Shown here: piece by piece, positions 1 through 64,000 of the stretch | Layout: every line of letters begins with the position of its first letter | How positions within the stretch are numbered: position 1 is the stretch's first letter | Assembly: GCA_013298815.1 (NCBI GenBank) | Contig: JAAFJF010000001.1 | Span: forward strand, 124,001 to 188,000 | Length of the DNA stretch: 64,000 bases | Reading direction: 5' to 3' | Origin: Polaromonas sp. | GTDB taxonomy: Bacteria > Pseudomonadota > Gammaproteobacteria > Burkholderiales > Burkholderiaceae_C | Notes under the pieces: generated by a model | Databases searched by the model: none | Seen by the model: the letters and a program-made list of their open reading frames with translations, nothing else | Told to the model about the DNA's origin: nothing | Position numbers and translations under genes: made by a program

Positions 1-278
1 GTTTTGACGATGCCTTCTTCCAAGCTCCAGCCTTCCGAGCGGGTGTATTGGAAGTACAAATCAGCATCGTCCACCTTGTGCGCTTTGATCTCGTTCAAGG
101 CTTTTGCTAGGTGTGATTCGGTCAAACCAAAGGGCGTCAACAACAATTTTTTGGCAATGGCGATGCGCTGTTCGGTCGGTTCAACTTGAGGGGCGGGGCG
201 CTTGCTTTGGAGCAGGGTTTGCTCGGCGCTGAGATTGGCGGAAGTAGAAGGGCTGAGTGAAAGTGCATTGAATGTCAT
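1..278 (-). CDS. tldD: Metalloprotease TldD, N-terminal part only
   Basis: The gene runs off the left edge, so only the first 92 residues are visible. They contain the TldD N-terminal signature DADLYFQYTRSEGW followed by SLEEGIVK. TldD pairs with TldE/PmbA as a cytoplasmic protease that processes small peptides; the zinc-site region lies outside the window. The ATG is preceded by GGAGG, only one base away. It is divergent from the hydrolase gene, with a 44-bp gap that carries an inverted repeat. Identification rests on recognised family sequence and is fairly secure. Confidence 0.85.
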   Translation of the reverse strand, partial: MTFNALSLSPSTSANLSAEQTLLQSKRPAPQVEPTEQRIAIAKKLLLTPFGLTESHLAKALNEIKAHKVDDADLYFQYTRSEGWSLEEGIVK

Positions 279-288
279 GCCTCCATTT

Positions 289-312
289 TGCCTGATACAT
301 AGACATCAGGCA
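289..312. promoter_or_regulatory. Inverted repeat between divergent genes
   Basis: TGCCTGAT and ATCAGGCA form a perfect 8-bp inverted repeat around an 8-nt spacer. It fills most of the 44-bp gap between the divergent tldD and hydrolase starts. It could be an operator or a hairpin in a leader; the sequence does not decide which. Confidence 0.45.
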
Positions 313-322
313 GAATCCCTGC

Positions 323-1216
323 ATGATTGCAAGAATTCAACAAACCGTGGTGTTTTTAATTTTGGTGGGCTTGGGCGCTTGGGTTTGGCAAATATTACCG
401 GATTATTCGCGTATTTACATGCCTTTTATGGCTCTAGCCGGCGCATATATTGCCTATATAGCTATATTATTTATAGTAGTTCACTATTTAAACCGTACGG
501 ACTCGCAGCCCCGCGCGACGCTGGGGGAACTGCTGCAAGCCTGTTTGCGCGAAGCCAGCACGGCACCCGGGGTGTTTTTATGGCGGCAGCCGTTTCGGAC
601 GCAGGCTATTCCTGATTTTTTACCCGCATCGGATAGAGCCGGCGTGGTCTTTATCCATGGTTTCTTCTGCAACCGAGCTTTTTGGTCACCTTGGATGGCA
701 CAGCTTCAATCGCAAAACCGCGCTTTTGCATCCGTCACCCTAGAGCCCGCTTTCGGTTCGATTGACGATTACGCCGCCATTGTGGAAGCCGCCGTCGCCA
801 AAGTCACCCAAGCCACGGGACAAGCGCCCACCCTGATTTGCCACAGCATGGGCGGCTTGGCCGCGCGTGCTTGGTTGAGGTCAAACGCGGCCAATGACGA
901 CCGCATCAAACGCGTCATCACCATTGGCACACCGCATTTTGGGACGGCGTTGTCGACTGAAAAGGCGCTGTTGCCTTTCATCAACACCCATCAGATGCAA
1001 CGTTTGGGGGCTTGGACAACACAATTGGCCAAGGACGAGCCAGCGACGCGCTACGCCAAATTCACCTGCTGGTACAGCAACTGCGACAACATCGTTGTGC
1101 CCACCTCCACCGCCATGTTGCCGGGAGCAGATAACCGATTTGTGAGGGCGCAAGGGCATGTGAGTATGGCGTTTAGCCAGCGGGTGATGCAGGAATCGCT
1201 TGCTTTGCTGGACTAA
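323..1216 (+). CDS. Membrane-anchored alpha/beta hydrolase (lipase-like)
   Basis: The 297-residue protein starts with two hydrophobic segments (about residues 8-25 and 33-54), then a cytoplasmic or periplasmic hydrolase domain. Visible motifs are the oxyanion loop FIHGFFCN (around 110-117), the nucleophile elbow CHSMGG with Ser175, a likely acid Asp255 in CDNIVVP and a likely His279 in GHVSM. These make a standard Ser-Asp-His triad of the triacylglycerol-lipase/PGAP1-like group. The substrate cannot be told. The second membrane segment coincides with a copy of the dispersed repeat, read in frame as LAGAYIAYIAILF. Confidence 0.75.
   Translation: MIARIQQTVVFLILVGLGAWVWQILPDYSRIYMPFMALAGAYIAYIAILFIVVHYLNRTDSQPRATLGELLQACLREASTAPGVFLWRQPFRTQAIPDFLPASDRAGVVFIHGFFCNRAFWSPWMAQLQSQNRAFASVTLEPAFGSIDDYAAIVEAAVAKVTQATGQAPTLICHSMGGLAARAWLRSNAANDDRIKRVITIGTPHFGTALSTEKALLPFINTHQMQRLGAWTTQLAKDEPATRYAKFTCWYSNCDNIVVPTSTAMLPGADNRFVRAQGHVSMAFSQRVMQESLALLD
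433..480 (-). repeat. Dispersed palindromic repeat, copy inside hydrolase gene
   Basis: Matches the family found throughout the window: CTAGCCGGCG, then TATTGCCTA, then GCTATATTATTTATAG. It is read in frame as part of the second membrane segment of the hydrolase (residues about 37-52). Strand is given by the core AGGCAGTAAATACGC, which here lies on the minus strand. Confidence 0.7.
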
Positions 1217-1246
1217 AAGCTTGAATACAGGCTAGTAATTGCACTG

Positions 1247-1299
1247 TTGACGGCGGTGCATGATGCGGGGTATAGTAAACACTACCGACCGGTCGGTAG
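1247..1299 (+). promoter_or_regulatory. paa operon promoter with PaaR-type operator
   Basis: A -35 box TTGACG (1247-1252) and a -10 box TATAGT (1271-1276) are 18 bp apart. Directly downstream, over the expected transcription start, is the perfect 18-bp palindrome CTACCGACCGGTCGGTAG (1282-1299). Known biology: PaaR, a TetR-type repressor of phenylacetate genes in Burkholderiales, binds ACCGACC/GGTCGGT palindromes. A TetR gene closes the same operon. Inference: the palindrome is its operator, blocking transcription until phenylacetyl-CoA is present. Confidence 0.85.
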
Positions 1300-1315
1300 C
1301 TTATACTCAATCCAC

Positions 1316-1753
1316 ATGACCACACTTTCACCTCAACAACTCGCCGAAGCTGTCAGCCAAGCCATGCTCGCCAAAGACCGCGTGGCGCAAGATTTAAATA
1401 TCCAACTTGTGTCCGTAGCCGCAGGCGCTGCCAGCATGACCATGACCGTGCAAGAACGCATGCTGAATGGTTTTGCAATTTGCCACGGCGGTTACATCAC
1501 GATTTTGGCGGACACGGCTTTTGCTTATGCCTGCAACTCATACAACGATGTGACGGTGGCGTCGTCCTTGGGCATCGAATTTATTGCAGCAGTACAGGGT
1601 GGCGATGTTCTGACTGCGAAAGCCACCGAAATCAGCTTGGCTGGGCGCACGGGTTTGTACGACATTGACGTCAGCAACCAAGACAGCAAACGAGTTGCCG
1701 TGATGCGCGGGCGCTCGTACCGGCTCAAAGACAAAAAGATGATTGCCTTATAA
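1316..1753 (+). CDS. paaI: Hydroxyphenylacetyl-CoA thioesterase PaaI
   Basis: A 145-residue hotdog-fold thioesterase with the family motif GFAICHGGYITILADTAFAY, in which Asn/His-Gly-Gly and Asp form the active site. PaaI hydrolyses dead-end CoA thioesters and so recycles CoA in the phenylacetate pathway. The reading frame stays open upstream to 1247, but that stretch is the promoter and operator; the ATG at 1316 gives the expected family length. It is the first gene of the paa operon, 23 bp before paaK. Confidence 0.9.
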   Translation: MTTLSPQQLAEAVSQAMLAKDRVAQDLNIQLVSVAAGAASMTMTVQERMLNGFAICHGGYITILADTAFAYACNSYNDVTVASSLGIEFIAAVQGGDVLTAKATEISLAGRTGLYDIDVSNQDSKRVAVMRGRSYRLKDKKMIAL

Positions 1754-1776
1754 AAATCAAAGCAAAAGGAGACAAC

Positions 1777-3081
1777 ATGCCCGTCAAATTCCCCGCCCCC
1801 AACGATTTAGAACCGATTGAACGCGCCAGCAAAGATGAGTTGCAAGCGCTGCAACTGGCACGCTTGAAACAAACGCTGCAACACGCCTACGACAAAGTAC
1901 AGCATTACAAACAAGCCTTTGATGCCGCGGGCGTGCACCCCAGCGACTTGAAAACACTGGCTGATTTGGCCAAATTCCCCTTCACCACCAAACACGACCT
2001 GCGCGCTAATTACCCCTTTGGCATGTTTGCCGTGCCGCGTGAGCAGGTGGCGCGCATCCATGCCTCGTCGGGCACAACGGGCAAACCGACGGTGGTCGGC
2101 TACACGCTGAAGGACATCGATACCTGGGCGAACCTCGTGGCGCGGTCGATTCGTGCCGCTGGTGCGCGGGCTGGTGACTTGGTGCATGTGGCTTACGGCT
2201 ACGGCTTGTTCACGGGTGGACTGGGTGCGCATTACGGCGTGGAGCGGGCGGGTTGTACCGTGATTCCCATGTCGGGCGGGCAGACTGAAAAGCAGGTGCA
2301 GCTGATCACCGACTTCCAGCCCAGCATCATCATGTGCACCCCCAGCTATATGCAGGTGGTGATTGAGGAATTTGAACGCCAAGGCTTAGATGCCAAAGCT
2401 TCCAGCCTCAAACTAGGCATCTTCGGCGCCGAGCCGTGGACAGAGGCGATGCGTCACGAGATTGAAACCAACGCAGGCATCGACGCCGTGGATATCTATG
2501 GTCTGTCAGAAGTGATGGGCCCAGGTGTCGCCAGCGAGTGCATTGAAAGCAAAGACGGCCCGGTCATTTGGGAAGACCATTTTTACCCCGAAATCATCGA
2601 CCCCGAAACAGGTGAACTGCTGCCCGATGGCGCAGAGGGCGAGCTGGTGTTCACCTCGCTGACCAAAGAAGCGCTGCCTATCATCCGCTACCGCACCCGC
2701 GATTTGACGCGCCTGCTGCCACCGACCTCGCGCAGCATGCGGCGCATGGGCAAGATTGTGGGGCGCAGTGACGACATGCTGATCATCCGCGGCGTCAACG
2801 TCTTCCCGACGCAGATTGAAGAGATCGTGCTGCAGCACAGCCAGCTCTCGGGACAGTACCAATTGGTCGTCACCCGCGACGGGCATTTGGACGCGGTGCA
2901 GGTGCGCTGCGAGCTGCTGCCCACGGCGAGCATCAGCGCGCAAGAGGCGCAGGCGTGGTTGACGGAACGCATCAAAACGCTGGTGGGCATTACCACCCAA
3001 GTCAGCGTGGAAACCCCCAACAGCATTGAGCGCACGCTGGTGGGCAAAGCGCGGCGTGTGGTTGATTTGCGTAAAAACTAA
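1777..3081 (+). CDS. paaK: Phenylacetate-CoA ligase
   Basis: A 434-residue adenylate-forming enzyme that activates phenylacetate to phenylacetyl-CoA in the cytoplasm. Visible motifs: P-loop [16 protein letters not shown] (about residues 96-111), [10 protein letters not shown] (about 240), and the C-terminal hinge and catalytic region [16 protein letters not shown]. Length and motifs are typical of PaaK. An AAAGGAGA ribosome-binding site precedes the ATG. Its product induces the operon by releasing PaaR in related organisms. Confidence 0.95.
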
Positions 3082-3097
3082 GCTAATAGGACAAGAT

Positions 3098-4132
3098 ATG
3101 TACACCCAATCCATGGACACTTTGAGCGCCGAAGACAAAGCTCTTGAAGCCGCATCAAAAGCAAAACTACGCAGCGCAGACGAGTTGCAATCGCAAGAAC
3201 GTTTCGACGCCCGCATAGACGCGGGCGACTTCATCGAAGCCAAAGACTGGATGCCCGAGCACTACCGCAAGACGCTGGTGCGGCAAATCAGCCAGCACGC
3301 GCATTCCGAGTTTGTCGGCATGCTGCCCGAGGGCAACTGGATCAGCCGCGCACCCACGCTGAAACGCAAAGCAATTTTGCTGTCCAAGGTGCAAGACGAA
3401 GCTGGGCACGGTTTGTATTTGTACGCCGCTGCCGAAACGCTGGGAACATCCCGCGACCAGTTGCTGGACGCGCTGCACACTGGCAAAGCCAAGTACAGCT
3501 CGATCTTCAATTACCCGACGCTGACTTGGGCGGACATGGGCGTGATTGGCTGGCTGGTAGACGGCGCGGCCATCATGAACCAGGTGCCGCTGTGCCGCTG
3601 CTCCTACGCGCCCTATGCGCGGGCGATGGTGCGGATCTGCCGCGAAGAATCGTTCCACCAGCGCCAGGGGTATGAAGCCCTGTTGACGATGATGACGCAG
3701 GGTACAGCCGCCCAGCGCGCCATGGTGCAAGACGCGGTCAACCGCTGGTGGTGGCCGTCGCTGATGATGTTTGGCCCGCCAGATGCCGAGTCGCCCAACT
3801 CTGAGCAATCCATGCGCTGGGGTATCAAACGCATCAGCAATGACGACTTGCGGCAAAAGTTTGTCGATGCTACGGTCGAGCAAGCTAGCATTTTGGGCGT
3901 CAGCCTGCCCGACCCGCTGCTGCAATGGAACGATACGCGCCAACATTACGACATGGGCCCGATTGACTGGTCTGAATTTTGGCAAGTGGTCGGTGGCGAC
4001 GGCCCGTGCAACAAAGAACGCTTGGCCGCCCGCGTAGACGCTTGGGACAACGGGGCTTGGGTGCGTGAAGCCGCGCTGGCACATGCCGCGAAACAAGCCG
4101 CAAGAAACATCAATAAGGAAATGGCAGCATGA
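3098..4132 (+). CDS. paaA: Phenylacetyl-CoA epoxidase subunit PaaA (catalytic)
   Basis: A 344-residue di-iron oxygenase subunit. The two carboxylate-histidine motifs KVQDEAGHG and REESFHQ supply the iron ligands. With PaaB, PaaC and PaaE it converts phenylacetyl-CoA to the ring 1,2-epoxide. The frame is open upstream to 3026, inside paaK, but [10 protein letters not shown] is the family start and sits behind a weak AGG. The stop codon overlaps the start of paaB (ATGA), which suggests translational coupling. Confidence 0.95.
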
Positions 4133-4431
4133 GCAATACAACTGACACCTCTAAAGAGTGGCCACTATGGGAGGTTTTTGTACGCAGCAAAGCTGGCCTA
4201 GACCACAAACACTGTGGAAGTCTGCACGCCGCCGATGCGACCATGGCCATCCAACTGGCACGCGACGTTTACACCCGCCGTCAAGAGGGCGTGAGCATTT
4301 GGGTTGTGCCTTCAAGCAGCATCACAGCGTCCGACCCCACACAAAAAGACAGCTACTTCGACCCCATGGCCGACAAGGTCTACCGCCACCCCAGCTTTTA
4401 CGAGCTGCCGGCGGCTGTGGATCACATGTAA
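4129..4431 (+). CDS. paaB: Phenylacetyl-CoA epoxidase subunit PaaB
   Basis: A 100-residue small subunit with the typical opening [24 protein letters not shown]. It bridges the PaaAC core units of the epoxidase and has no catalytic residues of its own. Its ATG overlaps the paaA stop codon. Length and sequence match the family closely. Confidence 0.93.
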
Positions 4432-4444
4432 ACGGGGCTAAATC

Positions 4445-5233
4445 ATGCAAGCTTCCATTTCTATCTCTGATGACCCCAAGCTGCGCTACGTTTTACGACT
4501 AGCCGATACCTGCCTGATCCTCGCGCAACGCTTGGGCGAATGGTGCGGCCACGCGCCGGCACTGGAAGAGGACATTGCGCTGACCAATATCGCTCTCGAT
4601 TTGGTCGGTCAATCGCGCCTGTTGTATGCCTTGGCGGGAGCGATGAGTGGTCACACAGAAGACCAGCTCGCCTTTTTGCGTGACGAGCGTGATTATGTGA
4701 ATTTGACTTTGGTGGAATTGCCCAACGGCATCCGCAAAGGGCAACAAAACGATTTCGCTTTCACAGTCTTGCGTATATTTGCAGTGGCGAGTTTCCTCAA
4801 GTCACTCTGGCAACGTTTGCAAACATCCAACGATGCTGAATTGGCCGCTGTAGCTGGCAAAGCCGTGAAAGAATCGCGCTACCACCAGCAGCATGCGGGC
4901 GATTGGGTGGTGCGTTTGGGTGACGGCACAGAAGAATCGCACCGCCGCATGCAAAACGCGCTGAACCAGCTGTGGCCGTACACCACTGAGATGTTTAACA
5001 ACGATGCCGTGGACGAAGCCGCGCATGACACGGGTCTGGGCCCGCGCTTTGGCGATGTCAAAACTGATTGGCTGGCCGATGTGGAAGCCGTGCTGACCGC
5101 TGCAACGCTACAACAACCCAAAGCCAACGCCTTTGTGAGTACTGGAAAAGTGGGTCGCCACAGCGAGCACATGGGCTTTTTGCTAACGGACATGCAGCAC
5201 TTGCAGCGCAGCTTTCCAGGCGGTGTGTGGTGA
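4445..5233 (+). CDS. paaC: Phenylacetyl-CoA epoxidase subunit PaaC (structural)
   Basis: A 262-residue ferritin-like protein that pairs with PaaA and stabilises it. The opening ADTCLILAQRLGEWCGHAP and the middle KESRYHQQHAGDWVVRLGDG are family-typical. It starts 13 bp after paaB, and its stop overlaps the GTG start of paaD. Confidence 0.93.
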   Translation: MQASISISDDPKLRYVLRLADTCLILAQRLGEWCGHAPALEEDIALTNIALDLVGQSRLLYALAGAMSGHTEDQLAFLRDERDYVNLTLVELPNGIRKGQQNDFAFTVLRIFAVASFLKSLWQRLQTSNDAELAAVAGKAVKESRYHQQHAGDWVVRLGDGTEESHRRMQNALNQLWPYTTEMFNNDAVDEAAHDTGLGPRFGDVKTDWLADVEAVLTAATLQQPKANAFVSTGKVGRHSEHMGFLLTDMQHLQRSFPGGVW

Positions 5234-5793
5234 TTGGAACCGCAGAATTAGCTCAACCTAAGACGCCTGACCATGCGCTGACCGTTGCTTACGCTTGGGA
5301 AGTCCTGCACACCGTGCTCGACCCCGAAGTGCCTGTGATGTCGATTTGCGACTTGGGCATTGTGCGTGACGTACAGATGCATGGCGAACGTGGGTTGAAT
5401 GTGGTATTGACCCCCACATATTCAGGCTGTCCAGCTACCGAAATGATAGCTACTCAGGCAGAAAATGCGCTGGATGCAGCCGGATTTAGCCCTGTAAATT
5501 TAACCACCACACACGCGCCGGCTTGGAGTAGTGATTGGATCAGCGCTGAGGGTCGCGACAAGCTGCGCCGCTACGGTATTGCGCCGCCCGGGCCAGCGCA
5601 ACAAGGTCAAGACATCGTATTGCGATACATGCCGCAGGGCAGAGAATCAAATCAAGTCGTCAGTGCACTGGAGTGTCCGCGCTGTGGTAGCAACAATACC
5701 GAGCGTTTGTCAGCCTTTGGCTCCACCGCCTGCAAAGCTTTGTGGCGCTGCATGGCATGCAAAGAGCCTTTTGAGCATTTCAAACCGTTTTAA
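5230..5793 (+). CDS. paaD: Phenylacetate degradation iron-sulfur assembly factor PaaD
   Basis: A 187-residue protein with an N-terminal DUF59/SufT-like domain (LDPEVPVMSICDLGIVRDV, YSGCPATEM) and a C-terminal zinc-ribbon-like part with CPRCGS and CMACKEPF. PaaD is needed for epoxidase function, probably in maturing the Fe-S or di-iron centres. The start is the GTG at 5230, which forms a GTGA overlap with the paaC stop; longer versions of the frame run into paaC. The codons for MIATQAENAL match the dispersed repeat core although the protein keeps the family length here. Confidence 0.9.
   Translation: MIGTAELAQPKTPDHALTVAYAWEVLHTVLDPEVPVMSICDLGIVRDVQMHGERGLNVVLTPTYSGCPATEMIATQAENALDAAGFSPVNLTTTHAPAWSSDWISAEGRDKLRRYGIAPPGPAQQGQDIVLRYMPQGRESNQVVSALECPRCGSNNTERLSAFGSTACKALWRCMACKEPFEHFKPF
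5445..5473 (+). repeat. Possible dispersed-repeat copy inside paaD
   Basis: ATAGCTACTCAGGCAG followed by AAAATGCGCTGG matches the repeat core at about 24 of 28 positions, in the frame that gives IAxQAxN in other copies. Unlike most coding copies it does not lengthen the protein. It may be a fully domesticated copy or a chance match. Confidence 0.35.
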
Positions 5794-5828
5794 ACCAGAT
5801 TGATAGCGTTTAAAAAGCCTAAAAATTT

Positions 5829-6908
5829 ATGAGCACCCACTTCCATTCCCTGCGCGTCAAAAGTATCACGCCGGACACCGACGAAGCCGTCATCGTGTCG
5901 TTTGATGTACCCGCTGCGCTGCAACACGACTTTCAATTCACGCAAGGCCAGCACCTCACGCTGCGCACTTTGCTGAACGGCAAAGAGGAGCGCCGCTCGT
6001 ACTCGATCTGCTCAGGCGTGGACGATGGCGAGCTGCGCATTGGTGTGCGCCATGTCAGTGGCGGTGTGATGTCGAGTTGGATCAATCAAAGTCTGAAAAC
6101 TGGCGAGACCATAGATGTTTTGCCCCCCGAAGGACGATTTTTTGTACCAGTTGATGCGTCACTAGCAAGGCATTACCTAGGCATTGCCGGCGGCAGCGGT
6201 ATCACACCGATTTTGGCCATCATGAAAACGGTGCTGGCACGCGAGCCGCTGTCGCAATTCACACTGATCTACGCCAACCGCCGCCAAAGCTCCACTATGT
6301 TCAAGGAAGAGCTGGAAGACCTGAAAAACCGCTATTTGACGCGTTTGACTTTGCACGCTGTATTTTCACAAGAGCACATGGATTCGCCACTCAACAGCGG
6401 ACGGTTAACGCAAGCTAAATTGGGTGAGTTTTTGAGCGTGTTGATTCAGCCTCAGCAGCTGGACCACGTCTTTATTTGCGGCCCGCATGGGTTCAACGAC
6501 GAAGCAGACGCGGCACTGCTCGCAGCGGGCGTGCCAGCAGAACACATCCACATCGAACGTTTTGGCGTGCTTGTGGACGCCGCAGGTGGCAAAACCAAGC
6601 CAACTATGCAAGCGGGCGATGCGCCGCAAGCCATGATACAAATCATTCGCGACGGCTTAAGCCGCGACATCGAGTTCCGCACCGAGCATGGCAATGTGCT
6701 GGACGCCGCTGCAGCGGCCGGGCTGGAAGTGCCGTATTCTTGCAAATCAGGCGTGTGTTGTACCTGCCGCGCCAAATTGATGGAAGGCCAAGTGCGCATG
6801 GATAGAAACTTTGCGCTAGAGCCGCACGAAGTCGCCGCTGGTTTTGTGCTAACCTGCCAAGCCCATCCGCTGACTGAGCGGGTGGTGATTTCTTTCGACG
6901 AACGCTAA
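5829..6908 (+). CDS. paaE: Phenylacetyl-CoA epoxidase reductase PaaE
   Basis: A 359-residue NAD(P)H-dependent reductase that feeds electrons to the epoxidase. The order is FAD-binding domain (RSYSICSG), NADP-binding domain (GIAGGSGITPILAIM, FICGPHGF) and a C-terminal plant-type 2Fe-2S ferredoxin domain with CKSGVCCTC and a fourth Cys in LTCQAHP. The ATG has no clear ribosome-binding site. It lies 35 bp after paaD. Confidence 0.95.
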   Translation: MSTHFHSLRVKSITPDTDEAVIVSFDVPAALQHDFQFTQGQHLTLRTLLNGKEERRSYSICSGVDDGELRIGVRHVSGGVMSSWINQSLKTGETIDVLPPEGRFFVPVDASLARHYLGIAGGSGITPILAIMKTVLAREPLSQFTLIYANRRQSSTMFKEELEDLKNRYLTRLTLHAVFSQEHMDSPLNSGRLTQAKLGEFLSVLIQPQQLDHVFICGPHGFNDEADAALLAAGVPAEHIHIERFGVLVDAAGGKTKPTMQAGDAPQAMIQIIRDGLSRDIEFRTEHGNVLDAAAAAGLEVPYSCKSGVCCTCRAKLMEGQVRMDRNFALEPHEVAAGFVLTCQAHPLTERVVISFDER

Positions 6909-6936
6909 ATAAAATTCAAAGTAACACACAAGCAAT

Positions 6937-7557
6937 ATGGCAAGAGGACGCGCCCCCGGATACGACATACAACGCGAGGCGATTTTGAGCCAAGCGGCTG
7001 AGCTGTTTGCACGTCAGGGTTTTGTCGGCACCTCTATGAACGAAGTTGCCACCGCCTGCGGCTTGTCCAAACCGGCGCTGTACCACTATGTGCGTGACAA
7101 GTCGCAGTTGCTGTTTGAAATTGCCACCACCCATGTGGCGCGTTTGCACGCTTTGATTGAGGAAGTGGCCGCTGGAGACAAGGTGAATCCGCCGCCAGCA
7201 GACGCGACAGCCCATGTGCGCCGCTTGATTGAGCGTTTTGTGCTGGAATACGCTGGTGCCCGCCATGCTCACCGCGTGCTGACCGAAGATGTGAAGTTTT
7301 TAGAGCCAGCGGACCAAGCCCGTGTTTTGGAACTGCAGCGCCAAGTCGTCAACTCATTTGCTAACGCCATTGCGCAAGTACGGCCTGAGCTGATTGCTGC
7401 TGATTTGCACAAACCGCTCGCCATGCTGCTGTTTGGCATGATGAACTGGATGTTCACCTGGCTGCAACCCGATGGCAAGCTCTCGCATGCCGACATGGCA
7501 CCTGTGGTGGCAGATTTGTTTTTGGGTGGTTTGGGTGCGGTCAAATTACAAAAGTAG
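6937..7557 (+). CDS. paaR: TetR-family regulator, probably PaaR
   Basis: A 206-residue TetR protein. The N-terminal helix-turn-helix is AILSQAAELFARQGFVGTSM followed by NEVATACGLSKPALYHYV; the remainder is the helical ligand domain. It sits 28 bp after paaE and ends the operon. Inference from position, and from the TetR-type palindrome in the operon promoter, is that it represses the paa genes and responds to phenylacetyl-CoA. It could instead control another pathway, but only one palindrome of this kind was noticed in the window. Confidence 0.85.
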   Translation: MARGRAPGYDIQREAILSQAAELFARQGFVGTSMNEVATACGLSKPALYHYVRDKSQLLFEIATTHVARLHALIEEVAAGDKVNPPPADATAHVRRLIERFVLEYAGARHAHRVLTEDVKFLEPADQARVLELQRQVVNSFANAIAQVRPELIAADLHKPLAMLLFGMMNWMFTWLQPDGKLSHADMAPVVADLFLGGLGAVKLQK

Positions 7558-7581
7558 CACCGTAAAAATAGAGGCGTAAAA

Positions 7582-7616
7582 AAACCCAGTGTGCAGATGG
7601 CAGACTGGGTTTGTTT
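7582..7616 (+). terminator. Rho-independent terminator after paaR
   Basis: AAACCCAGT and ACTGGGTTT form a 9-bp stem around a 13-nt loop, followed by TGTTTT. A-runs on the other side would let it also end the convergent minus-strand gene. Confidence 0.8.
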
Positions 7617-7632
7617 TAACTACTCTTAAAGC

Positions 7633-8091
7633 TTATGCACGTAAATGCCATTTAGCAGCGTCTGGCGTGTTGTCCACAGCGCGCATGATGTCTGCCATCA
7701 AACGTGCATCGTGGCGGGCATATTCCCACATTTTTTCATCGGCAATGCGCGCTTTGCGATGAGCGCTCCAAGCGGCGTACATCGCGCTGCCGTCAAAGTT
7801 TTTAACACTCAATACAGCGCGGCGAATTGGGCTTGCAGCCAACGCCAAAGCTGCGAACGCAACCGTCCACAAAGCAATCCAAGCTGCGAGCAAGTGGCCA
7901 TCAGCCCAAGTGTCGATTAACTGGTTAGCAGCTAGAATCAAACCAGATACAACGGCTGCAAGTAAGAAGGTCGCCAAACCGCGCGCGCCATCGAAATTTT
8001 TATAGGCTGCTGCAGCGCTGTCTAAAGCGTCGCCCACGCGTTCAATGCCTTCGTGGTGGGTAGGGTAGTTAGGTTGTACAAAACTAGTCAT
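7633..8091 (-). CDS. Small membrane protein of unknown function
   Basis: A 152-residue protein that I do not recognise. It has two hydrophobic segments (about residues 39-58, LATFLLAAVVSGLILAANQL, and 68-88) separated by a short loop, and a charged C-terminal part rich in Arg, Lys and Trp. The start MTSFVQPNYP is chosen because AAAGAGAG lies just upstream; the frame stays open for 14 more codons. It is divergent from the LysR gene, which makes it a candidate target of that regulator. Confidence 0.6.
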   Translation of the reverse strand: MTSFVQPNYPTHHEGIERVGDALDSAAAAYKNFDGARGLATFLLAAVVSGLILAANQLIDTWADGHLLAAWIALWTVAFAALALAASPIRRAVLSVKNFDGSAMYAAWSAHRKARIADEKMWEYARHDARLMADIMRAVDNTPDAAKWHLRA

Positions 8092-8173
8092 GGTATTTCT
8101 CTCTTTCGTTAATTGCACACTTACTAAGAACATAGCTTCAACTTGTGCAATGCCTGAATCATAGGGTAATTAC

Positions 8174-8224
8174 TAGTGTTGCTCCACTTTATATTAGTGA
8201 TGCTGTATATTCACAATAGTGATG
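8174..8224. promoter_or_regulatory. Three phased TAGTG(A/T)TG direct repeats
   Basis: TAGTGTTG (8174), TAGTGATG (8195) and TAGTGATG (8217) are spaced 21-22 bp apart, that is on one face of the helix. The last overlaps the start of the LysR gene. The spacing suits a LysR-type regulator binding in its own divergent promoter region, but this is inference. Confidence 0.4.
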
Positions 8225-9205
8225 AATTCGGCTCAAAAACCCTCTCAACCTAACTTTCGAACGCTAGACCTCAATTTATTGCGGGTTTTCGACGAAGTCA
8301 TGGCTGAACGCAGTCTGACCAAAGCGGCGCACAATCTGGCCTTGACCCAGCCCGCCGTCAGCAATGCCATGCGCCGCCTGCGCGAAACTTTGGGTGATGA
8401 CTTGGTACGCCGCAGCGGCCAAGGGCTAGAACCCACGCCGCGTGCCAACGCCCTGTGGCCTGCCGTGCGCGAAGCTTTGCGCCAGCTGCAAGAAACGCTT
8501 GTTCCCAGCCCGTTTGACGCTGCCACATCTACCGATACCTTTGTTTTAGCCATGGCCGACGCCACCGCGTCAGAGCTGATTCCGGGATTGCTCAACCTGG
8601 TTGAGCGCGACGCTCCCGGCATCTCCATCCGAGTCGTGCCCTTGTCCACCCGCGACCCCAGGCGCTTGTTAGACGCTGAAACCGCCGACTTGGCGATTGG
8701 CCATTTCCCCGCCGCACTGGCAGATTTGACCGCCAGTGCCCAGTCTGGTGGCGCGGTCAGCTACGCGCACCAGCGGCTGTATGACGGCGAATACGTCTGC
8801 GTCATGCGCTCTGGCAACCCTTTGGCGCAAGGCCCACTGACGCTGAACCGCTTTTGCGCCGCCCGCCACATGCTGGTCAGCTTTTCGGGGAGACCTTTTG
8901 GCTTTGTTGACGAAGCTTTAACAGCCCTACAGCGTCAACGCCGCATTGTGCTGACAGTGAACCAGTTTTTCACCGCCGGTCGCGTCGTCGCCCAGTCCGA
9001 CCTGCTCACCGTGCTGCCCCGTCATTTTGTCCGAGTAGCCGATGTGCTGAACGAGCTCACCATCCGCCCCCTGCCTTTCGATATGCCCGTCGTCCACGTC
9101 GACGTGATGTGGCACAAACGCGAACACCACAACAGCGCCCACCAGTGGCTGCGTGGTGCGATTGCGGCTTCTGCGAAGTTAGCTTTTGAGGAAAATGGCT
9201 TATAA
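8222..9205 (+). CDS. LysR-family transcriptional regulator
   Basis: A protein of about 327 residues with an N-terminal winged helix-turn-helix (DLNLLRVFDEVMAERSLTKA, LTQPAVSNAMRRLRE) and a periplasmic-binding-protein-like effector domain. The opening FRTLDLNLL and overall type resemble the NodD/NahR branch, whose members often sense aromatic or flavonoid-like compounds; the effector here is unknown. The start is either the ATG at 8222 or the GTG directly before it. It faces away from a small membrane-protein gene. Confidence 0.85.
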   Translation: MNSAQKPSQPNFRTLDLNLLRVFDEVMAERSLTKAAHNLALTQPAVSNAMRRLRETLGDDLVRRSGQGLEPTPRANALWPAVREALRQLQETLVPSPFDAATSTDTFVLAMADATASELIPGLLNLVERDAPGISIRVVPLSTRDPRRLLDAETADLAIGHFPAALADLTASAQSGGAVSYAHQRLYDGEYVCVMRSGNPLAQGPLTLNRFCAARHMLVSFSGRPFGFVDEALTALQRQRRIVLTVNQFFTAGRVVAQSDLLTVLPRHFVRVADVLNELTIRPLPFDMPVVHVDVMWHKREHHNSAHQWLRGAIAASAKLAFEENGL

Positions 9206-9236
9206 ACCCCAAATTTTCCCTTCTAATTGGCATCTA

Positions 9237-9279
9237 ACCAGCGTATTTACTGCCTGAGCAGCTATTAATTTTATAGTGA
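9237..9279 (-). repeat. Dispersed palindromic repeat, intergenic
   Basis: AACCAGCGTATTTACTGCC, then TGAGCAGCTATTAATTTTAT. It lies 31 bp after the LysR stop and just before the 3' end of mnmE. Confidence 0.85.
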
Positions 9280-9282
9280 TAC

Positions 9283-10722
9283 TTACTTACCAATACAAAA
9301 CTTCGAGAAAATCACGCCCAATAAATCATCAGAAGTGAACTCGCCAGTGATGGCAGACAGGTCATTTTGAGCCAATCGCAGCTCTTCAGCCAACAAATCT
9401 AGCGCTTGTGATTTGGCTTTGAGTTGAGCATCCGCCATTTCTAAGTGTGCGCTCACTTGTCGTAAAGCCTGCACGTGGCGCTCTCGGGCGATGTAGACGC
9501 CCTCGGCGGCGGGCTGCCAGCCAGCGACTTGCAGCAGGGTTTTGCGCAATGCATCCAGCCCCGCGCCTTGCTTGGCGGAAATGGTGATTTGGGGGTTGGT
9601 TTGGCTCGCTGAAGCCCTGGATTGATGCTGCGCCGCAATGTCAGCGTCTATCGCATCGGCTTTGTTCCAAACGTCGATAACAGGCACGTTTTTAGCCGCC
9701 AATTTGGCAATAGCCGATGTGATTACTGCCTCATCAGCTCTGTATTTGATAGCAACTTCAGGGTGATTGGTATTAATCCAACGTGTCAAATCGTGCAAAA
9801 ACAGCACGGCGTCGGCGTTTTCAATCTCAGTCCAGGCGCGTTCAATGCCGATTTTTTCAACTTCATCCTCACTGTGGCGCAGGCCAGCAGTGTCGATGAT
9901 ATGCAGCGGCACACCGTCGATTTGGATGGTTTGCTGCACTTTATCGCGCGTCGTGCCAGCAATCGGGGTAACGATGGCGAGCTCCGCCCCCGCCAGCGCG
10001 TTGAGCAGGGACGACTTGCCCGCATTGGGCTGACCCGCAATGACGACTTTGATGCCTTCGCGCAGCAGTGCGCCCTGGCTGGTGCGCTGCATCACCCGCG
10101 CCAAGGTCGCTTGCAGACGGCTCAATTGACCTGCGGCATCGGCTTTTTGCAGGAAGTCGATTTCTTCTTCGGGGAAGTCCAGCGTCGCCTCGACCAACAT
10201 GCGCAGGTGGATGAGGGCGTCGCGCAGGCTGTGGACTTCTTTGGAAAACTCGCCGGACAGACTGCGGGTCGCGCCACGGGCGGCGGCTTCGGTGCTGGCA
10301 TCGATCAAATCGGCCACGGCCTCGGCCTGCGCCAGATCCATTTTGTCGTTCAAAAATGCGCGTTGGGTGAACTCGCCAGGTTGAGCGACGCGTAAGCCCG
10401 GCAAGCTGGCTTGCGCAGCTTCCAAACAACGCGCCAATAAAAGCTGCATGACCACCGGACCGCCGTGGGCTTGCAGCTCCAGCACGTCTTCACCGGTGAA
10501 TGAGTGCGGCGCAGGGAAGTAAAGCGCCAAACCGTGGTCAATCGCCTCGCCAGCCGCGTCCACAAAAGGCAGGTACGTTGCCTCGCGCGGCTTCAAGTCG
10601 CGGCCACACAAAGCTCTAATCAACGGGCCAATCGCTTTACCCGAAACCCGCACAATGCCCACCGCACCGCGACCGGGTGGGGTGGCGATGGCTACGATAG
10701 GCGTGTTTGAAAAAGCGTTCAT
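9283..10722 (-). CDS. mnmE: tRNA modification GTPase MnmE (TrmE)
   Basis: A 479-residue GTPase that, with MnmG, installs the carboxymethylaminomethyl group at U34 of certain tRNAs. It has the N-terminal folate-binding domain ([20 protein letters not shown]), G1 [10 protein letters not shown]3 DTAGLR, G4 NKAD and the C-terminal FCIGK with the catalytic-site Cys. The start [10 protein letters not shown] is the family start. Between the G3 and G4 motifs the G domain has extra residues (about 320-338, [17 protein letters not shown]) that coincide with an in-frame dispersed repeat. Confidence 0.95.
9709..9762 (-). repeat. Dispersed repeat copy inside mnmE
   Basis: A degenerate copy: TAGCCGATGTGATTACTGCC, then TCATCAGCTC, then TATTTGATAGC. 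It encodes [15 protein letters not shown], aligned with AINYIAAQAVNTPA of the consensus frame, in a surface stretch between G3 and G4 that is normally shorter. Confidence 0.65.
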
Positions 10723-10740
10723 TGATCTGGATTGTGCAAT

Positions 10741-10769
10741 AAAAAAGGGTCGCAGCAACTGCGACCCTT
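10741..10769 (-). terminator. Rho-independent terminator after yidC
   Basis: AAGGGTCGCAG and CTGCGACCCTT form a perfect 11-bp stem with a CAA loop. On the minus strand it is followed by a run of six T. It lies 20 bp after the yidC stop and before the mnmE start. Confidence 0.9.
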
Positions 10770-10788
10770 GATTGATAGACTCACCGAG

Positions 10789-12537
10789 TTATTTAAATTT
10801 CGGGAGGTTGAATTGCGGCGGCACGCCCATGCGGGTGTTGATAATCCACTGCTGAGCGATGGACAAGATGTTGTTGGTGATCCAATACAACACCAAGCCC
10901 GACGGGAAGAAGAAGAACATGACGGAGAAGGCCAGGGGCATGTACCACATCATTTTGGCTTGCAATGGGTCTGGTGGCGTTGGGTTTAGCGCGGTTTGCA
11001 AGAGCGTGGTCAAGGTCATGACCAGAGGCAAGATGTAGAACGGATCGGGAGCGGCCAAGTCATGAATCCACAGCGCCCACGGGGCATTGCGCATTTCAAC
11101 CGAGCTGAGTAACACCCAGTACAAGGCAATAAACACTGGAATTTGCACCATGATGGGGAAGCAGCCGCCCAGAGGGTTGATTTTCTCTTCGCGGTAGATT
11201 TTCATCATCTCTTGCTGCATCTCTTGTGGCTTGTCTTTCAAGCGCTCGCGCATGGTGGCGATGCGTGGTGCAACCGATTTCATCTTGGCCATGCTGGCAT
11301 AGGCTTTGGCGTTGAGCCAGTAAAACGCGATTTTCAGCAGCAAAACCAGCGCAATAATTGCCCAGCCCCAGTTGCCGATGTAGCTGTGTAGCTTGTCGAG
11401 CAACCAATACAGAGGCTTGGCCAAAATGGTTAAAACGCCGTAATCCTTGACCAGCTCTAGGCCTGGGGTGACAGTTTCCATGGATTTTTCGACTTGCGGA
11501 CCCGCAAAAAAGCGCGATTCAACTGATTTTGTGGCTCCTGGCGCGACGCTGTCTAAAGCGGTAATCATGCCTACAGCGTATAAATTGGTGTCTACTTTGC
11601 GGGTAAACAGCTCGCGTTTGATGCCGTCGGGCAAGATCCATGCGCTCGCAAAGTAGTGTTGCACCATGGCAACATAGCCCTCGCTGGCTTGTTTTTCGAC
11701 GTCAACTTTGTTTTTCTCAATATCGGTAAATTCAACTTTTTGGTACTTTTTGGCAGCGGTGTAAACAGCTGGACCGGTGAAGGTGGAGTAGAAAGACGAC
11801 TCGCCCGCCAACTTGTTGCCATCACGCACCAACTGTAAATAAAGCTGCGGTGACACGGCTGCAGCACCTGTGTTGACCACCTCATGCTTCACCGCCACGT
11901 CATAAGCGCCGCGCTTCAAGGTGTAGGTTTTAACCAATTTCACACCGCCAGATTCAGGCGATTCAAACTTGACGGTGAGTTCGTTCGCGCCGTCCACCAG
12001 CTTGCGAGCACCTGGAGCAACTGTCATGATGGTTTTGTGGGTAGGCAAGTTGGCTGCACCAACCAAACCAGTTTGCGCGACATAAACGCGGTCTTTGCTG
12101 TTGTCCAGCAACACCACGCCTTTTGCGGTGCCGGCTTTGACAGCCGCCTTGTCTTCCAAATCCACGTGTTTCACAAACTCAGAATGCACCAAAGAGCCAC
12201 CTTCGGTGTCAAAAGTCAGCTTGAAAACATCCGTTTGCACCTCAAAACGCTCTTTAGTCGCTGTTGGAGCCTCATTTTTGGCCATAGCCGGTGTATTTAC
12301 TGCCTGAACAGCTATAGAATTTATAGCGCTTGGAGCGTTACTACTTACATTTGGTATGCCAGCATTTGCCGCGACAGTGTTTGCTGCAGTCGCAGCCTTG
12401 GCTGGATTATTTGCGGCGGGGCTGGAGCTCAGCCCAAATGTCGCTTTGTGACCTATGCTGACTTGGTAGTTGTCCCACAGCATAACCATGGAAAAACCAA
12501 AAATCACCCACAAAATGGTGCGGCGGATATCGTTCAT
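10789..12537 (-). CDS. yidC: Membrane protein insertase YidC
   Basis: A 582-residue inner-membrane insertase of the Oxa1/YidC family. TM1 is at about residues 5-22 (ILWVIFGFSMVMLWDNY), followed by a large periplasmic beta domain and the C-terminal five-helix core (LYWLLDKLHSYIGNWGWAII, NPLGGCFPIMVQIPVFIALY). The linker after TM1 carries an in-frame copy of the dispersed repeat (about residues 70-84, AINSIAVQAVNTPAMA) in a naturally variable region. It overlaps yidD by 4 bp at its start and is in a unit with rnpA and rpmH. Confidence 0.97.
   Translation of the reverse strand: MNDIRRTILWVIFGFSMVMLWDNYQVSIGHKATFGLSSSPAANNPAKAATAANTVAANAGIPNVSSNAPSAINSIAVQAVNTPAMAKNEAPTATKERFEVQTDVFKLTFDTEGGSLVHSEFVKHVDLEDKAAVKAGTAKGVVLLDNSKDRVYVAQTGLVGAANLPTHKTIMTVAPGARKLVDGANELTVKFESPESGGVKLVKTYTLKRGAYDVAVKHEVVNTGAAAVSPQLYLQLVRDGNKLAGESSFYSTFTGPAVYTAAKKYQKVEFTDIEKNKVDVEKQASEGYVAMVQHYFASAWILPDGIKRELFTRKVDTNLYAVGMITALDSVAPGATKSVESRFFAGPQVEKSMETVTPGLELVKDYGVLTILAKPLYWLLDKLHSYIGNWGWAIIALVLLLKIAFYWLNAKAYASMAKMKSVAPRIATMRERLKDKPQEMQQEMMKIYREEKINPLGGCFPIMVQIPVFIALYWVLLSSVEMRNAPWALWIHDLAAPDPFYILPLVMTLTTLLQTALNPTPPDPLQAKMMWYMPLAFSVMFFFFPSGLVLYWITNNILSIAQQWIINTRMGVPPQFNLPKFK
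12286..12329 (-). repeat. Dispersed repeat copy inside yidC
   Basis: TAGCCGGTGTATTTACTGCC, then TGAACAGCTATAGAATTTAT, then AGC. A near-consensus copy, read in frame as AINSIAVQAVNTPA in the periplasmic linker after the first membrane helix. Confidence 0.85.
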
Positions 12538-12827
12538 GAGGATGTCTTCACTTTAGAAGTTACGTTGGTAGATTTAAAAAACCGTTTAGAAAACAGCGAA
12601 AAATGAGCTGATTTATCTGGTACGGGGTCCACGCCGCCTTCGCACCACGGATGGCAACGCCCCAAACGCTTTAACGTGAGGTAGCTGCCCTTGGTAGCAC
12701 CGTGGGTTTCTAGGGCTTGAATCGAATAGATGGAACACGTTGGCTCAAACCTGCAGGCTGAGCCCAGCCACGGGCTAAGAAACAAACGGTAGGCTTTGAC
12801 TATGCCGACCAAAAGTTGCTGCATCAT
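12534..12827 (-). CDS. yidD: Membrane protein insertion efficiency factor YidD
   Basis: A 97-residue small protein with the family core LVGIVKAYRLFLSPWLGSAC, RFEPTCSIYSIQAL and GRCHPWCEGGVDPVP. It is thought to help YidC/Sec-dependent insertion. It lies between rnpA (4-bp overlap) and yidC (4-bp overlap), the standard order. The C-terminal 25 residues are a variable Lys/Ser-rich tail. Confidence 0.93.
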   Translation of the reverse strand: MMQQLLVGIVKAYRLFLSPWLGSACRFEPTCSIYSIQALETHGATKGSYLTLKRLGRCHPWCEGGVDPVPDKSAHFSLFSKRFFKSTNVTSKVKTSS

Positions 12828-13276
12828 GACTTTGCACTCGCTTTTTCACTCGTCTTTGCACCTGCAAAAAGGTGTTGTAACTCTGCGCGAACGGCTGTTT
12901 TGAGTTTGTCCGACGTGGCGCTGATGAATTCAGCACGGTCAAAACCAGCACGCAACCGAACAACGTGAGCTGCAAACGGCAAATGGCAGCTTGTATCAGT
13001 GCTCACTGCGTAAATTTGGCGTTTGATGGTGTTGCGTGTAACCGCGCGTTTAGCCCAGCGTTTGGGCACAATCACACCTAGCCAGGTGTCTTGCACGGCA
13101 AAAAGAGGTTTGCTATGGGTTGGTCTAGCATCTGTCACCTCGTTGGTATCTAACGCAACATTTGAGCATGCGTTGGGATTCAGAGCCACACGATGCAAGG
13201 CAAAGTGCGGGGTGCGAGAGACAGTTTGGCCGCTCATCACCGCTGCAAACTGCGCTTTGGTCACTATTCGCTGCAA
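12824..13276 (-). CDS. rnpA: Ribonuclease P protein component
   Basis: A 150-residue basic protein that assists RnpB RNA in maturing tRNA 5' ends. The family motif is VPKRWAKRAVTRNTIKRQIY, with the RNxxKR core. An acidic, non-conserved insertion (about residues 35-55) lengthens the N-terminal half relative to the usual ~120 residues. It follows rpmH by about 70 bp and overlaps yidD. Confidence 0.93.
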   Translation of the reverse strand: MQRIVTKAQFAAVMSGQTVSRTPHFALHRVALNPNACSNVALDTNEVTDARPTHSKPLFAVQDTWLGVIVPKRWAKRAVTRNTIKRQIYAVSTDTSCHLPFAAHVVRLRAGFDRAEFISATSDKLKTAVRAELQHLFAGAKTSEKASAKS

Positions 13277-13346
13277 GATGGCGCGGCAAAGTAGGCTGCT
13301 GAAGATACGGATACCTTCTCATCCAGCAGCCAAATTTGACTAAAGC

Positions 13347-13481
13347 TTAGACAGCCAGACGTTTGCGGCCTTTGGCGCGGCGTGCGTTGATCACAGCACG
13401 GCCACCTGGCGTTTTCATGCGTGTCAAAAAGCCGTGGGTACGGGCGCGGCGAACTTTAGAGGGTTGGTAAGTGCGTTTCAT
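13347..13481 (-). CDS. rpmH: Ribosomal protein bL34
   Basis: A 44-residue gene read directly from the sequence: [19 protein letters not shown], then [20 protein letters not shown], then KRLAV. This is the complete L34 protein of the large ribosomal subunit. It heads the rpmH-rnpA-yidD-yidC unit, with AGGA upstream of the ATG. In many bacteria this gene sits next to oriC and dnaA; here dnaA is 35 kb away, and no DnaA box was seen upstream of rpmH. Confidence 0.97.
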
Positions 13482-13654
13482 GGGATCATCCTAAGTACAT
13501 TTTGAAGCGTGTTGCTTCAGGTTAGCCCATGATTATCGCAGATTCTTGAGGCATAGCCACTGTTTAGATAAAAGCACTAAGGGAAAGTCACACTAGTGGT
13601 GCGTTTTTCGGCTTGTATGATGAGTTACAAAGCAGTTACCAAAAGGAATGACGC

Positions 13655-14899
13655 ATGAGAAAACGACTCGATAGGACGCTTGTTGCCACATTTATCGCAA
13701 ATGTCAGCATCACAAGCGCCTTAATTACAGGGGCAATATTTGTTGCAGTGACGCCTGCTTTTGCACAAAACGACTTAAATACATTAAAAATTGGCGTTAT
13801 TGGCCCATTTTCAGGCGCATCAGCAGATTTTGGTGTGCCTATGCTGAATGGCATCCAAATGGCGGTTGATGAAATCAATGCTGTAGGTGGTTATTCTGGA
13901 CGGAAGTTGGAAATCGTTAAAAAAGACGATGAGGCCAAGCCCGATGTTGGATTCAAACTATCCAACGAACTGGTTGCTGAAAAAGTAGTCGCAACGATTG
14001 GGTTTTGCAATACAGGTGTTGCGGCCAAATCACTGGACGTCTTTCAGGCCAATAAACTTCCCTTAATTATTCCTTGCTCGACGGGTACGCCCTTGACAGC
14101 AAAGTTCCCAGCTGCAGAAAGTTACATCTTCAGAACTTCGGCAAAGGATGCCATACAAGCACCTTTTGTTGTTGAGGACATCGTCAAGCGCGGCTGGACC
14201 AAGGTTGCTATTTTTGCTGATACAAGCGGCTATGGTGAGGCTGGCTTTCAAGATGTAGAGAAAGCTTTGGCGGCTAAGAACTTAAAGCCCGTTTACATTT
14301 CTCGTTTTACATTAGGTGTCAAAGATCTCAGTGAAGACTTAAAAGCGGCAAAAGCAGCTGGTGCAAACGTTATTTTCAGCTACACCGTGGGCGTAGAAAA
14401 CGCGGTAATTGCCAAAGGCCGGCTAGCATTGGGTTGGAAAGTTCCGCAAGTAGGTGCATGGCCATTGTCGTTCCCGTTTTTCATCGACGGCGCCAAGGAA
14501 GCTGCAGAAGGTGCGTTGATGGCCCAAACCTTCATCGCCGAGCCGAGTAATTCACACCGTGCTGCTTTTTTAACGAGCTATGCGCGCAAATTCAAGGTCA
14601 GCAAAATCCCTGTCCCAATGGCTGCGGCACAGGGGTATGACGCCGTCTATATTTTGCTGTATTCACTTTTCAACGTCAAAGGCGGTAATTTCAGCGGTGA
14701 GGCTATTAAAACCGCATTAGAGAACAAAATTCGTACCTATTACGGCGTGGTTGCGACGTACGAGCAGCCATTCAGCGCGAAAGACAAAGATGCGACGACG
14801 CAAAACATGCTGGTCATGGGCATGGTAAAAAATGGCGCTGTGACTTTTGCTTACCCACAGGACGCCAAAAACAACCTGTTTGTGCAGCGAAAGCAATGA
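13655..14899 (+). CDS. ABC transporter substrate-binding protein, branched-chain amino acid type
   Basis: A 414-residue periplasmic binding protein. A long signal peptide ends near residue 38 (VTPAFAQN). The mature part opens with LKIGVIGPFSGASADFGVPM and contains NGIQMAVDEINAVGGYSGRK, as in LivK/HAAT proteins (type 1 fold, PF13458 type). No permease or ATPase gene is adjacent, so it is an orphan receptor sharing a transporter encoded elsewhere. The ligand is unknown; related proteins bind amino acids, urea or aromatic acids. Confidence 0.85.
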   Translation: MRKRLDRTLVATFIANVSITSALITGAIFVAVTPAFAQNDLNTLKIGVIGPFSGASADFGVPMLNGIQMAVDEINAVGGYSGRKLEIVKKDDEAKPDVGFKLSNELVAEKVVATIGFCNTGVAAKSLDVFQANKLPLIIPCSTGTPLTAKFPAAESYIFRTSAKDAIQAPFVVEDIVKRGWTKVAIFADTSGYGEAGFQDVEKALAAKNLKPVYISRFTLGVKDLSEDLKAAKAAGANVIFSYTVGVENAVIAKGRLALGWKVPQVGAWPLSFPFFIDGAKEAAEGALMAQTFIAEPSNSHRAAFLTSYARKFKVSKIPVPMAAAQGYDAVYILLYSLFNVKGGNFSGEAIKTALENKIRTYYGVVATYEQPFSAKDKDATTQNMLVMGMVKNGAVTFAYPQDAKNNLFVQRKQ

Positions 14900-14927
14900 G
14901 CGCCCACCGCCTAGATAAAATTGGGGC

Positions 14928-15854
14928 TTGAACACTCAAAAATTGTCCGACGACACATCAAAAAAATTTATTCAGGCGATGCCTGTTGTTTTTGTTTTGA
15001 TTTGGAGTACGGGCTTCATTGTTGCTAAGTTTGGCTTGCCTTTTGCACCGCCATTGACGTTTTTAAGCATTCGATACTCACTGTCCATCATGTGCTTTTT
15101 GGTGTGGATTGGGCTGGCTCGCGCGGTATGGCCTAGTGATAAAAAGCAATGTTGGCATCTTGCGGTGACGGGTGTGCTAATGCATGGCGGCTATTTAGGC
15201 GGCGTATGGATAGCCGTGAAAGCTGGCATGGGCTCGGGTTTGGCGGCGCTGATTGTGGGGTTTCAGCCGATCTTGACAGCGCTTTGGCTGTCTTACCTTG
15301 GCTCTACAGCCGCCCAAAATCCGCCTCAAGCTGTCGTCTCCAAACGGCAATGGGTAGGATTGCTGCTCGGTTTGGCTGGTTTGCTGCTGGTGGTTGCGCG
15401 CAAATTTGGTGCCACCAACGAAGTGACGCTGCTAACTTTTGCTGCTGCCGTCTTCGCCTTAGTCAGCATCACCGTGGGGACTTTGTACCAAAAGCAGCAC
15501 GTCGCCGCAACCGATGTGCGCACGGCTAATGTGATTCAGCTGGGTGCTGCGTTGCTGGTGACACTGCCTTTTGCGATGCTTGAGGCCGAAGCTATCACTT
15601 GGAATACTTCGTTTGTAGGCGCCATGGCTTGGGCGGTGTTGGCCTTGACGCTGGGTGGCAGCTCGCTGATGTTTATGTTGATCCAGCGCGGTGCCGCTAC
15701 GACCGTGACCAGCTTGCTGTATCTCGTGCCACCAACGACGGCGCTGATGGCTTGGGTGCTGTTTGACGAAGCGATTACGCTCGTGACGCTTTTGGGCATT
15801 GCGTTGACGGCAATAGGGGTGAGCTTGGTGGTACGCCCTGCACGTCTAAAGTGA
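14928..15854 (+). CDS. EamA/DMT-superfamily transporter
   Basis: A 308-residue integral membrane protein with about ten hydrophobic segments arranged as two EamA repeats (opening FVLIWSTGFIVAKFGLPFAP). Members export small metabolites or amino acids; the substrate is not evident. The start is uncertain: a TTG at 14928 gives the longest sensible protein, while the ATG at 14979 (MPVVFVLIWS) would begin at the first membrane segment. It follows the binding-protein gene by 28 bp but a functional link is not clear. Confidence 0.8.
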   Translation: MNTQKLSDDTSKKFIQAMPVVFVLIWSTGFIVAKFGLPFAPPLTFLSIRYSLSIMCFLVWIGLARAVWPSDKKQCWHLAVTGVLMHGGYLGGVWIAVKAGMGSGLAALIVGFQPILTALWLSYLGSTAAQNPPQAVVSKRQWVGLLLGLAGLLLVVARKFGATNEVTLLTFAAAVFALVSITVGTLYQKQHVAATDVRTANVIQLGAALLVTLPFAMLEAEAITWNTSFVGAMAWAVLALTLGGSSLMFMLIQRGAATTVTSLLYLVPPTTALMAWVLFDEAITLVTLLGIALTAIGVSLVVRPARLK

Positions 15855-15876
15855 ATTAATCTAAACCAGTCCCAAA

Positions 15877-16785
15877 TTACGCCCAGGGCGGCAACACCTG
15901 CGTCTTGAGCTGCTTTTGCCGTGCTTCGTAGTCGGGTAAAACACTGGCCACGGTGGCCCAAAAACGCGGGCTGTGGTTGAGCTCACGCAGGTGGCTGAGC
16001 TCATGTGCCACCACATAATCAATCACCTCTGGTGGAAACTGCATCAAACGCCAGTGCAGGCGAATCGAGCCATCTGCTTTGGCGCTGCCCCAGCGGGTAT
16101 TGGCGTTGGTTAACGCCAAGGTGCGCCAGGCCACACCCAACAAAGCAGCGTAATGGTTCATACGTGCGGTGTAATGCTGCGTGGCTTGTTGTGTTATCCA
16201 TTTTTTGGTGGTGTCGCGGATTTTTTTGTCGCTGGCTGTGGCAGGCAACGCCAATGACAGCACGCTTGTGTTGTCTGACTCACTGTCGCTTTTCAAACTA
16301 TGCTTTTCAGCTTGCGGATCGACGCGCACTTGCAGCGTACCGCCCAAGTAGGCCAGCTGCGCACCTGCCTGCCAATCCATCTTCAGCGCTGCCATGCACG
16401 CTTCACGCTGCTGCATGCCGCTCAGCTTACGAACAATCCAGCTGCCCTTTTCTTGCACGGCGGCTTCGATACTGGCTTGTAACATGCCAAACGGCGCACG
16501 CACCGACAAACCTGCCGGGCTAACGCTGAAGGTCATGGTGCGCCTGCGGCTGCGCAGCAGCTCGTAATCCACACCTTGTCCTTGCAGGCGGGTGTGTTGA
16601 CTGGCTTGTGGATGGCGTGAAAAAACGTCACCCGATGGGGGTAACAAGGGTGCTGATGGCGGCTCTACTTGTTTAGGCTGCGCCGATGGTGCTTTAGATC
16701 GTCGTTTTGGTGGCGCGATTTGCGGCGGCTCGTAGACGGGCGCTACGTCAAACAAATCCAGCGTGAACTTTAACAAGCGCAGCAT
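15877..16785 (-). CDS. YgjP/DUF45-family metallopeptidase
   Basis: A 302-residue protein. The C-terminal half has the zinc motif HELSHLRELNHSPRFW (HExxH plus a third His) and the family feature NTRWGSAKADGSIRLHWRL. The N-terminal 60 residues are a Pro/Ser-rich linker without recognisable fold. It is the last gene of the glyQ-glyS-gmhB-plsC run, 13 bp from plsC, which is the usual Burkholderiales order. The physiological substrate is unknown. Confidence 0.85.
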   Translation of the reverse strand: MLRLLKFTLDLFDVAPVYEPPQIAPPKRRSKAPSAQPKQVEPPSAPLLPPSGDVFSRHPQASQHTRLQGQGVDYELLRSRRRTMTFSVSPAGLSVRAPFGMLQASIEAAVQEKGSWIVRKLSGMQQREACMAALKMDWQAGAQLAYLGGTLQVRVDPQAEKHSLKSDSESDNTSVLSLALPATASDKKIRDTTKKWITQQATQHYTARMNHYAALLGVAWRTLALTNANTRWGSAKADGSIRLHWRLMQFPPEVIDYVVAHELSHLRELNHSPRFWATVASVLPDYEARQKQLKTQVLPPWA

Positions 16786-16798
16786 GGTGAGTGGACGT

Positions 16799-17545
16799 TT
16801 ATTTGTATGCCTCAGGATCCAAACGGCGCATTTCGGCTTCTATCCAAGCTTCCACTTCACGCATCAACTCAGCTGGCTCACGACCAGCGCTAGGAATCGG
16901 TTTACCAATCGAAATATCTACAATGCCGGGGGTTTTGATAAACGCTTTGCGCGGCCAGCATCTGGCAGATGTGACCGCAACCGGAACGACAGGTGCGCCC
17001 GTTTCAATCGCCAAACGTGTGCCGCCTGTTTTGTAGACGCCTTGTTGGCCCCGCGCTGTGCGCGTGCCTTCTGGGAACATGATGACCCACGTCCCTTTGT
17101 CCAACAAGCGCTTGCCCTGTTCAACCACCTTGTTGAATGCTTGCGTGCCCTGCTTGCGGTCAATGTGAATCATGTCCAAGCTGCCAATCGCCCAGCCAAA
17201 AAATGGAATGCGCAACAGTTCTTTTTTGAACACATACGCCAAGGGGTGTGGCATCAGCGCAATCATGGAAAATGTTTCCCATAATGACTGGTGTTTGACC
17301 AATAAAATCGCCGCATCCGTTTTGCCAACAGGCAAGTTTTCCCAACCTGTCACACGGTTGTGAATACCCAAAATTGCAGTGCCACTTTTCACAGAAAGCC
17401 GCAGCCAATTCAGGCAAACGGCATAGCACCATTTTTCTTGACCCAGCACACGCAGCAGTACGGCGGCTAACGCCCAAGGTACGACGGTCACAGCCAACAG
17501 CGCAGTATGCAATACCGCGCGCACAAAATTAATCACACGGTTCAT
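16799..17545 (-). CDS. plsC: 1-acyl-sn-glycerol-3-phosphate acyltransferase
   Basis: A 248-residue inner-membrane enzyme that acylates lysophosphatidate to phosphatidate. A hydrophobic N-terminal segment precedes the catalytic box VKHQSLWET, where Glu replaces the usual Asp of HxxxxD, a variant seen in this lineage. The second motif MFPEGTRTARG is intact. Its ATG overlaps the gmhB stop. Confidence 0.93.
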   Translation of the reverse strand: MNRVINFVRAVLHTALLAVTVVPWALAAVLLRVLGQEKWCYAVCLNWLRLSVKSGTAILGIHNRVTGWENLPVGKTDAAILLVKHQSLWETFSMIALMPHPLAYVFKKELLRIPFFGWAIGSLDMIHIDRKQGTQAFNKVVEQGKRLLDKGTWVIMFPEGTRTARGQQGVYKTGGTRLAIETGAPVVPVAVTSARCWPRKAFIKTPGIVDISIGKPIPSAGREPAELMREVEAWIEAEMRRLDPEAYK

Positions 17546-18114
17546 GGCGCTTTCTTTTCTTGGTCTTTTTCGCGAGCGATGATGAAATCAGCAAATGCCG
17601 CAAAATCAAGGTGTGTGATGGTGTTACTAGGGAATGTATCCGGCAATTTTTGACCACGGTATTGCAAGGCGTTTCCGGTCAGCACCAAATGTGGCTCGCA
17701 GCCGGCAGCCACGGCTGCTTGCATATCACGCAAACTGTCGCCAGGGCTAGGAATGGTGTGTGCGTCGACGCCCGTGCGCTCGATGATTTGCTCAAACAGT
17801 CCTGGCAGCGGTTTGCGGCAGCTGCAATTGTCTGTGGGGGTGTGTGGGCAGTAAAACACCGCATCCATACGGCCACCAAGGGCGCTCAATAATTTATGCA
17901 TTTTGGCGTGCATGGCGTTCAGCGCCGCCACATCAAACAAACCACGTCCCAGACCAGATTGGTTGCTGGCAATAATCGTACGCCAGCCCGCATGGTTCAA
18001 CTTGGCCACGGCCTCCAAAGCGCCCGGTAGTGGAATCCACTCCTCAGGCGACTTGATGAAGTCGGCATGCTCCTCATTTATGGTGCCGTCGCGGTCTAGG
18101 ATGATGAGTTTCAT
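17542..18114 (-). CDS. gmhB: D-glycero-beta-D-manno-heptose-1,7-bisphosphate 7-phosphatase
   Basis: A 190-residue HAD-family phosphatase in ADP-heptose synthesis for the lipopolysaccharide core. HAD motif I is LDRDGTINE; the zinc-binding Cys/His loop is CPHTPTDNCSCRKP; the later motif is PGDSLRDMQAA. It follows glyS by 11 bp and overlaps plsC. The first residues MKLIILDRDG begin at the catalytic strand as expected. Confidence 0.93.
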   Translation of the reverse strand: MKLIILDRDGTINEEHADFIKSPEEWIPLPGALEAVAKLNHAGWRTIIASNQSGLGRGLFDVAALNAMHAKMHKLLSALGGRMDAVFYCPHTPTDNCSCRKPLPGLFEQIIERTGVDAHTIPSPGDSLRDMQAAVAAGCEPHLVLTGNALQYRGQKLPDTFPSNTITHLDFAAFADFIIAREKDQEKKAP

Positions 18115-18125
18115 GGCAGCGCTAT

Positions 18126-20282
18126 TTAGGTAGCCAACTTTGACAAATCAGCCACGCGGTTCATAGCTTCGTGCAGGCTTTTCAGTAAACCTTGGCGGTT
18201 CAGGCGCAAGTCCATCTCTTCGGCGTTCACCATGACGCCGTCAAAGAAGGCGTCAACTGGCGCACGCAAGGCAGCCAGCGTTTGCAGTGAGGCCGTGTAG
18301 TCACCCGCTTCAAACTCCGCTTTGGCCTTGGGTATGACCTCTTTCATCGCCGCAAACAGCGCGATTTCGGCAGGTTCTTTGAGCAAGACCGCGCTGACAT
18401 GGGCGTCCACATCTTCGGCTTTTTTGAGGATATTGCTGATGCGCTTGTTGGCGGCGGCGAGGGCGGCGGCTTCGGGCAGGGCGGCGAAAGCTCGAACTGC
18501 GGCGAGACGTTTTGGCAAAGTAGACCAAGCACCGAGCTTTTGCGCATAAATCGCGGCATCTACTTCTGCACCTGAGTAACCGCCATCTTTCAGATAACCT
18601 TTTAGACGCTCAATCAAGAACTCGTCCAACTCGGTGGCGCGATCTTGCAGCAACCCCTGCGGGAAAGACGCAAAAGCCAGTCTGGTCAGCTCGTAGAAGT
18701 GCAAAGACAATTGGCTTTCAACCAACATCCGAACAACGCCCAACGCATGCCGACGCAGCGCAAACGGGTCTTTGTCCCCCGTTGGCAAATTGCCAATACC
18801 AAACATGCCCACCAATGTTTCCAGCTTGTCTGCCAAGGCGACGACCACGCCCACATCGTTACGCGGCAGCGTGTCGCCTGCAAAACGCGGCTTGTAGTGG
18901 TCTTCAATCGCATCGGCAACAGCAGTGCTCAAACCGTCGTTCAAGGCGTAATAACGACCCATGATGCCCTGCAATTCAGGGAATTCACCCACCATATCGG
19001 TCACCAAATCAGACTTGGCTAGGTTAGCCGCTTGGTCGGCCTGCGCCGCCAATGTTTCGCCACCCAACTGCTGGCCAATGGCTTTGGCAATGGCGCGGAC
19101 GCGAAGTATGCGCTCACCTTGCGAACCCAGTTTGTTGTGATAAACGACCTTGTCCAGCCCCGCAACCCGAGATTCCAGCGTTTTCTTGCGGTCTTGGTCA
19201 AAGAAAAACTTGGCATCGGCCAGACGTGGGCGTACCACGCGCTCGTTGCCGCCTATCACCGCGCTGGCGTCTGCCGGACTGATGTTGCTGACGACGAGGA
19301 ATTTGTTGCTTAATTTTCCAGCAGCGTCGAGCAGAGGGAAGTACTTTTGATTCGCCTTCATGGTCAAAATCAAGCACTCTTGCGGCACGTCCAAAAACTC
19401 TTTTTCGAAAGCGCAAGTCAGCACATTGGGGCGCTCAACCAAGGCCGTCACCTCGTCCAACAGGGCGTCGTCGTCAATTGGGCTGTACGTTGTGCCATCC
19501 GCAGCACCAGCTTTGGTGGCAGCGACTTTGAGCTGGCGTTCAATCTCGGCACGGCGCTCGGCAAAACTGGCGATCACCGCGCCATCTTTGAGCAGCGTTG
19601 CGGCATAACTGTCGGCATCTTTGATGACCACGGGCGACACTGCTGCCTCAAACCTGTGGCCTAGAGTTTCACGCCCTGATTTAAGACCTAAAACCTCTAT
19701 AGCCAGCGTTTTGTCTGCCTGAAGCGCTATTAATTTATGAGCAGGACGAACAAAGCTCACGCTACTCCAACCCGGCATGTCGCAGTTTTGTGCGAGCTGG
19801 TAGCTCATCACTTTCGGAATGGGCAACTTGGCTAGCGCCTCAGTCACGGCTTTTTGCAAGCCTTCGGTAATCGTTGCGCCTTTGACCAAACTGTCGTAAA
19901 ACAAAGCCTCGGCTTTGCCGTCCATGGCACGTTTTAAGCCTGCTACGGCGGATGCTGGGTTTGTGATGTCAGCGCCCAAAGCTTGCAATTTCTTCAACAA
20001 AGCCGGTGTCGCATTACCCGCAGCGTCCAAACCCACGCTGACTGGCATGAGTTTTTGCGACACGGCTTTGTCAGCGGCTTGCGTCGCCACGGCGGTGATG
20101 TGCGCCGCCAAACGACGCGGCGTGGCAAACGGGGTGACCACGGCGTCTGCATTCGCCAAACCTTGGCTTTGCAACGATGCCGCCAAAGTGCTGGCAAAGG
20201 CTTCGCCGAGTTTTTTCAGGGCTTTAGGGGGGAGTTCTTCGACGAAGAGTTCAACGAGCAGGTTTTGGGTTGTCATGTTCAT
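18126..20282 (-). CDS. glyS: Glycyl-tRNA synthetase beta subunit
   Basis: A 718-residue beta chain of the alpha2-beta2 glycyl-tRNA synthetase, beginning [20 protein letters not shown], the family start. The central HD-like and C-terminal anticodon-binding regions are present, and the length is normal. The ATG overlaps the glyQ stop; a second ATG two codons later is equally possible. A stretch encoding [18 protein letters not shown] matches the dispersed repeat in DNA sequence but is not longer than in homologues. Confidence 0.97.
19698..19738 (-). repeat. Possible dispersed-repeat copy inside glyS
   Basis: TATAGCCAGCGTTTTGTCTG, then CCTGAAGCGCTATTAATTTA. About 25 of 31 core positions match the family, in frame AQADKTLA against AQAVNTPA. 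The protein keeps its usual length at this point, so if real it replaced native sequence instead of adding to it. Confidence 0.4.
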
Positions 20283-21220
20283 GCGGCCACCTTCTTGGCG
20301 GACGTTGTCGCGGTACTAGGCATCAGGGGTGCGACTTGCGCAACCCAGTCGCGCGGAGCCATGGGGTAGCCGAGCCGCTCTCGACTCTCCAGATAACTTT
20401 GCGCCACGCTGCGCGAGATGTTGCGGATGCGGCCCATGTAGGCGGCACGCTCGGTCACGCTGATGCTGCCGCGTGCGTCCAGCAAATTGAAGGTGTGCGC
20501 CGCTTTGAGCACCTGCTCGTAGGCGGGCAGGGCGAGCTGCTGTTCCATCAAATACTTGGCCTGCTTTTCGTGCGCGGTGAAGGCGGTGAACAAGAAGTCG
20601 GTGTCGCTGTGCTCGAAGTTGTAGGCGGATTGTTCTTTTTCGTTCTGCAAAAACACATCGCCATAGCTCATGGTTTCGGTGTATTTCAGGTCGTAAACGC
20701 TGTCCACACCCTGCAAATACATGGCCAGACGCTCCAGACCGTAGGTGATTTCGCCCGTGATCGGCTTGCAATCGATGCCGCCGACCTGCTGGAAGTAGGT
20801 GAACTGCGTCACCTCCATGCCGTTGAGCCAGACTTCCCAGCCGAGGCCCCACGCGCCCAGCGTTGGGTTTTCCCAGTCGTCTTCGACAAACCTAACGTCG
20901 TTTTTCTTCAAGTCAAAGCCCAAAGCTTCGAGCGAGCCGAGGTACAAGTCCAAAATATTCGCCGGTGCAGGCTTCAACACGACTTGGTATTGGTAATAGT
21001 GCTGCAAACGGTTAGGGTTTTCGCCATAGCGGCCGTCTTTCGGGCGGCGGCTGGGCTGCACATAAGCGGCTTTCCATGGCTCGGGGCCAAGAGCCCTTAG
21101 AAACGTAGCAGTGTGTGATGTTCCTGCACCGACTTCCATGTCATAGGGTTGTAAAAGGGCGCAGCCTTGGGCGTCCCAGTAGGACTGGAGTTTGAGAATG
21201 ATTTGCTGAAATGTAAGCAT
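20279..21220 (-). CDS. glyQ: Glycyl-tRNA synthetase alpha subunit
   Basis: A 313-residue class II synthetase alpha chain, opening [20 protein letters not shown] and containing [11 protein letters not shown] and [14 protein letters not shown], all highly conserved. It charges tRNA-Gly together with GlyS. It overlaps glyS by 4 bp. In related genomes lnt lies directly upstream; here a vapBC pair separates them. Confidence 0.97.
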
Positions 21221-21291
21221 AGGGCATTGATTTTACCTTGATACCTTGTTGTACTGACGCCTTGGAAGTGCTTGCAAAGTCATGCGAAATG

Positions 21292-21320
21292 TTGTGCTAC
21301 ACCTCATTTCGTGCTACGAT
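21292..21320 (+). promoter_or_regulatory. vapBC promoter with candidate operator
   Basis: TTGTGC (21292-21297) and TACGAT (21315-21320) are 17 bp apart. The inverted repeat TCGT-GCT-ACGA (21309-21319) covers the -10 box, and TTTCGT recurs 18 bp further on. AbrB-type antitoxins usually bind such sites to repress their own operon, so this is a likely but unproven operator. Confidence 0.5.
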
Positions 21321-21353
21321 TTAGTTTCGTACAACCTGTTAAATTGTAAAACC

Positions 21354-21560
21354 ATGACCACCGTATCCGTATCGCCAAAATTCCAAGTCGTGATCCCAAA
21401 AGAAATTCGAGAAGCATTGAATTTATTCTCCGGCCAGCGCATGGAAGTTAGGTTGAACAAAGGCAAGGTGGAGTTTGTGCCTGAGAAAACGATTTTGTCG
21501 TACCGTGGACGCTGGCCCGGCATTGACAGCACCATTGTGCGTGACGCGGACAGGGTTTAA
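21354..21560 (+). CDS. AbrB/MazE-family antitoxin (VapB-type)
   Basis: A 68-residue protein with the swapped-hairpin AbrB DNA-binding fold: VSVSPKFQVVIPKEIREALN, then a hydrophobic core and acidic-basic tail. It is expected to neutralise the adjacent PIN toxin and repress the operon. The frame is open upstream to 21282, but MTTVSVSPKF is the family start and lies downstream of the promoter. The toxin GTG begins 2 bp after its stop. Confidence 0.85.
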   Translation: MTTVSVSPKFQVVIPKEIREALNLFSGQRMEVRLNKGKVEFVPEKTILSYRGRWPGIDSTIVRDADRV

Positions 21561-21562
21561 AC

Positions 21563-21964
21563 GTGGCGACTAGTCAACTGGTCACGCAATTCAACGTGGT
21601 AGACAGTTGCGGCTGGCTGGCTTTGTTTGGCGACGAAGCCAATGCCCCCTTTTTTGAAACTGCCTTTGTGAACCCTGATTTGCTCATCGTGCCTGCACTT
21701 ACCCTGTACGAGGTAGGCAAGCGCATGTTGCAAGACCGGGGTGAAGATGCAGCGCTAGAAGCCTTATCTGTGATGCAAAAGGGTCGCGTCGTGCAACTTG
21801 AGCCGTCTGATTTGTTTGAGGCCGCCAAAACAGCCACAAAAAACAAGCTGTCCATGGGCGACGCCATCATTTGGCAAACCGCGCATCTACACGGCGCGAA
21901 GCTGTACACGCAAGATGCGGGCTTGCGTCAGATGCCGAATGTGATGTTCAAAGCAAAGCCTTAG
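21563..21964 (+). CDS. PIN-domain ribonuclease toxin (VapC-type)
   Basis: A 133-residue PIN protein with the acidic residues in order: Asp in VVDSCGWL, Glu in LYEVGKRM, Asp in MGDAIIWQTA and Asp in YTQDAGL. VapC toxins cleave tRNA or rRNA. The start is GTG, 2 bp after the antitoxin. Its stop overlaps the lnt stop from the opposite strand. The pair interrupts a conserved lnt-glyQ junction, suggesting recent gain. Confidence 0.87.
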   Translation: MATSQLVTQFNVVDSCGWLALFGDEANAPFFETAFVNPDLLIVPALTLYEVGKRMLQDRGEDAALEALSVMQKGRVVQLEPSDLFEAAKTATKNKLSMGDAIIWQTAHLHGAKLYTQDAGLRQMPNVMFKAKP

Positions 21965-23610
21965 AGCACTGACTTAGAGCGCTCACGTGATTTAAACCAC
22001 GCAGCAAGCGCCAGAACGCATGCCCCAAAACCCCACAGCGGCCACAGCCAAAACCGCGACACCCACGCGGCGTAAGGCGTGACAACCGTGTTGCCCCAAA
22101 CCTGCCCGACCAACACGCCACGGGTGTGTCGTTCTATCGAATGCGTGACTTTGCCTTGCGCGTCGATGATGACGGTCGCGCCCGTGTTGGTCGCGCGGAT
22201 AGACGGCTTGGCCAGCTCCATAGAGCGTAATCTGGCGATATTCAAGTGCTGGTCAATCGCGATGGTGTTGCCAAACCAAGCGATATTGGTGAGGTTGACC
22301 AACATGGTGGGCGCTACAGCGGGGTTGGCAAAACGCCCAGCCAGCTCTTCACCAAACAAGTCTTCGTAGCAAATGTTTAAGCCCAAACGCTGGCCCTGCC
22401 AATAAAATGGAGGTTGCTGTGTGCCGCCGCGCACAAACACGCCTAATGGGATCTTCATCATGTCGATAAACCACTGCGCAAAAGGCGGAATAAACTCACC
22501 GAAGGGCACCAAGTGGTCTTTGTCATACTGGTAAGGGGCAGACAACGGCAAGGCAGTGGGCTTAAAACCCACAACGCTGTTGCTAAACCCTGTGATGCGG
22601 TCGCCCTTGGGTATACCAATCAGCGCTGCTTTTTGACCGTTTTCAAGCTTGAATGACTGTTGCACGTTGCGCCAGTACTCGGGTGGCAGGCTTTGCGGCA
22701 GCAGAGGAATGGCCGTTTCTGGTGTGACGACCAGCCCCGTTTGCACCTTGTCTAATTGCTCGGCATACCAAGCCAGCGCCGTAGTTACGCCAGAGCCTGC
22801 TTGAAATTTCTCGTTTTGCGGGATATTGCCTTGGAGCAGCGTGACATTCAAGGCTTTAGGCAATGCGGCATCAACTGCTAGCGCCTGTTTAGATGGCAAG
22901 CCTAGCGCCCATGCGGCCAGTAAAACCATCAAAACCGTTAAGCCTTGAATTTTCATGAACCCTATGTACTGGGTTTTAGAACTTGTTTTTGATACCCGCC
23001 CCAACCACTGCGCCAAAGCCATCGCAGCAAAAGCCGCGACAAAGCTCACGCCGTAAACCCCGACATACGAAGCCAAACCTGCCAGCGGCCCGTCCAAGTG
23101 CGAGTAGCCCACAGCGCCCCACGGAAAACCCGTTAACCACGTACCGCGCGCCATTTCTGCCAGCATCCAACACGACGCAAAAATGATAGCACCGCAGGCA
23201 GTAAATACGCTGGCTAGAGTCAAATTTGACTCATTTTTGACGCTCTTTGTCGATATTTGATGAAAAATCAGGCAAACCATCACGTAAAACAGCGCCATAC
23301 AAGCGCTGAGCAGCAGCACCGCAAAGGCCGCCAGCCAAGGTGCCAAGCCGCCATAAGTGTGCATAGAAACATAGAGCCACCAAACACTGCCGCACAGCCA
23401 CGCCGTGCTGAACAGCCAGCTGCGCCACGCCACTTGTTTCAGCGTTACCGCGCTTAACAACGACCGCGCAAAGACCGCCATCGCCAAAATTTGCAGCCAC
23501 CACAAGGCTTGGCCACGCAAGATGCCTAAAACCGGCACCTCCACCCCGAAAGGCCACGCCAAGCTGAGGGATTGTGCCCAGCCAGCCAATATCAACACCA
23601 CGAATTGCAT
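21961..23610 (-). CDS. lnt: Apolipoprotein N-acyltransferase
   Basis: A 549-residue inner-membrane enzyme that adds the third acyl chain to lipoproteins. Several N-terminal membrane segments are followed by a nitrilase-like periplasmic domain with Glu in VTPETAIP, a Lys region and the catalytic Cys in NICYEDLFGE, then a last membrane helix. It follows corC by 4 bp. Just before the conserved FASCWMLAEMARGTWLTGFP is an in-frame dispersed repeat (about residues 130-143, LASVFTACGAII). Confidence 0.95.
   Translation of the reverse strand: MQFVVLILAGWAQSLSLAWPFGVEVPVLGILRGQALWWLQILAMAVFARSLLSAVTLKQVAWRSWLFSTAWLCGSVWWLYVSMHTYGGLAPWLAAFAVLLLSACMALFYVMVCLIFHQISTKSVKNESNLTLASVFTACGAIIFASCWMLAEMARGTWLTGFPWGAVGYSHLDGPLAGLASYVGVYGVSFVAAFAAMALAQWLGRVSKTSSKTQYIGFMKIQGLTVLMVLLAAWALGLPSKQALAVDAALPKALNVTLLQGNIPQNEKFQAGSGVTTALAWYAEQLDKVQTGLVVTPETAIPLLPQSLPPEYWRNVQQSFKLENGQKAALIGIPKGDRITGFSNSVVGFKPTALPLSAPYQYDKDHLVPFGEFIPPFAQWFIDMMKIPLGVFVRGGTQQPPFYWQGQRLGLNICYEDLFGEELAGRFANPAVAPTMLVNLTNIAWFGNTIAIDQHLNIARLRSMELAKPSIRATNTGATVIIDAQGKVTHSIERHTRGVLVGQVWGNTVVTPYAAWVSRFWLWPLWGFGACVLALAAWFKSRERSKSVL
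23181..23220 (+). repeat. Dispersed repeat copy inside lnt
   Basis: ATGATAGCACCGCAGGCAGT, then AAATACGCTGGCTAGAGTC. The gene reads it as SVFTACGAII, the same frame as copies in xdhC and putA. It extends into a TCAAATTTGACTCA flank also seen after the copy at 43329. Confidence 0.8.
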
Positions 23611-23614
23611 GAAT

Positions 23615-24526
23615 TTACTCAGCCATGTGCTCAGGCATGACCTTGAACCACTTCACCGCGCCGCCCTTGGTGTGCAGCACCGTGAAGCTAAGGCCGTTGA
23701 GCACTGTACGCTCGCCGCGCTTGGGCACATGGCCCATTTCGTGGGCGATAAGGCCGCCTATGGTGTCGAACTTGTTGTCAGAATCTGATTCCAACAGTTT
23801 GACATCAAACGTGTCGTTGACGCGCTCAATTGCCGTATCACCGCTGATGCGGTAGGTTTTGTCTGCCAAGCCAAAGATATCACCGTCGTCTTCAGCAATG
23901 TCAAATTCATCTTCGATTTCACCGACGATTTCTTCCAACACGTCCTCAATCGTCAGCAACCCCGCCATGCGACCAAACTCGTCAATCACAATCGCCAAAT
24001 GGTTGCGGTTGCCACGGAATTCGCGCAGCAAATCGTTGAGCCCCTTGGTTTCGGGTACAAACACGGGTGGGCGCAGGAGCGCACGGATATTCAACTCAGG
24101 CGCACGCTGCAGTTTCAGCAGGTCTTTGGCCATCAAAATGCCGATGATGTTGTCTTTTTCGCCCTCATACACGGGGAAACGCGAGTGCGCGGTGTCTATC
24201 ACTTGGTGCATCAGCTCGTCGTGGCTTGAATCTATGTCCAGCAGGTCAATGCGTGTGACGGGCACCATCACATCGCCAGCCGTCATGTCAGCCATGCGAA
24301 TCACGCCTTCGAGCATGGCGCGGCTTTGAGCACCTATGACATCGTTGTCCTCGGCATCAGCAAGGGTTTCATACAGCTCGTCTTTGGAGTCTGGGCCGGG
24401 GTTGATGAACTCAACGATTTTTTGAAACAAGGAGCGTTTGTCAGTATGCTGTGCAACGCTGCTTGTGCTTGGAGCGCTACTGGTTACTGACGATGAACTG
24501 GGTTCTGACACTATGGTGGCGCTCAC
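23615..24526 (-). CDS. corC: CorC/HlyC-family transporter-associated protein with CBS domains
   Basis: A 303-residue protein with a Ser-rich N-terminus, two CBS domains (MAGDVMVPVTRIDLLDID to about 190) and a C-terminal CorC/HlyC domain (ISGDTAIERVNDTFDV, IGGLIAHEMGHVPKRG). It is linked with magnesium/cobalt efflux or membrane integrity; in this lineage it directly precedes lnt. No membrane segment is present, so it is the cytosolic short form. Confidence 0.9.
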   Translation of the reverse strand: MSATIVSEPSSSSVTSSAPSTSSVAQHTDKRSLFQKIVEFINPGPDSKDELYETLADAEDNDVIGAQSRAMLEGVIRMADMTAGDVMVPVTRIDLLDIDSSHDELMHQVIDTAHSRFPVYEGEKDNIIGILMAKDLLKLQRAPELNIRALLRPPVFVPETKGLNDLLREFRGNRNHLAIVIDEFGRMAGLLTIEDVLEEIVGEIEDEFDIAEDDGDIFGLADKTYRISGDTAIERVNDTFDVKLLESDSDNKFDTIGGLIAHEMGHVPKRGERTVLNGLSFTVLHTKGGAVKWFKVMPEHMAE

Positions 24527-24562
24527 TGATTAAGTGCTCTGAGCGCGGTTGTTGCGAAGCCT

Positions 24563-25174
24563 CTAGGATAGCAGTTCTTGAAAATGCTTGGCCTGCTGCT
24601 TGATGCCGTAGTCAAATTCAGCCATCTGGTCTTCCACCATTTCCGTTAAACGGGTTGCCAGAGTAGCCTCAGGCAGTTTTAAGTACGCATCAGACTCTGA
24701 GCCATTACGCTCCACCGTAGCGCCGGCTTGGCGAGCGATTTTCAGCATCGCGGTGTTCTCAGACAAGGCGTGGATAAACAAAGTGTCGCGCCCTTCGTTG
24801 CGAGCGTGCATCACCGCGCGGTCAAACAAGCGTGCGCCATAACCACGGCCACGCGCTGCTTTGAGCACCGATACACCAAACTCTGCAGTGTTTGCTTGCG
24901 CGAGGTCATCAGAGACCGCCAAATGCGCCATGGCAATCAAAGCCAGTTTGCGGTTGAAAATGCCGTAAATATCGTCGCGCTCAAAATTCAGCCCATCTGC
25001 ATAGCGGCTAATCTGCTCGTCCGAGGCAGCATAACCAAAACGCAAGTACCGATCCGACTCATCCAACGCTAGCAAATGGCTCGCAATGCGGTCGCGGTGA
25101 CGCGGCCCCAAAGAGCGAATCGGCACCAGCGGAAAGCTTGAACGCACAGACGTCAGGGGTTTGGTTTTATCCAT
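24563..25174 (-). CDS. GNAT-family N-acetyltransferase
   Basis: A 203-residue acetyltransferase. The acetyl-CoA-binding motif A is visible as VLKAARGRGYGARLFDRAVM, preceded by the beta strand AEFGVSVL. The substrate is unknown. MDKTKPLTSV is taken as the start; a frame extending 19 codons upstream gives unlikely sequence. It lies 36 bp before corC on the same strand and may be cotranscribed with it. Confidence 0.75.
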   Translation of the reverse strand: MDKTKPLTSVRSSFPLVPIRSLGPRHRDRIASHLLALDESDRYLRFGYAASDEQISRYADGLNFERDDIYGIFNRKLALIAMAHLAVSDDLAQANTAEFGVSVLKAARGRGYGARLFDRAVMHARNEGRDTLFIHALSENTAMLKIARQAGATVERNGSESDAYLKLPEATLATRLTEMVEDQMAEFDYGIKQQAKHFQELLS

Positions 25175-25366
25175 AGTTCCAATATACGGGTTTTCCCTTA
25201 AATTACCAGCTGTTTTGTTGCGGCGCAGCAATAAATGACGCTTTCTAGGCGTAACACTCTCGATTCAAGTGACTTTGTGCGCATTTTCCCAATCAAATTA
25301 GCTTAACTGCACGGCTTTGGTTTTACGTTTACGATGCTAATAGTTGTTTTTATTTAAGGTTTTTTG

Positions 25367-26356
25367 ATGTTGTCTGCTTCTATTTCTAATTTTTTAACCA
25401 AATTCTTTGCTACGAGCCTCATCGCTTTGCCGATGGCGGTATTCGCCCAAAGCAGCGGCAAAACGATCACCATCGTCGTGCCTTACCCCGCTGGCGGCCC
25501 GCTGGATATTTCTGCCCGTATCTTGGCCGAGGGTGCGCGTGGCAAACTGGACAGCGCCATCATCGTTGAAAACAAACCCGGCGCAGGTGGCACGATTGGC
25601 GCGAACCAAGTCGCCAAATCCGCTGCTGGCAGCAACCAGTTGCTGATGGGAGCAGTGGCCACCCACGCCGCCAACCCGTGGCTGATGCCCAACTACCCGT
25701 TTGACCCGCTCAAAGACTTCAAACCTGTGAGCTTAGTGGCGCAAATCCCCAATGTCTTGGTCATCAACGCCGATGTGGCCGCCAAACTCAACATTCGCAG
25801 CACCGCAGACCTGATCGCCCACATCAAAAAGAACCCCGGCAAGCTGAACTACAGCTCTGGCGGCAACGGCAGCATTGGCCACATTGCTGGGGAGATGTTG
25901 AAATCGTTGACGAAAAGCAGCATGGTGCATATTCCGTACCTAGGCGCGGGGCCCGCGCAGCTGGGCTTGCTATCGGGTCAAGTTGATGTGATGTTTGACA
26001 ACCTAGCGTCCGCCCTGCCGCAAATCCGCGCTGGCAAGCTGCTGGCGCTGGGGGTGACCACGCAAAAGCGCAGCGAAGCGCTACCCGATGTGCCGCCCAT
26101 CAACGACACCATCAAAGGTTTCAACGTTTCCACTTGGTTTGGTATTTTTGCGCCCAGCCATGTGGCGGATGCCGACATTCAAAAATACGCCGCCGCGTTT
26201 GCCGACACCATGAACGCCCCAGAAAACAAAGAGAAATTCAACAAAATGGGTTTCACGCCCGAACGCCTCAGCCCTGCAGAATTTACCAAATTTGTGCAAA
26301 ATGAGCATGCCAAATATGGCGCGCTGATCAAAACAGCGGGAATCAAAATTGATTGA
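25367..26356 (+). CDS. Tripartite tricarboxylate receptor family (Bug/TctC) protein
   Basis: A 329-residue periplasmic solute receptor. The signal peptide ends at MAVFAQS; the mature part has the Bug hallmark [20 protein letters not shown] and [12 protein letters not shown]. Most Bug proteins in Burkholderiales are orphans that bind carboxylates; the ligand is unknown and no tctAB genes are nearby. AAGG lies 8 bp before the ATG. Its stop overlaps the TTG start of the pterin dehydratase gene. Confidence 0.85.
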
Positions 26357-26681
26357 AAAACTAAACCCCACGACCTCTGCAGCATTGCTTGCTACGCTTG
26401 AAAATTGGCAGCACGACGAAAAGCGCGATGCCATCACCCGCGAATTTGTGTTCACAGACTTCGCACAAGCTTTCGGCTTCATGACGCAAATCGCTATTCA
26501 AGCCGAAAAGCGGAATCACCACCCCGAGTGGTTCAATGTGTACAACCGCGTCAACATCACGCTGACGACGCACGATGTGAACGGCTTGTCGCAGCGCGAT
26601 ATTGATTTGGCACGCTATATTGACACCGCTTTTTCAAACTTTAGCAATGTGGGCTCGAAGAAAGAGCCTTTAGAGATGTAA
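26349..26681 (+). CDS. phhB: 4a-hydroxytetrahydrobiopterin dehydratase
   Basis: A 110-residue pterin-4a-carbinolamine dehydratase with the active-site motif [20 protein letters not shown], then THD. It recycles the pterin cofactor of aromatic amino-acid hydroxylases; no hydroxylase is in the window. The start is taken as the TTG at 26349, overlapping the receptor gene by 8 bp, because it gives the family's normal N-terminus. The stop codon is 2 bp from a dispersed repeat. Confidence 0.88.
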
Positions 26682-26683
26682 TT

Positions 26684-26729
26684 TTGCTATATTTTTAATA
26701 GCTGCGCAGGCAATAAATATGCCGGCTAA
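26684..26729 (+). repeat. Dispersed palindromic repeat, intergenic
   Basis: TTGCTATATTTTTAATAGC, then TGCGCAGGCAATAAATATG, then CCGGCTA. It begins 2 bp after the phhB stop. Confidence 0.88.
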
Positions 26730-26751
26730 AAGCATAAAATACCCCTTAAAT

Positions 26752-26781
26752 CGGTCATCCCCGCGCAGGCGAGAATGACCG
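26752..26781. repeat. GGTCATCCCCGC-type palindromic repeat
   Basis: CGGTCAT and ATGACCG are inverted arms around CCCCGCGCAGGCGAGA. It resembles the GTCATTCCCGC...GCGGGAATGAC hairpins scattered through many Burkholderiales genomes. It lies between the convergent ends of phhB and pckG, where it could act as a terminator. Confidence 0.7.
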
Positions 26782-26787
26782 TGCGAA

Positions 26788-28647
26788 TTAAGCCGCTATC
26801 GCCTTCGCCAACTTGTCCTTCGTCTCGCTCAGCTCTTTGGGCAGGTGATACGCCAATTTTGTGAACAGCTCGTCGTGCAGTTTCAGCTCGTCCGTCCACG
26901 CGGCTTTGTCGAAGCTGGTGACGGTGTTGAACTGTTGCTCGGTGAAGTTCAAGCCGTTCCAGTTGATTTCACCGTAAGTTGGGCTGACGCCGAAGGGTTG
27001 ATCAACACCTGCCGCTTTGCCCTCAATCCGGTCAATCATCCAAGCCAAAACGCGCATGTTTTCACCGTAACCTGGCCAGACGAACTTGCCTGCAGCGTCT
27101 TTGCGGAACCAGTTGGTGCAGAAGATATTGGGTTGCTTCGCGCCAGATGCTTTAATTTTTTCGCCGATATTGAGCCAGTGCTGGAAATAGTCGCTCATGT
27201 TGTAGCCGCAGAAAGCGATCATGGCGAATGGGTCGCGACGTACCACGCCTTGCTGTCCTGCTATCGCTGCAGTAGTTTCTGAGCCCATGGTGGCTGCCAT
27301 GTAGACGCCTTCCACCCAATTGCGGCCTTCGGACACCAAAGGCACGGTCGTGGAGCGGCGGCCGCCGAAGATGAAGGCGTCAATCGCTACACCTGCGGGG
27401 TTGTTCCACTCTGGGTCTAGCGCAGGGTTGTTGGTGGCGGCGACGGTGAAGCGTGAATTAGGATGCGCGGCTTTTGCGCCCGTTTCTTTGGCGATTTGCG
27501 GTGTCCAGTCTTTGCCTTGCCAGTCGATCAAGTGTGCAGGCACTGGCAAATCGGTCTCCATGCCTTCCCACCAGACATCGCCGTCGTCGGTCAAACCGAC
27601 GTTGGTGAAAATCGTGTCTTTGTTCAAGCTCAACATGCAGTTCGGGTTCGTCAGCATGTTGGTGCCGGGTGCAACGCCGAAGTAGCCCGCTTCTGGGTTG
27701 ATGGCGTACATTTTGCCGTCTGCACCGGGTTTGACCCAGGCGATGTCGTCACCAATCGTCGTGACTTTCCAGCCCTCAAAACCCGCTGGCGGTACCAGCA
27801 TGGAGAAATTGGTTTTGCCACAAGCGGATGGGAATGCAGCCGCGACGTGATATTTCTTTCCTTGCGGATTGGTCACACCCAAAATCAACATGTGCTCAGC
27901 CAACCAACCTTCGTCGCGTCCCATGTTGGACGCAATACGCAGCGCGAAGCACTTTTTACCTAACAAAGCATTGCCTCCGTAACCTGAGCCATAGCTCCAG
28001 ATTTCGCGGGTTTCTGGATAGTGAACGATGTATTTGGTGTCGTTGCACGGCCAAGTGACATCTTTTTGACCGGCTGCCAGCGGTGCGCCCACAGTGTGCA
28101 CGCACGGCACGAAATCACCATTGGTGCCGATGATGTCGTACACCGCTTTGCCCATGCGGGTCATGATTTTTTGGTTCACTGCGACGTACGCGCTGTCGGA
28201 CAGCTCAATGCCGATGTGCGCAATCGGGCTGCCCAGCGGGCCCATGGAGAAGGGCACAACGTACATGGTGCGGCCGGCCATACAGCCGTCGAACAAGGGG
28301 TTCAGCGTGGCACGCATCTCGTTCGGAGCCATCCAGTTGTTGGTCGGGCCGGCGTTTTCTTCTTTTTCAGAGCAAATGTAAGTGCGGTCTTCCACGCGGG
28401 CGACGTCGCTGGGGCTGGAATTGGCCAAGAAGCTGTTGGGACGCTTGGCTGGGTTCAACTTTTTGAAGGTGCCGGCGTCGACCAGCAGCTGGCACAGGCG
28501 CTGGTATTCTTCCTCGCTGCCGTCGCACCAGTAGATGTCTTTTGGTTTTGTCAGCGCAGCCATTTCGGCGACCCAAGCGATCAGCTTGGCGTTTTTGACA
28601 TAGGCTGGTGGATTGATTTCCAAAGCCATCATGTTGCGTGCGTTCAT
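26788..28647 (-). CDS. pckG: Phosphoenolpyruvate carboxykinase (GTP)
   Basis: A 619-residue GTP-dependent PEPCK converting oxaloacetate to PEP for gluconeogenesis. Motifs include [19 protein letters not shown], the kinase P-loop [13 protein letters not shown], and [21 protein letters not shown] ribosome-binding site precedes the ATG. The leader carries a long inverted repeat, so expression may be controlled after initiation. Size and motifs are standard. Confidence 0.97.
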
Positions 28648-28675
28648 AGAGGAGACTCCAAAGTTAAAAATCGTT

Positions 28676-28731
28676 TTTTCAAATCAGATTTATCAAGCTT
28701 TTAGGCAAACACCTAAAATCTGATTTGAAAA
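28676..28731 (-). promoter_or_regulatory. Nested inverted repeats in the pckG leader
   Basis: TTTTCAAATCAGATTT (28676-28691) pairs perfectly with AAATCTGATTTGAAAA (28716-28731). Inside, TTTTAGG (28699-28705) pairs with CCTAAAA (28712-28718), sharing three bases with the outer arm, so the two hairpins compete at their boundary. The structure lies 28-83 bp upstream of the pckG ATG. It could be an attenuator, an operator or a terminator for incoming transcription. Confidence 0.55.
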
Positions 28732-28761
28732 CGCGACCTAGCTAACTTGTTGATTACCTTT

Positions 28762-28789
28762 TTGACACGTAAGGTGTCGATTTTATGAA
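28762..28789 (+). promoter_or_regulatory. Promoter of modA with inverted repeat
   Basis: TTGACA (28762-28767) and TATGAA (28784-28789) are 16 bp apart. The inverted repeat GACAC-N5-GTGTC (28764-28778) covers the -35 box and spacer, as expected for a repressor site. The binding protein is unknown. It lies in the divergent pckG-modA region and could affect both genes. Confidence 0.5.
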
Positions 28790-28838
28790 CCAAGCTTGCT
28801 AGTTACCTACAAGTTACTTGAATTTTTCATGCATTATT

Positions 28839-28854
28839 TGCATAACGTTATGCA
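28839..28854. promoter_or_regulatory. 16-bp perfect palindrome at the modA start
   Basis: TGCATAACGTTATGCA is a perfect palindrome that includes the ATG at 28850. Its TAACG/CGTTA core recalls part of the ModE binding sequence, but the spacing differs from the known ModE site, so a molybdate-responsive role is only a guess. Confidence 0.4.
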
Positions 28855-29659
28855 TTCACAAACAGCGCTAAACAGGCGATTCTTTTTAAAACGGGGCACA
28901 GCAACGGCTGTTGTTTTATACACAGCCAGCTTTACAGCGTCTGCCATCACGCCGCCTACGCTACGCGTTGCCGCAGCCAGTGACCTCAAATTTGCGCTAA
29001 CTGCGGTGTGCCAAACCTTCACAAAAATGACAGGGCAAGCGGTTGATTTGCAGTTCGGCTCGTCAGGCAACTTGGCGCGACAAATTACACAAGGGTTACC
29101 GCTGGACATCTTTCTGTCTGCTGACGAAGCTTTGGTGCTGTCACTTTTTGACGGTGGTTTTGCGCCAGACAAGGGCGCGTTGTACGCAACGGGGCGTATT
29201 GCGCTGCTGACACCTAAAAATTCAAGGCTTCAACTCCCCAAAGACGAGGCAGAAGCGCGTTTAGCGCTGGCAAACCAACTCCAAGGCGTCCGAAAATTCG
29301 CCATTGCCAACCCAGAGCACGCCCCTTACGGCCGCGCCGCCAAGGAGGCCTTGCAAAACCTCGGGCTTTGGGAGCAGTTACAACCCAAGCTCGTGCTGGG
29401 CGACAACATCAGCCAAGCCACCCAGTTTGTCACCAGCGGCGCGGCGCAAGCGGGCATCACAGCGCTATCGCTCGCACTGGCACCCGAAGTTGCCACCCTG
29501 AGCGATGCATATTGGCTATTACCGGCCAGTTTGCACACCCCCTTGAAACAGCGCATGGTGGTGCTCAAATCTGCCCACCCCACCGCAAAAGCATTGTTTG
29601 ATTTCTTTCAAACACCTGCGGCAAAAGCAGTTTTAGCTAAATATGGGTTTAGCGTCTAA
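28850..29659 (+). CDS. modA: Molybdate ABC transporter substrate-binding protein with Tat signal
   Basis: A 269-residue periplasmic molybdate receptor: LRVAAASDLKFALTAVCQTF, FGSSGNLARQITQGLPLDIF and AGITALSLA are typical ModA. The N-terminus MHSQTALNRRFFLKRGTATA contains RRFFLK, a consensus twin-arginine signal, which is unusual for this family. Start choice is uncertain: ATG at 28850, ATG at 28829 or a TTG at 28796, none with a good ribosome-binding site. modB and modC are 21 kb away, next to molybdoenzyme genes. Confidence 0.85.
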   Translation: MHSQTALNRRFFLKRGTATAVVLYTASFTASAITPPTLRVAAASDLKFALTAVCQTFTKMTGQAVDLQFGSSGNLARQITQGLPLDIFLSADEALVLSLFDGGFAPDKGALYATGRIALLTPKNSRLQLPKDEAEARLALANQLQGVRKFAIANPEHAPYGRAAKEALQNLGLWEQLQPKLVLGDNISQATQFVTSGAAQAGITALSLALAPEVATLSDAYWLLPASLHTPLKQRMVVLKSAHPTAKALFDFFQTPAAKAVLAKYGFSV

Positions 29660-29664
29660 ACAGT

Positions 29665-31134
29665 ATGTTGCCCTGCTATGTCCTCTTAGACCTTGAAACC
29701 ACAGGCGGTAACCCGCTAGATTGCCGCATCACGGAAATCGCCGCTGTGCGGGTGGAAAACGGGCTGGAAGTGGCGCGCTGGAGCACGCTGGTCAACCCGG
29801 GCACGCGGATTCCGTCGCTGATTCAGGGGCTTACAGGCATCAGCGATGCGATGGTGGCCGATGCACCGCCTTTTGACGAAGTGGGCGCAACGCTGCTCAA
29901 GCTGCTGGACGGCGCGGTGCTGGTGGCCCATAACGTGCGGTTTGACCACGGCTTTTTGATGCAGGAATATGCCCGCATGGATGTGGCGCTGCGGGTGAAA
30001 ACGCTGTGTACGGTGCGGCTGTCGCGCAAGCTTTACCCGCAACACAAAGGGCATGGGCTGGATGCCATCATGCAGCGGCACGGCTTAACGACTTTGTCGC
30101 GCCACCGTGCGATGGGCGATGTGGATTTGATGCAGGGTTTCTTAAAGATAGCCACGCAAGAGCTGGGAGCAGATGCTGTCAGCCAACAAGCGCAAATTTT
30201 GCTGCAAGGCAGCGCTGCTGTGCCGCCGCATTTGGAGACGAATGTGGCAGATATTCCCGAGACTGCAGGGGTGTATTTGTTTTACGGCGAGCCGCCTGAG
30301 CAGAGTCCAAAAGCAGCAAGCAAACCATCCAAGCAAACAATACAAAAAACTACTCAAATCCCGCTGTACGTCGGTAAAAGCATCAAATTACGCAGCCGCG
30401 TGATGTCACATTTTCAAGCCGCAGGTCGGGAAGCGCGGGAGATGCGAATTTCGCAGGAAATACGGCGCGTGGAGTGGATAGAGACAGCGGGTGAGCTGGG
30501 TGCGCTGCTGCTAGAGGCGCGGCTGGTCAAAGAACTGCAACCGCTGCATAACCGCCAGTTACGCCGCGAACGTACCCTGTGCGCTTGGCGGCTGGATGAC
30601 AACCCGAGCGCGAAGCCGTTGGTGACACTGGTACGTGGCGACGACCTACAGCCGCGTGAATTTGGGCAAATGTACGGCGTGTATCGCTCTAAAAACCAAG
30701 CCTTGAGCGGACTGCGTGAATTGGCGGATTTGCATGGCTTGTGCCATCAAGCGCTGGGGTTAGAGTCTGGCAAAGGCAGGTGTTTCGCCCATCAAATCGG
30801 CCGCTGCAAAGGCGTGTGCTGCGGTGGCGAGAAACCAGAATTGCACCATTTGCGGCTGAAACTGGCGCTGCAACAGCAGCAACTACGCGTTTGGCCCTAC
30901 GCTGGCAAAATCGGTCTGCGGGAGTACGACACCAAAACTGGGCGCACAGAGGTGCACGTTTTTGACCAGTGGTGCCACTTGGCGACTGTGCAAAACGAGG
31001 CGGAATTGGAAGAGGTGCTGTCGTCAAACAGCCCGTTGGCTTTTGATTTGGACACCTACCGCTTGCTGCTCAAGCACTTAGCAGCGCCGCACAAAGCTGG
31101 TTTGGAGCTGAAAATGCTCAAAAACGCCGATTAA
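29665..31134 (+). CDS. DnaQ-like exonuclease fused to GIY-YIG endonuclease domain
   Basis: A 489-residue fusion. Residues 1-170 form a DEDD 3'-5' exonuclease (YVLLDLETTGGNPLDCRITE, AHNVRFDHGF, HRAMGDVD). Residues about 190-300 form a UvrC/Cho-like GIY-YIG nuclease (IPETAGVYLFYG, PLYVGKSIKLRSRV, EARLVKELQPLHN). The C-terminal part has Cys-rich CFAHQIGRCKGVCCGG, as in Cho-type proteins. A role in nucleotide excision repair is inferred. A low-complexity Lys/Gln insertion splits the GIY and YVG strands (about residues 212-232). It begins 5 bp after modA. Confidence 0.85.
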   Translation: MLPCYVLLDLETTGGNPLDCRITEIAAVRVENGLEVARWSTLVNPGTRIPSLIQGLTGISDAMVADAPPFDEVGATLLKLLDGAVLVAHNVRFDHGFLMQEYARMDVALRVKTLCTVRLSRKLYPQHKGHGLDAIMQRHGLTTLSRHRAMGDVDLMQGFLKIATQELGADAVSQQAQILLQGSAAVPPHLETNVADIPETAGVYLFYGEPPEQSPKAASKPSKQTIQKTTQIPLYVGKSIKLRSRVMSHFQAAGREAREMRISQEIRRVEWIETAGELGALLLEARLVKELQPLHNRQLRRERTLCAWRLDDNPSAKPLVTLVRGDDLQPREFGQMYGVYRSKNQALSGLRELADLHGLCHQALGLESGKGRCFAHQIGRCKGVCCGGEKPELHHLRLKLALQQQQLRVWPYAGKIGLREYDTKTGRTEVHVFDQWCHLATVQNEAELEEVLSSNSPLAFDLDTYRLLLKHLAAPHKAGLELKMLKNAD

Positions 31135-31161
31135 CGGGAAAAATAGTGCTCAAATTGGCAT

Positions 31162-31206
31162 GTAGCCATTGTATTTACTGCCTAAGCAGCTATATTATTC
31201 ATAGCA
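31162..31206 (-). repeat. Dispersed palindromic repeat, intergenic
   Basis: TAGCCATTGTATTTACTGCC, then TAAGCAGCTATATTATTCAT, then AGC. It lies between the convergent ends of the exonuclease and dehydrogenase genes, 27 bp after the former's stop. Confidence 0.87.
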
Positions 31207-31217
31207 AAAATAGCAAT

Positions 31218-32291
31218 TTAAGGGCTTACTGGCACATCAACACCCAGTTTGTCCGCCCAGCCACACAGCCCCGTCCATACCGCCATGTCGTAACTGATGC
31301 CGTGTTTTTGAGCCTGAGCAATACTTGTCGCCGCCGCATCACCCGGCACGCGCACGAGTTGCAACGGGTTGATGGGTTTGTTGCTGCGGCAGCGGTCTGA
31401 GAGGTAGTCCATCTGCTCGGCAAAGGCGTCGCCGCCAGCAAACAGGTCGGGCGACATGACTTGCACATAGGTGTTGCCGCCCCAGCGCTTGGGGGCGTCT
31501 TTGCGGCCGTGGCCAGATAAACCTTGGGATAATGCCCCCACAATCAACGACAGCCCATAGCCTTTGTGGCCATATTCCTGCCCGCCCAATGGCAACAGCG
31601 AGCCGCGTGGGGTGGTGTTTTCCAGCACAGCAGGGTCGCGGGTGGAGTTGCCGTTTGCGTCTTGCAGCCACGGGTGGTCGAAGAGCTTGCCTTCAGCGAC
31701 TTTTTGCCGCGTCATGGAGGTGGTGGTGATGCTGGCGCACATATCGACCAGCACGGGGTGATGCTCGCCCGGGTAGCCAAAGGCGAGCGGATTCGGCGTC
31801 ATCAACGCCTCGGTGCCGCCATAGGGGGCAACGCGCTGGCCTGCGGGGTCGGAATTAGTGATGAGTGCGACAAAGCCTTGGTCAGCCGCTATTTTGGCCA
31901 GTGCCGCCAAGCAGCCGATGTGGTGGCTGCGGCGAATGGCGACGGCGGCGATGCCGTGCTCTGCCGCGCGGGGCATGGCTTGCAAGATGGCTTTTTCGAC
32001 CAGCCACATGCCAGGCAGATAATCGCCATCCCACACGGCGGTGATGCCGTTGTCGCGCACCACCTCGGGCTCGCCATGGGTGCGCATGGTGCCGTTTTGG
32101 ATTTCTTTGAGGTACAACAACAGCATCGCAACGCCGTGGGTGCGTCGACCCATGGCGTCTGTCAGCACCAGCAGCCGCGCCACGGCGGCGGATTTCTCTT
32201 CATCCATGCCGGCTTTTGCAAGCAGCGCTGTGACGAATTGTCTTAAGTCGTGAACGGCGAAACTGACGGTCTCTTCTCGTATCTCTCGCAT
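31218..32291 (-). CDS. Ldh2-family malate/lactate/ureidoglycolate-type dehydrogenase
   Basis: A 357-residue NAD(P)-dependent oxidoreductase of the Ldh_2 fold (AllD/ComC/DpkA group), unrelated to ordinary lactate dehydrogenase. Family features are GRRTHGVAMLLLYLKEIQNG, RRSHHIGCLAALAKIAADQG and GYGLSLIVGALSQGLSG. The substrate cannot be told within the family. It ends 4 bp downstream of a TctC receptor gene on the same strand, so the two are probably cotranscribed and may handle the same carboxylate. Confidence 0.85.
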   Translation of the reverse strand: MREIREETVSFAVHDLRQFVTALLAKAGMDEEKSAAVARLLVLTDAMGRRTHGVAMLLLYLKEIQNGTMRTHGEPEVVRDNGITAVWDGDYLPGMWLVEKAILQAMPRAAEHGIAAVAIRRSHHIGCLAALAKIAADQGFVALITNSDPAGQRVAPYGGTEALMTPNPLAFGYPGEHHPVLVDMCASITTTSMTRQKVAEGKLFDHPWLQDANGNSTRDPAVLENTTPRGSLLPLGGQEYGHKGYGLSLIVGALSQGLSGHGRKDAPKRWGGNTYVQVMSPDLFAGGDAFAEQMDYLSDRCRSNKPINPLQLVRVPGDAAATSIAQAQKHGISYDMAVWTGLCGWADKLGVDVPVSP

Positions 32292-32295
32292 CCTT

Positions 32296-33288
32296 TTACG
32301 CTGTGCCTTCCAGCTCTTTTCCCGCTTTTTGAATCACATCGCCCCAGCGCTTGCGCTCGTTGGTCAAAAAGGTGCTGAGTTCGGCGGGGGTGGACGTCAT
32401 CACCTCTGCGCCGGCTGCGGCCAAACGGGCACGCAGTTCGGGTGAGCGAATCACGGCAATCAGCGCGGCGCTGAGCTTTTCAACCGCTGCTTTGGGCATG
32501 CTGCTGGACACCGCAATGCCTTGGTAGGTGCCAGACTCAAAGGTCGGCAAACCTTGCTCGGCAATCGTTGGGTATTGCCCCACCAGCGCCATGCGGGTGC
32601 GCTTGCTGATGCCAAGCACCTTCAAACGCCCGCCGTTGACCATAGGCAACGTCGCTAACATGCCGTTGAGCACCACATGCGTGACGCCAGCGGCGGTGTC
32701 GGCAATCGACTGCGCACCGCCGCGATACGGCACATGCTGCCATTTGATGCCTGTTAATTGCGCTATTTCAACCATGCCCAAATGGTTAGCCGAGCCTGTG
32801 CCGCTGCTAGCGACGTTGATTTTGTTCTTTTTGCCGAACTCAATCATCTCCTTCAAATTGCTAAACGGCTGCGACGGCGCGGCCACCAGCATGTGCGGTG
32901 AGTAGGCCAGCATGGTCACGCCCTGCAAATCGGTCGGTTTGAACGGCAAGTCTTTGATGATGAGCGGCGCTGTCGCCACCGAACTCATGTCTGACAACAG
33001 CATGGTGTGGCTGTCAGACGACTGCGCCACCACGCCCGCGCCTACGCTGCCATTGGCACCTGTGCGATTTTCAACCACCACTTGGGTTTTCAGAATCTCG
33101 CCCAAAGGTACAGAAATCAAGCGCGCAATCACGTCCGATGTGCCGCCCGCAGGAAACGGCACGATGATTTTTAAAACCTGGCTGGGCCACGCGGCGGATT
33201 GGGCTTGCACCTGACTTGAGACAACCATAGCCGTCATGCCCAAGGACGTAACGGCAACGGTTTCTAAAAATTGGCGGCGGTTGTTCAT
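32296..33288 (-). CDS. Tripartite tricarboxylate receptor family (Bug/TctC) protein
   Basis: A 330-residue periplasmic receptor with LKIIVPFPAGGTSDVIARLI, the Bug hallmark. The signal peptide MNNRRQFLETVAVTSLGMTA has a twin-arginine motif RRQFLE and a cleavage region near VQAQS. GGAGC precedes the ATG. It is the first gene of a two-gene unit with the Ldh2-family enzyme, which suggests uptake and oxidation of one organic acid; this is inference. Confidence 0.85.
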   Translation of the reverse strand: MNNRRQFLETVAVTSLGMTAMVVSSQVQAQSAAWPSQVLKIIVPFPAGGTSDVIARLISVPLGEILKTQVVVENRTGANGSVGAGVVAQSSDSHTMLLSDMSSVATAPLIIKDLPFKPTDLQGVTMLAYSPHMLVAAPSQPFSNLKEMIEFGKKNKINVASSGTGSANHLGMVEIAQLTGIKWQHVPYRGGAQSIADTAAGVTHVVLNGMLATLPMVNGGRLKVLGISKRTRMALVGQYPTIAEQGLPTFESGTYQGIAVSSSMPKAAVEKLSAALIAVIRSPELRARLAAAGAEVMTSTPAELSTFLTNERKRWGDVIQKAGKELEGTA

Positions 33289-33460
33289 GCATAGCTCCTG
33301 CAAGTATGTTTGATGAGATGTTGGCTTACGACAAGAAGTCTGACAACTGACATCTTATTATGTGGGCGTAATTCTTTATTCACAAGTCAGCGATTACCCG
33401 CAGTTGTTGAAACAAGTATAAATTTGTAACTATTCTGGTTTTTGGACAGAAATACGAACC

Positions 33461-33505
33461 TATCCAGCATATTTACTGCCTGAACAGCTATGTTATTAAT
33501 AGCAA
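33461..33505 (-). repeat. Dispersed palindromic repeat, intergenic
   Basis: TATCCAGCATATTTACTGCC, then TGAACAGCTATGTTATTAAT, then AGC. It lies 27 bp beyond the stop of the LtaS-like gene, in a 244-bp gap where nothing else was seen. Confidence 0.88.
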
Positions 33506-33532
33506 ACTTTATCTCTGTGCTTTTGAACGATG

Positions 33533-35710
33533 TTACGGTTTCTGAAGCGGTTTGCCGTCCGTTGTGGCGCTAGGGTTGATGTAGAACGGGGCTTTGAGTG
33601 CGCCTGTTTTGAAGGCCTTAGACGCTGTTTGGTAGTAGGCGATGGCTTCGTCGCGCAGTTGAGCGTTAACAGGGGCTGCCGTGGTTGCCAAGGTTTTGGG
33701 GTCAACTTGGTAGCTTTCGACCACCTGCTTGGGTAGCAAGACGGTGAGCAAGTTGTCTTTCAAATAGCCCAAGGCTTGGTAGTTGCTGATGAAGGCGCGC
33801 TCTGTGAGTTGACCCGGCTCAAACACGGAACGACCAAAGAACTGGGCGCTGCCGTTTTTGCCCAAGACTTCCATCAAGGTCGGCGCGACGTCGATTTGAC
33901 TGACCATGGACGAAAACACGGCCGGTTTGAGCAAGCTGGGCGCGTAGAAAATCATGGGAATGTGGTAGCCGGTCACCGGCAAGCGGGTTTTGCCAGCGGC
34001 AGAGGCGCAGTGGTCCGCCACGATGACGAAAAGCGTGTCTTTGAACCATGGTTTTTTAGACGCGTCTTTGATGAATTTGCCAATCGCATAGTCGGTGTAT
34101 TTCACCGCACCATCGCGCCCACCAGGGGAGGGGATGTCGATACGACCACTCGGGTAGGTAAAGGGGCGGTGGTTTGAGGTGGTCATGATTTGGGCGAAAA
34201 AGGGCTGGTTAGCTGAGTCGCCGAGTGCCGCTTTAATGCTTTTGTCGGTTTTTTCGGTTTTTTCGACCTTTTGGGCTTTTTCACTGTTGGCATGCTTCTC
34301 GTCCAAAGTTCGCAAGGCATGGTCAAACAAATACTCATCGGCCACGCCCCATACGTTTTCAAAACCGACTTGGTCTTTGGGGATGTCCGTGCGGTCGATG
34401 ACGCGGTAGTTGTTGGCAGCGTAATAGGCATTCATGTTGTCAAAATAGCCATAACCGCCGTAGAAGAAGTAGGTGGCAAATCCTTGGTGTTTGAGTAGCT
34501 CACCCATGGTTGACAAATGGTCATGCGCGGGGCGACGCACAATGGCTTGGCCGGGGATGGGCGGCGTGCCCAATGAGAGCGCCTCCAAGCCGCGCACCGT
34601 GCGTGTGCCGGTGGCGAACATGCGTTCAAACTTCATGCCGGCTTTGCTGAGCTTGTCGAGTTCGGGCGTCAAGCCTTTTAATTCACCATTTTTGCCGCCG
34701 TAGGAGTCCATGAACTCTGCTGACAAGCTCTCGACCGAGATCATGATGATGTTTTTTGGCTTGCTGCTAAAAGGGGTGACATTGGTGGCGGGTTCGTCGC
34801 TCAAATCGGGTTTGCGGGCGTCGCCTAAGGAGGTGCGCTTGACGCCCATGGCTACCAGTGTCGTGTTGGCCTGCGGTTGGGGGATGGTGCGGTAGAACTT
34901 GTCATAGTCCAGCTCGTTGCGGCGCTGCGCAGCGGCGATGGTGAACAGGCCGTTGCCAGACAGCTCAGCTGCGTAGCTGTTTTTCGGATTAATCTCACCG
35001 CTTTGCGGAATGCCGACTGCTTTGCGAATCGCTGGCGGGAAACTGCTTGTCGTCTCAGCACTCAACATTGGCAGATATTGTTTTTCCATTTGGTCTACGT
35101 TGCCAAAATACATCATCAATGCCGGCACGGTAGAGGCAAACAACACCAAACAAATACGCTGCACGACCGTAACGCCATCTTCGTCCGCTTGCCTAACACG
35201 ACTAGCAATAAGCAGCAAAATGACTGCTGCAACTGCGCCAATGCCCGCTAAGATTTGTCCAACGGGGTAAGATTCGCGAATATTACCAATCACTTCTGAG
35301 GTGTAAATCAAATAGTCCAGCGCGATGAAGTTAAAGCGGGTTGAAAACTCCAGCCAAAAAGTAGCTTCAGCTACTGCGCCAAACAGCAGCAAGGCAATTG
35401 CCAGCCACAAATAGGTAAGCCGCAACGCTTTGTGCCAAACCTTTTGTCGCCAAGTATTGGGTATGACCGCCTCATACAAGCAAATCGGCGCAACCAAGAC
35501 GCTGACCACGCAAAGGTCAAACCAAAAGCCTTTGAGGAAAATCTCTGGCCACAACGGCAGCGGCACGGCTTCAAGGTTTTTGAAGATGGCTCCCTCAAAG
35601 CCGGTGTAGACAGCCAAGCCCGCGCGGGTGAGGGTGTATATAAACAAAGCCACCACAGCGGCAATAAGTGGAATGCGCGGAATAGTCGGCGCGAGATTGT
35701 ATTTAGCCAT
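33533..35710 (-). CDS. LtaS/MdoB-like phosphoglycerol transferase (sulfatase fold)
   Basis: A 725-residue membrane enzyme. About five N-terminal membrane segments (to residue ~190) are followed by a periplasmic sulfatase-type domain with IIMISVESLSAEFMDSYGGK, the likely Thr nucleophile in ATGTRTVRGLEAL, and metal ligands in VADHCAS and GYHIPMIFYAP. Such enzymes transfer phosphoglycerol or phosphoethanolamine to glycans or lipids. In a Gram-negative, modification of periplasmic glucans or lipopolysaccharide is more likely than lipoteichoic acid. A Lys/Glu-rich insert (about 480-500) is a linker. It is divergent from gntK with only 33 bp between starts. Confidence 0.8.
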   Translation of the reverse strand: MAKYNLAPTIPRIPLIAAVVALFIYTLTRAGLAVYTGFEGAIFKNLEAVPLPLWPEIFLKGFWFDLCVVSVLVAPICLYEAVIPNTWRQKVWHKALRLTYLWLAIALLLFGAVAEATFWLEFSTRFNFIALDYLIYTSEVIGNIRESYPVGQILAGIGAVAAVILLLIASRVRQADEDGVTVVQRICLVLFASTVPALMMYFGNVDQMEKQYLPMLSAETTSSFPPAIRKAVGIPQSGEINPKNSYAAELSGNGLFTIAAAQRRNELDYDKFYRTIPQPQANTTLVAMGVKRTSLGDARKPDLSDEPATNVTPFSSKPKNIIMISVESLSAEFMDSYGGKNGELKGLTPELDKLSKAGMKFERMFATGTRTVRGLEALSLGTPPIPGQAIVRRPAHDHLSTMGELLKHQGFATYFFYGGYGYFDNMNAYYAANNYRVIDRTDIPKDQVGFENVWGVADEYLFDHALRTLDEKHANSEKAQKVEKTEKTDKSIKAALGDSANQPFFAQIMTTSNHRPFTYPSGRIDIPSPGGRDGAVKYTDYAIGKFIKDASKKPWFKDTLFVIVADHCASAAGKTRLPVTGYHIPMIFYAPSLLKPAVFSSMVSQIDVAPTLMEVLGKNGSAQFFGRSVFEPGQLTERAFISNYQALGYLKDNLLTVLLPKQVVESYQVDPKTLATTAAPVNAQLRDEAIAYYQTASKAFKTGALKAPFYINPSATTDGKPLQKP

Positions 35711-35743
35711 GGGCCTAGTTTAATTGAGTTATCCTCTTGCAAT

Positions 35744-36289
35744 ATGTCAAAAATAGTTACATCGCCAAGCCCAGTTTTAGCGCATTCAGTGGCTTTTGCC
35801 TTGGTGGTGATGGGTGTTTCTGGCTGCGGCAAATCGTCACTCGCCATCGCCGTGGCGCAAGATTTAGGCTGCGCTATGCTCGAAGGCGATACTTTTCACC
35901 CCGCTGCCAGCCAAGCAAAAATGGCGCAAGGCACACCGCTGACTGACCAAGATCGCGCCGGTTGGCTGGTCGCTTTGGGTGAAGAACTCGCCCACAATAG
36001 CGATGCCAGCGTTGTTTTAAGCTGCTCTGCTTTGAAAAAAAGCTACCGCGATACCTTGCGCAGCTACAAGCCGAACCTGCGATTCGTCTATTTAGATATC
36101 AGCCCAGCTACGGCTTTAGCACGGGTGTCATCACGGGCCGTGGCAGATGGCCACTTTTTCCCTGCAACATTGGTAGACAACCAATTTGCAACGCTGGAAG
36201 TGCCGACGGGAGAGACAGGGGTGCTGACGGTGAATGCGACAGCATCGATGTCTGAGCTGGTGGCGCAAGTAAGGGCTTGGTTAGGTTAA
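35744..36289 (+). CDS. gntK: Gluconokinase
   Basis: A 181-residue kinase that phosphorylates gluconate to 6-phosphogluconate. The Walker A motif is VMGVSGCGKSS; the family stretch EGDTFHPAASQAKMAQGTPL, then TDQDRAGWL, is present, as is SCSALKKSYRDTLR. The start MSKIVTSPSP is chosen because further upstream the frame runs into the divergent gene. Its stop codon lies inside the left arm of a large inverted repeat. Confidence 0.93.
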   Translation: MSKIVTSPSPVLAHSVAFALVVMGVSGCGKSSLAIAVAQDLGCAMLEGDTFHPAASQAKMAQGTPLTDQDRAGWLVALGEELAHNSDASVVLSCSALKKSYRDTLRSYKPNLRFVYLDISPATALARVSSRAVADGHFFPATLVDNQFATLEVPTGETGVLTVNATASMSELVAQVRAWLG

Positions 36290-36442
36290 ATCCCCCTCAA
36301 TCCCCCTTTTTCAAAGTGGGAAGACTATTGCCAAGGTCACTTTTTACGACTCAATTTTCTTGCTAGAAAACAAACCAAAACCGCTTTTCCGTTTGTGACT
36401 TGTCCCCCACTTTGAAAAAGGGGGGCTAGGGGGGATTTAAAC
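36284..36442. repeat. MITE-like element with long inverted ends
   Basis: The left arm (36284-36320, GGTTAAATCCCCCTCAATCC onward) and the right arm (36404-36442) are inverted copies of about 37 bp with few mismatches, each ending in TTTTTCAAAGTGGG on its own strand. The interior of about 83 bp has no coding sequence. It lies between the convergent ends of gntK and metH. It may be a non-autonomous mobile element; similar C-rich AAATCCCCC repeats occur in many bacterial genomes. It would also fold as a strong two-way terminator. Confidence 0.75.
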
Positions 36443-36457
36443 CTGACAAGTTAAACC

Positions 36458-39283
36458 CTACAAGTTAGGTGCAAGAAGCCGAGACAACTCTTTTTCATCC
36501 GCGCCCCGCCGCGCAACCATGTCTTTCAACTGGTCATCGCCAATCTTACCGACGTTGAAGTAAGTTGCGTCAGGATGCGCCATGAAGAAGCCGCTGACAC
36601 TGGCCGCTGGCAGCATCGCCAAACTCTCGGTCAAGCTCATGCCAATGTCTTGGCACTGCAGCAGCTCAAACATCTCAGCTTTGACACTGTGGTCTGGGCA
36701 AGCTGGGTAGCCAGGGGCAGGGCGGATGCCTTTATATTTTTCGGCAATCAGCTCTTCAGCCGTCAAGCTCTCGTCGGTTGCATAACCCCACAAATCTGTC
36801 CGTGCGCGCTGGTGCATGCATTCTGCAAAGGCTTCCGCCAAGCGGTCGGCGAGGGCTTTGAGCATGATGCTGGAGTAGTCGTCCAAATCCGCCTGAAACG
36901 CTTTTTCTTTCTTCTCTGCGCCTATGCCGGCTGTAACAGCGAATAAGCCGATGTAATCTTGCTTGCCTTCCTTATCGCCTGCTTTTGGCGCAATGAAGTC
37001 TGCCAAGCAACGCGAAGGCCGCATCACACCGTCGATCATCTGCTTCTCAGTCTGCTGACGCAGGCCGTACCAAGTCATCGCCACCTCGGTGCGGGTTTCG
37101 TCGGTGTAGATTTCGATGTCGTCGTCGTTGACGGTGTTAGCGGGGTAAAACGCCACCACGCCATTGGCCTGCAGCCAGCGCCCTTCGATCAGGCGCTTGA
37201 GCATGCGCTTGCCGTCGGACAAGACGCGCACCGCCTCGGTGCCGACAATCTCGTCCTTCAAAATCGCAGGATACGGTCCGGCCAAATCCCAGGTCTGGAA
37301 GAACGGACCCCAGTCGATGTAATTCGCCAGCTCCATCAAATCGAAGTTTTTGAAGACGCGGCGGCCTATGAATTTTGGCGTAGGCGGGGTGTAGTTGTCC
37401 CAATCAATCGGGGTTTTGTTGGCACGCGCTTGGGCGATTGGCCAGAGTGGAACCTGCTTTTTATTCGCGTGCTGCAGCCTCACTTTGTCGTAATCGGCAT
37501 TGAGTTCGGCGATATACGCGCTGGCTTGGTCACTGAGCAAACTCTGCGCCACGCCCACGCTGCGGGAGGCATCCGGCACATAAACCACAGGTCCTTCGTA
37601 ATGCGGCGCGATTTTGACAGCCGTGTGGACACGCGAGCAAGTCGCCCCGCCGATCAAGAGTGGAATCTTCTTCATGCGGAAATAGTCGTCTTTCTGCATC
37701 TCTGCGGCGACATATTGCATTTCTTCCAAGCTCGGGGTGATCAACCCCGACAAGCCGACGATATCCACGCCCTCGACTTTGGCACGCGCCAAAATCTCGT
37801 GGCAGGGCACCATCACGCCGAGGTTGATGACCTCGAAGTTGTTGCATTGCAGCACCACGGTGACGATGTTTTTGCCGATGTCATGCACATCGCCCTTGAC
37901 GGTGGCGATGATGATTTTGCCTTTGGCCTTGACGTCTTCACCGGCCTCGGCCTGCAAGCGTTTTTCTTCCTCGATATACGGAATCAAATGGGCCACGGCG
38001 GACTTCATCACGCGGGCGGATTTGACCACTTGCGGCAAAAACATCTTGCCCTGACCAAACAAATCGCCAACCACGTTCATACCGTCCATCAACGGGCCTT
38101 CGATGACGTGCAACGGGCGGCCGCCCTTGGCCAGCACGATTTGGTAGGCTTCTTCGGTGTCTTCGGTGATGAAGTCGGTGATGCCGTGCACCAGCGCGTG
38201 GCTCAAGCGGGCGTTGACGCTGACTGGCGCATCCACCGTGCCGCGCCAAGCCAGCTTTTGGCTGTCGTCCTTGGCTGCGCCTTTGGCGGATTCGGCGACT
38301 TCAATCAGCCGCTCACCCGCATCTAGCCGCGCTTCGCCTTCTTTGTAGTTCGGCGTGCGGTTCAAAACGACGTCTTCGACGCGCTCTTTCAAAATTGGCT
38401 CTAAATCGTCATACACGCCCACCATACCGGCGTTGACGATGCCCATGTCCATGCCCGCCGCGATGGCGTGGTACAAAAACACGGTGTGAATGGCCTCGCG
38501 CACGGCATCGTTGCCGCGGAAGCTGAAGGACACGTTGGAGACGCCGCCCGACACCTTGGCACCCGGCAGGTTTTGCTTGATCCAGCGGGTCGCGTTGATG
38601 AAATCGACCGCGTAGTTGTTGTGCTCTTCAATGCCAGTGGCAATGGCGAAGATGTTCGGGTCAAAAATGATGTCTTCCGGCGGGAAATCCACCGTGTCGA
38701 CCAGCAATCGGTAGGCGCGTTCGCAAATCTCGATTTTGCGTTCGTAGGTGTCGGCTTGGCCCTTTTCGTCAAACGCCATCACCACCGCCGCCGCGCCGTA
38801 GCGTCGTAATAGTTTGGCTTGATACAAAAACTGCGCCTCGCCCTCTTTCATGCTGATGGAGTTCACCACCGCTTTGCCCTGCACGCAGCGCAGCCCAGCC
38901 TCAATCACGCTCCATTTGGAGCTGTCAATCATCACAGGCACGCGGGAGATATCGGGCTCAGACGCCATCAGATTCAAAAACTTTACCATCGCCGCTTGGC
39001 TGTCCAGCATGGCTTCGTCCATATTGACGTCGATGATCTGCGCGCCGTTTTCAACTTGCTGCCGCGCGACAGACAGCGCTTGCTCAAACTCGCCATTCAA
39101 AATCATGCGCGCAAAAGCCTTGGAGCCCGTGACGTTGGTGCGCTCGCCCACGTTGACAAACAAGGTTTTCGCGTCAATAAATATCGGCTCTAACCCAGAC
39201 AGGCGCATAGGCTGTATCTTGCTGTGGTCAACAAGGTTATCAGAAACAATAGTTTGTGTTGAAGTTGTCGAAACGGTCGTCAT
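36458..39283 (-). CDS. metH: Cobalamin-dependent methionine synthase, MetH C-terminal subunit
   Basis: A 941-residue protein with the pterin-binding domain ([18 protein letters not shown]), the cobalamin cap and binding domain ([11 protein letters not shown], the DxHxxG motif, then [14 protein letters not shown]) and the S-adenosylmethionine activation domain ([13 protein letters not shown]). The N-terminal homocysteine-binding domain is absent. This is the split form common in Burkholderiales, where a separate gene carries that domain, and not a truncation. An SAH riboswitch precedes it. Confidence 0.95.
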
Positions 39284-39310
39284 GGCTCACCTAGCAAAGA
39301 ATCGTTAAAA

Positions 39311-39410
39311 GCTGGTGAACGCCGTTAGTCACCTCGGAATAAGAGGCAGCAACCCAAGCCTGACGCCGCACAATAAATGCAGGCGCTGCAGCGCTCCTTG
39401 AGTTGGGCTT
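39311..39410 (-). ncRNA. S-adenosylhomocysteine (SAH) riboswitch
   Basis: On the minus strand the leader contains AAGGAGCGCTGCAGCG, then CAGGCTTGGG, then a CCTC-loop-GAGG hairpin, and finally TAACGGCGTTCACC, the conserved parts of the SAH riboswitch in order. It ends about 28 nt before the metH ATG. Known biology: this class raises expression of SAH-recycling and methionine-cycle genes when SAH accumulates, and occurs upstream of metH in beta- and gammaproteobacteria. Confidence 0.92.
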
Positions 39411-39494
39411 ATTTTACTAGAAGAACAGTTGATCAATGATTTCGAATGAAGAAGGCTAACGATGCGGTAGCGCGATTTTTATTTTTCGACTTTT

Positions 39495-39730
39495 TTAGGA
39501 TAACTTTGTTGATAAGTTTCTAACAAAACACTAGTTATCCACAGATTAGTCACTATTCCAGAAGTTATCCAGAATCGCGTGACACCAAAATAGCGCCCTT
39601 ACCCACACCCGCACCTGCTGCCTAAGTGCTTGATGTGATTCAGATTTAACCCCTTATCCACAAAAAAGCGCCGCCCTTACTACTACTACTATCTTAATAT
39701 AAAGACTTAGAAGAATAAGAGAACAAGAAG
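39495..39730 (+). other. Candidate chromosomal replication origin (oriC)
   Basis: DnaA boxes: TTATCAACA on the minus strand (39507-39515), TTATCCACA (39535-39543), TTATCCAGA (39565-39573) and TTATCCACA (39654-39662), with a weaker TTATCCTAA on the minus strand at 39495-39503. After the last perfect box comes a GC-rich spacer (GCGCCGCCC), four CTA repeats in TTACTACTACTACTATC (from 39677) and an AT-rich stretch. Box, GC spacer, DnaA-trios and AT-rich DNA in that order is the described basal origin unwinding system. The flanking metH gene points away from it. Confidence 0.75.
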
Positions 39731-39800
39731 TGCGGGCACGGTTTGGGTGATTTGCATGAGGGTTTTTTGTCGTATTTTGCTAAAAAAAAGTAGTCAAAGT

Positions 39801-39850
39801 TACTATATTTTTTATAGCTGCTTAGGCAATAAATACGCCGACTAGATGCA
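39801..39850 (+). repeat. Dispersed palindromic repeat at left edge of restriction island
   Basis: ACTATATTTTTTATAGCTGC, then TTAGGCAATAAATACGCCG, then ACTAGATG. The first 20 bases are identical to those of the copy at 42936, in the same orientation. Confidence 0.9.
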
Positions 39851-39994
39851 TATTTATAGGGTAAAAATGATAAAAAAGTGCGATTCGACTGCTTTTAAAG
39901 AATACCGTTAATCGAAAAGTACATTTATGATTTACAGGGATCTTTCATTTAAATTTTACAAAGAGACTGTTTATTTTTACAGAGGGACAAAAAT

Positions 39995-40015
39995 AGGACA
40001 AATGTCCTGTATTAT
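39995..40015 (+). promoter_or_regulatory. Promoter and inverted repeat of the restriction-modification system
   Basis: AGGACA-AA-TGTCCT (39995-40008) is a perfect inverted repeat directly before a -10-like TATTAT (40010-40015). The ATG follows 8 bp later without a ribosome-binding site, so the transcript is probably leaderless. The methyltransferase has its own N-terminal helix-turn-helix, which could bind this repeat and repress the gene, as known for M.EcoRII-type enzymes. Confidence 0.6.
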
Positions 40016-40023
40016 TCCCGCCG

Positions 40024-41292
40024 ATGAACTCTTCTATTTCAACTGCTGACCATTCTGCAGCTCTCGCTTATTTAGCTGCAGCTCGTAAAACTCATTCTCA
40101 GGAAGCTATTGCAAAACATCTAAATTTCAGCGCTCGACATATCCGTCGCTGGGAAAATGGTGAAGTATTGCCACCCGAAAATATCGTTGCTGAGTTGCAA
40201 AAGTTTCTAAACTTCGGTATTCCGGCTGTTACAAAAGGAACATTCAAATTCGCAGACCTGTTTGCGGGTATTGGCGGAATTCGAATGGCTTTCGAAGCAA
40301 TTGGCGGTGAATGCGTTTTTACGAGTGAGTGGGATTCATTTGCTCAGAAAAGCTACGCCATGAACTTTTCAACAGATCATGAGATGAACAGCGACATCAC
40401 GCAAATACATGAAGATGACATCCCAGACCATGACGTATTGATTGGCGGCTTTCCATGTCAGCCATTTTCAATTGCTGGCGTTTCGAAGAAAAACTCTCTT
40501 GGTAAAGCGCATGGTTTTTCCGATGAAACGCAAGGCACCTTATTTTTTGATGTAGCGCGAATCATTGCAAAAAAACGCCCACGTGCATTCATGCTCGAAA
40601 ACGTCAAAAATCTTAAATCGCATGACAAAGGCCGTACTTTTGACGTCATTTACAAGACGTTAACCGAAGATCTGGGCTATCACGTGACTTACAGCGTGAT
40701 AGATGGCGCTCATTTTGTCCCTCAACACCGTGAACGAATCATTATTGTGGGTTTCCGCGATGAAGTTGACTTTGACGTGAAAGGCATCGAATTACCAGGA
40801 AAAGGTGATCATTTATTAAGCAAAATCATCCATACAAAAACTGACGAACCGTTTCTAGAGTGGGATGGCTCTAATTATTTCGATCATTCAAAAAAGAAGG
40901 TGCTTGATAAATACACCTTAACTGACAATCTTTGGTTGTATTTGCAAAACTACAAGAAAAAGCACAGCGCAGCAGGTAACGGCTTTGGTTTTGGTTTGGT
41001 AACGCCTGAAAGTGTTACACGAACCTTGTCAGCTAGATATTACAAAGACGGCTCTGAAATTTTATTCAGTCAAGGGGCTAAAAAGAACCCTCGACGATTA
41101 ACACCACGTGAGTGTGCGCGTCTTATGGGATTTCCTGATACTTTCAAAATTAATGTTTCTGATACCCGTGCGTATAAGCAGTTTGGTAATTCAGTAGTAG
41201 TACCAGTTATGGAAAAAGTTGCACAGGCTATGCAACCATTCATTTTGCAAGAAGAAGTCAAGAAGCCACGTTTCACACGCGCCAAAGTCTAA
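40024..41292 (+). CDS. DNA cytosine-5 methyltransferase, Dcm/EcoRII-like, with N-terminal HTH
   Basis: A 422-residue C5 methyltransferase. Residues about 10-65 form an XRE-like helix-turn-helix (THSQEAIAKHLNFSARHIRR, then WENGEVLPP). The catalytic part has motif I FADLFAGIGGIRMAFEAIGG, motif IV GGFPCQPFS with the catalytic Cys, motif VI ENVKNL, motif VIII QHRERI and motif X FGNSVVVPV. The target region SVTRTLSARYYKDGSEIL is almost that of Dcm, so CCWGG is the expected site. The region is AT-rich compared with its neighbours, indicating transfer. Confidence 0.93.
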   Translation: MNSSISTADHSAALAYLAAARKTHSQEAIAKHLNFSARHIRRWENGEVLPPENIVAELQKFLNFGIPAVTKGTFKFADLFAGIGGIRMAFEAIGGECVFTSEWDSFAQKSYAMNFSTDHEMNSDITQIHEDDIPDHDVLIGGFPCQPFSIAGVSKKNSLGKAHGFSDETQGTLFFDVARIIAKKRPRAFMLENVKNLKSHDKGRTFDVIYKTLTEDLGYHVTYSVIDGAHFVPQHRERIIIVGFRDEVDFDVKGIELPGKGDHLLSKIIHTKTDEPFLEWDGSNYFDHSKKKVLDKYTLTDNLWLYLQNYKKKHSAAGNGFGFGLVTPESVTRTLSARYYKDGSEILFSQGAKKNPRRLTPRECARLMGFPDTFKINVSDTRAYKQFGNSVVVPVMEKVAQAMQPFILQEEVKKPRFTRAKV

Positions 41293-41310
41293 TTTTCATG
41301 GAGTAATGCT

Positions 41311-41589
41311 ATGCAAACACAATCACGTATTCCTCAACTATTGAATAATTCATATTCTTCAATGAACGACTGGTTTTCAAAGATGCAAGCTAACGGTTTA
41401 CTTTTTCATCCAGAAGACCGTGCTGGTGATATTGTTGAAATCGTCTCGGGTAAACCTATCTTTTCAGCCAAAGAATGTACGGAGTTAGATCAGATTATTG
41501 ACGCCATGTTTGAAAAACATGGTGAAAAAGTTTGTGATGCTGCCTATAAATACGTGCATGAAGAGTTTTTACAAATGATCACTCATTGA
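41311..41589 (+). CDS. Unknown 92-residue protein in the restriction operon
   Basis: I do not recognise this protein. It has no membrane segment and no clear helix-turn-helix. It is acidic in the second half (SAKECTELDQIIDAMFEKHG) and probably helical. It lies between the methyltransferase (18 bp) and the nuclease (about 50 bp) with a GGAG ribosome-binding site, so it is likely translated as part of the system. Possible roles are regulator or partner of either enzyme; none is shown by the sequence. Confidence 0.7.
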   Translation: MQTQSRIPQLLNNSYSSMNDWFSKMQANGLLFHPEDRAGDIVEIVSGKPIFSAKECTELDQIIDAMFEKHGEKVCDAAYKYVHEEFLQMITH

Positions 41590-41638
41590 TTTGTCCGTTA
41601 CCATCCTTCTTATCATGCGTTGATTAAAAGGGTGGTAA

Positions 41639-42934
41639 ATGGATTTTCAAACCATCGCGCAATTAGAAGCGCGTTTTTCTGACTTAGGTGCTACACGAAT
41701 TTTTTGTAAACATCTTTCAGAGAATGACAATACGAAGCAACAAATTTACTTGGGAGGTAATTTTGAAGTTTTATCTTTTTTCCCATTTGGTGACATAACT
41801 GCTTTTTCAGAATTAAAAGACCCTAACTTTAAAGCACCGTTAGAGTTTTTTTGGGTTAACCAAAGTATTACCGAAAAGGCTGATGGAGCACAGCTTATTT
41901 TGTATCCCAAATACCCAGAAGTTCGACTATCTGGTTTTTTAGCCGGATGCAAATCTGCACCGTCAAAGTATCTTCAACCAATCCCAAAGGAATTGCGTGA
42001 TAAAAAAGACGGCAGATTTCTAATTTTTGGGACTACTGCAGACGGTAAAACATTGGCGTATCTTGCGCCAGAATTTTCTTCATTGGCCAATGAAATTTCA
42101 ATTAAGTTTTTATCTGTGCCACCTGACGGTTTGTTTTTAGAACTCACTGTGCCAGTTGGCTCAAATCAGAACAAAGTACTAGTAATGAATGCTTTAAGAG
42201 ATATTCAATTACGGGGATTTCATGATTCTTGTCGAAGGAACAAGCTTGGTGAAATCATTCCTTATGCAGCTACAAACGGTGGTGGTTACACCTTGGAGGC
42301 GCTTTTAGGAATTACGCCAAATGGTGATGCTGAGCCTGATTATTTGGGTTGGGAAATAAAGTCGTATAGCAGCAGCAAAATTACATTGATGACACCAGAA
42401 CCAAGAGGTGGCTTTTATGGGAAACAAGGTGCAAAAGCTTTTGTAGAACGTTATGGCCACGATTCTGGCGGAGGTTCGATGTATTTCACTGGTTTGCATA
42501 AAGTTGGGTTAGTTTCTGAGAAAACCGGTTTGATCATGCTAATTCAAGGCTTTGATCCGTTGAACCCAAAGAAGATGGACGTGGATGGAAATGTCGTACT
42601 TATAGATGGAAAAGGTAATGAGGCGGCGTCATGGTCGTTTACTGAGTTGCTTTCACACTGGAATCGAAAGCATGCTTTTGCAGCTTATGTGCCTTACACG
42701 GCTCAAAAAGTCCCTGCGGCATACAAATACAACAATCCCGTACTGATGTGTGAACATACTGATTTTCTGAGGTATTTAAACGCACTGTGCAATGGATCAA
42801 TCGTTTTCGATCCTGGTTCTAAAGTAACAGATGCAAATACACCAAACTCTAAAATAAAGGCTAGAAGTCAATTTAGAATTAATCTTGCAAACTTAAATCA
42901 ATTGTATGAAAAATTAATACCAGAAATGCTATAA
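41639..42934 (+). CDS. MvaI/BcnI-family type II restriction endonuclease
   Basis: A 431-residue protein. The C-terminal half is MvaI/BcnI-like: RGFHDSCRRNKLGEIIPYAA, TNGGGYTLEALLGITPNGDA and the catalytic EPDYLGWEIKSY (D...ExK), then MTPEPRGGFYGKQGAKAF. MvaI cuts CCWGG, which fits the adjacent Dcm-like methyltransferase. MvaI itself is about 246 residues, so the N-terminal ~180 residues are an extra domain of unknown role. The start is GTG/ATG near 41639. It ends 1 bp before a dispersed repeat. Confidence 0.85.
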   Translation: MDFQTIAQLEARFSDLGATRIFCKHLSENDNTKQQIYLGGNFEVLSFFPFGDITAFSELKDPNFKAPLEFFWVNQSITEKADGAQLILYPKYPEVRLSGFLAGCKSAPSKYLQPIPKELRDKKDGRFLIFGTTADGKTLAYLAPEFSSLANEISIKFLSVPPDGLFLELTVPVGSNQNKVLVMNALRDIQLRGFHDSCRRNKLGEIIPYAATNGGGYTLEALLGITPNGDAEPDYLGWEIKSYSSSKITLMTPEPRGGFYGKQGAKAFVERYGHDSGGGSMYFTGLHKVGLVSEKTGLIMLIQGFDPLNPKKMDVDGNVVLIDGKGNEAASWSFTELLSHWNRKHAFAAYVPYTAQKVPAAYKYNNPVLMCEHTDFLRYLNALCNGSIVFDPGSKVTDANTPNSKIKARSQFRINLANLNQLYEKLIPEML

Positions 42935-42935
42935 A

Positions 42936-42981
42936 TCACTATATTTTTTATAGCTGCATAAGCAATAAATACGCTGGCTAC
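42936..42981 (+). repeat. Dispersed palindromic repeat after the restriction endonuclease
   Basis: ACTATATTTTTTATAGCTGC, then ATAAGCAATAAATACGCTGG, then CTA. It lies immediately after the endonuclease stop and is a direct repeat of the copy at 39801. Confidence 0.9.
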
Positions 42982-43093
42982 ACACTGATTTATTTATAAT
43001 ATAAGAATATTTTTATCAAAAATAAATAAAAAATTAACTTGCGAAATTACCATATTTTTGATAAAATTACTGTATAAAAAAACAGAGGTAAAT

Positions 43094-43333
43094 ATGATTA
43101 AAAAAGGTGATCGCATAGACATACTTCCTCAATGGCAAGACGCTGGGGATGCAAACTACGTTTGGGTGGCAACAGACGATGAAGAAAATGGACGAATCAC
43201 TATTTGTCCAATCAGTATGCCTATTTCAATCAAGCCGCGCTCTACGGTTGATGTCAACATGATTACGCTGCGTGAAGCTGGGTTTGCTTCAAACATATTA
43301 AATAAGCGCGCGCTTTCACTACAAATAACATAG
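43094..43333 (+). CDS. Unknown 79-residue protein between two repeat copies
   Basis: I do not recognise this protein. It begins MIKKGDRIDILPQWQDAGD and ends SNILNKRALSLQIT; it looks like a small beta-rich soluble protein with no membrane segment. AGAGGT precedes the ATG at good spacing. The stop codon is supplied by the ATAGC end of a dispersed-repeat copy. It is AT-rich like the restriction genes and sits between two repeats in the same orientation, as a one-gene cassette. Confidence 0.65.
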   Translation: MIKKGDRIDILPQWQDAGDANYVWVATDDEENGRITICPISMPISIKPRSTVDVNMITLREAGFASNILNKRALSLQIT

Positions 43334-43362
43334 CAGACTAGGCAATAAATACGCCGGCTAGA
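43329..43362 (+). repeat. Dispersed palindromic repeat, shortened copy
   Basis: ACATAGCAGACTAGGCAAT, then AAATACGCCGGCTAG. The hairpin end is missing. It overlaps the last codons and stop of the 79-residue gene and is followed by AGCCATATTTGACTCATAA, a flank shared in part with the lnt copy. Confidence 0.85.
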
Positions 43363-43386
43363 GCCATATTTGACTCATAAAAAAGA

Positions 43387-43411
43387 AAAAGCCCTCGATT
43401 GAGGGCTTTTT
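43387..43411. terminator. Two-way Rho-independent terminator
   Basis: AAAAGCCCTC and GAGGGCTTTT form a 10-bp stem with a GATT loop, with A- and T-runs on both sides. It lies between the 79-residue gene and the convergent gyrB. Confidence 0.9.
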
Positions 43412-43434
43412 GCTGTGTTTGACGCGCTAGAAAA

Positions 43435-46249
<2,815 letters not shown>

Positions 46250-46259
46250 AATTCAAGGG

Positions 46260-47366
46260 TTAAATCCGCATCGGCATCACCACGTATTTGAACGAGGTGT
46301 TGTCAGGAATGGTCAACAACGCCGAGCTGTTGCCGTCAGACAATTCCAGCTTCACCATCTCTTGCGTCATGTTGCTCAGGGCGTCGATGAGGTAGGTGAC
46401 GTTGAAACCAATTTCGATCTCGTCGCCGCCGTAGTCAATGTCCAGCTCGTCCACAGCTTCTTCCTGCTCGGCGTTGTTGGACGCCACGCGCAGGGTGCCC
46501 GGCTCGATGTTCAGGCGCACGCCTTTGAACTTGTCGCTGGTCAAAATCGCGGTGCGCTGCAGCGATGCCAAGAAAGGCACGCGGCCCAAGATGATGGCGT
46601 TTTTGTGGTTTTTGGGGATAACGCGGTTGTAGTCGGGGAACTTGCCTTCGACCAGCTTGGTCACAAATTCCATGCCTTCAAAGCTGAACTTGGCTTGGTT
46701 GGCGGCGAATTGGAACTCGATGGCGCCTTCTTTGTCGCTGAGCAAGCGCTGCATTTCGATGACAGTTTTGCGCGGCAGGATGACTTCTTGTTTCGGCACT
46801 TCCACATCCAAAGTCGCTGTCGCAAACGCCAGACGGTGGCCGTCGGTGGCGACGATGCTGAGCTGTGTGCCTTCGGCCACGAACAAAATACCGTTGAGGT
46901 AGTAGCGAATGTCGTGTACCGCCATCGCAAAAGCGACTTGACCTAGTAAGTCTTTCAAGACCTTTTGCGGCACGTTGAATGCAGGGCCGAGGTTGGCTGA
47001 TTCTTGCACCAGCGGGAAGTCTTCAGCAGGCAAAGTTTGCAGGGTGAACTTGCTTTTGCCGCCTTTCAAAATCAACTTTGACGCGCTGGATTCTAAAGAG
47101 ACCGATTGATCGCCCGGCATGGTGCGTAAAATGTCGATGACTTTGCGTGCGCCCACGGTGGTGGTGAAGTCGCCAGCGTCGCCGTCAAACTCTGCGCTGG
47201 TGCGGATTTGGATTTCGAGGTCGCTGGTGGTCAACTCAAGGCGGTTGCCGGTTTTGCGGATCAAGACGTTGGCCAAAATCGGCAGCGTGTGACGCCGCTC
47301 GACGATGCCCGCGACGGATTGCAGCGCGGCGAGTACTTTGTCTTGTGTTGCCTTGAGAACGATCAT
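46260..47366 (-). CDS. dnaN: DNA polymerase III sliding clamp (beta subunit)
   Basis: A 368-residue clamp of three tandem domains, with the C-terminal MPMRI that forms part of the protein-binding pocket. Opening residues MIVLKATQDKVLAALQSVAG are family-typical. It follows dnaA by about 100 bp on the same strand and precedes gyrB, the standard order. Confidence 0.97.
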   Translation of the reverse strand: MIVLKATQDKVLAALQSVAGIVERRHTLPILANVLIRKTGNRLELTTSDLEIQIRTSAEFDGDAGDFTTTVGARKVIDILRTMPGDQSVSLESSASKLILKGGKSKFTLQTLPAEDFPLVQESANLGPAFNVPQKVLKDLLGQVAFAMAVHDIRYYLNGILFVAEGTQLSIVATDGHRLAFATATLDVEVPKQEVILPRKTVIEMQRLLSDKEGAIEFQFAANQAKFSFEGMEFVTKLVEGKFPDYNRVIPKNHKNAIILGRVPFLASLQRTAILTSDKFKGVRLNIEPGTLRVASNNAEQEEAVDELDIDYGGDEIEIGFNVTYLIDALSNMTQEMVKLELSDGNSSALLTIPDNTSFKYVVMPMRI

Positions 47367-47468
47367 GTTTGCCTCTTTAAAAATGTGCTTATAAATCTGC
47401 TTTTATATTAGCTTCTACATTAACTTACTATTTTAACCTTTTGCTACCCTAAAACCCTAGCTTTAAAC

Positions 47469-48935
47469 TTAGCCTTTTAGGGTCTGCTCCAGCACGTGTA
47501 ATTGCTGATTCAGCTCACTCAAAAGCTGCCTCTCAGCCGTCATTTTGCGCACCGCATGCAGCACCGTGGTGTGGTCGCGTCCGCCGAACAACTCACCGAT
47601 TTCTGGCAGGCTTTTTTGGGTCAATTCTTTGGCCAAATACATCGCAATTTGGCGCGGTCGCGCAATGCTGGCGGGACGCTTTTTGGAGTACATGTCGGCG
47701 ATTTTGATTTTGTAATAGTCGGCGACGGTTTTTTGGATATTTTCGACCGAAATCTGGCGGTTTTGTATCGACAGCAAATCACGCAGGGCTTCACGCGCCA
47801 AGGCAATCGAGATTTCCTTTTGGTTGAAGCGGGAATAAGCCAGGATTTTGCGCAACGCGCCTTCCAGCTCGCGTACGTTGGAGCGCACGTTTTTGGCGAC
47901 AAAAAACGCCACTTCTTCAGGCATCTCGGTGCCCTCGGCCTTGGCTTTGTTGATCAAAATGGCGACGCGCATCTCCAGCTCGGGCGGCTCGATGGCAACG
48001 GTTAAGCCTGAGTCAAAGCGCGACACCAAACGTTCGTGGATGTCGGTCAAGCCTTTCGGATAGGTGTCGCTGGTCATCACCAAGTGCGATTTGCGGGCCA
48101 ACAGCGCCTCAAATGCGTTGAAAAACTCCTCCTGTGTGCGCTCTTTGTTGGCGAAGAACTGCACATCGTCGATCAACAACAGGTCCAGCGAGTGGTAGCG
48201 CTCTTTGAACTCGTCAAAGGTTTTACGCTGGTAAGCTTTGACCACGTCGGTGACGAACTGCTCGGCGTGGATGTACAGCACTTTGGCGTTGGGGCGGTCT
48301 TGCAGCAGGCGGTTGCCGATGGCGTGCATCAAATGGGTTTTGCCCAGACCGACGCCACCGTATATGAACAATGGGTTGTACAACTGGCCGGGCGTGCCAG
48401 AGACGTGCAAAGCGGCGGCGCGCGCCATGCGGTTGGCGGTTCCCTCAATCAGCGCGTCGAAGGTGAGTGCGGTGTTTAAACGCGGTTTGTTGCCCATGAT
48501 GCCGTTGGCGGCACTTAGGCCTCCAGCGCCTGCGTCCGCCACCATGTCCATAGGCTCTGTGACGCTGCCGAACTCGGCATTTTTCACATCCATGGTGGTT
48601 CTGGGCGCGGCTTCGCGTTGCATCAAGGCCAGCTCTAAAGCAATCGGCTGACCGTACATTTTTTCCAGCAACACGCTGATGCGGCTGGCGTATTGCGCAC
48701 GCACCCAGTCGAGTTTGAAGCGGTTCGCGATGTAGATGGTGACTTTGGACAGGTCGTTGCTGCTTTGCACGACCAGTGGTTTGATCCAGGTGTTGAACTG
48801 CTGCTCTGGCAGCTCTTGCGCCAGCACGTCCATGCAGGCTTGCCACAGGCTTTGGCTGAGGGCTTGGTCGTCGTCTAATGCGGAAATTGGGTTACCAGCT
48901 TGTGAAGAATAGGAAGGGTTGCTGGCCGAGGTCAT
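47469..48935 (-). CDS. dnaA: Chromosomal replication initiator DnaA
   Basis: A 488-residue initiator. Domain I spans about residues 20-110, followed by a variable linker. Domain III has the AAA+ Walker [16 protein letters not shown] and Walker [11 protein letters not shown]; domain IV carries the DNA-binding signature [15 protein letters not shown]. It binds TTATCCACA boxes, of which one group lies directly upstream and another 9.5 kb away. The gene is transcribed towards the candidate origin, opposite to the usual arrangement. Confidence 0.98.
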
Positions 48936-48967
48936 GTTACTTTTCTTAGATGAAGTGTCAAAAATTC

Positions 48968-49025
48968 TGTGGATATTATTTTGTAGTTGGCACGTTCAGT
49001 GTAACTTATCCCCTGATTATCCACA
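48968..49025 (-). promoter_or_regulatory. DnaA boxes upstream of dnaA
   Basis: TTATCCACA (49017-49025) is perfect; TTATCCCCT (49006-49014) and ATATCCACA on the minus strand (48968-48976) are near matches. They lie 33-90 bp before the dnaA start, where DnaA commonly represses itself. No GC spacer or DnaA-trio was seen here. Confidence 0.7.
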
Positions 49026-49147
49026 ATATTTCGTTTGGAAATCGGATTCAAGAAGGCATCAAGTCATAGCGTCTGGGTTGAGAGGGGGTTTGTTGGGAAT
49101 GCGTTAAAATAGATGCATCTCAAGTGAAAACAAGCGAAAGTATCACC

Positions 49148-49300
49148 ATGTCAAACCACACACCCGCCGCCCACAACGACGCTACTGAGCATTCAGAAGA
49201 CGTGATTGAAGTCGTGGCACACAAAATGTCATACATGCTGCCGATTGCTGGTGCTATCTTGATTTTCTTGCTCGCATTCATTGCGGTGAATGTTGCTTAA
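49148..49300 (+). CDS. Small single-span membrane protein, unknown
   Basis: A 50-residue gene read directly from the sequence: MSNHTPAAHNDATEHSEDVI, then EVVAHKMSYMLPIAGAILIF, then LLAFIAVNVA. A hydrophilic His/Asp-rich N-terminus is followed by one membrane helix (about residues 30-49). GCGAAAG lies before the ATG and a -10-like TAAAAT about 38 bp upstream. It is divergent from dnaA. I do not recognise a family; composition and codon use look like a real gene. Confidence 0.6.
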   Translation: MSNHTPAAHNDATEHSEDVIEVVAHKMSYMLPIAGAILIFLLAFIAVNVA

Positions 49301-49330
49301 ATCACTTTAATTTAAGTAAAAAACGCTTTC

Positions 49331-49375
49331 ATCCAGCGTTTTTGCTGCCTAAAAAGCTATCAAATATATAGCGCA
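49331..49375 (-). repeat. Dispersed palindromic repeat, intergenic
   Basis: ATCCAGCGTTTTTGCTGCC, then TAAAAAGCTATCAAATATAT, then AGC. It lies 30 bp after the small membrane-protein gene and before the convergent modC end. Its orientation is inverted relative to the copy at 39801. Confidence 0.85.
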
Positions 49376-49392
49376 AACAAACCTGTTCACCC

Positions 49393-50595
49393 TCAAGCGC
49401 GCATCGGCATGATGTGAACACTTTTTGGTGGAATGTGCACATTCACCGTGAGTGAGGCATTTTGGGTTGCATTTCTTCCATTTTCTGCACTGATTCCCAG
49501 ACTTCGCACATGTGCACTGGACAGAGTGAGCGTGAGGCGCACATTAGCCAATCCTGCCCAGTCCAGCGGCGCTAAGGTGCAAATACTGGTTTCGCCGAGC
49601 GACAAAACTTCTAAAAATTGACATCGCAAGGTGTTTGGCGGCAAACTTTGTTCACAGGCGGAGATTTTTTCTACTGAGGTGATGTCCAAATGCTCTGCCG
49701 CCAGCACCCAAGTCACGTGCGCGCCGTCGTCTAATTTGTTTTTATCGATGACGCTTAGTGGGTAGCCATGCCAATCTAACTGCCCCCACCGCGCTTGGGT
49801 TCCTTGTTGAGAGAGGTCCTTGGATTTGTAAAAACGCCCTTTGAAATGGTTTTGAATGCCCACCAGTTCTGCCACCCGAGCATTGCGCGGGCGGCTGAAC
49901 ACTTGCTCTGGCGGGCCGCTTTGTAGCGTTGTGCCGGCGTCCAAAATAACAACACGGTCCGCCAAACGCCGCGCTTCGTTCAAATCGTGCGTGACCAAAA
50001 CCATGGGAGTGGACACCGAATTGCGCAAATTAGCCAGTTCGCGGTACAAACTGGTGCGGCTGGGTGCGTCCACCGCTGAAAAGGGTTCGTCTAACAGCAG
50101 TACTGCAGGGTTACGCGCCAGCGCCCGCGCCAAGGCAACGCGTTGCTGCTGGCCGCCTGAGAGTTCGCTGGGCAGGCGGTGCTCTAGACCGTCTAGACCG
50201 AGCCGGTTCAGGATGTTTTTTATGCCACTATTTTGATCTTCAATTCCGCCACTAATCAGCGTATTTGTTGCCGCTACAGCTATGTTTTTAATAGCGGATA
50301 AATGAGGAAAAAGCGCATAATTTTGAAACACCAAACCGACCTGACGGTCTTGCGGTGACAGGTTGGTGTGCTCTTTTGAATCAACAGATTTATCAAACCA
50401 AACCGTATCCCCGACGGAAATGCGGCCTTGCAAGCTGGGGGTTTTGAGCAGGCCCGCAATCGCCCGCAGCACGCTGGTTTTGCCGCTGCCGGAGGGGCCA
50501 ACGAGGGCGACCAACTCGCCTGGGGCGCAGTCAAACTGCACGTTCAAAGGCATGGGGGCGGTGTTGGTCAGATCGACGCTTAGCTTGCCTGTCAT
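49393..50595 (-). CDS. modC: Molybdate ABC transporter ATP-binding protein
   Basis: A 400-residue ATPase. Walker A is GPSGSGKTS, the signature is ELSGGQQQRVALARAL, and Walker B is VLLLDEPFSAVD. A C-terminal TOBE/Mop-like region (from about residue 250) includes AEHLDITSVEKI and is expected to sense molybdate. Just after the Q-loop stretch NYALFPHLSAI is an in-frame dispersed repeat (about residues 99-114, IAVAATNTLIS), where E. coli ModC is shorter. It overlaps modB by 4 bp. Confidence 0.93.
   Translation of the reverse strand: MTGKLSVDLTNTAPMPLNVQFDCAPGELVALVGPSGSGKTSVLRAIAGLLKTPSLQGRISVGDTVWFDKSVDSKEHTNLSPQDRQVGLVFQNYALFPHLSAIKNIAVAATNTLISGGIEDQNSGIKNILNRLGLDGLEHRLPSELSGGQQQRVALARALARNPAVLLLDEPFSAVDAPSRTSLYRELANLRNSVSTPMVLVTHDLNEARRLADRVVILDAGTTLQSGPPEQVFSRPRNARVAELVGIQNHFKGRFYKSKDLSQQGTQARWGQLDWHGYPLSVIDKNKLDDGAHVTWVLAAEHLDITSVEKISACEQSLPPNTLRCQFLEVLSLGETSICTLAPLDWAGLANVRLTLTLSSAHVRSLGISAENGRNATQNASLTVNVHIPPKSVHIMPMRA
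50255..50298 (-). repeat. Dispersed repeat copy inside modC
   Basis: AATCAGCGTATTTGTTGCCG, then CTACAGCTATGTTTTTAATA, then GC. It is read in frame as AIKNIAVAATNTLI, between the Q-loop and the ABC signature. Confidence 0.8.
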
Positions 50596-51269
50596 GTTCT
50601 TGCGTGGTTTTTATTTAAGCTAAACCGATCAGCCGCAAATACCAGTGCCAGTGCCAAGAGTGAAAAGCACACCAAAGCCAAGGCCATGACGTGCGCACCA
50701 CTGGCGTCAAAGGCTTGCACGCGGTCGTAAATGGCGATGGACAGGGTTTTGGTTTCGCCTGAAATCGCGCCGCCCACCATCAACACCACACCAAATTCGC
50801 CCAGTGTGTGTGCAGCGGTGAGGGCGACGCCCGCCAGCAGACCCGGCCAAGCCAACGGCAGTTCAATTTTCCAAAAGGTGCGCCATGTGGACAAGCCTGA
50901 TACCCAAGCCGCTTCGCGCAGGTTGTGGGGGATGCCGGCAAATGCGCGCTGGATGGGTTGCACCATGAAAGGTAAATTGACCAGCACACTGGCAAAAAGC
51001 AGGCCTTCGAAGCTAAAAACGAGGTGTAAATTGAGGTGTTGCGCCAACCAAGCGCCCAAAGCCGAGTTTTGCCCGAACATGGTGAGCAAGTAAAAACCGA
51101 TGACTGTGGGCGGTAACAGAAGCGGCAGGGTGACAAGTGCTTCAAATAGCGGTTTGCCACGCCAAGAGGTTGTGGCGAGCCAGTGTGCTAAGGCAACGCC
51201 AATCGGCAACAAAAGCGCTGCCGTCAAGAATGCGAGTAGTAAAGAGGTGCGTGCCGCTGGCCAATCCAT
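50592..51269 (-). CDS. modB: Molybdate ABC transporter permease
   Basis: A 225-residue inner-membrane permease with about five to six membrane segments and the EAA loop REAAWVSGLSTWRTFWKIEL, then PLAWPGLLAG. It fits ModB in length and in PLLLPPTVIGFYLL. It overlaps modC and follows xdhC by 7 bp. The matching ModA is encoded 21 kb away. Confidence 0.93.
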   Translation of the reverse strand: MDWPAARTSLLLAFLTAALLLPIGVALAHWLATTSWRGKPLFEALVTLPLLLPPTVIGFYLLTMFGQNSALGAWLAQHLNLHLVFSFEGLLFASVLVNLPFMVQPIQRAFAGIPHNLREAAWVSGLSTWRTFWKIELPLAWPGLLAGVALTAAHTLGEFGVVLMVGGAISGETKTLSIAIYDRVQAFDASGAHVMALALVCFSLLALALVFAADRFSLNKNHART

Positions 51270-51276
51270 GCGGACA

Positions 51277-52383
51277 TTATGCGGCTAAGGATGACGATTC
51301 TGAGGTTTTGCTGTCTTGGGAACTGGCGGAAGACAGCGTATTTTTGACGGCAATGATCTGCGCCACGATGGACACCGCGATTTCAGCCGGCGTTTTTGCG
51401 TGGATGTTCAAACCGACGGGGCCGTGCAGACGAGCGAGTTGCTCGGGCGTCATGCCGAAGTGCTCGATCATGCGTTCTTTGCGCGTGGCTTGGTTGCGTT
51501 TGGAGCCGAGTGCGCCTACGTAGAAAGCGTCGGACTGAAGGGCTTCCATCAGCGCCATGTCGTCTAATTTAGAGTCGTGGGTGAGGGCGACGATGGCGGT
51601 GTGGGCGTCGGGAATCAACTCGCGCACCACGTCGTCGGGCATACCGGCAATGCGAGTTGCACCCACTTGGGATGGGTCAAAAGCGTATTCTTCACGTGGG
51701 TCACATACTAAGACTTCAAAATCTAGCAGCACCGCCATTTGGGCAACGGCTTGGCTGAGTTGGCCTGCCCCTATTAACAACAAGCGCCATTTGGGGCCGA
51801 ATAGCGTGGTCAACGTCAAGCCGTCAAACGCCATGGCTTGGTCGCGTTTGGCATCCGCCAAAGTCACCAAACCTGTGGACAAGCTCAGCGTGCGGGCGAC
51901 CAGCTGGTGGGCGGTGGTGCGCTGCAATACTTGCTCAATCGACGCCACATCGTGCACCGGTTCTTGTACCAAACGCAGTGTGCCGCCGCAGGGCAGGCCG
52001 AAGCGGGCGGCTTCGTCTTTGGTGACGCCGTAGGCGATCATTGCTGGCTTTGCTATATTATCAATAGCTGTTGAGGCAGTAAATACGCTGGTTAGAGGTG
52101 TTTTTGAGGGTGTTTTTGCTTCGTTTTCAGATAAATGATCGTTTTTTGCCGTTTTGGAGATCTCTTTTTTGAAATCCGCCTTGGTGCGAGCAATCAAATC
52201 GTCTTCGATGCAGCCGCCGGACACAGAGCCGCTGACCATGCCATCGTCCCGCACAGCCAGCAAAGCGCCCGGTGGTCTGGGCGCGCTGCCCCAGGTTTCT
52301 ACCACCGTGACCAAGGTGACGGCATGGCCGGCGCGTCGCCACGCCAGCACATCGTTGAGCACCCGCAGGTCTAGGCTTTCCAT
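51277..52383 (-). CDS. xdhC: XdhC/CoxI-family molybdenum hydroxylase maturation factor
   Basis: A 368-residue protein with the N-terminal XdhC/CoxI domain (TLVTVVETWGSAPRPPGALL, VSGSVSGGCIEDDLI) and a C-terminal Rossmann domain (LLLIGAGQLSQAVAQMAVLL, VGALGSKRN). It inserts sulfurated molybdenum cofactor into the partner enzyme. Residues about 70-112 are a long low-complexity linker, much larger than in homologues, that ends in an in-frame dispersed repeat (SVFTASTAIDNIA). Context: directly after iorB and before modB. Confidence 0.9.
   Translation of the reverse strand: MESLDLRVLNDVLAWRRAGHAVTLVTVVETWGSAPRPPGALLAVRDDGMVSGSVSGGCIEDDLIARTKADFKKEISKTAKNDHLSENEAKTPSKTPLTSVFTASTAIDNIAKPAMIAYGVTKDEAARFGLPCGGTLRLVQEPVHDVASIEQVLQRTTAHQLVARTLSLSTGLVTLADAKRDQAMAFDGLTLTTLFGPKWRLLLIGAGQLSQAVAQMAVLLDFEVLVCDPREEYAFDPSQVGATRIAGMPDDVVRELIPDAHTAIVALTHDSKLDDMALMEALQSDAFYVGALGSKRNQATRKERMIEHFGMTPEQLARLHGPVGLNIHAKTPAEIAVSIVAQIIAVKNTLSSASSQDSKTSESSSLAA
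52049..52097 (+). repeat. Dispersed repeat copy inside xdhC
   Basis: TTTGCTATATTATCAATAGC, then TGTTGAGGCAGTAAATACGC, then TGGTTAG. Near-consensus; xdhC reads it as TSVFTASTAIDNIA within an expanded linker. Confidence 0.9.
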
Positions 52384-52410
52384 GGTTGGCAGCGTTCCTT
52401 TTTTGCTGGT

Positions 52411-54585
52411 TTAAGCTGATTTGAGCGCAGCTTCGTTCATCGGCAGGCTGCGCAGACGCTTACCTGTCAACTTGAACACGGCGTTGGCAATAGCCGGTGC
52501 GACCAAGGCGGTTGCGGGCTCGCCAATGCCGCCTGGCTTTTCAGTGCTTTGAACCAGCATGATGTCCATCACCGGTGTTTCGTGCATGCGTACGACGGGG
52601 AAGCCGTTGTAGTTGGTTTGCTGCACACGGCCTTTAGCCAAAGTGATTTCTTGCATGATAGCAGCACCTAAACCGAAGACCACGCTGGATTGGATTTGCG
52701 CTTCTACCGTGTCTGGGTTGACCATGTGGCCCGCATCCGACGCAATGGTGACTTTGTGGACTTTGACCTCGCCACCGACCAAGCTGATCTCAGCCACCAT
52801 CGCCATGTAGGTGCCATAGCCTTCCATCAAGGCGATACCCTGTGCGCGACCTGCTGGCAGGGCTTTGCCCCAACCGGCTTTGTCGGCCACCATTTTGAGT
52901 ACATTGGCGTAGCGCGGCTCTTTGCTGAGCAAGCTCATGCGGTAGGTATACGGGTCTTGACCTGCTGCGGCTGCCAGCTCGTCGATGAAGCCCTCGTTGG
53001 CAAACACGTTGAGTGCATGGCTGACGGAGCGCCAGTAGCCGACGCGCAAGCCCGCGTCGTGTTTGACGGTGTCGTGCTTGGTGGCGGGAATCTCGTAGCC
53101 AGCAATGGCGGCTTCTGTCATCAGCGGGTCTTGCACTTCACCAGGTAAGCCAAAGACGCGGCCGGTGACGGATTGTGAGGTGAGGCGGTAGGTCATCGCG
53201 CTTGGTTTGCCATCTGCGCCCAAGCTGGCTGCCATGGTGCTGACGGATTGTGGGCGGTAGAAGTCGTGCGTCATGTCGTCTTCACGGCTCCAGACGAGTT
53301 TGACGGGTTTGCCCACGGCTTTGGAGATTTGCGCGGCTTGGATGATGAAGTCGATGTCGATTCGGCGACCAAAACCGCCGCCTAAGAAGGTGGTGGTGAG
53401 TGACACGTCTTCCACTTTCGCGCCAACCGCTTTGGCGACTTCGCCTTGTGCGGCGTCTTGCCATTGGGTGGGGCCAATCAGCGTGACTTTGCCTTTGTCG
53501 TAAAACGCAGTGAAGTTCATCGGTTCTAGTGGCGAGTGCGAGAGCAGCTGGCTGACGTATTCAGCGCGAACGACTTTGCTAGACGCGGCAATCACAGCCT
53601 CGGCATCGCCCACGGCTTTGATGGGTAGAGGTTTGCCGGTTTTTGAAGCCGCGCGAATGCCTTCCAGCATGCTTTTTTCGTTGAGTGCAGCGCCAGCGCC
53701 TTCGTCCCACACAATCGTCAACGCTTTGCGCGCCATGTTGGCTCGCCACCAGCTGTTGGCAACGACGGCGACGCCATCGGGGATTTGCACCACATCAATC
53801 ACACCGGGCATCGATTTCGCTTTAGCGGCGTCAAAGCTGACGACTTTGCCGCCGATGACCGGGCATTGCTCCAGCGCGGCATAGACCATACCTGGCATTT
53901 TGACGTCGATACCAAACACGGCAGTGCCGTTGATTTTGGCGGGCGTATCGAGGCGTTTGGTTTTTTTGCCGACGATGGTGAAGTCTTTCGGGTCTTTGAT
54001 CGCGACTTTTTCTGGTACGGGCAGTTTGGATGCGGCTTCGGCCAAGCTGCCGTAAGTCGCTTTTTTGCCGTTCGCGCCGATGACCATACCTTTTTCGGCA
54101 CGCAGGGTAGAGCGGTCAACATTCCACTTGGTAGCTGCCGCGCTGATCAGCATTTCACGCACTTGTGCGCCGGCAACGCGCAGCTTTTCCCAGCCGTCGC
54201 GTACCGATGTTGAACCGCCGGTTAGTTGCGGGCCACCTAAGAGCGGGTTGCCGTAGAGCTTGGCGTTTGGCGGTGCAATGGCGACTTTGATGGTTTTGAG
54301 GTCAACATTGAGCTCTTCTGCAATCAGCATCGGCATGGAGGTGTAAACACCTTGTCCCATTTCTGAGCGCGCGGACAGCAGGGTGATGGTGTTGTCATCG
54401 GCAATATGTACCCAGGCATTGGGCGTGTGTACTAGGCCCGCAGCGATGGCTTGGGTGCTAGGCAAAGCGATGCCGAACATGAAGCCGCTGGTGGCAAGGC
54501 TAGTGACGGCGGTGGTTTTTAAAAAGTTACGACGGGATGTTGTCAGGCTTGAAGTGGTCACGCTTGAGGTAGTCATGTTTGTCAT
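52411..54585 (-). CDS. Molybdopterin-binding subunit of a xanthine dehydrogenase/isoquinoline oxidoreductase-type enzyme
   Basis: A 724-residue molybdenum hydroxylase large subunit of the IorB type. It starts with a Tat signal, TSRRNFLKTTAVTSLATSGF, so the folded enzyme is exported to the periplasm or its membrane face. Cofactor-binding stretches include SARSEMGQGVYTSMP, TTFLGGGFGRRIDIDF and the C-terminal KPGGIGEPATALVAPAIANA, with the catalytic Glu. The substrate (aldehyde or N-heterocycle) cannot be told. It lies 11 bp after the 2Fe-2S subunit gene. Confidence 0.88.
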   Translation of the reverse strand: MTNMTTSSVTTSSLTTSRRNFLKTTAVTSLATSGFMFGIALPSTQAIAAGLVHTPNAWVHIADDNTITLLSARSEMGQGVYTSMPMLIAEELNVDLKTIKVAIAPPNAKLYGNPLLGGPQLTGGSTSVRDGWEKLRVAGAQVREMLISAAATKWNVDRSTLRAEKGMVIGANGKKATYGSLAEAASKLPVPEKVAIKDPKDFTIVGKKTKRLDTPAKINGTAVFGIDVKMPGMVYAALEQCPVIGGKVVSFDAAKAKSMPGVIDVVQIPDGVAVVANSWWRANMARKALTIVWDEGAGAALNEKSMLEGIRAASKTGKPLPIKAVGDAEAVIAASSKVVRAEYVSQLLSHSPLEPMNFTAFYDKGKVTLIGPTQWQDAAQGEVAKAVGAKVEDVSLTTTFLGGGFGRRIDIDFIIQAAQISKAVGKPVKLVWSREDDMTHDFYRPQSVSTMAASLGADGKPSAMTYRLTSQSVTGRVFGLPGEVQDPLMTEAAIAGYEIPATKHDTVKHDAGLRVGYWRSVSHALNVFANEGFIDELAAAAGQDPYTYRMSLLSKEPRYANVLKMVADKAGWGKALPAGRAQGIALMEGYGTYMAMVAEISLVGGEVKVHKVTIASDAGHMVNPDTVEAQIQSSVVFGLGAAIMQEITLAKGRVQQTNYNGFPVVRMHETPVMDIMLVQSTEKPGGIGEPATALVAPAIANAVFKLTGKRLRSLPMNEAALKSA

Positions 54586-54596
54586 GGTAGGGCTCC

Positions 54597-55061
54597 TTAT
54601 GCTGTGCGCAATGTTGCTGCGGCGTCTTTGATGGCGGCGCGGATGCGGGGGTAGGTGCCGCAGCGGCAGATGTTGCCACTCATGGCGGCATCGATGTCGG
54701 CATCACTCGGGTTTTTGTTGGTTTGCAGCAGGGCGGCAGCGCTCATGAGCTGGCCGGACTGGCAGTAGCCGCACTGCGGCACATCGTGCTTGATCCAAGC
54801 CACTTGCAGAGCGTGGTCGTTGTTTTTGGACAGGCCTTCGACCGTGCCGACTTTTTTGCCAGAAACGGCAGACAGTGGCGTTTGGCAAGCGCGTATGGGT
54901 GCGCCGTTGAGGTGTACCGTACATGCGCCACACAAGGCCGCACCGCAACCAAATTTGGTGCCGGTCATGCCCAGTTCATCGCGAATGACCCACAACAGTG
55001 GGGTGTCAGGCTCGGCGTTGGCGCTGACGGCTTTGCCGTTGATGTGAAACTTGACGCTCAT
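54597..55061 (-). CDS. 2Fe-2S subunit of the molybdenum hydroxylase
   Basis: A 154-residue IorA-type subunit with the plant-type cluster [16 protein letters not shown] and the second cluster CGYCQSGQ...GNICRCGTY. It passes electrons from the molybdenum centre. [10 protein letters not shown] is the family start; the frame remains open 16 codons upstream. It is the first gene of iorA-iorB-xdhC-modB-modC, so cofactor supply and enzyme are made together. Confidence 0.92.
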
Positions 55062-55264
55062 GGTTGAATCTCCAAAAAAGGGTAGGCTGATGAAATTGAA
55101 TTCAACCAAGAGCTTACAAACGGTACGCGCTTATGAACCTAGGGTAAGCCCTTGTTTGGTGCGTTTTTGATGTAGGAATTCTCAAAATGCAACACGTAGG
55201 TCACCAAAATCACGAAGTCACCTGAGTTACGCCGCTGACGACAGCAGTCAAGATTGCCACTTCT

Positions 55265-56659
55265 TCAATGATGCGATTGGGCGTTTGCTACTACTTCTGC
55301 GTCTGTGTGCGAGACGGGTGTGATAGGTGTATTGAGCTGCAAGGCCATGACCGTTCCCTTGCCTGGCGCTGATTTGATGGACATTGAGCCGTTTAAAAGT
55401 GAAGCTATCTCGCTCACAATAGCCAGTCCTAAGCCAAAGCCCTCGCTGGTTCCTGGGTTGTTTTTGCTTTTATAAAACTCCTCAAAGATCAGCTCTTGCT
55501 CGTCAGCTGCAATGCCTATGCCTGTGTCCCACACCTCTATGCGGCAACCTTGTGTTTTGTTTCTGCAGGCTACCAAAATACCGCCTGATGAGGTGAATTT
55601 ACTCGCATTAGAAATTAAATTCCAAAGAACGCGATTGAGCAGTGTTGGGTCGGTTTGAATCTCACCATCGATGACATGTATGCGAAGGAATAGATTCTTC
55701 TTGAGCAATATTGGTCTGTATTGCATCGCAAGATTCTCAAAAAAGGCGCGTAAATTAACCGTTGAAACTTCAACTTTGACCTGCCCTTCTGCGATTCTGG
55801 CCATGTCAAACATAGAGTCAAACAAAGCGGTGACAGATTTTGTTGCCAGCGCGATTTTGGGGCTTAGCACGGCTGACATATTTGGCTCTTTGTCCAGCCA
55901 TTCAGCATAAATATCCAAGGCGAGAACCGGTTGCCGCATGTCGTGAGCGGCGCTCGCAAAAAACCGATTCTTCGTAGAAACAGCTTCCATAGCAGTCTGG
56001 CTTTGCACGGTTAGCGATTTGATTAGTTGTGCGTTGTGGTATTGCGTTTGCAGACTTTTGGTGTATTCCAAGTGCATTTGATGCCCTTGCGTTTTTAGAA
56101 TATAAATGTAAACAACCACCAGCCCAAGGATCCAGTAGTTCTCAAAAATTGGCTTGCTGTCGACAACTGATATTTGAAACAAGATGCAGATCAACAGACC
56201 CGTTGCATACCCGCTTAAAGTTAGGTAAAACGAGGGCAAGTGGCTGTACAACATCGTCATGGTGAAGATGCCGATTCCCAGCGTAATAAGCATGCAAAGC
56301 GTTTGTACGTTGGCGGGGACCTTGTCAAAAAAGACAAATGCAAAAGATCCCCACATTAACCCAGTGAAGAATTTGAGCAACACAAATGCGGCGGAGTTAT
56401 CTTTGTGAGAGGCATGGCTTTGGGTGGATGTTACGGCTACCAAACGCCAGGCAGATACAAGTAGACCGAATAGATACCAAACAACAAGCGCTGTTTTTGA
56501 GGTGCTGTTGAAATAAATCAAAAGCGTCAGCATATGAATAATCAAGATCACAAACAGCGTGGTTTGCAGCGCTTTGGCTGCGATTTTCCGCAAAGATTCT
56601 TGTTCAATCCATAGCGCTTCAGCCGCTGCAGGTGTTTCAATGTTTTTGAATCTTTTCAT
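55265..56659 (-). CDS. Membrane sensor histidine kinase (orphan, copy 1)
   Basis: A 464-residue kinase with about six N-terminal membrane segments (to residue ~195), a coiled linker, the H-box FFASAAHDMRQPVLALDIYA, the N-box LWNLISNASKFTSSGG, the G1 box DTGIGI and the G2 box GFGLGLAI. No extracellular sensor domain is evident, so it probably senses a membrane-associated or internal signal. No response regulator is adjacent. It is a paralogue of the next gene, 71 bp away. Confidence 0.88.
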   Translation of the reverse strand: MKRFKNIETPAAAEALWIEQESLRKIAAKALQTTLFVILIIHMLTLLIYFNSTSKTALVVWYLFGLLVSAWRLVAVTSTQSHASHKDNSAAFVLLKFFTGLMWGSFAFVFFDKVPANVQTLCMLITLGIGIFTMTMLYSHLPSFYLTLSGYATGLLICILFQISVVDSKPIFENYWILGLVVVYIYILKTQGHQMHLEYTKSLQTQYHNAQLIKSLTVQSQTAMEAVSTKNRFFASAAHDMRQPVLALDIYAEWLDKEPNMSAVLSPKIALATKSVTALFDSMFDMARIAEGQVKVEVSTVNLRAFFENLAMQYRPILLKKNLFLRIHVIDGEIQTDPTLLNRVLWNLISNASKFTSSGGILVACRNKTQGCRIEVWDTGIGIAADEQELIFEEFYKSKNNPGTSEGFGLGLAIVSEIASLLNGSMSIKSAPGKGTVMALQLNTPITPVSHTDAEVVANAQSHH

Positions 56660-56730
56660 ACCAAAGAAATACCGGTGTGTTTTTCAATAACTCATCACAG
56701 TTACACTTTAACACTGAAAAGCATGAAACC

Positions 56731-58107
56731 TTAAACTGAATGACCAAGTTGTATTGACACAACTGTCCCGCGACCAGGGCGTGACCTTAACTTCAACTCA
56801 GCGCCTATCAGGTCTGCCAACTGTGCAACGATGGCTAAACCTAGTCCGAAACCGTCACTGGTTCCCGCATTAGATGGGCTTTTGTAAAACTCTTTGAAGA
56901 CCAAGCTGTGTTGGTCGGCTGAAATGCCTACGCCAGTATCCCAAACCTCTATGACGACACCTTGTTTAGAGTTTCTGCAGGCTACGAGCACACCGCCAGA
57001 TTGTGTGTATTTAAGCGCATTGGAGACGAGGTTTCCCAAAATGCGAACCAGCAAAACATGATCGGTAAAAACTGTTTTTTGAAGTACTCGGGTTCTTAGC
57101 TCTAAATTTTTGGATTTCGCAAGGGGGTGATATTGGCTGAACAATTCGTACATCAGCACTTCCAAATCGACCGTTTCTAAGTTGGTGCCCACTTGACCCT
57201 CAGTCAGTCGTGACATATCAAACAGAGAATCAAATAAATTGATGACGGCTTTTGTGGATAGCGCAATTTTGGGTGCGATTTCTTGCGAGGCTGTTGGGTC
57301 CTCAATCAGCCAACCAGCGTACAAATCTAACGCCAAAACCGGCTGACGCATGTCATGCGCGGCGCTTGCCAGCATACGGTTTTTGGTAGCTACAGCTGCA
57401 AGCGCTGTTTCACGCTGCTCAGTCAACGACGCGATCAGGTTGCGATTTCGGTATTGTAGTTTTAAGCCATCAACATAGGTGGTGTTCATGCGCGCACCCA
57501 CGCGAAACTGCATAAACACAAAAATTGCAATCATGGTCAAGTACCACAATTGAACTGTATCGGGCTTGAAATCTTGCACTGTGCCAATGTAAAGCAAAAC
57601 GGCAGTGAATAAGCCTGCGCAGTAAGCCCAGATGAACCGATGCATCAAGCGCACATGGCTGGATAAGTTTGACACCGAGAACATGCCAAATATCAAAACC
57701 ACGATCAAGCAAAAGATGGCAATATTTGGGGCTGGAATTCCATTGAACAGAAAAACAGAAATACCCCAAATAAAGCCGTTCATAGGCGCTAATCTGGCGT
57801 AGCGGTGAAAGTAGACAGCGCGCTCGGCAGTATGTTTGACCTGGTCACTTCGTATGTAACCTTTTAAGAACCAAAGTCGCAGAGCACTCACTGCGCTGTT
57901 TACGGTGAACCAAATCATCAGCAGCGTCGTTGACGTATGGCCGTACAGCAAGGCTGTCGTGAAAATCATGGCGCAAAACATCAACAACTGCGAGTCCAGC
58001 ACGCTGACCATCACGTGGCGAATGCACTCAGACCTTACCCACTGCGCTTCCGTAACCGCAGTTTTCTTTTTTACTACATGTAGGGGCAAGGCTTGCGCGG
58101 GGCTCAT
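56731..58107 (-). CDS. Membrane sensor histidine kinase (orphan, copy 2)
   Basis: A 458-residue kinase of the same design as its neighbour: six or so membrane segments, H-box MLASAAHDMRQPVLALDLYA, N-box LGNLVSNALKYTQSGG, then DTGVGI and GFGLGLAIV. The shared architecture and order indicate a tandem duplication followed by divergence, strongest in the membrane part. No partner response regulator was found in the window. Confidence 0.88.
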   Translation of the reverse strand: MSPAQALPLHVVKKKTAVTEAQWVRSECIRHVMVSVLDSQLLMFCAMIFTTALLYGHTSTTLLMIWFTVNSAVSALRLWFLKGYIRSDQVKHTAERAVYFHRYARLAPMNGFIWGISVFLFNGIPAPNIAIFCLIVVLIFGMFSVSNLSSHVRLMHRFIWAYCAGLFTAVLLYIGTVQDFKPDTVQLWYLTMIAIFVFMQFRVGARMNTTYVDGLKLQYRNRNLIASLTEQRETALAAVATKNRMLASAAHDMRQPVLALDLYAGWLIEDPTASQEIAPKIALSTKAVINLFDSLFDMSRLTEGQVGTNLETVDLEVLMYELFSQYHPLAKSKNLELRTRVLQKTVFTDHVLLVRILGNLVSNALKYTQSGGVLVACRNSKQGVVIEVWDTGVGISADQHSLVFKEFYKSPSNAGTSDGFGLGLAIVAQLADLIGAELKLRSRPGRGTVVSIQLGHSV

Positions 58108-58164
58108 ACTCTCAGTGTACAGACAAATACCAAATTATCACTAGGTATTTGCTAGCACCGAGTT

Positions 58165-58761
58165 CTACTGCGCTACGTGAATGCCCATTTTGTGAGTTGA
58201 GGCTGAAGCAGTTACTGGCGCAGCCGCTTTTGCGCCGAACAGCACATCGCCAGACAGCTGACCGCCTTCTTCAATAATGACTTTGCCGTAGCGAATCGTG
58301 CCATTGACTTTGCCTTGCGAAAAAATGACCAGCTTGTCGCGCACGGTTAAATTGCCATCAAACTGACCGTGAATTTCTGCAATATCGATGTCAGCTGAAC
58401 CTTTGAACGCACCGTTTGCCATGATTTGGATAACGCGGGAGTCCATGGTTGCCTCGACCGTGCCTTCTACAACCAAAGTATCACAATCGGTGATTTCAAC
58501 CCCTTTTAATTTGATGTTGGGACCAACAATAAGTCGGCTACCGCCCTCAATGCCCGGGCTGGCTGCTGTTGATGCGGTGCTGGACACCGATGTTGCTGCG
58601 GCTGTCGTGGAGATTGTCTCCGTACGCAAACCCGTTTGCGTCAAGTTGTTGACGGGCTCTGTTCTGACTGAGCCGTTGAGGTTGCGACCACTGTTGGGCG
58701 AGTAGGGTGCAGGTGCGGGCTCGGGGTCGCGTTTGCCGAAAAAGGGTGATGCTAATGCCAT
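58165..58761 (-). CDS. Bactofilin (polymer-forming cytoskeletal protein)
   Basis: A 198-residue protein with a disordered N-terminus (FFGKRDPEPAPAPYSPNSGR) and a central bactofilin beta-helix (about residues 80-175: LIVGPNIKLKGVEITDCDTL, VVEGTVEATM, KGSADIDIAEIHGQFDGNLT). Bactofilins polymerise without nucleotide and take part in cell shape, polarity or chromosome positioning. MALASPFFGK is the start because AAGGAA lies 7 bp before it. The nearest possible partners, such as an M23 peptidase, are absent. Confidence 0.9.
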   Translation of the reverse strand: MALASPFFGKRDPEPAPAPYSPNSGRNLNGSVRTEPVNNLTQTGLRTETISTTAAATSVSSTASTAASPGIEGGSRLIVGPNIKLKGVEITDCDTLVVEGTVEATMDSRVIQIMANGAFKGSADIDIAEIHGQFDGNLTVRDKLVIFSQGKVNGTIRYGKVIIEEGGQLSGDVLFGAKAAAPVTASASTHKMGIHVAQ

Positions 58762-58940
58762 GGGAAGTTCCTTTTTAATCATCTACACATATAGACAAGG
58801 CCATCCTAAGCGCCATCGTTCTGTCAAATGCATGGTGATGTAAGCGAGGTAACAAACTTGGGCGCTATCACCTAAATGGATAGCATGCCGTTACGTGTCT
58901 TACATGGTGTTCAAGCAAGTAACTGGACCCTTGCTTGCCT

Positions 58941-61900
58941 TCAGGTAAGCAATTGCACATTCCCTCCCGCCGCTGTGGTGTTGACGGTGAGCGTCTGCTC
59001 CGCACAAAAGCGGTACAGGTAATGTGGGCCGCCGGCTTTGGGCCCCGTGCCGCTCAAGCCTTCGCCACCAAAGGGCTGCACGCCCACTACCGCGCCAATC
59101 ATGTTGCGGTTGATGTAAACATTGCCGACGTGCGCGGCTCGCGCCAGCGCCTGCGCACGGGAGTCTATGCGGGTCTGGATGCCCAGCGTCAGCCCGTAGC
59201 CCAGGGCGTTGATCTGCGCGATCACCTCAGCAGGGTCGCCACGCCAGCGCACCACGTGCAGCACGGGGCCGAAGATTTCGGCACCGATGTCGCTGATGGC
59301 GTTGAGTTCGAAAGCGGCAGGAGGAATGAGATTGGATTTGTCATTTGCTATGCTATTTATAGCTTTTGAGGCAGTAAATACGCCGGCTATAGGTATATTT
59401 AAGAGTGATTTTGATGATTTCTCTAGTCTTTGGAGGTGATTTTGGATGTTTTCGAAGGCTTCTTTATCGATCACCGGGCCGACGTCAGTGGCCAGATCGG
59501 CGGTATCGCCCACTCGGAGCTCCTTGGCTGCACCCTGAATCATTTCAATCACGCCATCGGCAATCGACTCGTGTACACACAGCAAGCGCAATGCCGAACA
59601 ACGCTGACCGGCGGAGCGGAAGGCGCTTTGCACCACGGCGTCGGCCACCTGTTCGGGCAAAGCGGTGCTGTCGACCAGCATGGCGTTGATGCCGCCGGTT
59701 TCGGCGATCAGCGGCACAATCGCGCCGTCTTTCGCTGCCAAGGCGCGGTTGATGATTTTGGCGACCTGCGTCGAGCCGGTGAAAACCACGCCCGCCACGT
59801 CGGGGGCGGCGACCAGTGCCGCACCCACCGTCTCTCCCGCGCCGTGCAGGAGTTGCAACGCGCCCATCGGTACGCCTGCGTTGTGCAGCAGCGCCACCAT
59901 GGCCTGTGCCACGCCCGGCGTTTGCTCGGCCGGTTTGGCTAGAACGGTGTTGCCAGTCGCTAAAGCTGCGGCGACCTGACCTGCAAAGATCGCCAGTGGG
60001 AAGTTCCACGGGCTGATGCACACCCACGGGCCGCGTGCGATCAGGTGCAGCTCGTTGGTTTCGCCCGTGACGCCAAGTGTCACACCCATGTTTTGTCCGG
60101 GCAGGGCAATCGGTGCCATGACGCGCTCGGCTTCATCGGCGTAATAGCGCAAAAAGTCCACCGCTTCCCGTACCTCAGACACCGCATCGCCCCAGGTTTT
60201 GAAGGCCTCTTTGACCAGCAGGGCGCAGAAAGTGGGGAGTTGGGCGTCCAAGGCGTCGGCCGTGGTTCGCAAGATGGCGGCGCGGTCGGACACGGCGGTT
60301 TTGCGCCAAGTTTGGTAGCTCGCAAGACTTGCTTTGACAGCTTCTGGGATGGCTGCAACCGCATATTCGGCTACAACGGGCACAGTCGCCGTGGCATACG
60401 CCGCCAACAGCGGCTCGCGCATGGTTTCCACGGTCAAATCGACGCCGTTGCTGTTTTTTCGGGCAGATGGAGATTGACCAAACAACTGCGGCGGCAGGGC
60501 AAAAGCGCTATGCGGCTCTAAACGCAGTGGTGAAATCAGCAATTCTTCCATGCCTACTGATTCGTCGGTGAGCTGGTGCACAAACGACGAATTCGCGCCG
60601 TTTTCCAGCAGACGACGCACCAAATACGCCAGCAAGTCGCGGTGCGCGCCCACGGGGGCGTAGACGCGGCAGCTGATGAGTGGGTTTTTCAACACCTCGC
60701 GGTAAACGCCTTCGCCCATGCCGTGCAGACGCTGCAACTCGAAAGGTGCGCCAGTTTTGGCTGCCATCTGCAAAATCGCAGCGATGGTCGCGGCGTTGTG
60801 GGTCGCAAACTGCGGGTAGATCGCATCGGGCGCGCCCAGCAGGGCTTTGGCGCAGGCGAGGTAGGACACGTCGGTGTGGTGTTTGTGGGTGAACACGGGG
60901 TAGTGCGGCAGGCCGAGTTCTTGGGCACGCTTGATCTCGCTGTCCCAGTACGCGCCTTTGACCAAGCGGCACATGAGCTTGAGTTTGTATTTGCGGGCGA
61001 TTGACGTGACGTGCTCAATCAGCTCCAAGGCGCGGGTTTGGTAGGCTTGCATCGCCAGGCCGAAACCTTCCCACTGCGGGTAGTGGGCGGCGACTTGGGC
61101 GGCAAGAGCTTCGAAGACGTCGAGTGACAACTCCAGCCTATCGACCTCTTCCGCATCAATGGTGAGGTTAATGTTGGCCTTTGCCGCCAGCTCGCAGAGT
61201 CCCCACACGCGCGGCACTAGCTCGGCCATGACGCGACTGCGCTGCGCGTCTTCGTAGCGTGGGTGCAAAGCGCTCAATTTGATGGAAATACCGTCGTTTT
61301 GAGCGGTATTTTTGACTGTAGCCAGTGTATTTGCTGCCTGAGTAGCTATTGAAATAATAGCATTTTTGTAACTAGCCAGATACGTCAAAGCATCTGCATC
61401 GGTTCGCGCACCTTCGCCCAACATGTCGTAGCTGAATCTGAGATTGGCGGTTTTCTTACGGGTTGAATCCGCCACCTTCATCGCTTCAGTAATCGTCTGT
61501 CCGAGGACGAACTGGTGACCGAGCAGCTGTACGGCACGCAGCGTGGCGGCGACGACAGTTTTCGCGCCCAGTTTGGTCATCAGGTTTGGAGATTCGGTTT
61601 TGCCATTTTCTGATGAAGGCAAAAACTTCTTGGACATCGCAATCGCAGCGCTGGACAGGCGGGTCAGGGCTGAGTCCTGCGCGCCGTCAAAATCAGCGCG
61701 TCCAAGCTGGTCTGCGGTTAACGCAATGGCAGTTTCGGCATCGGGCACACGCAGCAACGCTTCCGCCAAGCGCATCAAAGCCAGACCTTCAGCGCTTGAA
61801 ATCGGGTATTCCTTCAACAAGCTTTCCATCGCCCAAAACGGCGGCGGGTTGTCGCGCACGGCTTGCACCCAGGGGGCGGCGGCTTTGGCGGCGCTGGCCC

Positions 61901-61979
61901 AATCCAAGGTGCTGGCAAGCGAGTTGAGGCGCTGGGCGACGATGGTGGCTTCTGGGCGGTAGGGGTTGGGTAGGCGCAT
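58941..61979 (-). CDS. putA: Bifunctional proline dehydrogenase / glutamate semialdehyde dehydrogenase
   Basis: A 1012-residue two-step proline catabolism enzyme. The N-terminal ribbon-helix-helix regulator domain of E. coli PutA is absent, so this is the non-regulatory type. The PRODH barrel has RFSYDMLGEGARTDADA and MCRLVKGAYWDSEIKRAQEL; the ALDH part has the catalytic Cys in SAGQRCSALRLL and Glu in AETGG. It carries two in-frame dispersed repeats, at about residues 204-221 (AIISIATQAANTLA) and 862-878 (AGVFTASKAINSIA), both in loops that are shorter in homologues. Confidence 0.95.
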   Translation of the reverse strand: MRLPNPYRPEATIVAQRLNSLASTLDWASAAKAAAPWVQAVRDNPPPFWAMESLLKEYPISSAEGLALMRLAEALLRVPDAETAIALTADQLGRADFDGAQDSALTRLSSAAIAMSKKFLPSSENGKTESPNLMTKLGAKTVVAATLRAVQLLGHQFVLGQTITEAMKVADSTRKKTANLRFSYDMLGEGARTDADALTYLASYKNAIISIATQAANTLATVKNTAQNDGISIKLSALHPRYEDAQRSRVMAELVPRVWGLCELAAKANINLTIDAEEVDRLELSLDVFEALAAQVAAHYPQWEGFGLAMQAYQTRALELIEHVTSIARKYKLKLMCRLVKGAYWDSEIKRAQELGLPHYPVFTHKHHTDVSYLACAKALLGAPDAIYPQFATHNAATIAAILQMAAKTGAPFELQRLHGMGEGVYREVLKNPLISCRVYAPVGAHRDLLAYLVRRLLENGANSSFVHQLTDESVGMEELLISPLRLEPHSAFALPPQLFGQSPSARKNSNGVDLTVETMREPLLAAYATATVPVVAEYAVAAIPEAVKASLASYQTWRKTAVSDRAAILRTTADALDAQLPTFCALLVKEAFKTWGDAVSEVREAVDFLRYYADEAERVMAPIALPGQNMGVTLGVTGETNELHLIARGPWVCISPWNFPLAIFAGQVAAALATGNTVLAKPAEQTPGVAQAMVALLHNAGVPMGALQLLHGAGETVGAALVAAPDVAGVVFTGSTQVAKIINRALAAKDGAIVPLIAETGGINAMLVDSTALPEQVADAVVQSAFRSAGQRCSALRLLCVHESIADGVIEMIQGAAKELRVGDTADLATDVGPVIDKEAFENIQNHLQRLEKSSKSLLNIPIAGVFTASKAINSIANDKSNLIPPAAFELNAISDIGAEIFGPVLHVVRWRGDPAEVIAQINALGYGLTLGIQTRIDSRAQALARAAHVGNVYINRNMIGAVVGVQPFGGEGLSGTGPKAGGPHYLYRFCAEQTLTVNTTAAGGNVQLLT
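59346..59393 (+). repeat. Dispersed repeat copy inside putA (ALDH part)
   Basis: TTGCTATGCTATTTATAGC, then TTTTGAGGCAGTAAATACGC, then CGGCTATAG. putA reads it as IAGVFTASKAINSIA. Confidence 0.9.
61318..61366 (-). repeat. Dispersed repeat copy inside putA (PRODH part)
   Basis: TGTAGCCAGTGTATTTGCTG, then CCTGAGTAGCTATTGAAATA, then ATAGC. putA reads it as AIISIATQAANTLATV. Confidence 0.88.
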
Positions 61980-62148
61980 GGTGAATCTCAGCTTGAATAA
62001 ATTGATAGCGAAGTATTGACCAAATACGCCAAGTTGTTAACAGGAAAAAGTCTCTTATAAGCGGCATTCACGCCCTAGTAAATCTGAGAATGCGCTAAGA
62101 GAGTGACGTGAAAATGACGAGAAGGGGGAAGTAAATTAAAATGGTGGT

Positions 62149-64000
62149 ATGAACTATCCCCAAGAATTTGACGTCATCGTCGTCGGTGGCGGCCACGCTG
62201 GCACCGAGGCTGCACTAGCCAGCGCCCGCATGGGCTGCAAAACCCTGCTCCTGTCGCACAACATCGAGACGCTGGGGCAGATGAGCTGCAACCCCTCGAT
62301 TGGCGGTATTGGCAAAGGCCACTTGGTCAAAGAAGTCGATGCCATGGGCGGCGCGATGGCGCTTGCGACGGACGAAGCGGGCATCCAGTTTCGCATCCTC
62401 AACAGCTCCAAAGGCCCCGCCGTGCGGGCAACCCGGGCGCAGGCCGACCGTGTGCTTTACAAGGCGGCGATTCGCCACAAGCTGGAGAACCAGCCCAACC
62501 TCTGGCTGTTCCAGCAGGCGGTGGACGATTTGATGGTTGAGGGCGATAGAGTCTTCGGTGCTGTGACGCAAGTCGGCGTGCGCTTTCGCAGTAAAACCGT
62601 GGTGCTGACGGCGGGGACGTTTCTGGACGGCAAAATCCACGTCGGTCTGAACAACTACGCAGCGGGTAGGGCAGGTGACCCGCCAGCGGTGTCGCTCAGC
62701 AGCCGGCTCAAGGAGTTGAAACTCCCGCAAGGCCGCCTAAAGACTGGCACGCCACCGCGTTTGGATGGTCGCACGATTGACTTCAGCAAGTGTCTAGAAC
62801 AACCCGGTGATGGTGTAGCGCAGCTGGACGGCACGGTCACACCTATGCCAATGTTTAGCTTTTTAGGCAAAACATCCATGCACCCGCAGCAGGTGCCGTG
62901 CTGGATCACCCATACCAATGAGCGCACGCACGACATTATTCGCTCTGGCTTCGACCGTAGCCCCATGTTCACTGGCAAGATTGAGGGCGTGGGACCGCGC
63001 TATTGCCCCAGTGTGGAAGACAAAATCAACCGCTTTGCCGATAAGGAAAGCCACCAGATTTTCTTGGAACCCGAAGGCCTGACCACCAACGAGTACTACC
63101 CCAACGGCATCAGCACCAGCCTGCCGTTTGACATCCAGTATGAGTTGGTTCGCTCGATGGTGGGGCTGGAAAACGCCCACATCTTGCGCCCTGGTTACGC
63201 GATTGAGTACGATTACTTTGACCCGCGCGCCCTGAAAACCAGCTTTGAAACCCGCGCCATTGGCGGCTTGTTCTTCGCGGGGCAGATCAACGGCACAACC
63301 GGCTACGAAGAAGCGGCGGCGCAGGGCATGTTTGCCGGTATCAACGCCGCTTTGCAATGCCGCAGTTTGGGTTTCGGAGATGCGTCTTTGAGCGCTGCGG
63401 GAAGTGCCACTTATACGGGTGACACATGGTTGCCACGTCGTGACGAAGCCTACTTGGGTGTGTTGGTGGATGACTTGATCAGCAAGGGTGTGACCGAGCC
63501 TTACCGCATGTTCACCAGCCGCGCCGAGTTCCGCCTGCAGCTGCGCGAAGACAATGCAGATGTGCGTTTGACGGAAGTGGGTCGTCAACTTGGCTTGGTT
63601 GACGATGTGCGTTGGGATGCATTTAGCCGCAAGCGCGACGCTGTTTCACGTGAAACACAGCGTTTGAAAGCACTGTGGGCAAGCCCGAAAAACGTATCTT
63701 CAGCAGAGGCTGAGCGTGTTTTTGGCAAAGCTTTGGAGCATGAGTACAACATGTTGGAATTGCTGCGCCGCCCAGATGTTAATTACGCTGGGTTGATGAG
63801 TTTGGAGTCTGGCAAGTTTGCTGACTTCGAAGCACTGCCGTCGGATGCCATCAACAGTGATACGACCGTTGTGGAGCAAATCGAAATTGTCGCCAAATAT
63901 GCGGGTTATATTGACCGCCAGCATGCTGAGGTTGAAAAAGCACTGCATTTTGAGCAGTTCAAATTACCATCAAATATGGACTACAGCCAAGTATCCGCGC
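62149..64000 (+). CDS. mnmG: tRNA uridine-5-carboxymethylaminomethyl modification enzyme MnmG (partial)
   Basis: The gene begins at ATG 62149 ([20 protein letters not shown]) and runs off the right edge with 617 codons visible. The FAD-binding [17 protein letters not shown] and the conserved [31 protein letters not shown] and [18 protein letters not shown] are present. It acts with MnmE on tRNA wobble uridines. It is divergent from putA. A perfect parS site lies within its coding sequence. Confidence 0.97.
63642..63657. other. parS site (ParB-binding centromere) inside mnmG
   Basis: TGTTTCACGTGAAACA is the exact 16-bp bacterial parS consensus. mnmG reads it as VSRET. ParB binding near the origin drives chromosome segregation; the parAB genes typically lie just beyond mnmG-rsmG, outside this window. 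Confidence 0.95.

Follow-up and report, generated by a model that had tools for sequence, protein, structure and literature searches.

Does the cluster of DnaA boxes between metH and gyrB, about 8 kb from dnaA, mark the chromosomal origin of replication (oriC)? The question arises in the window, by which we mean the whole stretch of 64,000 nucleotides analysed here (G000:C1:124001-188000, from a genome of 3.33 Mb in 90 contigs), where the initial annotation had proposed an oriC with DnaA-trio architecture away from dnaA. The nearest named relatives of the DnaA protein belong to Comamonadaceae, e.g., Ramlibacter, Polaromonas and Acidovorax. Our answer is that the locus (39495-39730) is very probably oriC, with a probability of about 0.9. 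The proposal is supported by a match to a family profile, by the singularity of the locus in the genome and by the skew minima of relatives, which together are taken to outweigh the shallow skew of the window's own genus.

Both DnaA-trio origins and origins away from dnaA are already known. The parts of the literature used here give predicted DnaA-trio origins for 1755 of 2070 bacteria (PMC8287927) and describe origins away from dnaA as common (PMC2275245, PMC4285127). In particular, the same portion of PMC2275245 counts 342 of 568 chromosomes whose oriC both adjoins dnaA and lies close to the switch of skew, so that a position away from dnaA is nothing exceptional in itself. According to the portion of PMC4285127 on which we draw, unknown origins are not sought by aligning oriC sequences. 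In the open-licence literature we found no study of where origins are placed in Comamonadaceae; the predicted origins of such species may be listed in DoriC.

Structure of the candidate origin

DnaA boxes were called with at most one mismatch to TTATCCACA, and IHF-like sites were compared with the consensus WATCARNNNNTTR. The candidate contains five boxes in 156 bp (39507-39662; Table 1). Two of them are perfect, as initially annotated, and three others have one mismatch, where two near-perfect boxes had been reported. The GC-rich spacer, the four CTA trinucleotides and the AT-rich DNA that were said to follow the last box can all be read at 39663-39730, and a TTA precedes the CTA run.

Under the search rule for the basal unwinding system (BUS), a DnaA box must have three or more trios no farther than 16 bp away; boxes in tandem before the trios, which are not obligatory, accompany 57% of the predicted cases (PMC8287927, in the part used here). 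At the candidate, the TTA and the four CTA follow a perfect box after 14 nt. Tandem boxes are absent; the nearest other box (at most one mismatch) ends 46 nt upstream of the last box.

This arrangement suggests the following scheme. DnaA would bind the boxes at 39507-39662, and an IHF-like protein may introduce a bend at 39623-39635. Starting at the last box, a DnaA assembly would extend across the spacer to the DnaA-trios (39677-39691), engaging one strand, and would melt the AT-rich DNA to the right of the trios, where the helicase would be loaded and two forks would start.

Table 1. Features of the candidate origin and its surroundings in window coordinates, followed by the two modules of G174 in contig coordinates
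Feature	Position	Strand	Remarks
mnmE, yidC, rnpA, rpmH	9.3-13.5 kb	-	
metH	36458-39283	-	
SAH riboswitch of metH	39310-39405	-	Between metH and candidate origin; Rfam RF01057, 45.5 bits (gathering 37)
DnaA box	39507-39515	-	TTATCAACA, one mismatch
DnaA box	39535-39543	+	Perfect
DnaA box	39565-39573	+	TTATCCAGA, one mismatch
Family profile R1 match	39595-39718	+	64.8 bits
DnaA box	39599-39607	+	TTACCCACA, one mismatch
IHF-like site	39623-39635	-	CATCAAGCACTTA, one mismatch to consensus; predicted binding
DnaA box adjoining trios	39654-39662	+	Perfect
GC-rich spacer	39663-39676	+	14 nt, AAAAAGCGCCGCCC, G/C 9/14
DnaA-trios	39677-39691	+	TTA 39677-39679, then CTA x4 39680-39691
AT-rich stretch	39692 to about 39730	+	Putative unwinding and helicase-loading region
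Restriction-modification island	40024-43333	+	Type II, low GC (about 40%); between candidate origin and gyrB
gyrB, dnaN, dnaA block	43435-48935	-	dnaA-dnaN gap 102 bp, without module
mnmG	from 62149		Beyond the window: rsmG, LysE-type gene, parA, parB
G174 module L236	G174:C3:304595-304715		
G174 module L235	G174:C3:280153-280277		

Occurrence in the genome and in the family

The window contains 22 DnaA boxes (at most one mismatch), against 9.0 expected from shuffles. Contig C1 has 62 such boxes in 288,868 bases, and the candidate, with its five, is the sole place where at least three fall within 200 bp. When C1's number of boxes was placed at random in 5000 runs, four came together in 6 runs and five never did.

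For searches in relatives, a criterion of at least four boxes per 350 bp proved too strict for genomes with weak boxes; box-plus-trio scans and a profile were used instead. The profile, R1, is a sequence-only profile of 52 modules from other genera, the window genus being left out. Its training set consists of 52 of the 57 modules picked by the scans (box plus trios), after removal of four near-copies and the second module of one genome; one module situated in a long CTA repeat also stood outside the training.

The candidate is the single significant R1 match in the window genome (E 1.3e-17), the runner-up among the best 150 of 545 candidates having E 0.18. At E 0.01, the window holds no other match, the rpmH region and the dnaA-dnaN gap included. 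With the best 13 candidates considered per genome, R1 matches 238 of the 250 family genomes at E 0.01, some of which supplied training rows, and it matches 16 of 40 genomes from other families of the order, mostly weakly. Of the 250 family genomes, 36 contain a strict pattern (TATCCACA, 11-24 bases, CTACTACTA) and none contains its reversed form. Some genomes carry more than one module: two or three about 4-20 kb apart are present in G007, G013, G021, G184, G189, G267, G272 and G283, and tandem modules 0.3-0.6 kb apart in, e.g., G006, G015, G231 and G235.

The alignment of the 52 modules shows, in order, a half box CACA, CAAGTGCTTGAT, a AAAAGGGGAAAA stretch, a box, a GC-rich spacer, the trios and an AT-rich tail. 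On its opposite strand, CAAGTGCTTGAT resembles an IHF site. Of 62 modules, 34 have the IHF-like core (33 of these with the same offset, 1 shifted by a base) and 20 have the full IHF consensus, which none of the 62 has on the opposite strand; the counts are not independent because the modules share descent.

Four genomes of the window genus were compared (G000, G001, G002 and G003). The core of the module is conserved in all four and the flanks less so, G001 being the most divergent member; the trios at 39683-39691 are invariant. G002 and G003 retain the upstream perfect box and TTATCCAGA, both of which are altered in G001. The IHF-like core matches in G000, G002 and G003, where the first base of the site differs, and has no match in G001.

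Strand composition

Skew was analysed in four relatives with a remote module, chosen because each has one long contig with module and dnaN far apart, as the minimum of cumulative GC skew over 400-kb stretches around the module and dnaN, not over whole chromosomes. For G189 and G021, which belong to the same genus, the minimum lies 0.8 kb and 2.7 kb, respectively, from the nearer of the two modules in the stretch, and dnaN is 98 kb and 119 kb off. The gene-level change point falls at 4506-4519 kb in G189 (module at 4515.8 kb) and at 2495-2526 kb in G021 (module at 2507.3 kb). G114 has its minimum 5.3 kb from the module, with dnaN 260 kb off, and G231 has a skew that declines roughly as far as the module and levels off beyond it, with the minimum 93 kb off; the change point is uninformative in both. 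Among polar motifs in G189, GGGNAGGG supports 4516-4529 kb and RRNAGGGS supports 4525-4530 kb, at least 9 kb past the module.

These minima bear on whether the candidate might titrate or regulate DnaA, as datA and DARS do, and not serve as an origin. Such loci in E. coli also have clustered DnaA boxes and an IHF site, but the candidate has trios and an AT-rich stretch, it is the sole significant R1 match in its genome, and the same module stands beside the skew minimum in three relatives. We regard this reading as very improbable.

The skew of its own genus counts against the identification of the candidate as oriC. The initial annotation expected the skew minimum at the candidate, and this is not exactly what is found: the skew is shallow, with the minimum at C1:103852 on the window contig, 60 kb to the metH side, and at position 346343 of G003:C11, 13 kb to the metH side. 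The support ranges of the gene-level change points, 20-107 kb on C1 and 342-418 kb on G003:C11, leave the module (163.6 kb and 333.3 kb, respectively) outside. In the window genus, with 13 and 15 of the KOPS-like GGGNAGGG sites, polar motifs are uninformative. Octamers learnt from G189 and G231 were also tried as a strand signal and rejected; they give no signal in the window genus, overlap one another and are probably derived from a single repeat.

One might suppose, then, that the module is the origin of the lineage but that the firing point is now, or was until recently, at some other point of the 60 kb towards metH, the side on which the skew turns and both minima fall. Against this, the genome has no second significant module, the skew there is small and noisy, and the gene order of the genus is rearranged, which can shift minima. 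We give this supposition even less credit than a datA- or DARS-like role.

As for the rearrangement, the gene order of the genus might be explained by a single inversion, relative to G189 and G231, of the origin-to-dnaA block between mnmG and rnpA. The landmark genes and the module have the order and strands that this account requires. It stays a suggestion because metH, glyS and the other genes searched from the origin-rnpA interval were not found between mnmG and the origin in the G189 and G231 stretches.

Gene direction was a further argument of the initial annotation, which had most genes to the left run away from the candidate. This is true of the left side, where the frames of at least 200 codons between mnmE and metH number 15 on the - strand and 5 on the + strand. 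It does not hold on the right side, which the initial annotation did not mention and where all 11 such frames from gyrB to putA (43435-61979) are on the - strand, i.e., point towards the candidate. The genes of G003 lean away from the module (left, 140 - vs 106 +; right, 62 + vs 46 -), and there is no strand lean on C1 (left, 68 - vs 58 +; right, 46 + vs 51 -). Note that gyrB, dnaN, dnaA and the rest of the 11 frames would be head-on to the right-hand fork.

Position of the module relative to dnaA

The module of the window genus lies on the 3' side of gyrB, in all four genomes, instead of in the dnaA-dnaN gap that is common in relatives. That gap measures 93 bp in G003, 144 bp in G001 and 102 bp in the window, and has no R1 match inside. 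Between module and gyrB, G001 has nothing, G000 and G003 have a restriction-modification island, and G002, where the contig breaks off within gyrB, has a DUF4143-type AAA-ATPase gene; with an island, an ATPase gene or nothing at the same place, the interval from origin to gyrB looks like an insertion hot spot. The other neighbour of the module is metH in three genomes and a glycosyltransferase-4 gene in G001.

Among 80 named dnaA loci, 30 have an R1 match. In 29 of them it occupies the dnaA-dnaN gap, on the same strand as dnaA, and in one (L056) it is just past dnaA, at a contig end. The remaining 50 have no match in the DNA covered, which is at most 10 kb on each side.

The initial annotation named 49 kb and the vicinity of rpmH as alternative places for the origin, and origins are usually flanked by dnaA, as stated in the part of PMC4285127 used here. 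R1 has no match at either place, and both were rejected. If the active origin lay upstream of dnaA (about 48.97-49.03 kb), with the candidate as a secondary DnaA-binding locus, the two boxes present there, one of them perfect, would speak for it, but they are without trios and also fit autoregulation of dnaA, and the module is upstream of dnaA in 0 of the 80 named loci, some of whose sequences begin close to dnaA; we consider such an origin no more credible than a firing point on the metH side.

A wider view of where the module lies in the family is given by a tally of 108 of the 238 matched genomes, in which genomes without a listed module or dnaN row (e.g., G204, G100 and G058) are left out and weak matches are under-represented: the module is in the dnaA-dnaN gap in 38, remote on the same contig in 43 and on another contig in 27. 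Gap matches end 4-24 bp before dnaN, and the 43 remote modules lie 2.9-260 kb from dnaN, with a median of 51 kb for the nearest. For example, two modules lie 16-17 kb past dnaA in Comamonas testosteroni NFYY023, and one lies about 78 kb from dnaA in Ottowia beijingensis, both distances assuming corresponding contig numbers. In G174 the trio run of the gap module is broken, and a second, remote module 23 kb from dnaN is intact. When gap placement is mapped as a label on a quick unrooted gene tree of DnaN plus DnaA (79 loci: 76 named loci with readable DnaN, plus G001, G003 and the window), it requires 5 changes, at least 4 of them forced by starred branches, versus 23.8 when shuffled.

With little more than even confidence, we take these data to mean that Comamonadaceae have one alignable origin cassette of ~130 bp, which has moved repeatedly relative to dnaA (at least four switches) and is present in some genomes in two or three copies kilobases apart, these being either intermediates or genuine multi-module origins. 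If so, the family would be a natural experiment on origin movement. This family picture, i.e., one alignable cassette in several places, with repeated switches and multi-copy genomes, may be new.

The result has practical consequences as well. An origin search confined to the vicinity of dnaA would misplace the origin by about 8 kb here and by up to 260 kb (to dnaN) in relatives. R1, with its matches in 238 of 250 genomes, offers alignment-based origin finding for this family, which is in addition a system for studying origin relocation and copy number.

Comparison with known origins

The part of Pelliciari et al. (2021; PMC8287927) used here describes the BUS of Bacillus subtilis oriC as a box, a short spacer and CTA trios (3'-GAT-5' on the opposite strand), an arrangement that the candidate shares; unlike the B. 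subtilis BUS, the candidate has a single box, not a tandem pair, directly before the trios, an IHF-like site upstream and a location between metH and gyrB. Like the oriC of Escherichia coli, it is not beside dnaA. In E. coli, mnmG (gidA) is in the oriC region, as it is in the region of the candidate, from which, unlike in E. coli, it is separated by 22 kb that include dnaA-dnaN-gyrB. A further likeness is an ATCAA-core IHF-like site among the boxes, which in E. coli is GATCAACAACCTG (PMC4285127, in the part used here). The candidate can also be aligned with the predicted dnaA-dnaN gap modules of Polaromonas, Hylemonella, Caenimonas, Curvibacter sp. PAE-UM and Limnohabitans sp. B9-3; unlike these, the window genus has no R1 match in that gap.

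Gene neighbourhood

Location among origin-proximal genes is one of the criteria for oriC, and the candidate has such a neighbourhood: gyrB is 3.7 kb, dnaA 8 kb, mnmG 22 kb and rpmH 26 kb away, and parS-like sites and parAB follow at 24-26 kb and 27-29 kb, respectively. The two parS-like sites (0 and 1 mismatch) are to the right of the candidate, inside mnmG and rsmG and before parA and parB, and are the only ones in the genome with at most two mismatches. A control with the reversed pattern gives 6 matches per strand at the same threshold vs 2 for parS, so that the number of sites is uninformative and only the exactness of both counts.

The island between the candidate and gyrB encodes a C5 cytosine methylase (PF00145), an MvaI/BcnI-type endonuclease (PF15515) and two small ORFs without a Pfam match. 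It is flanked by a dispersed repeat of ~60 bp (tatagctgc..aggcaataaatacgcc) at 39803-39860, 42940-42990 and 43337-43365. A search that includes this repeat yields at least 40-46 matches per genome in the four genomes of the genus, and most of the listed ones cover the repeat.
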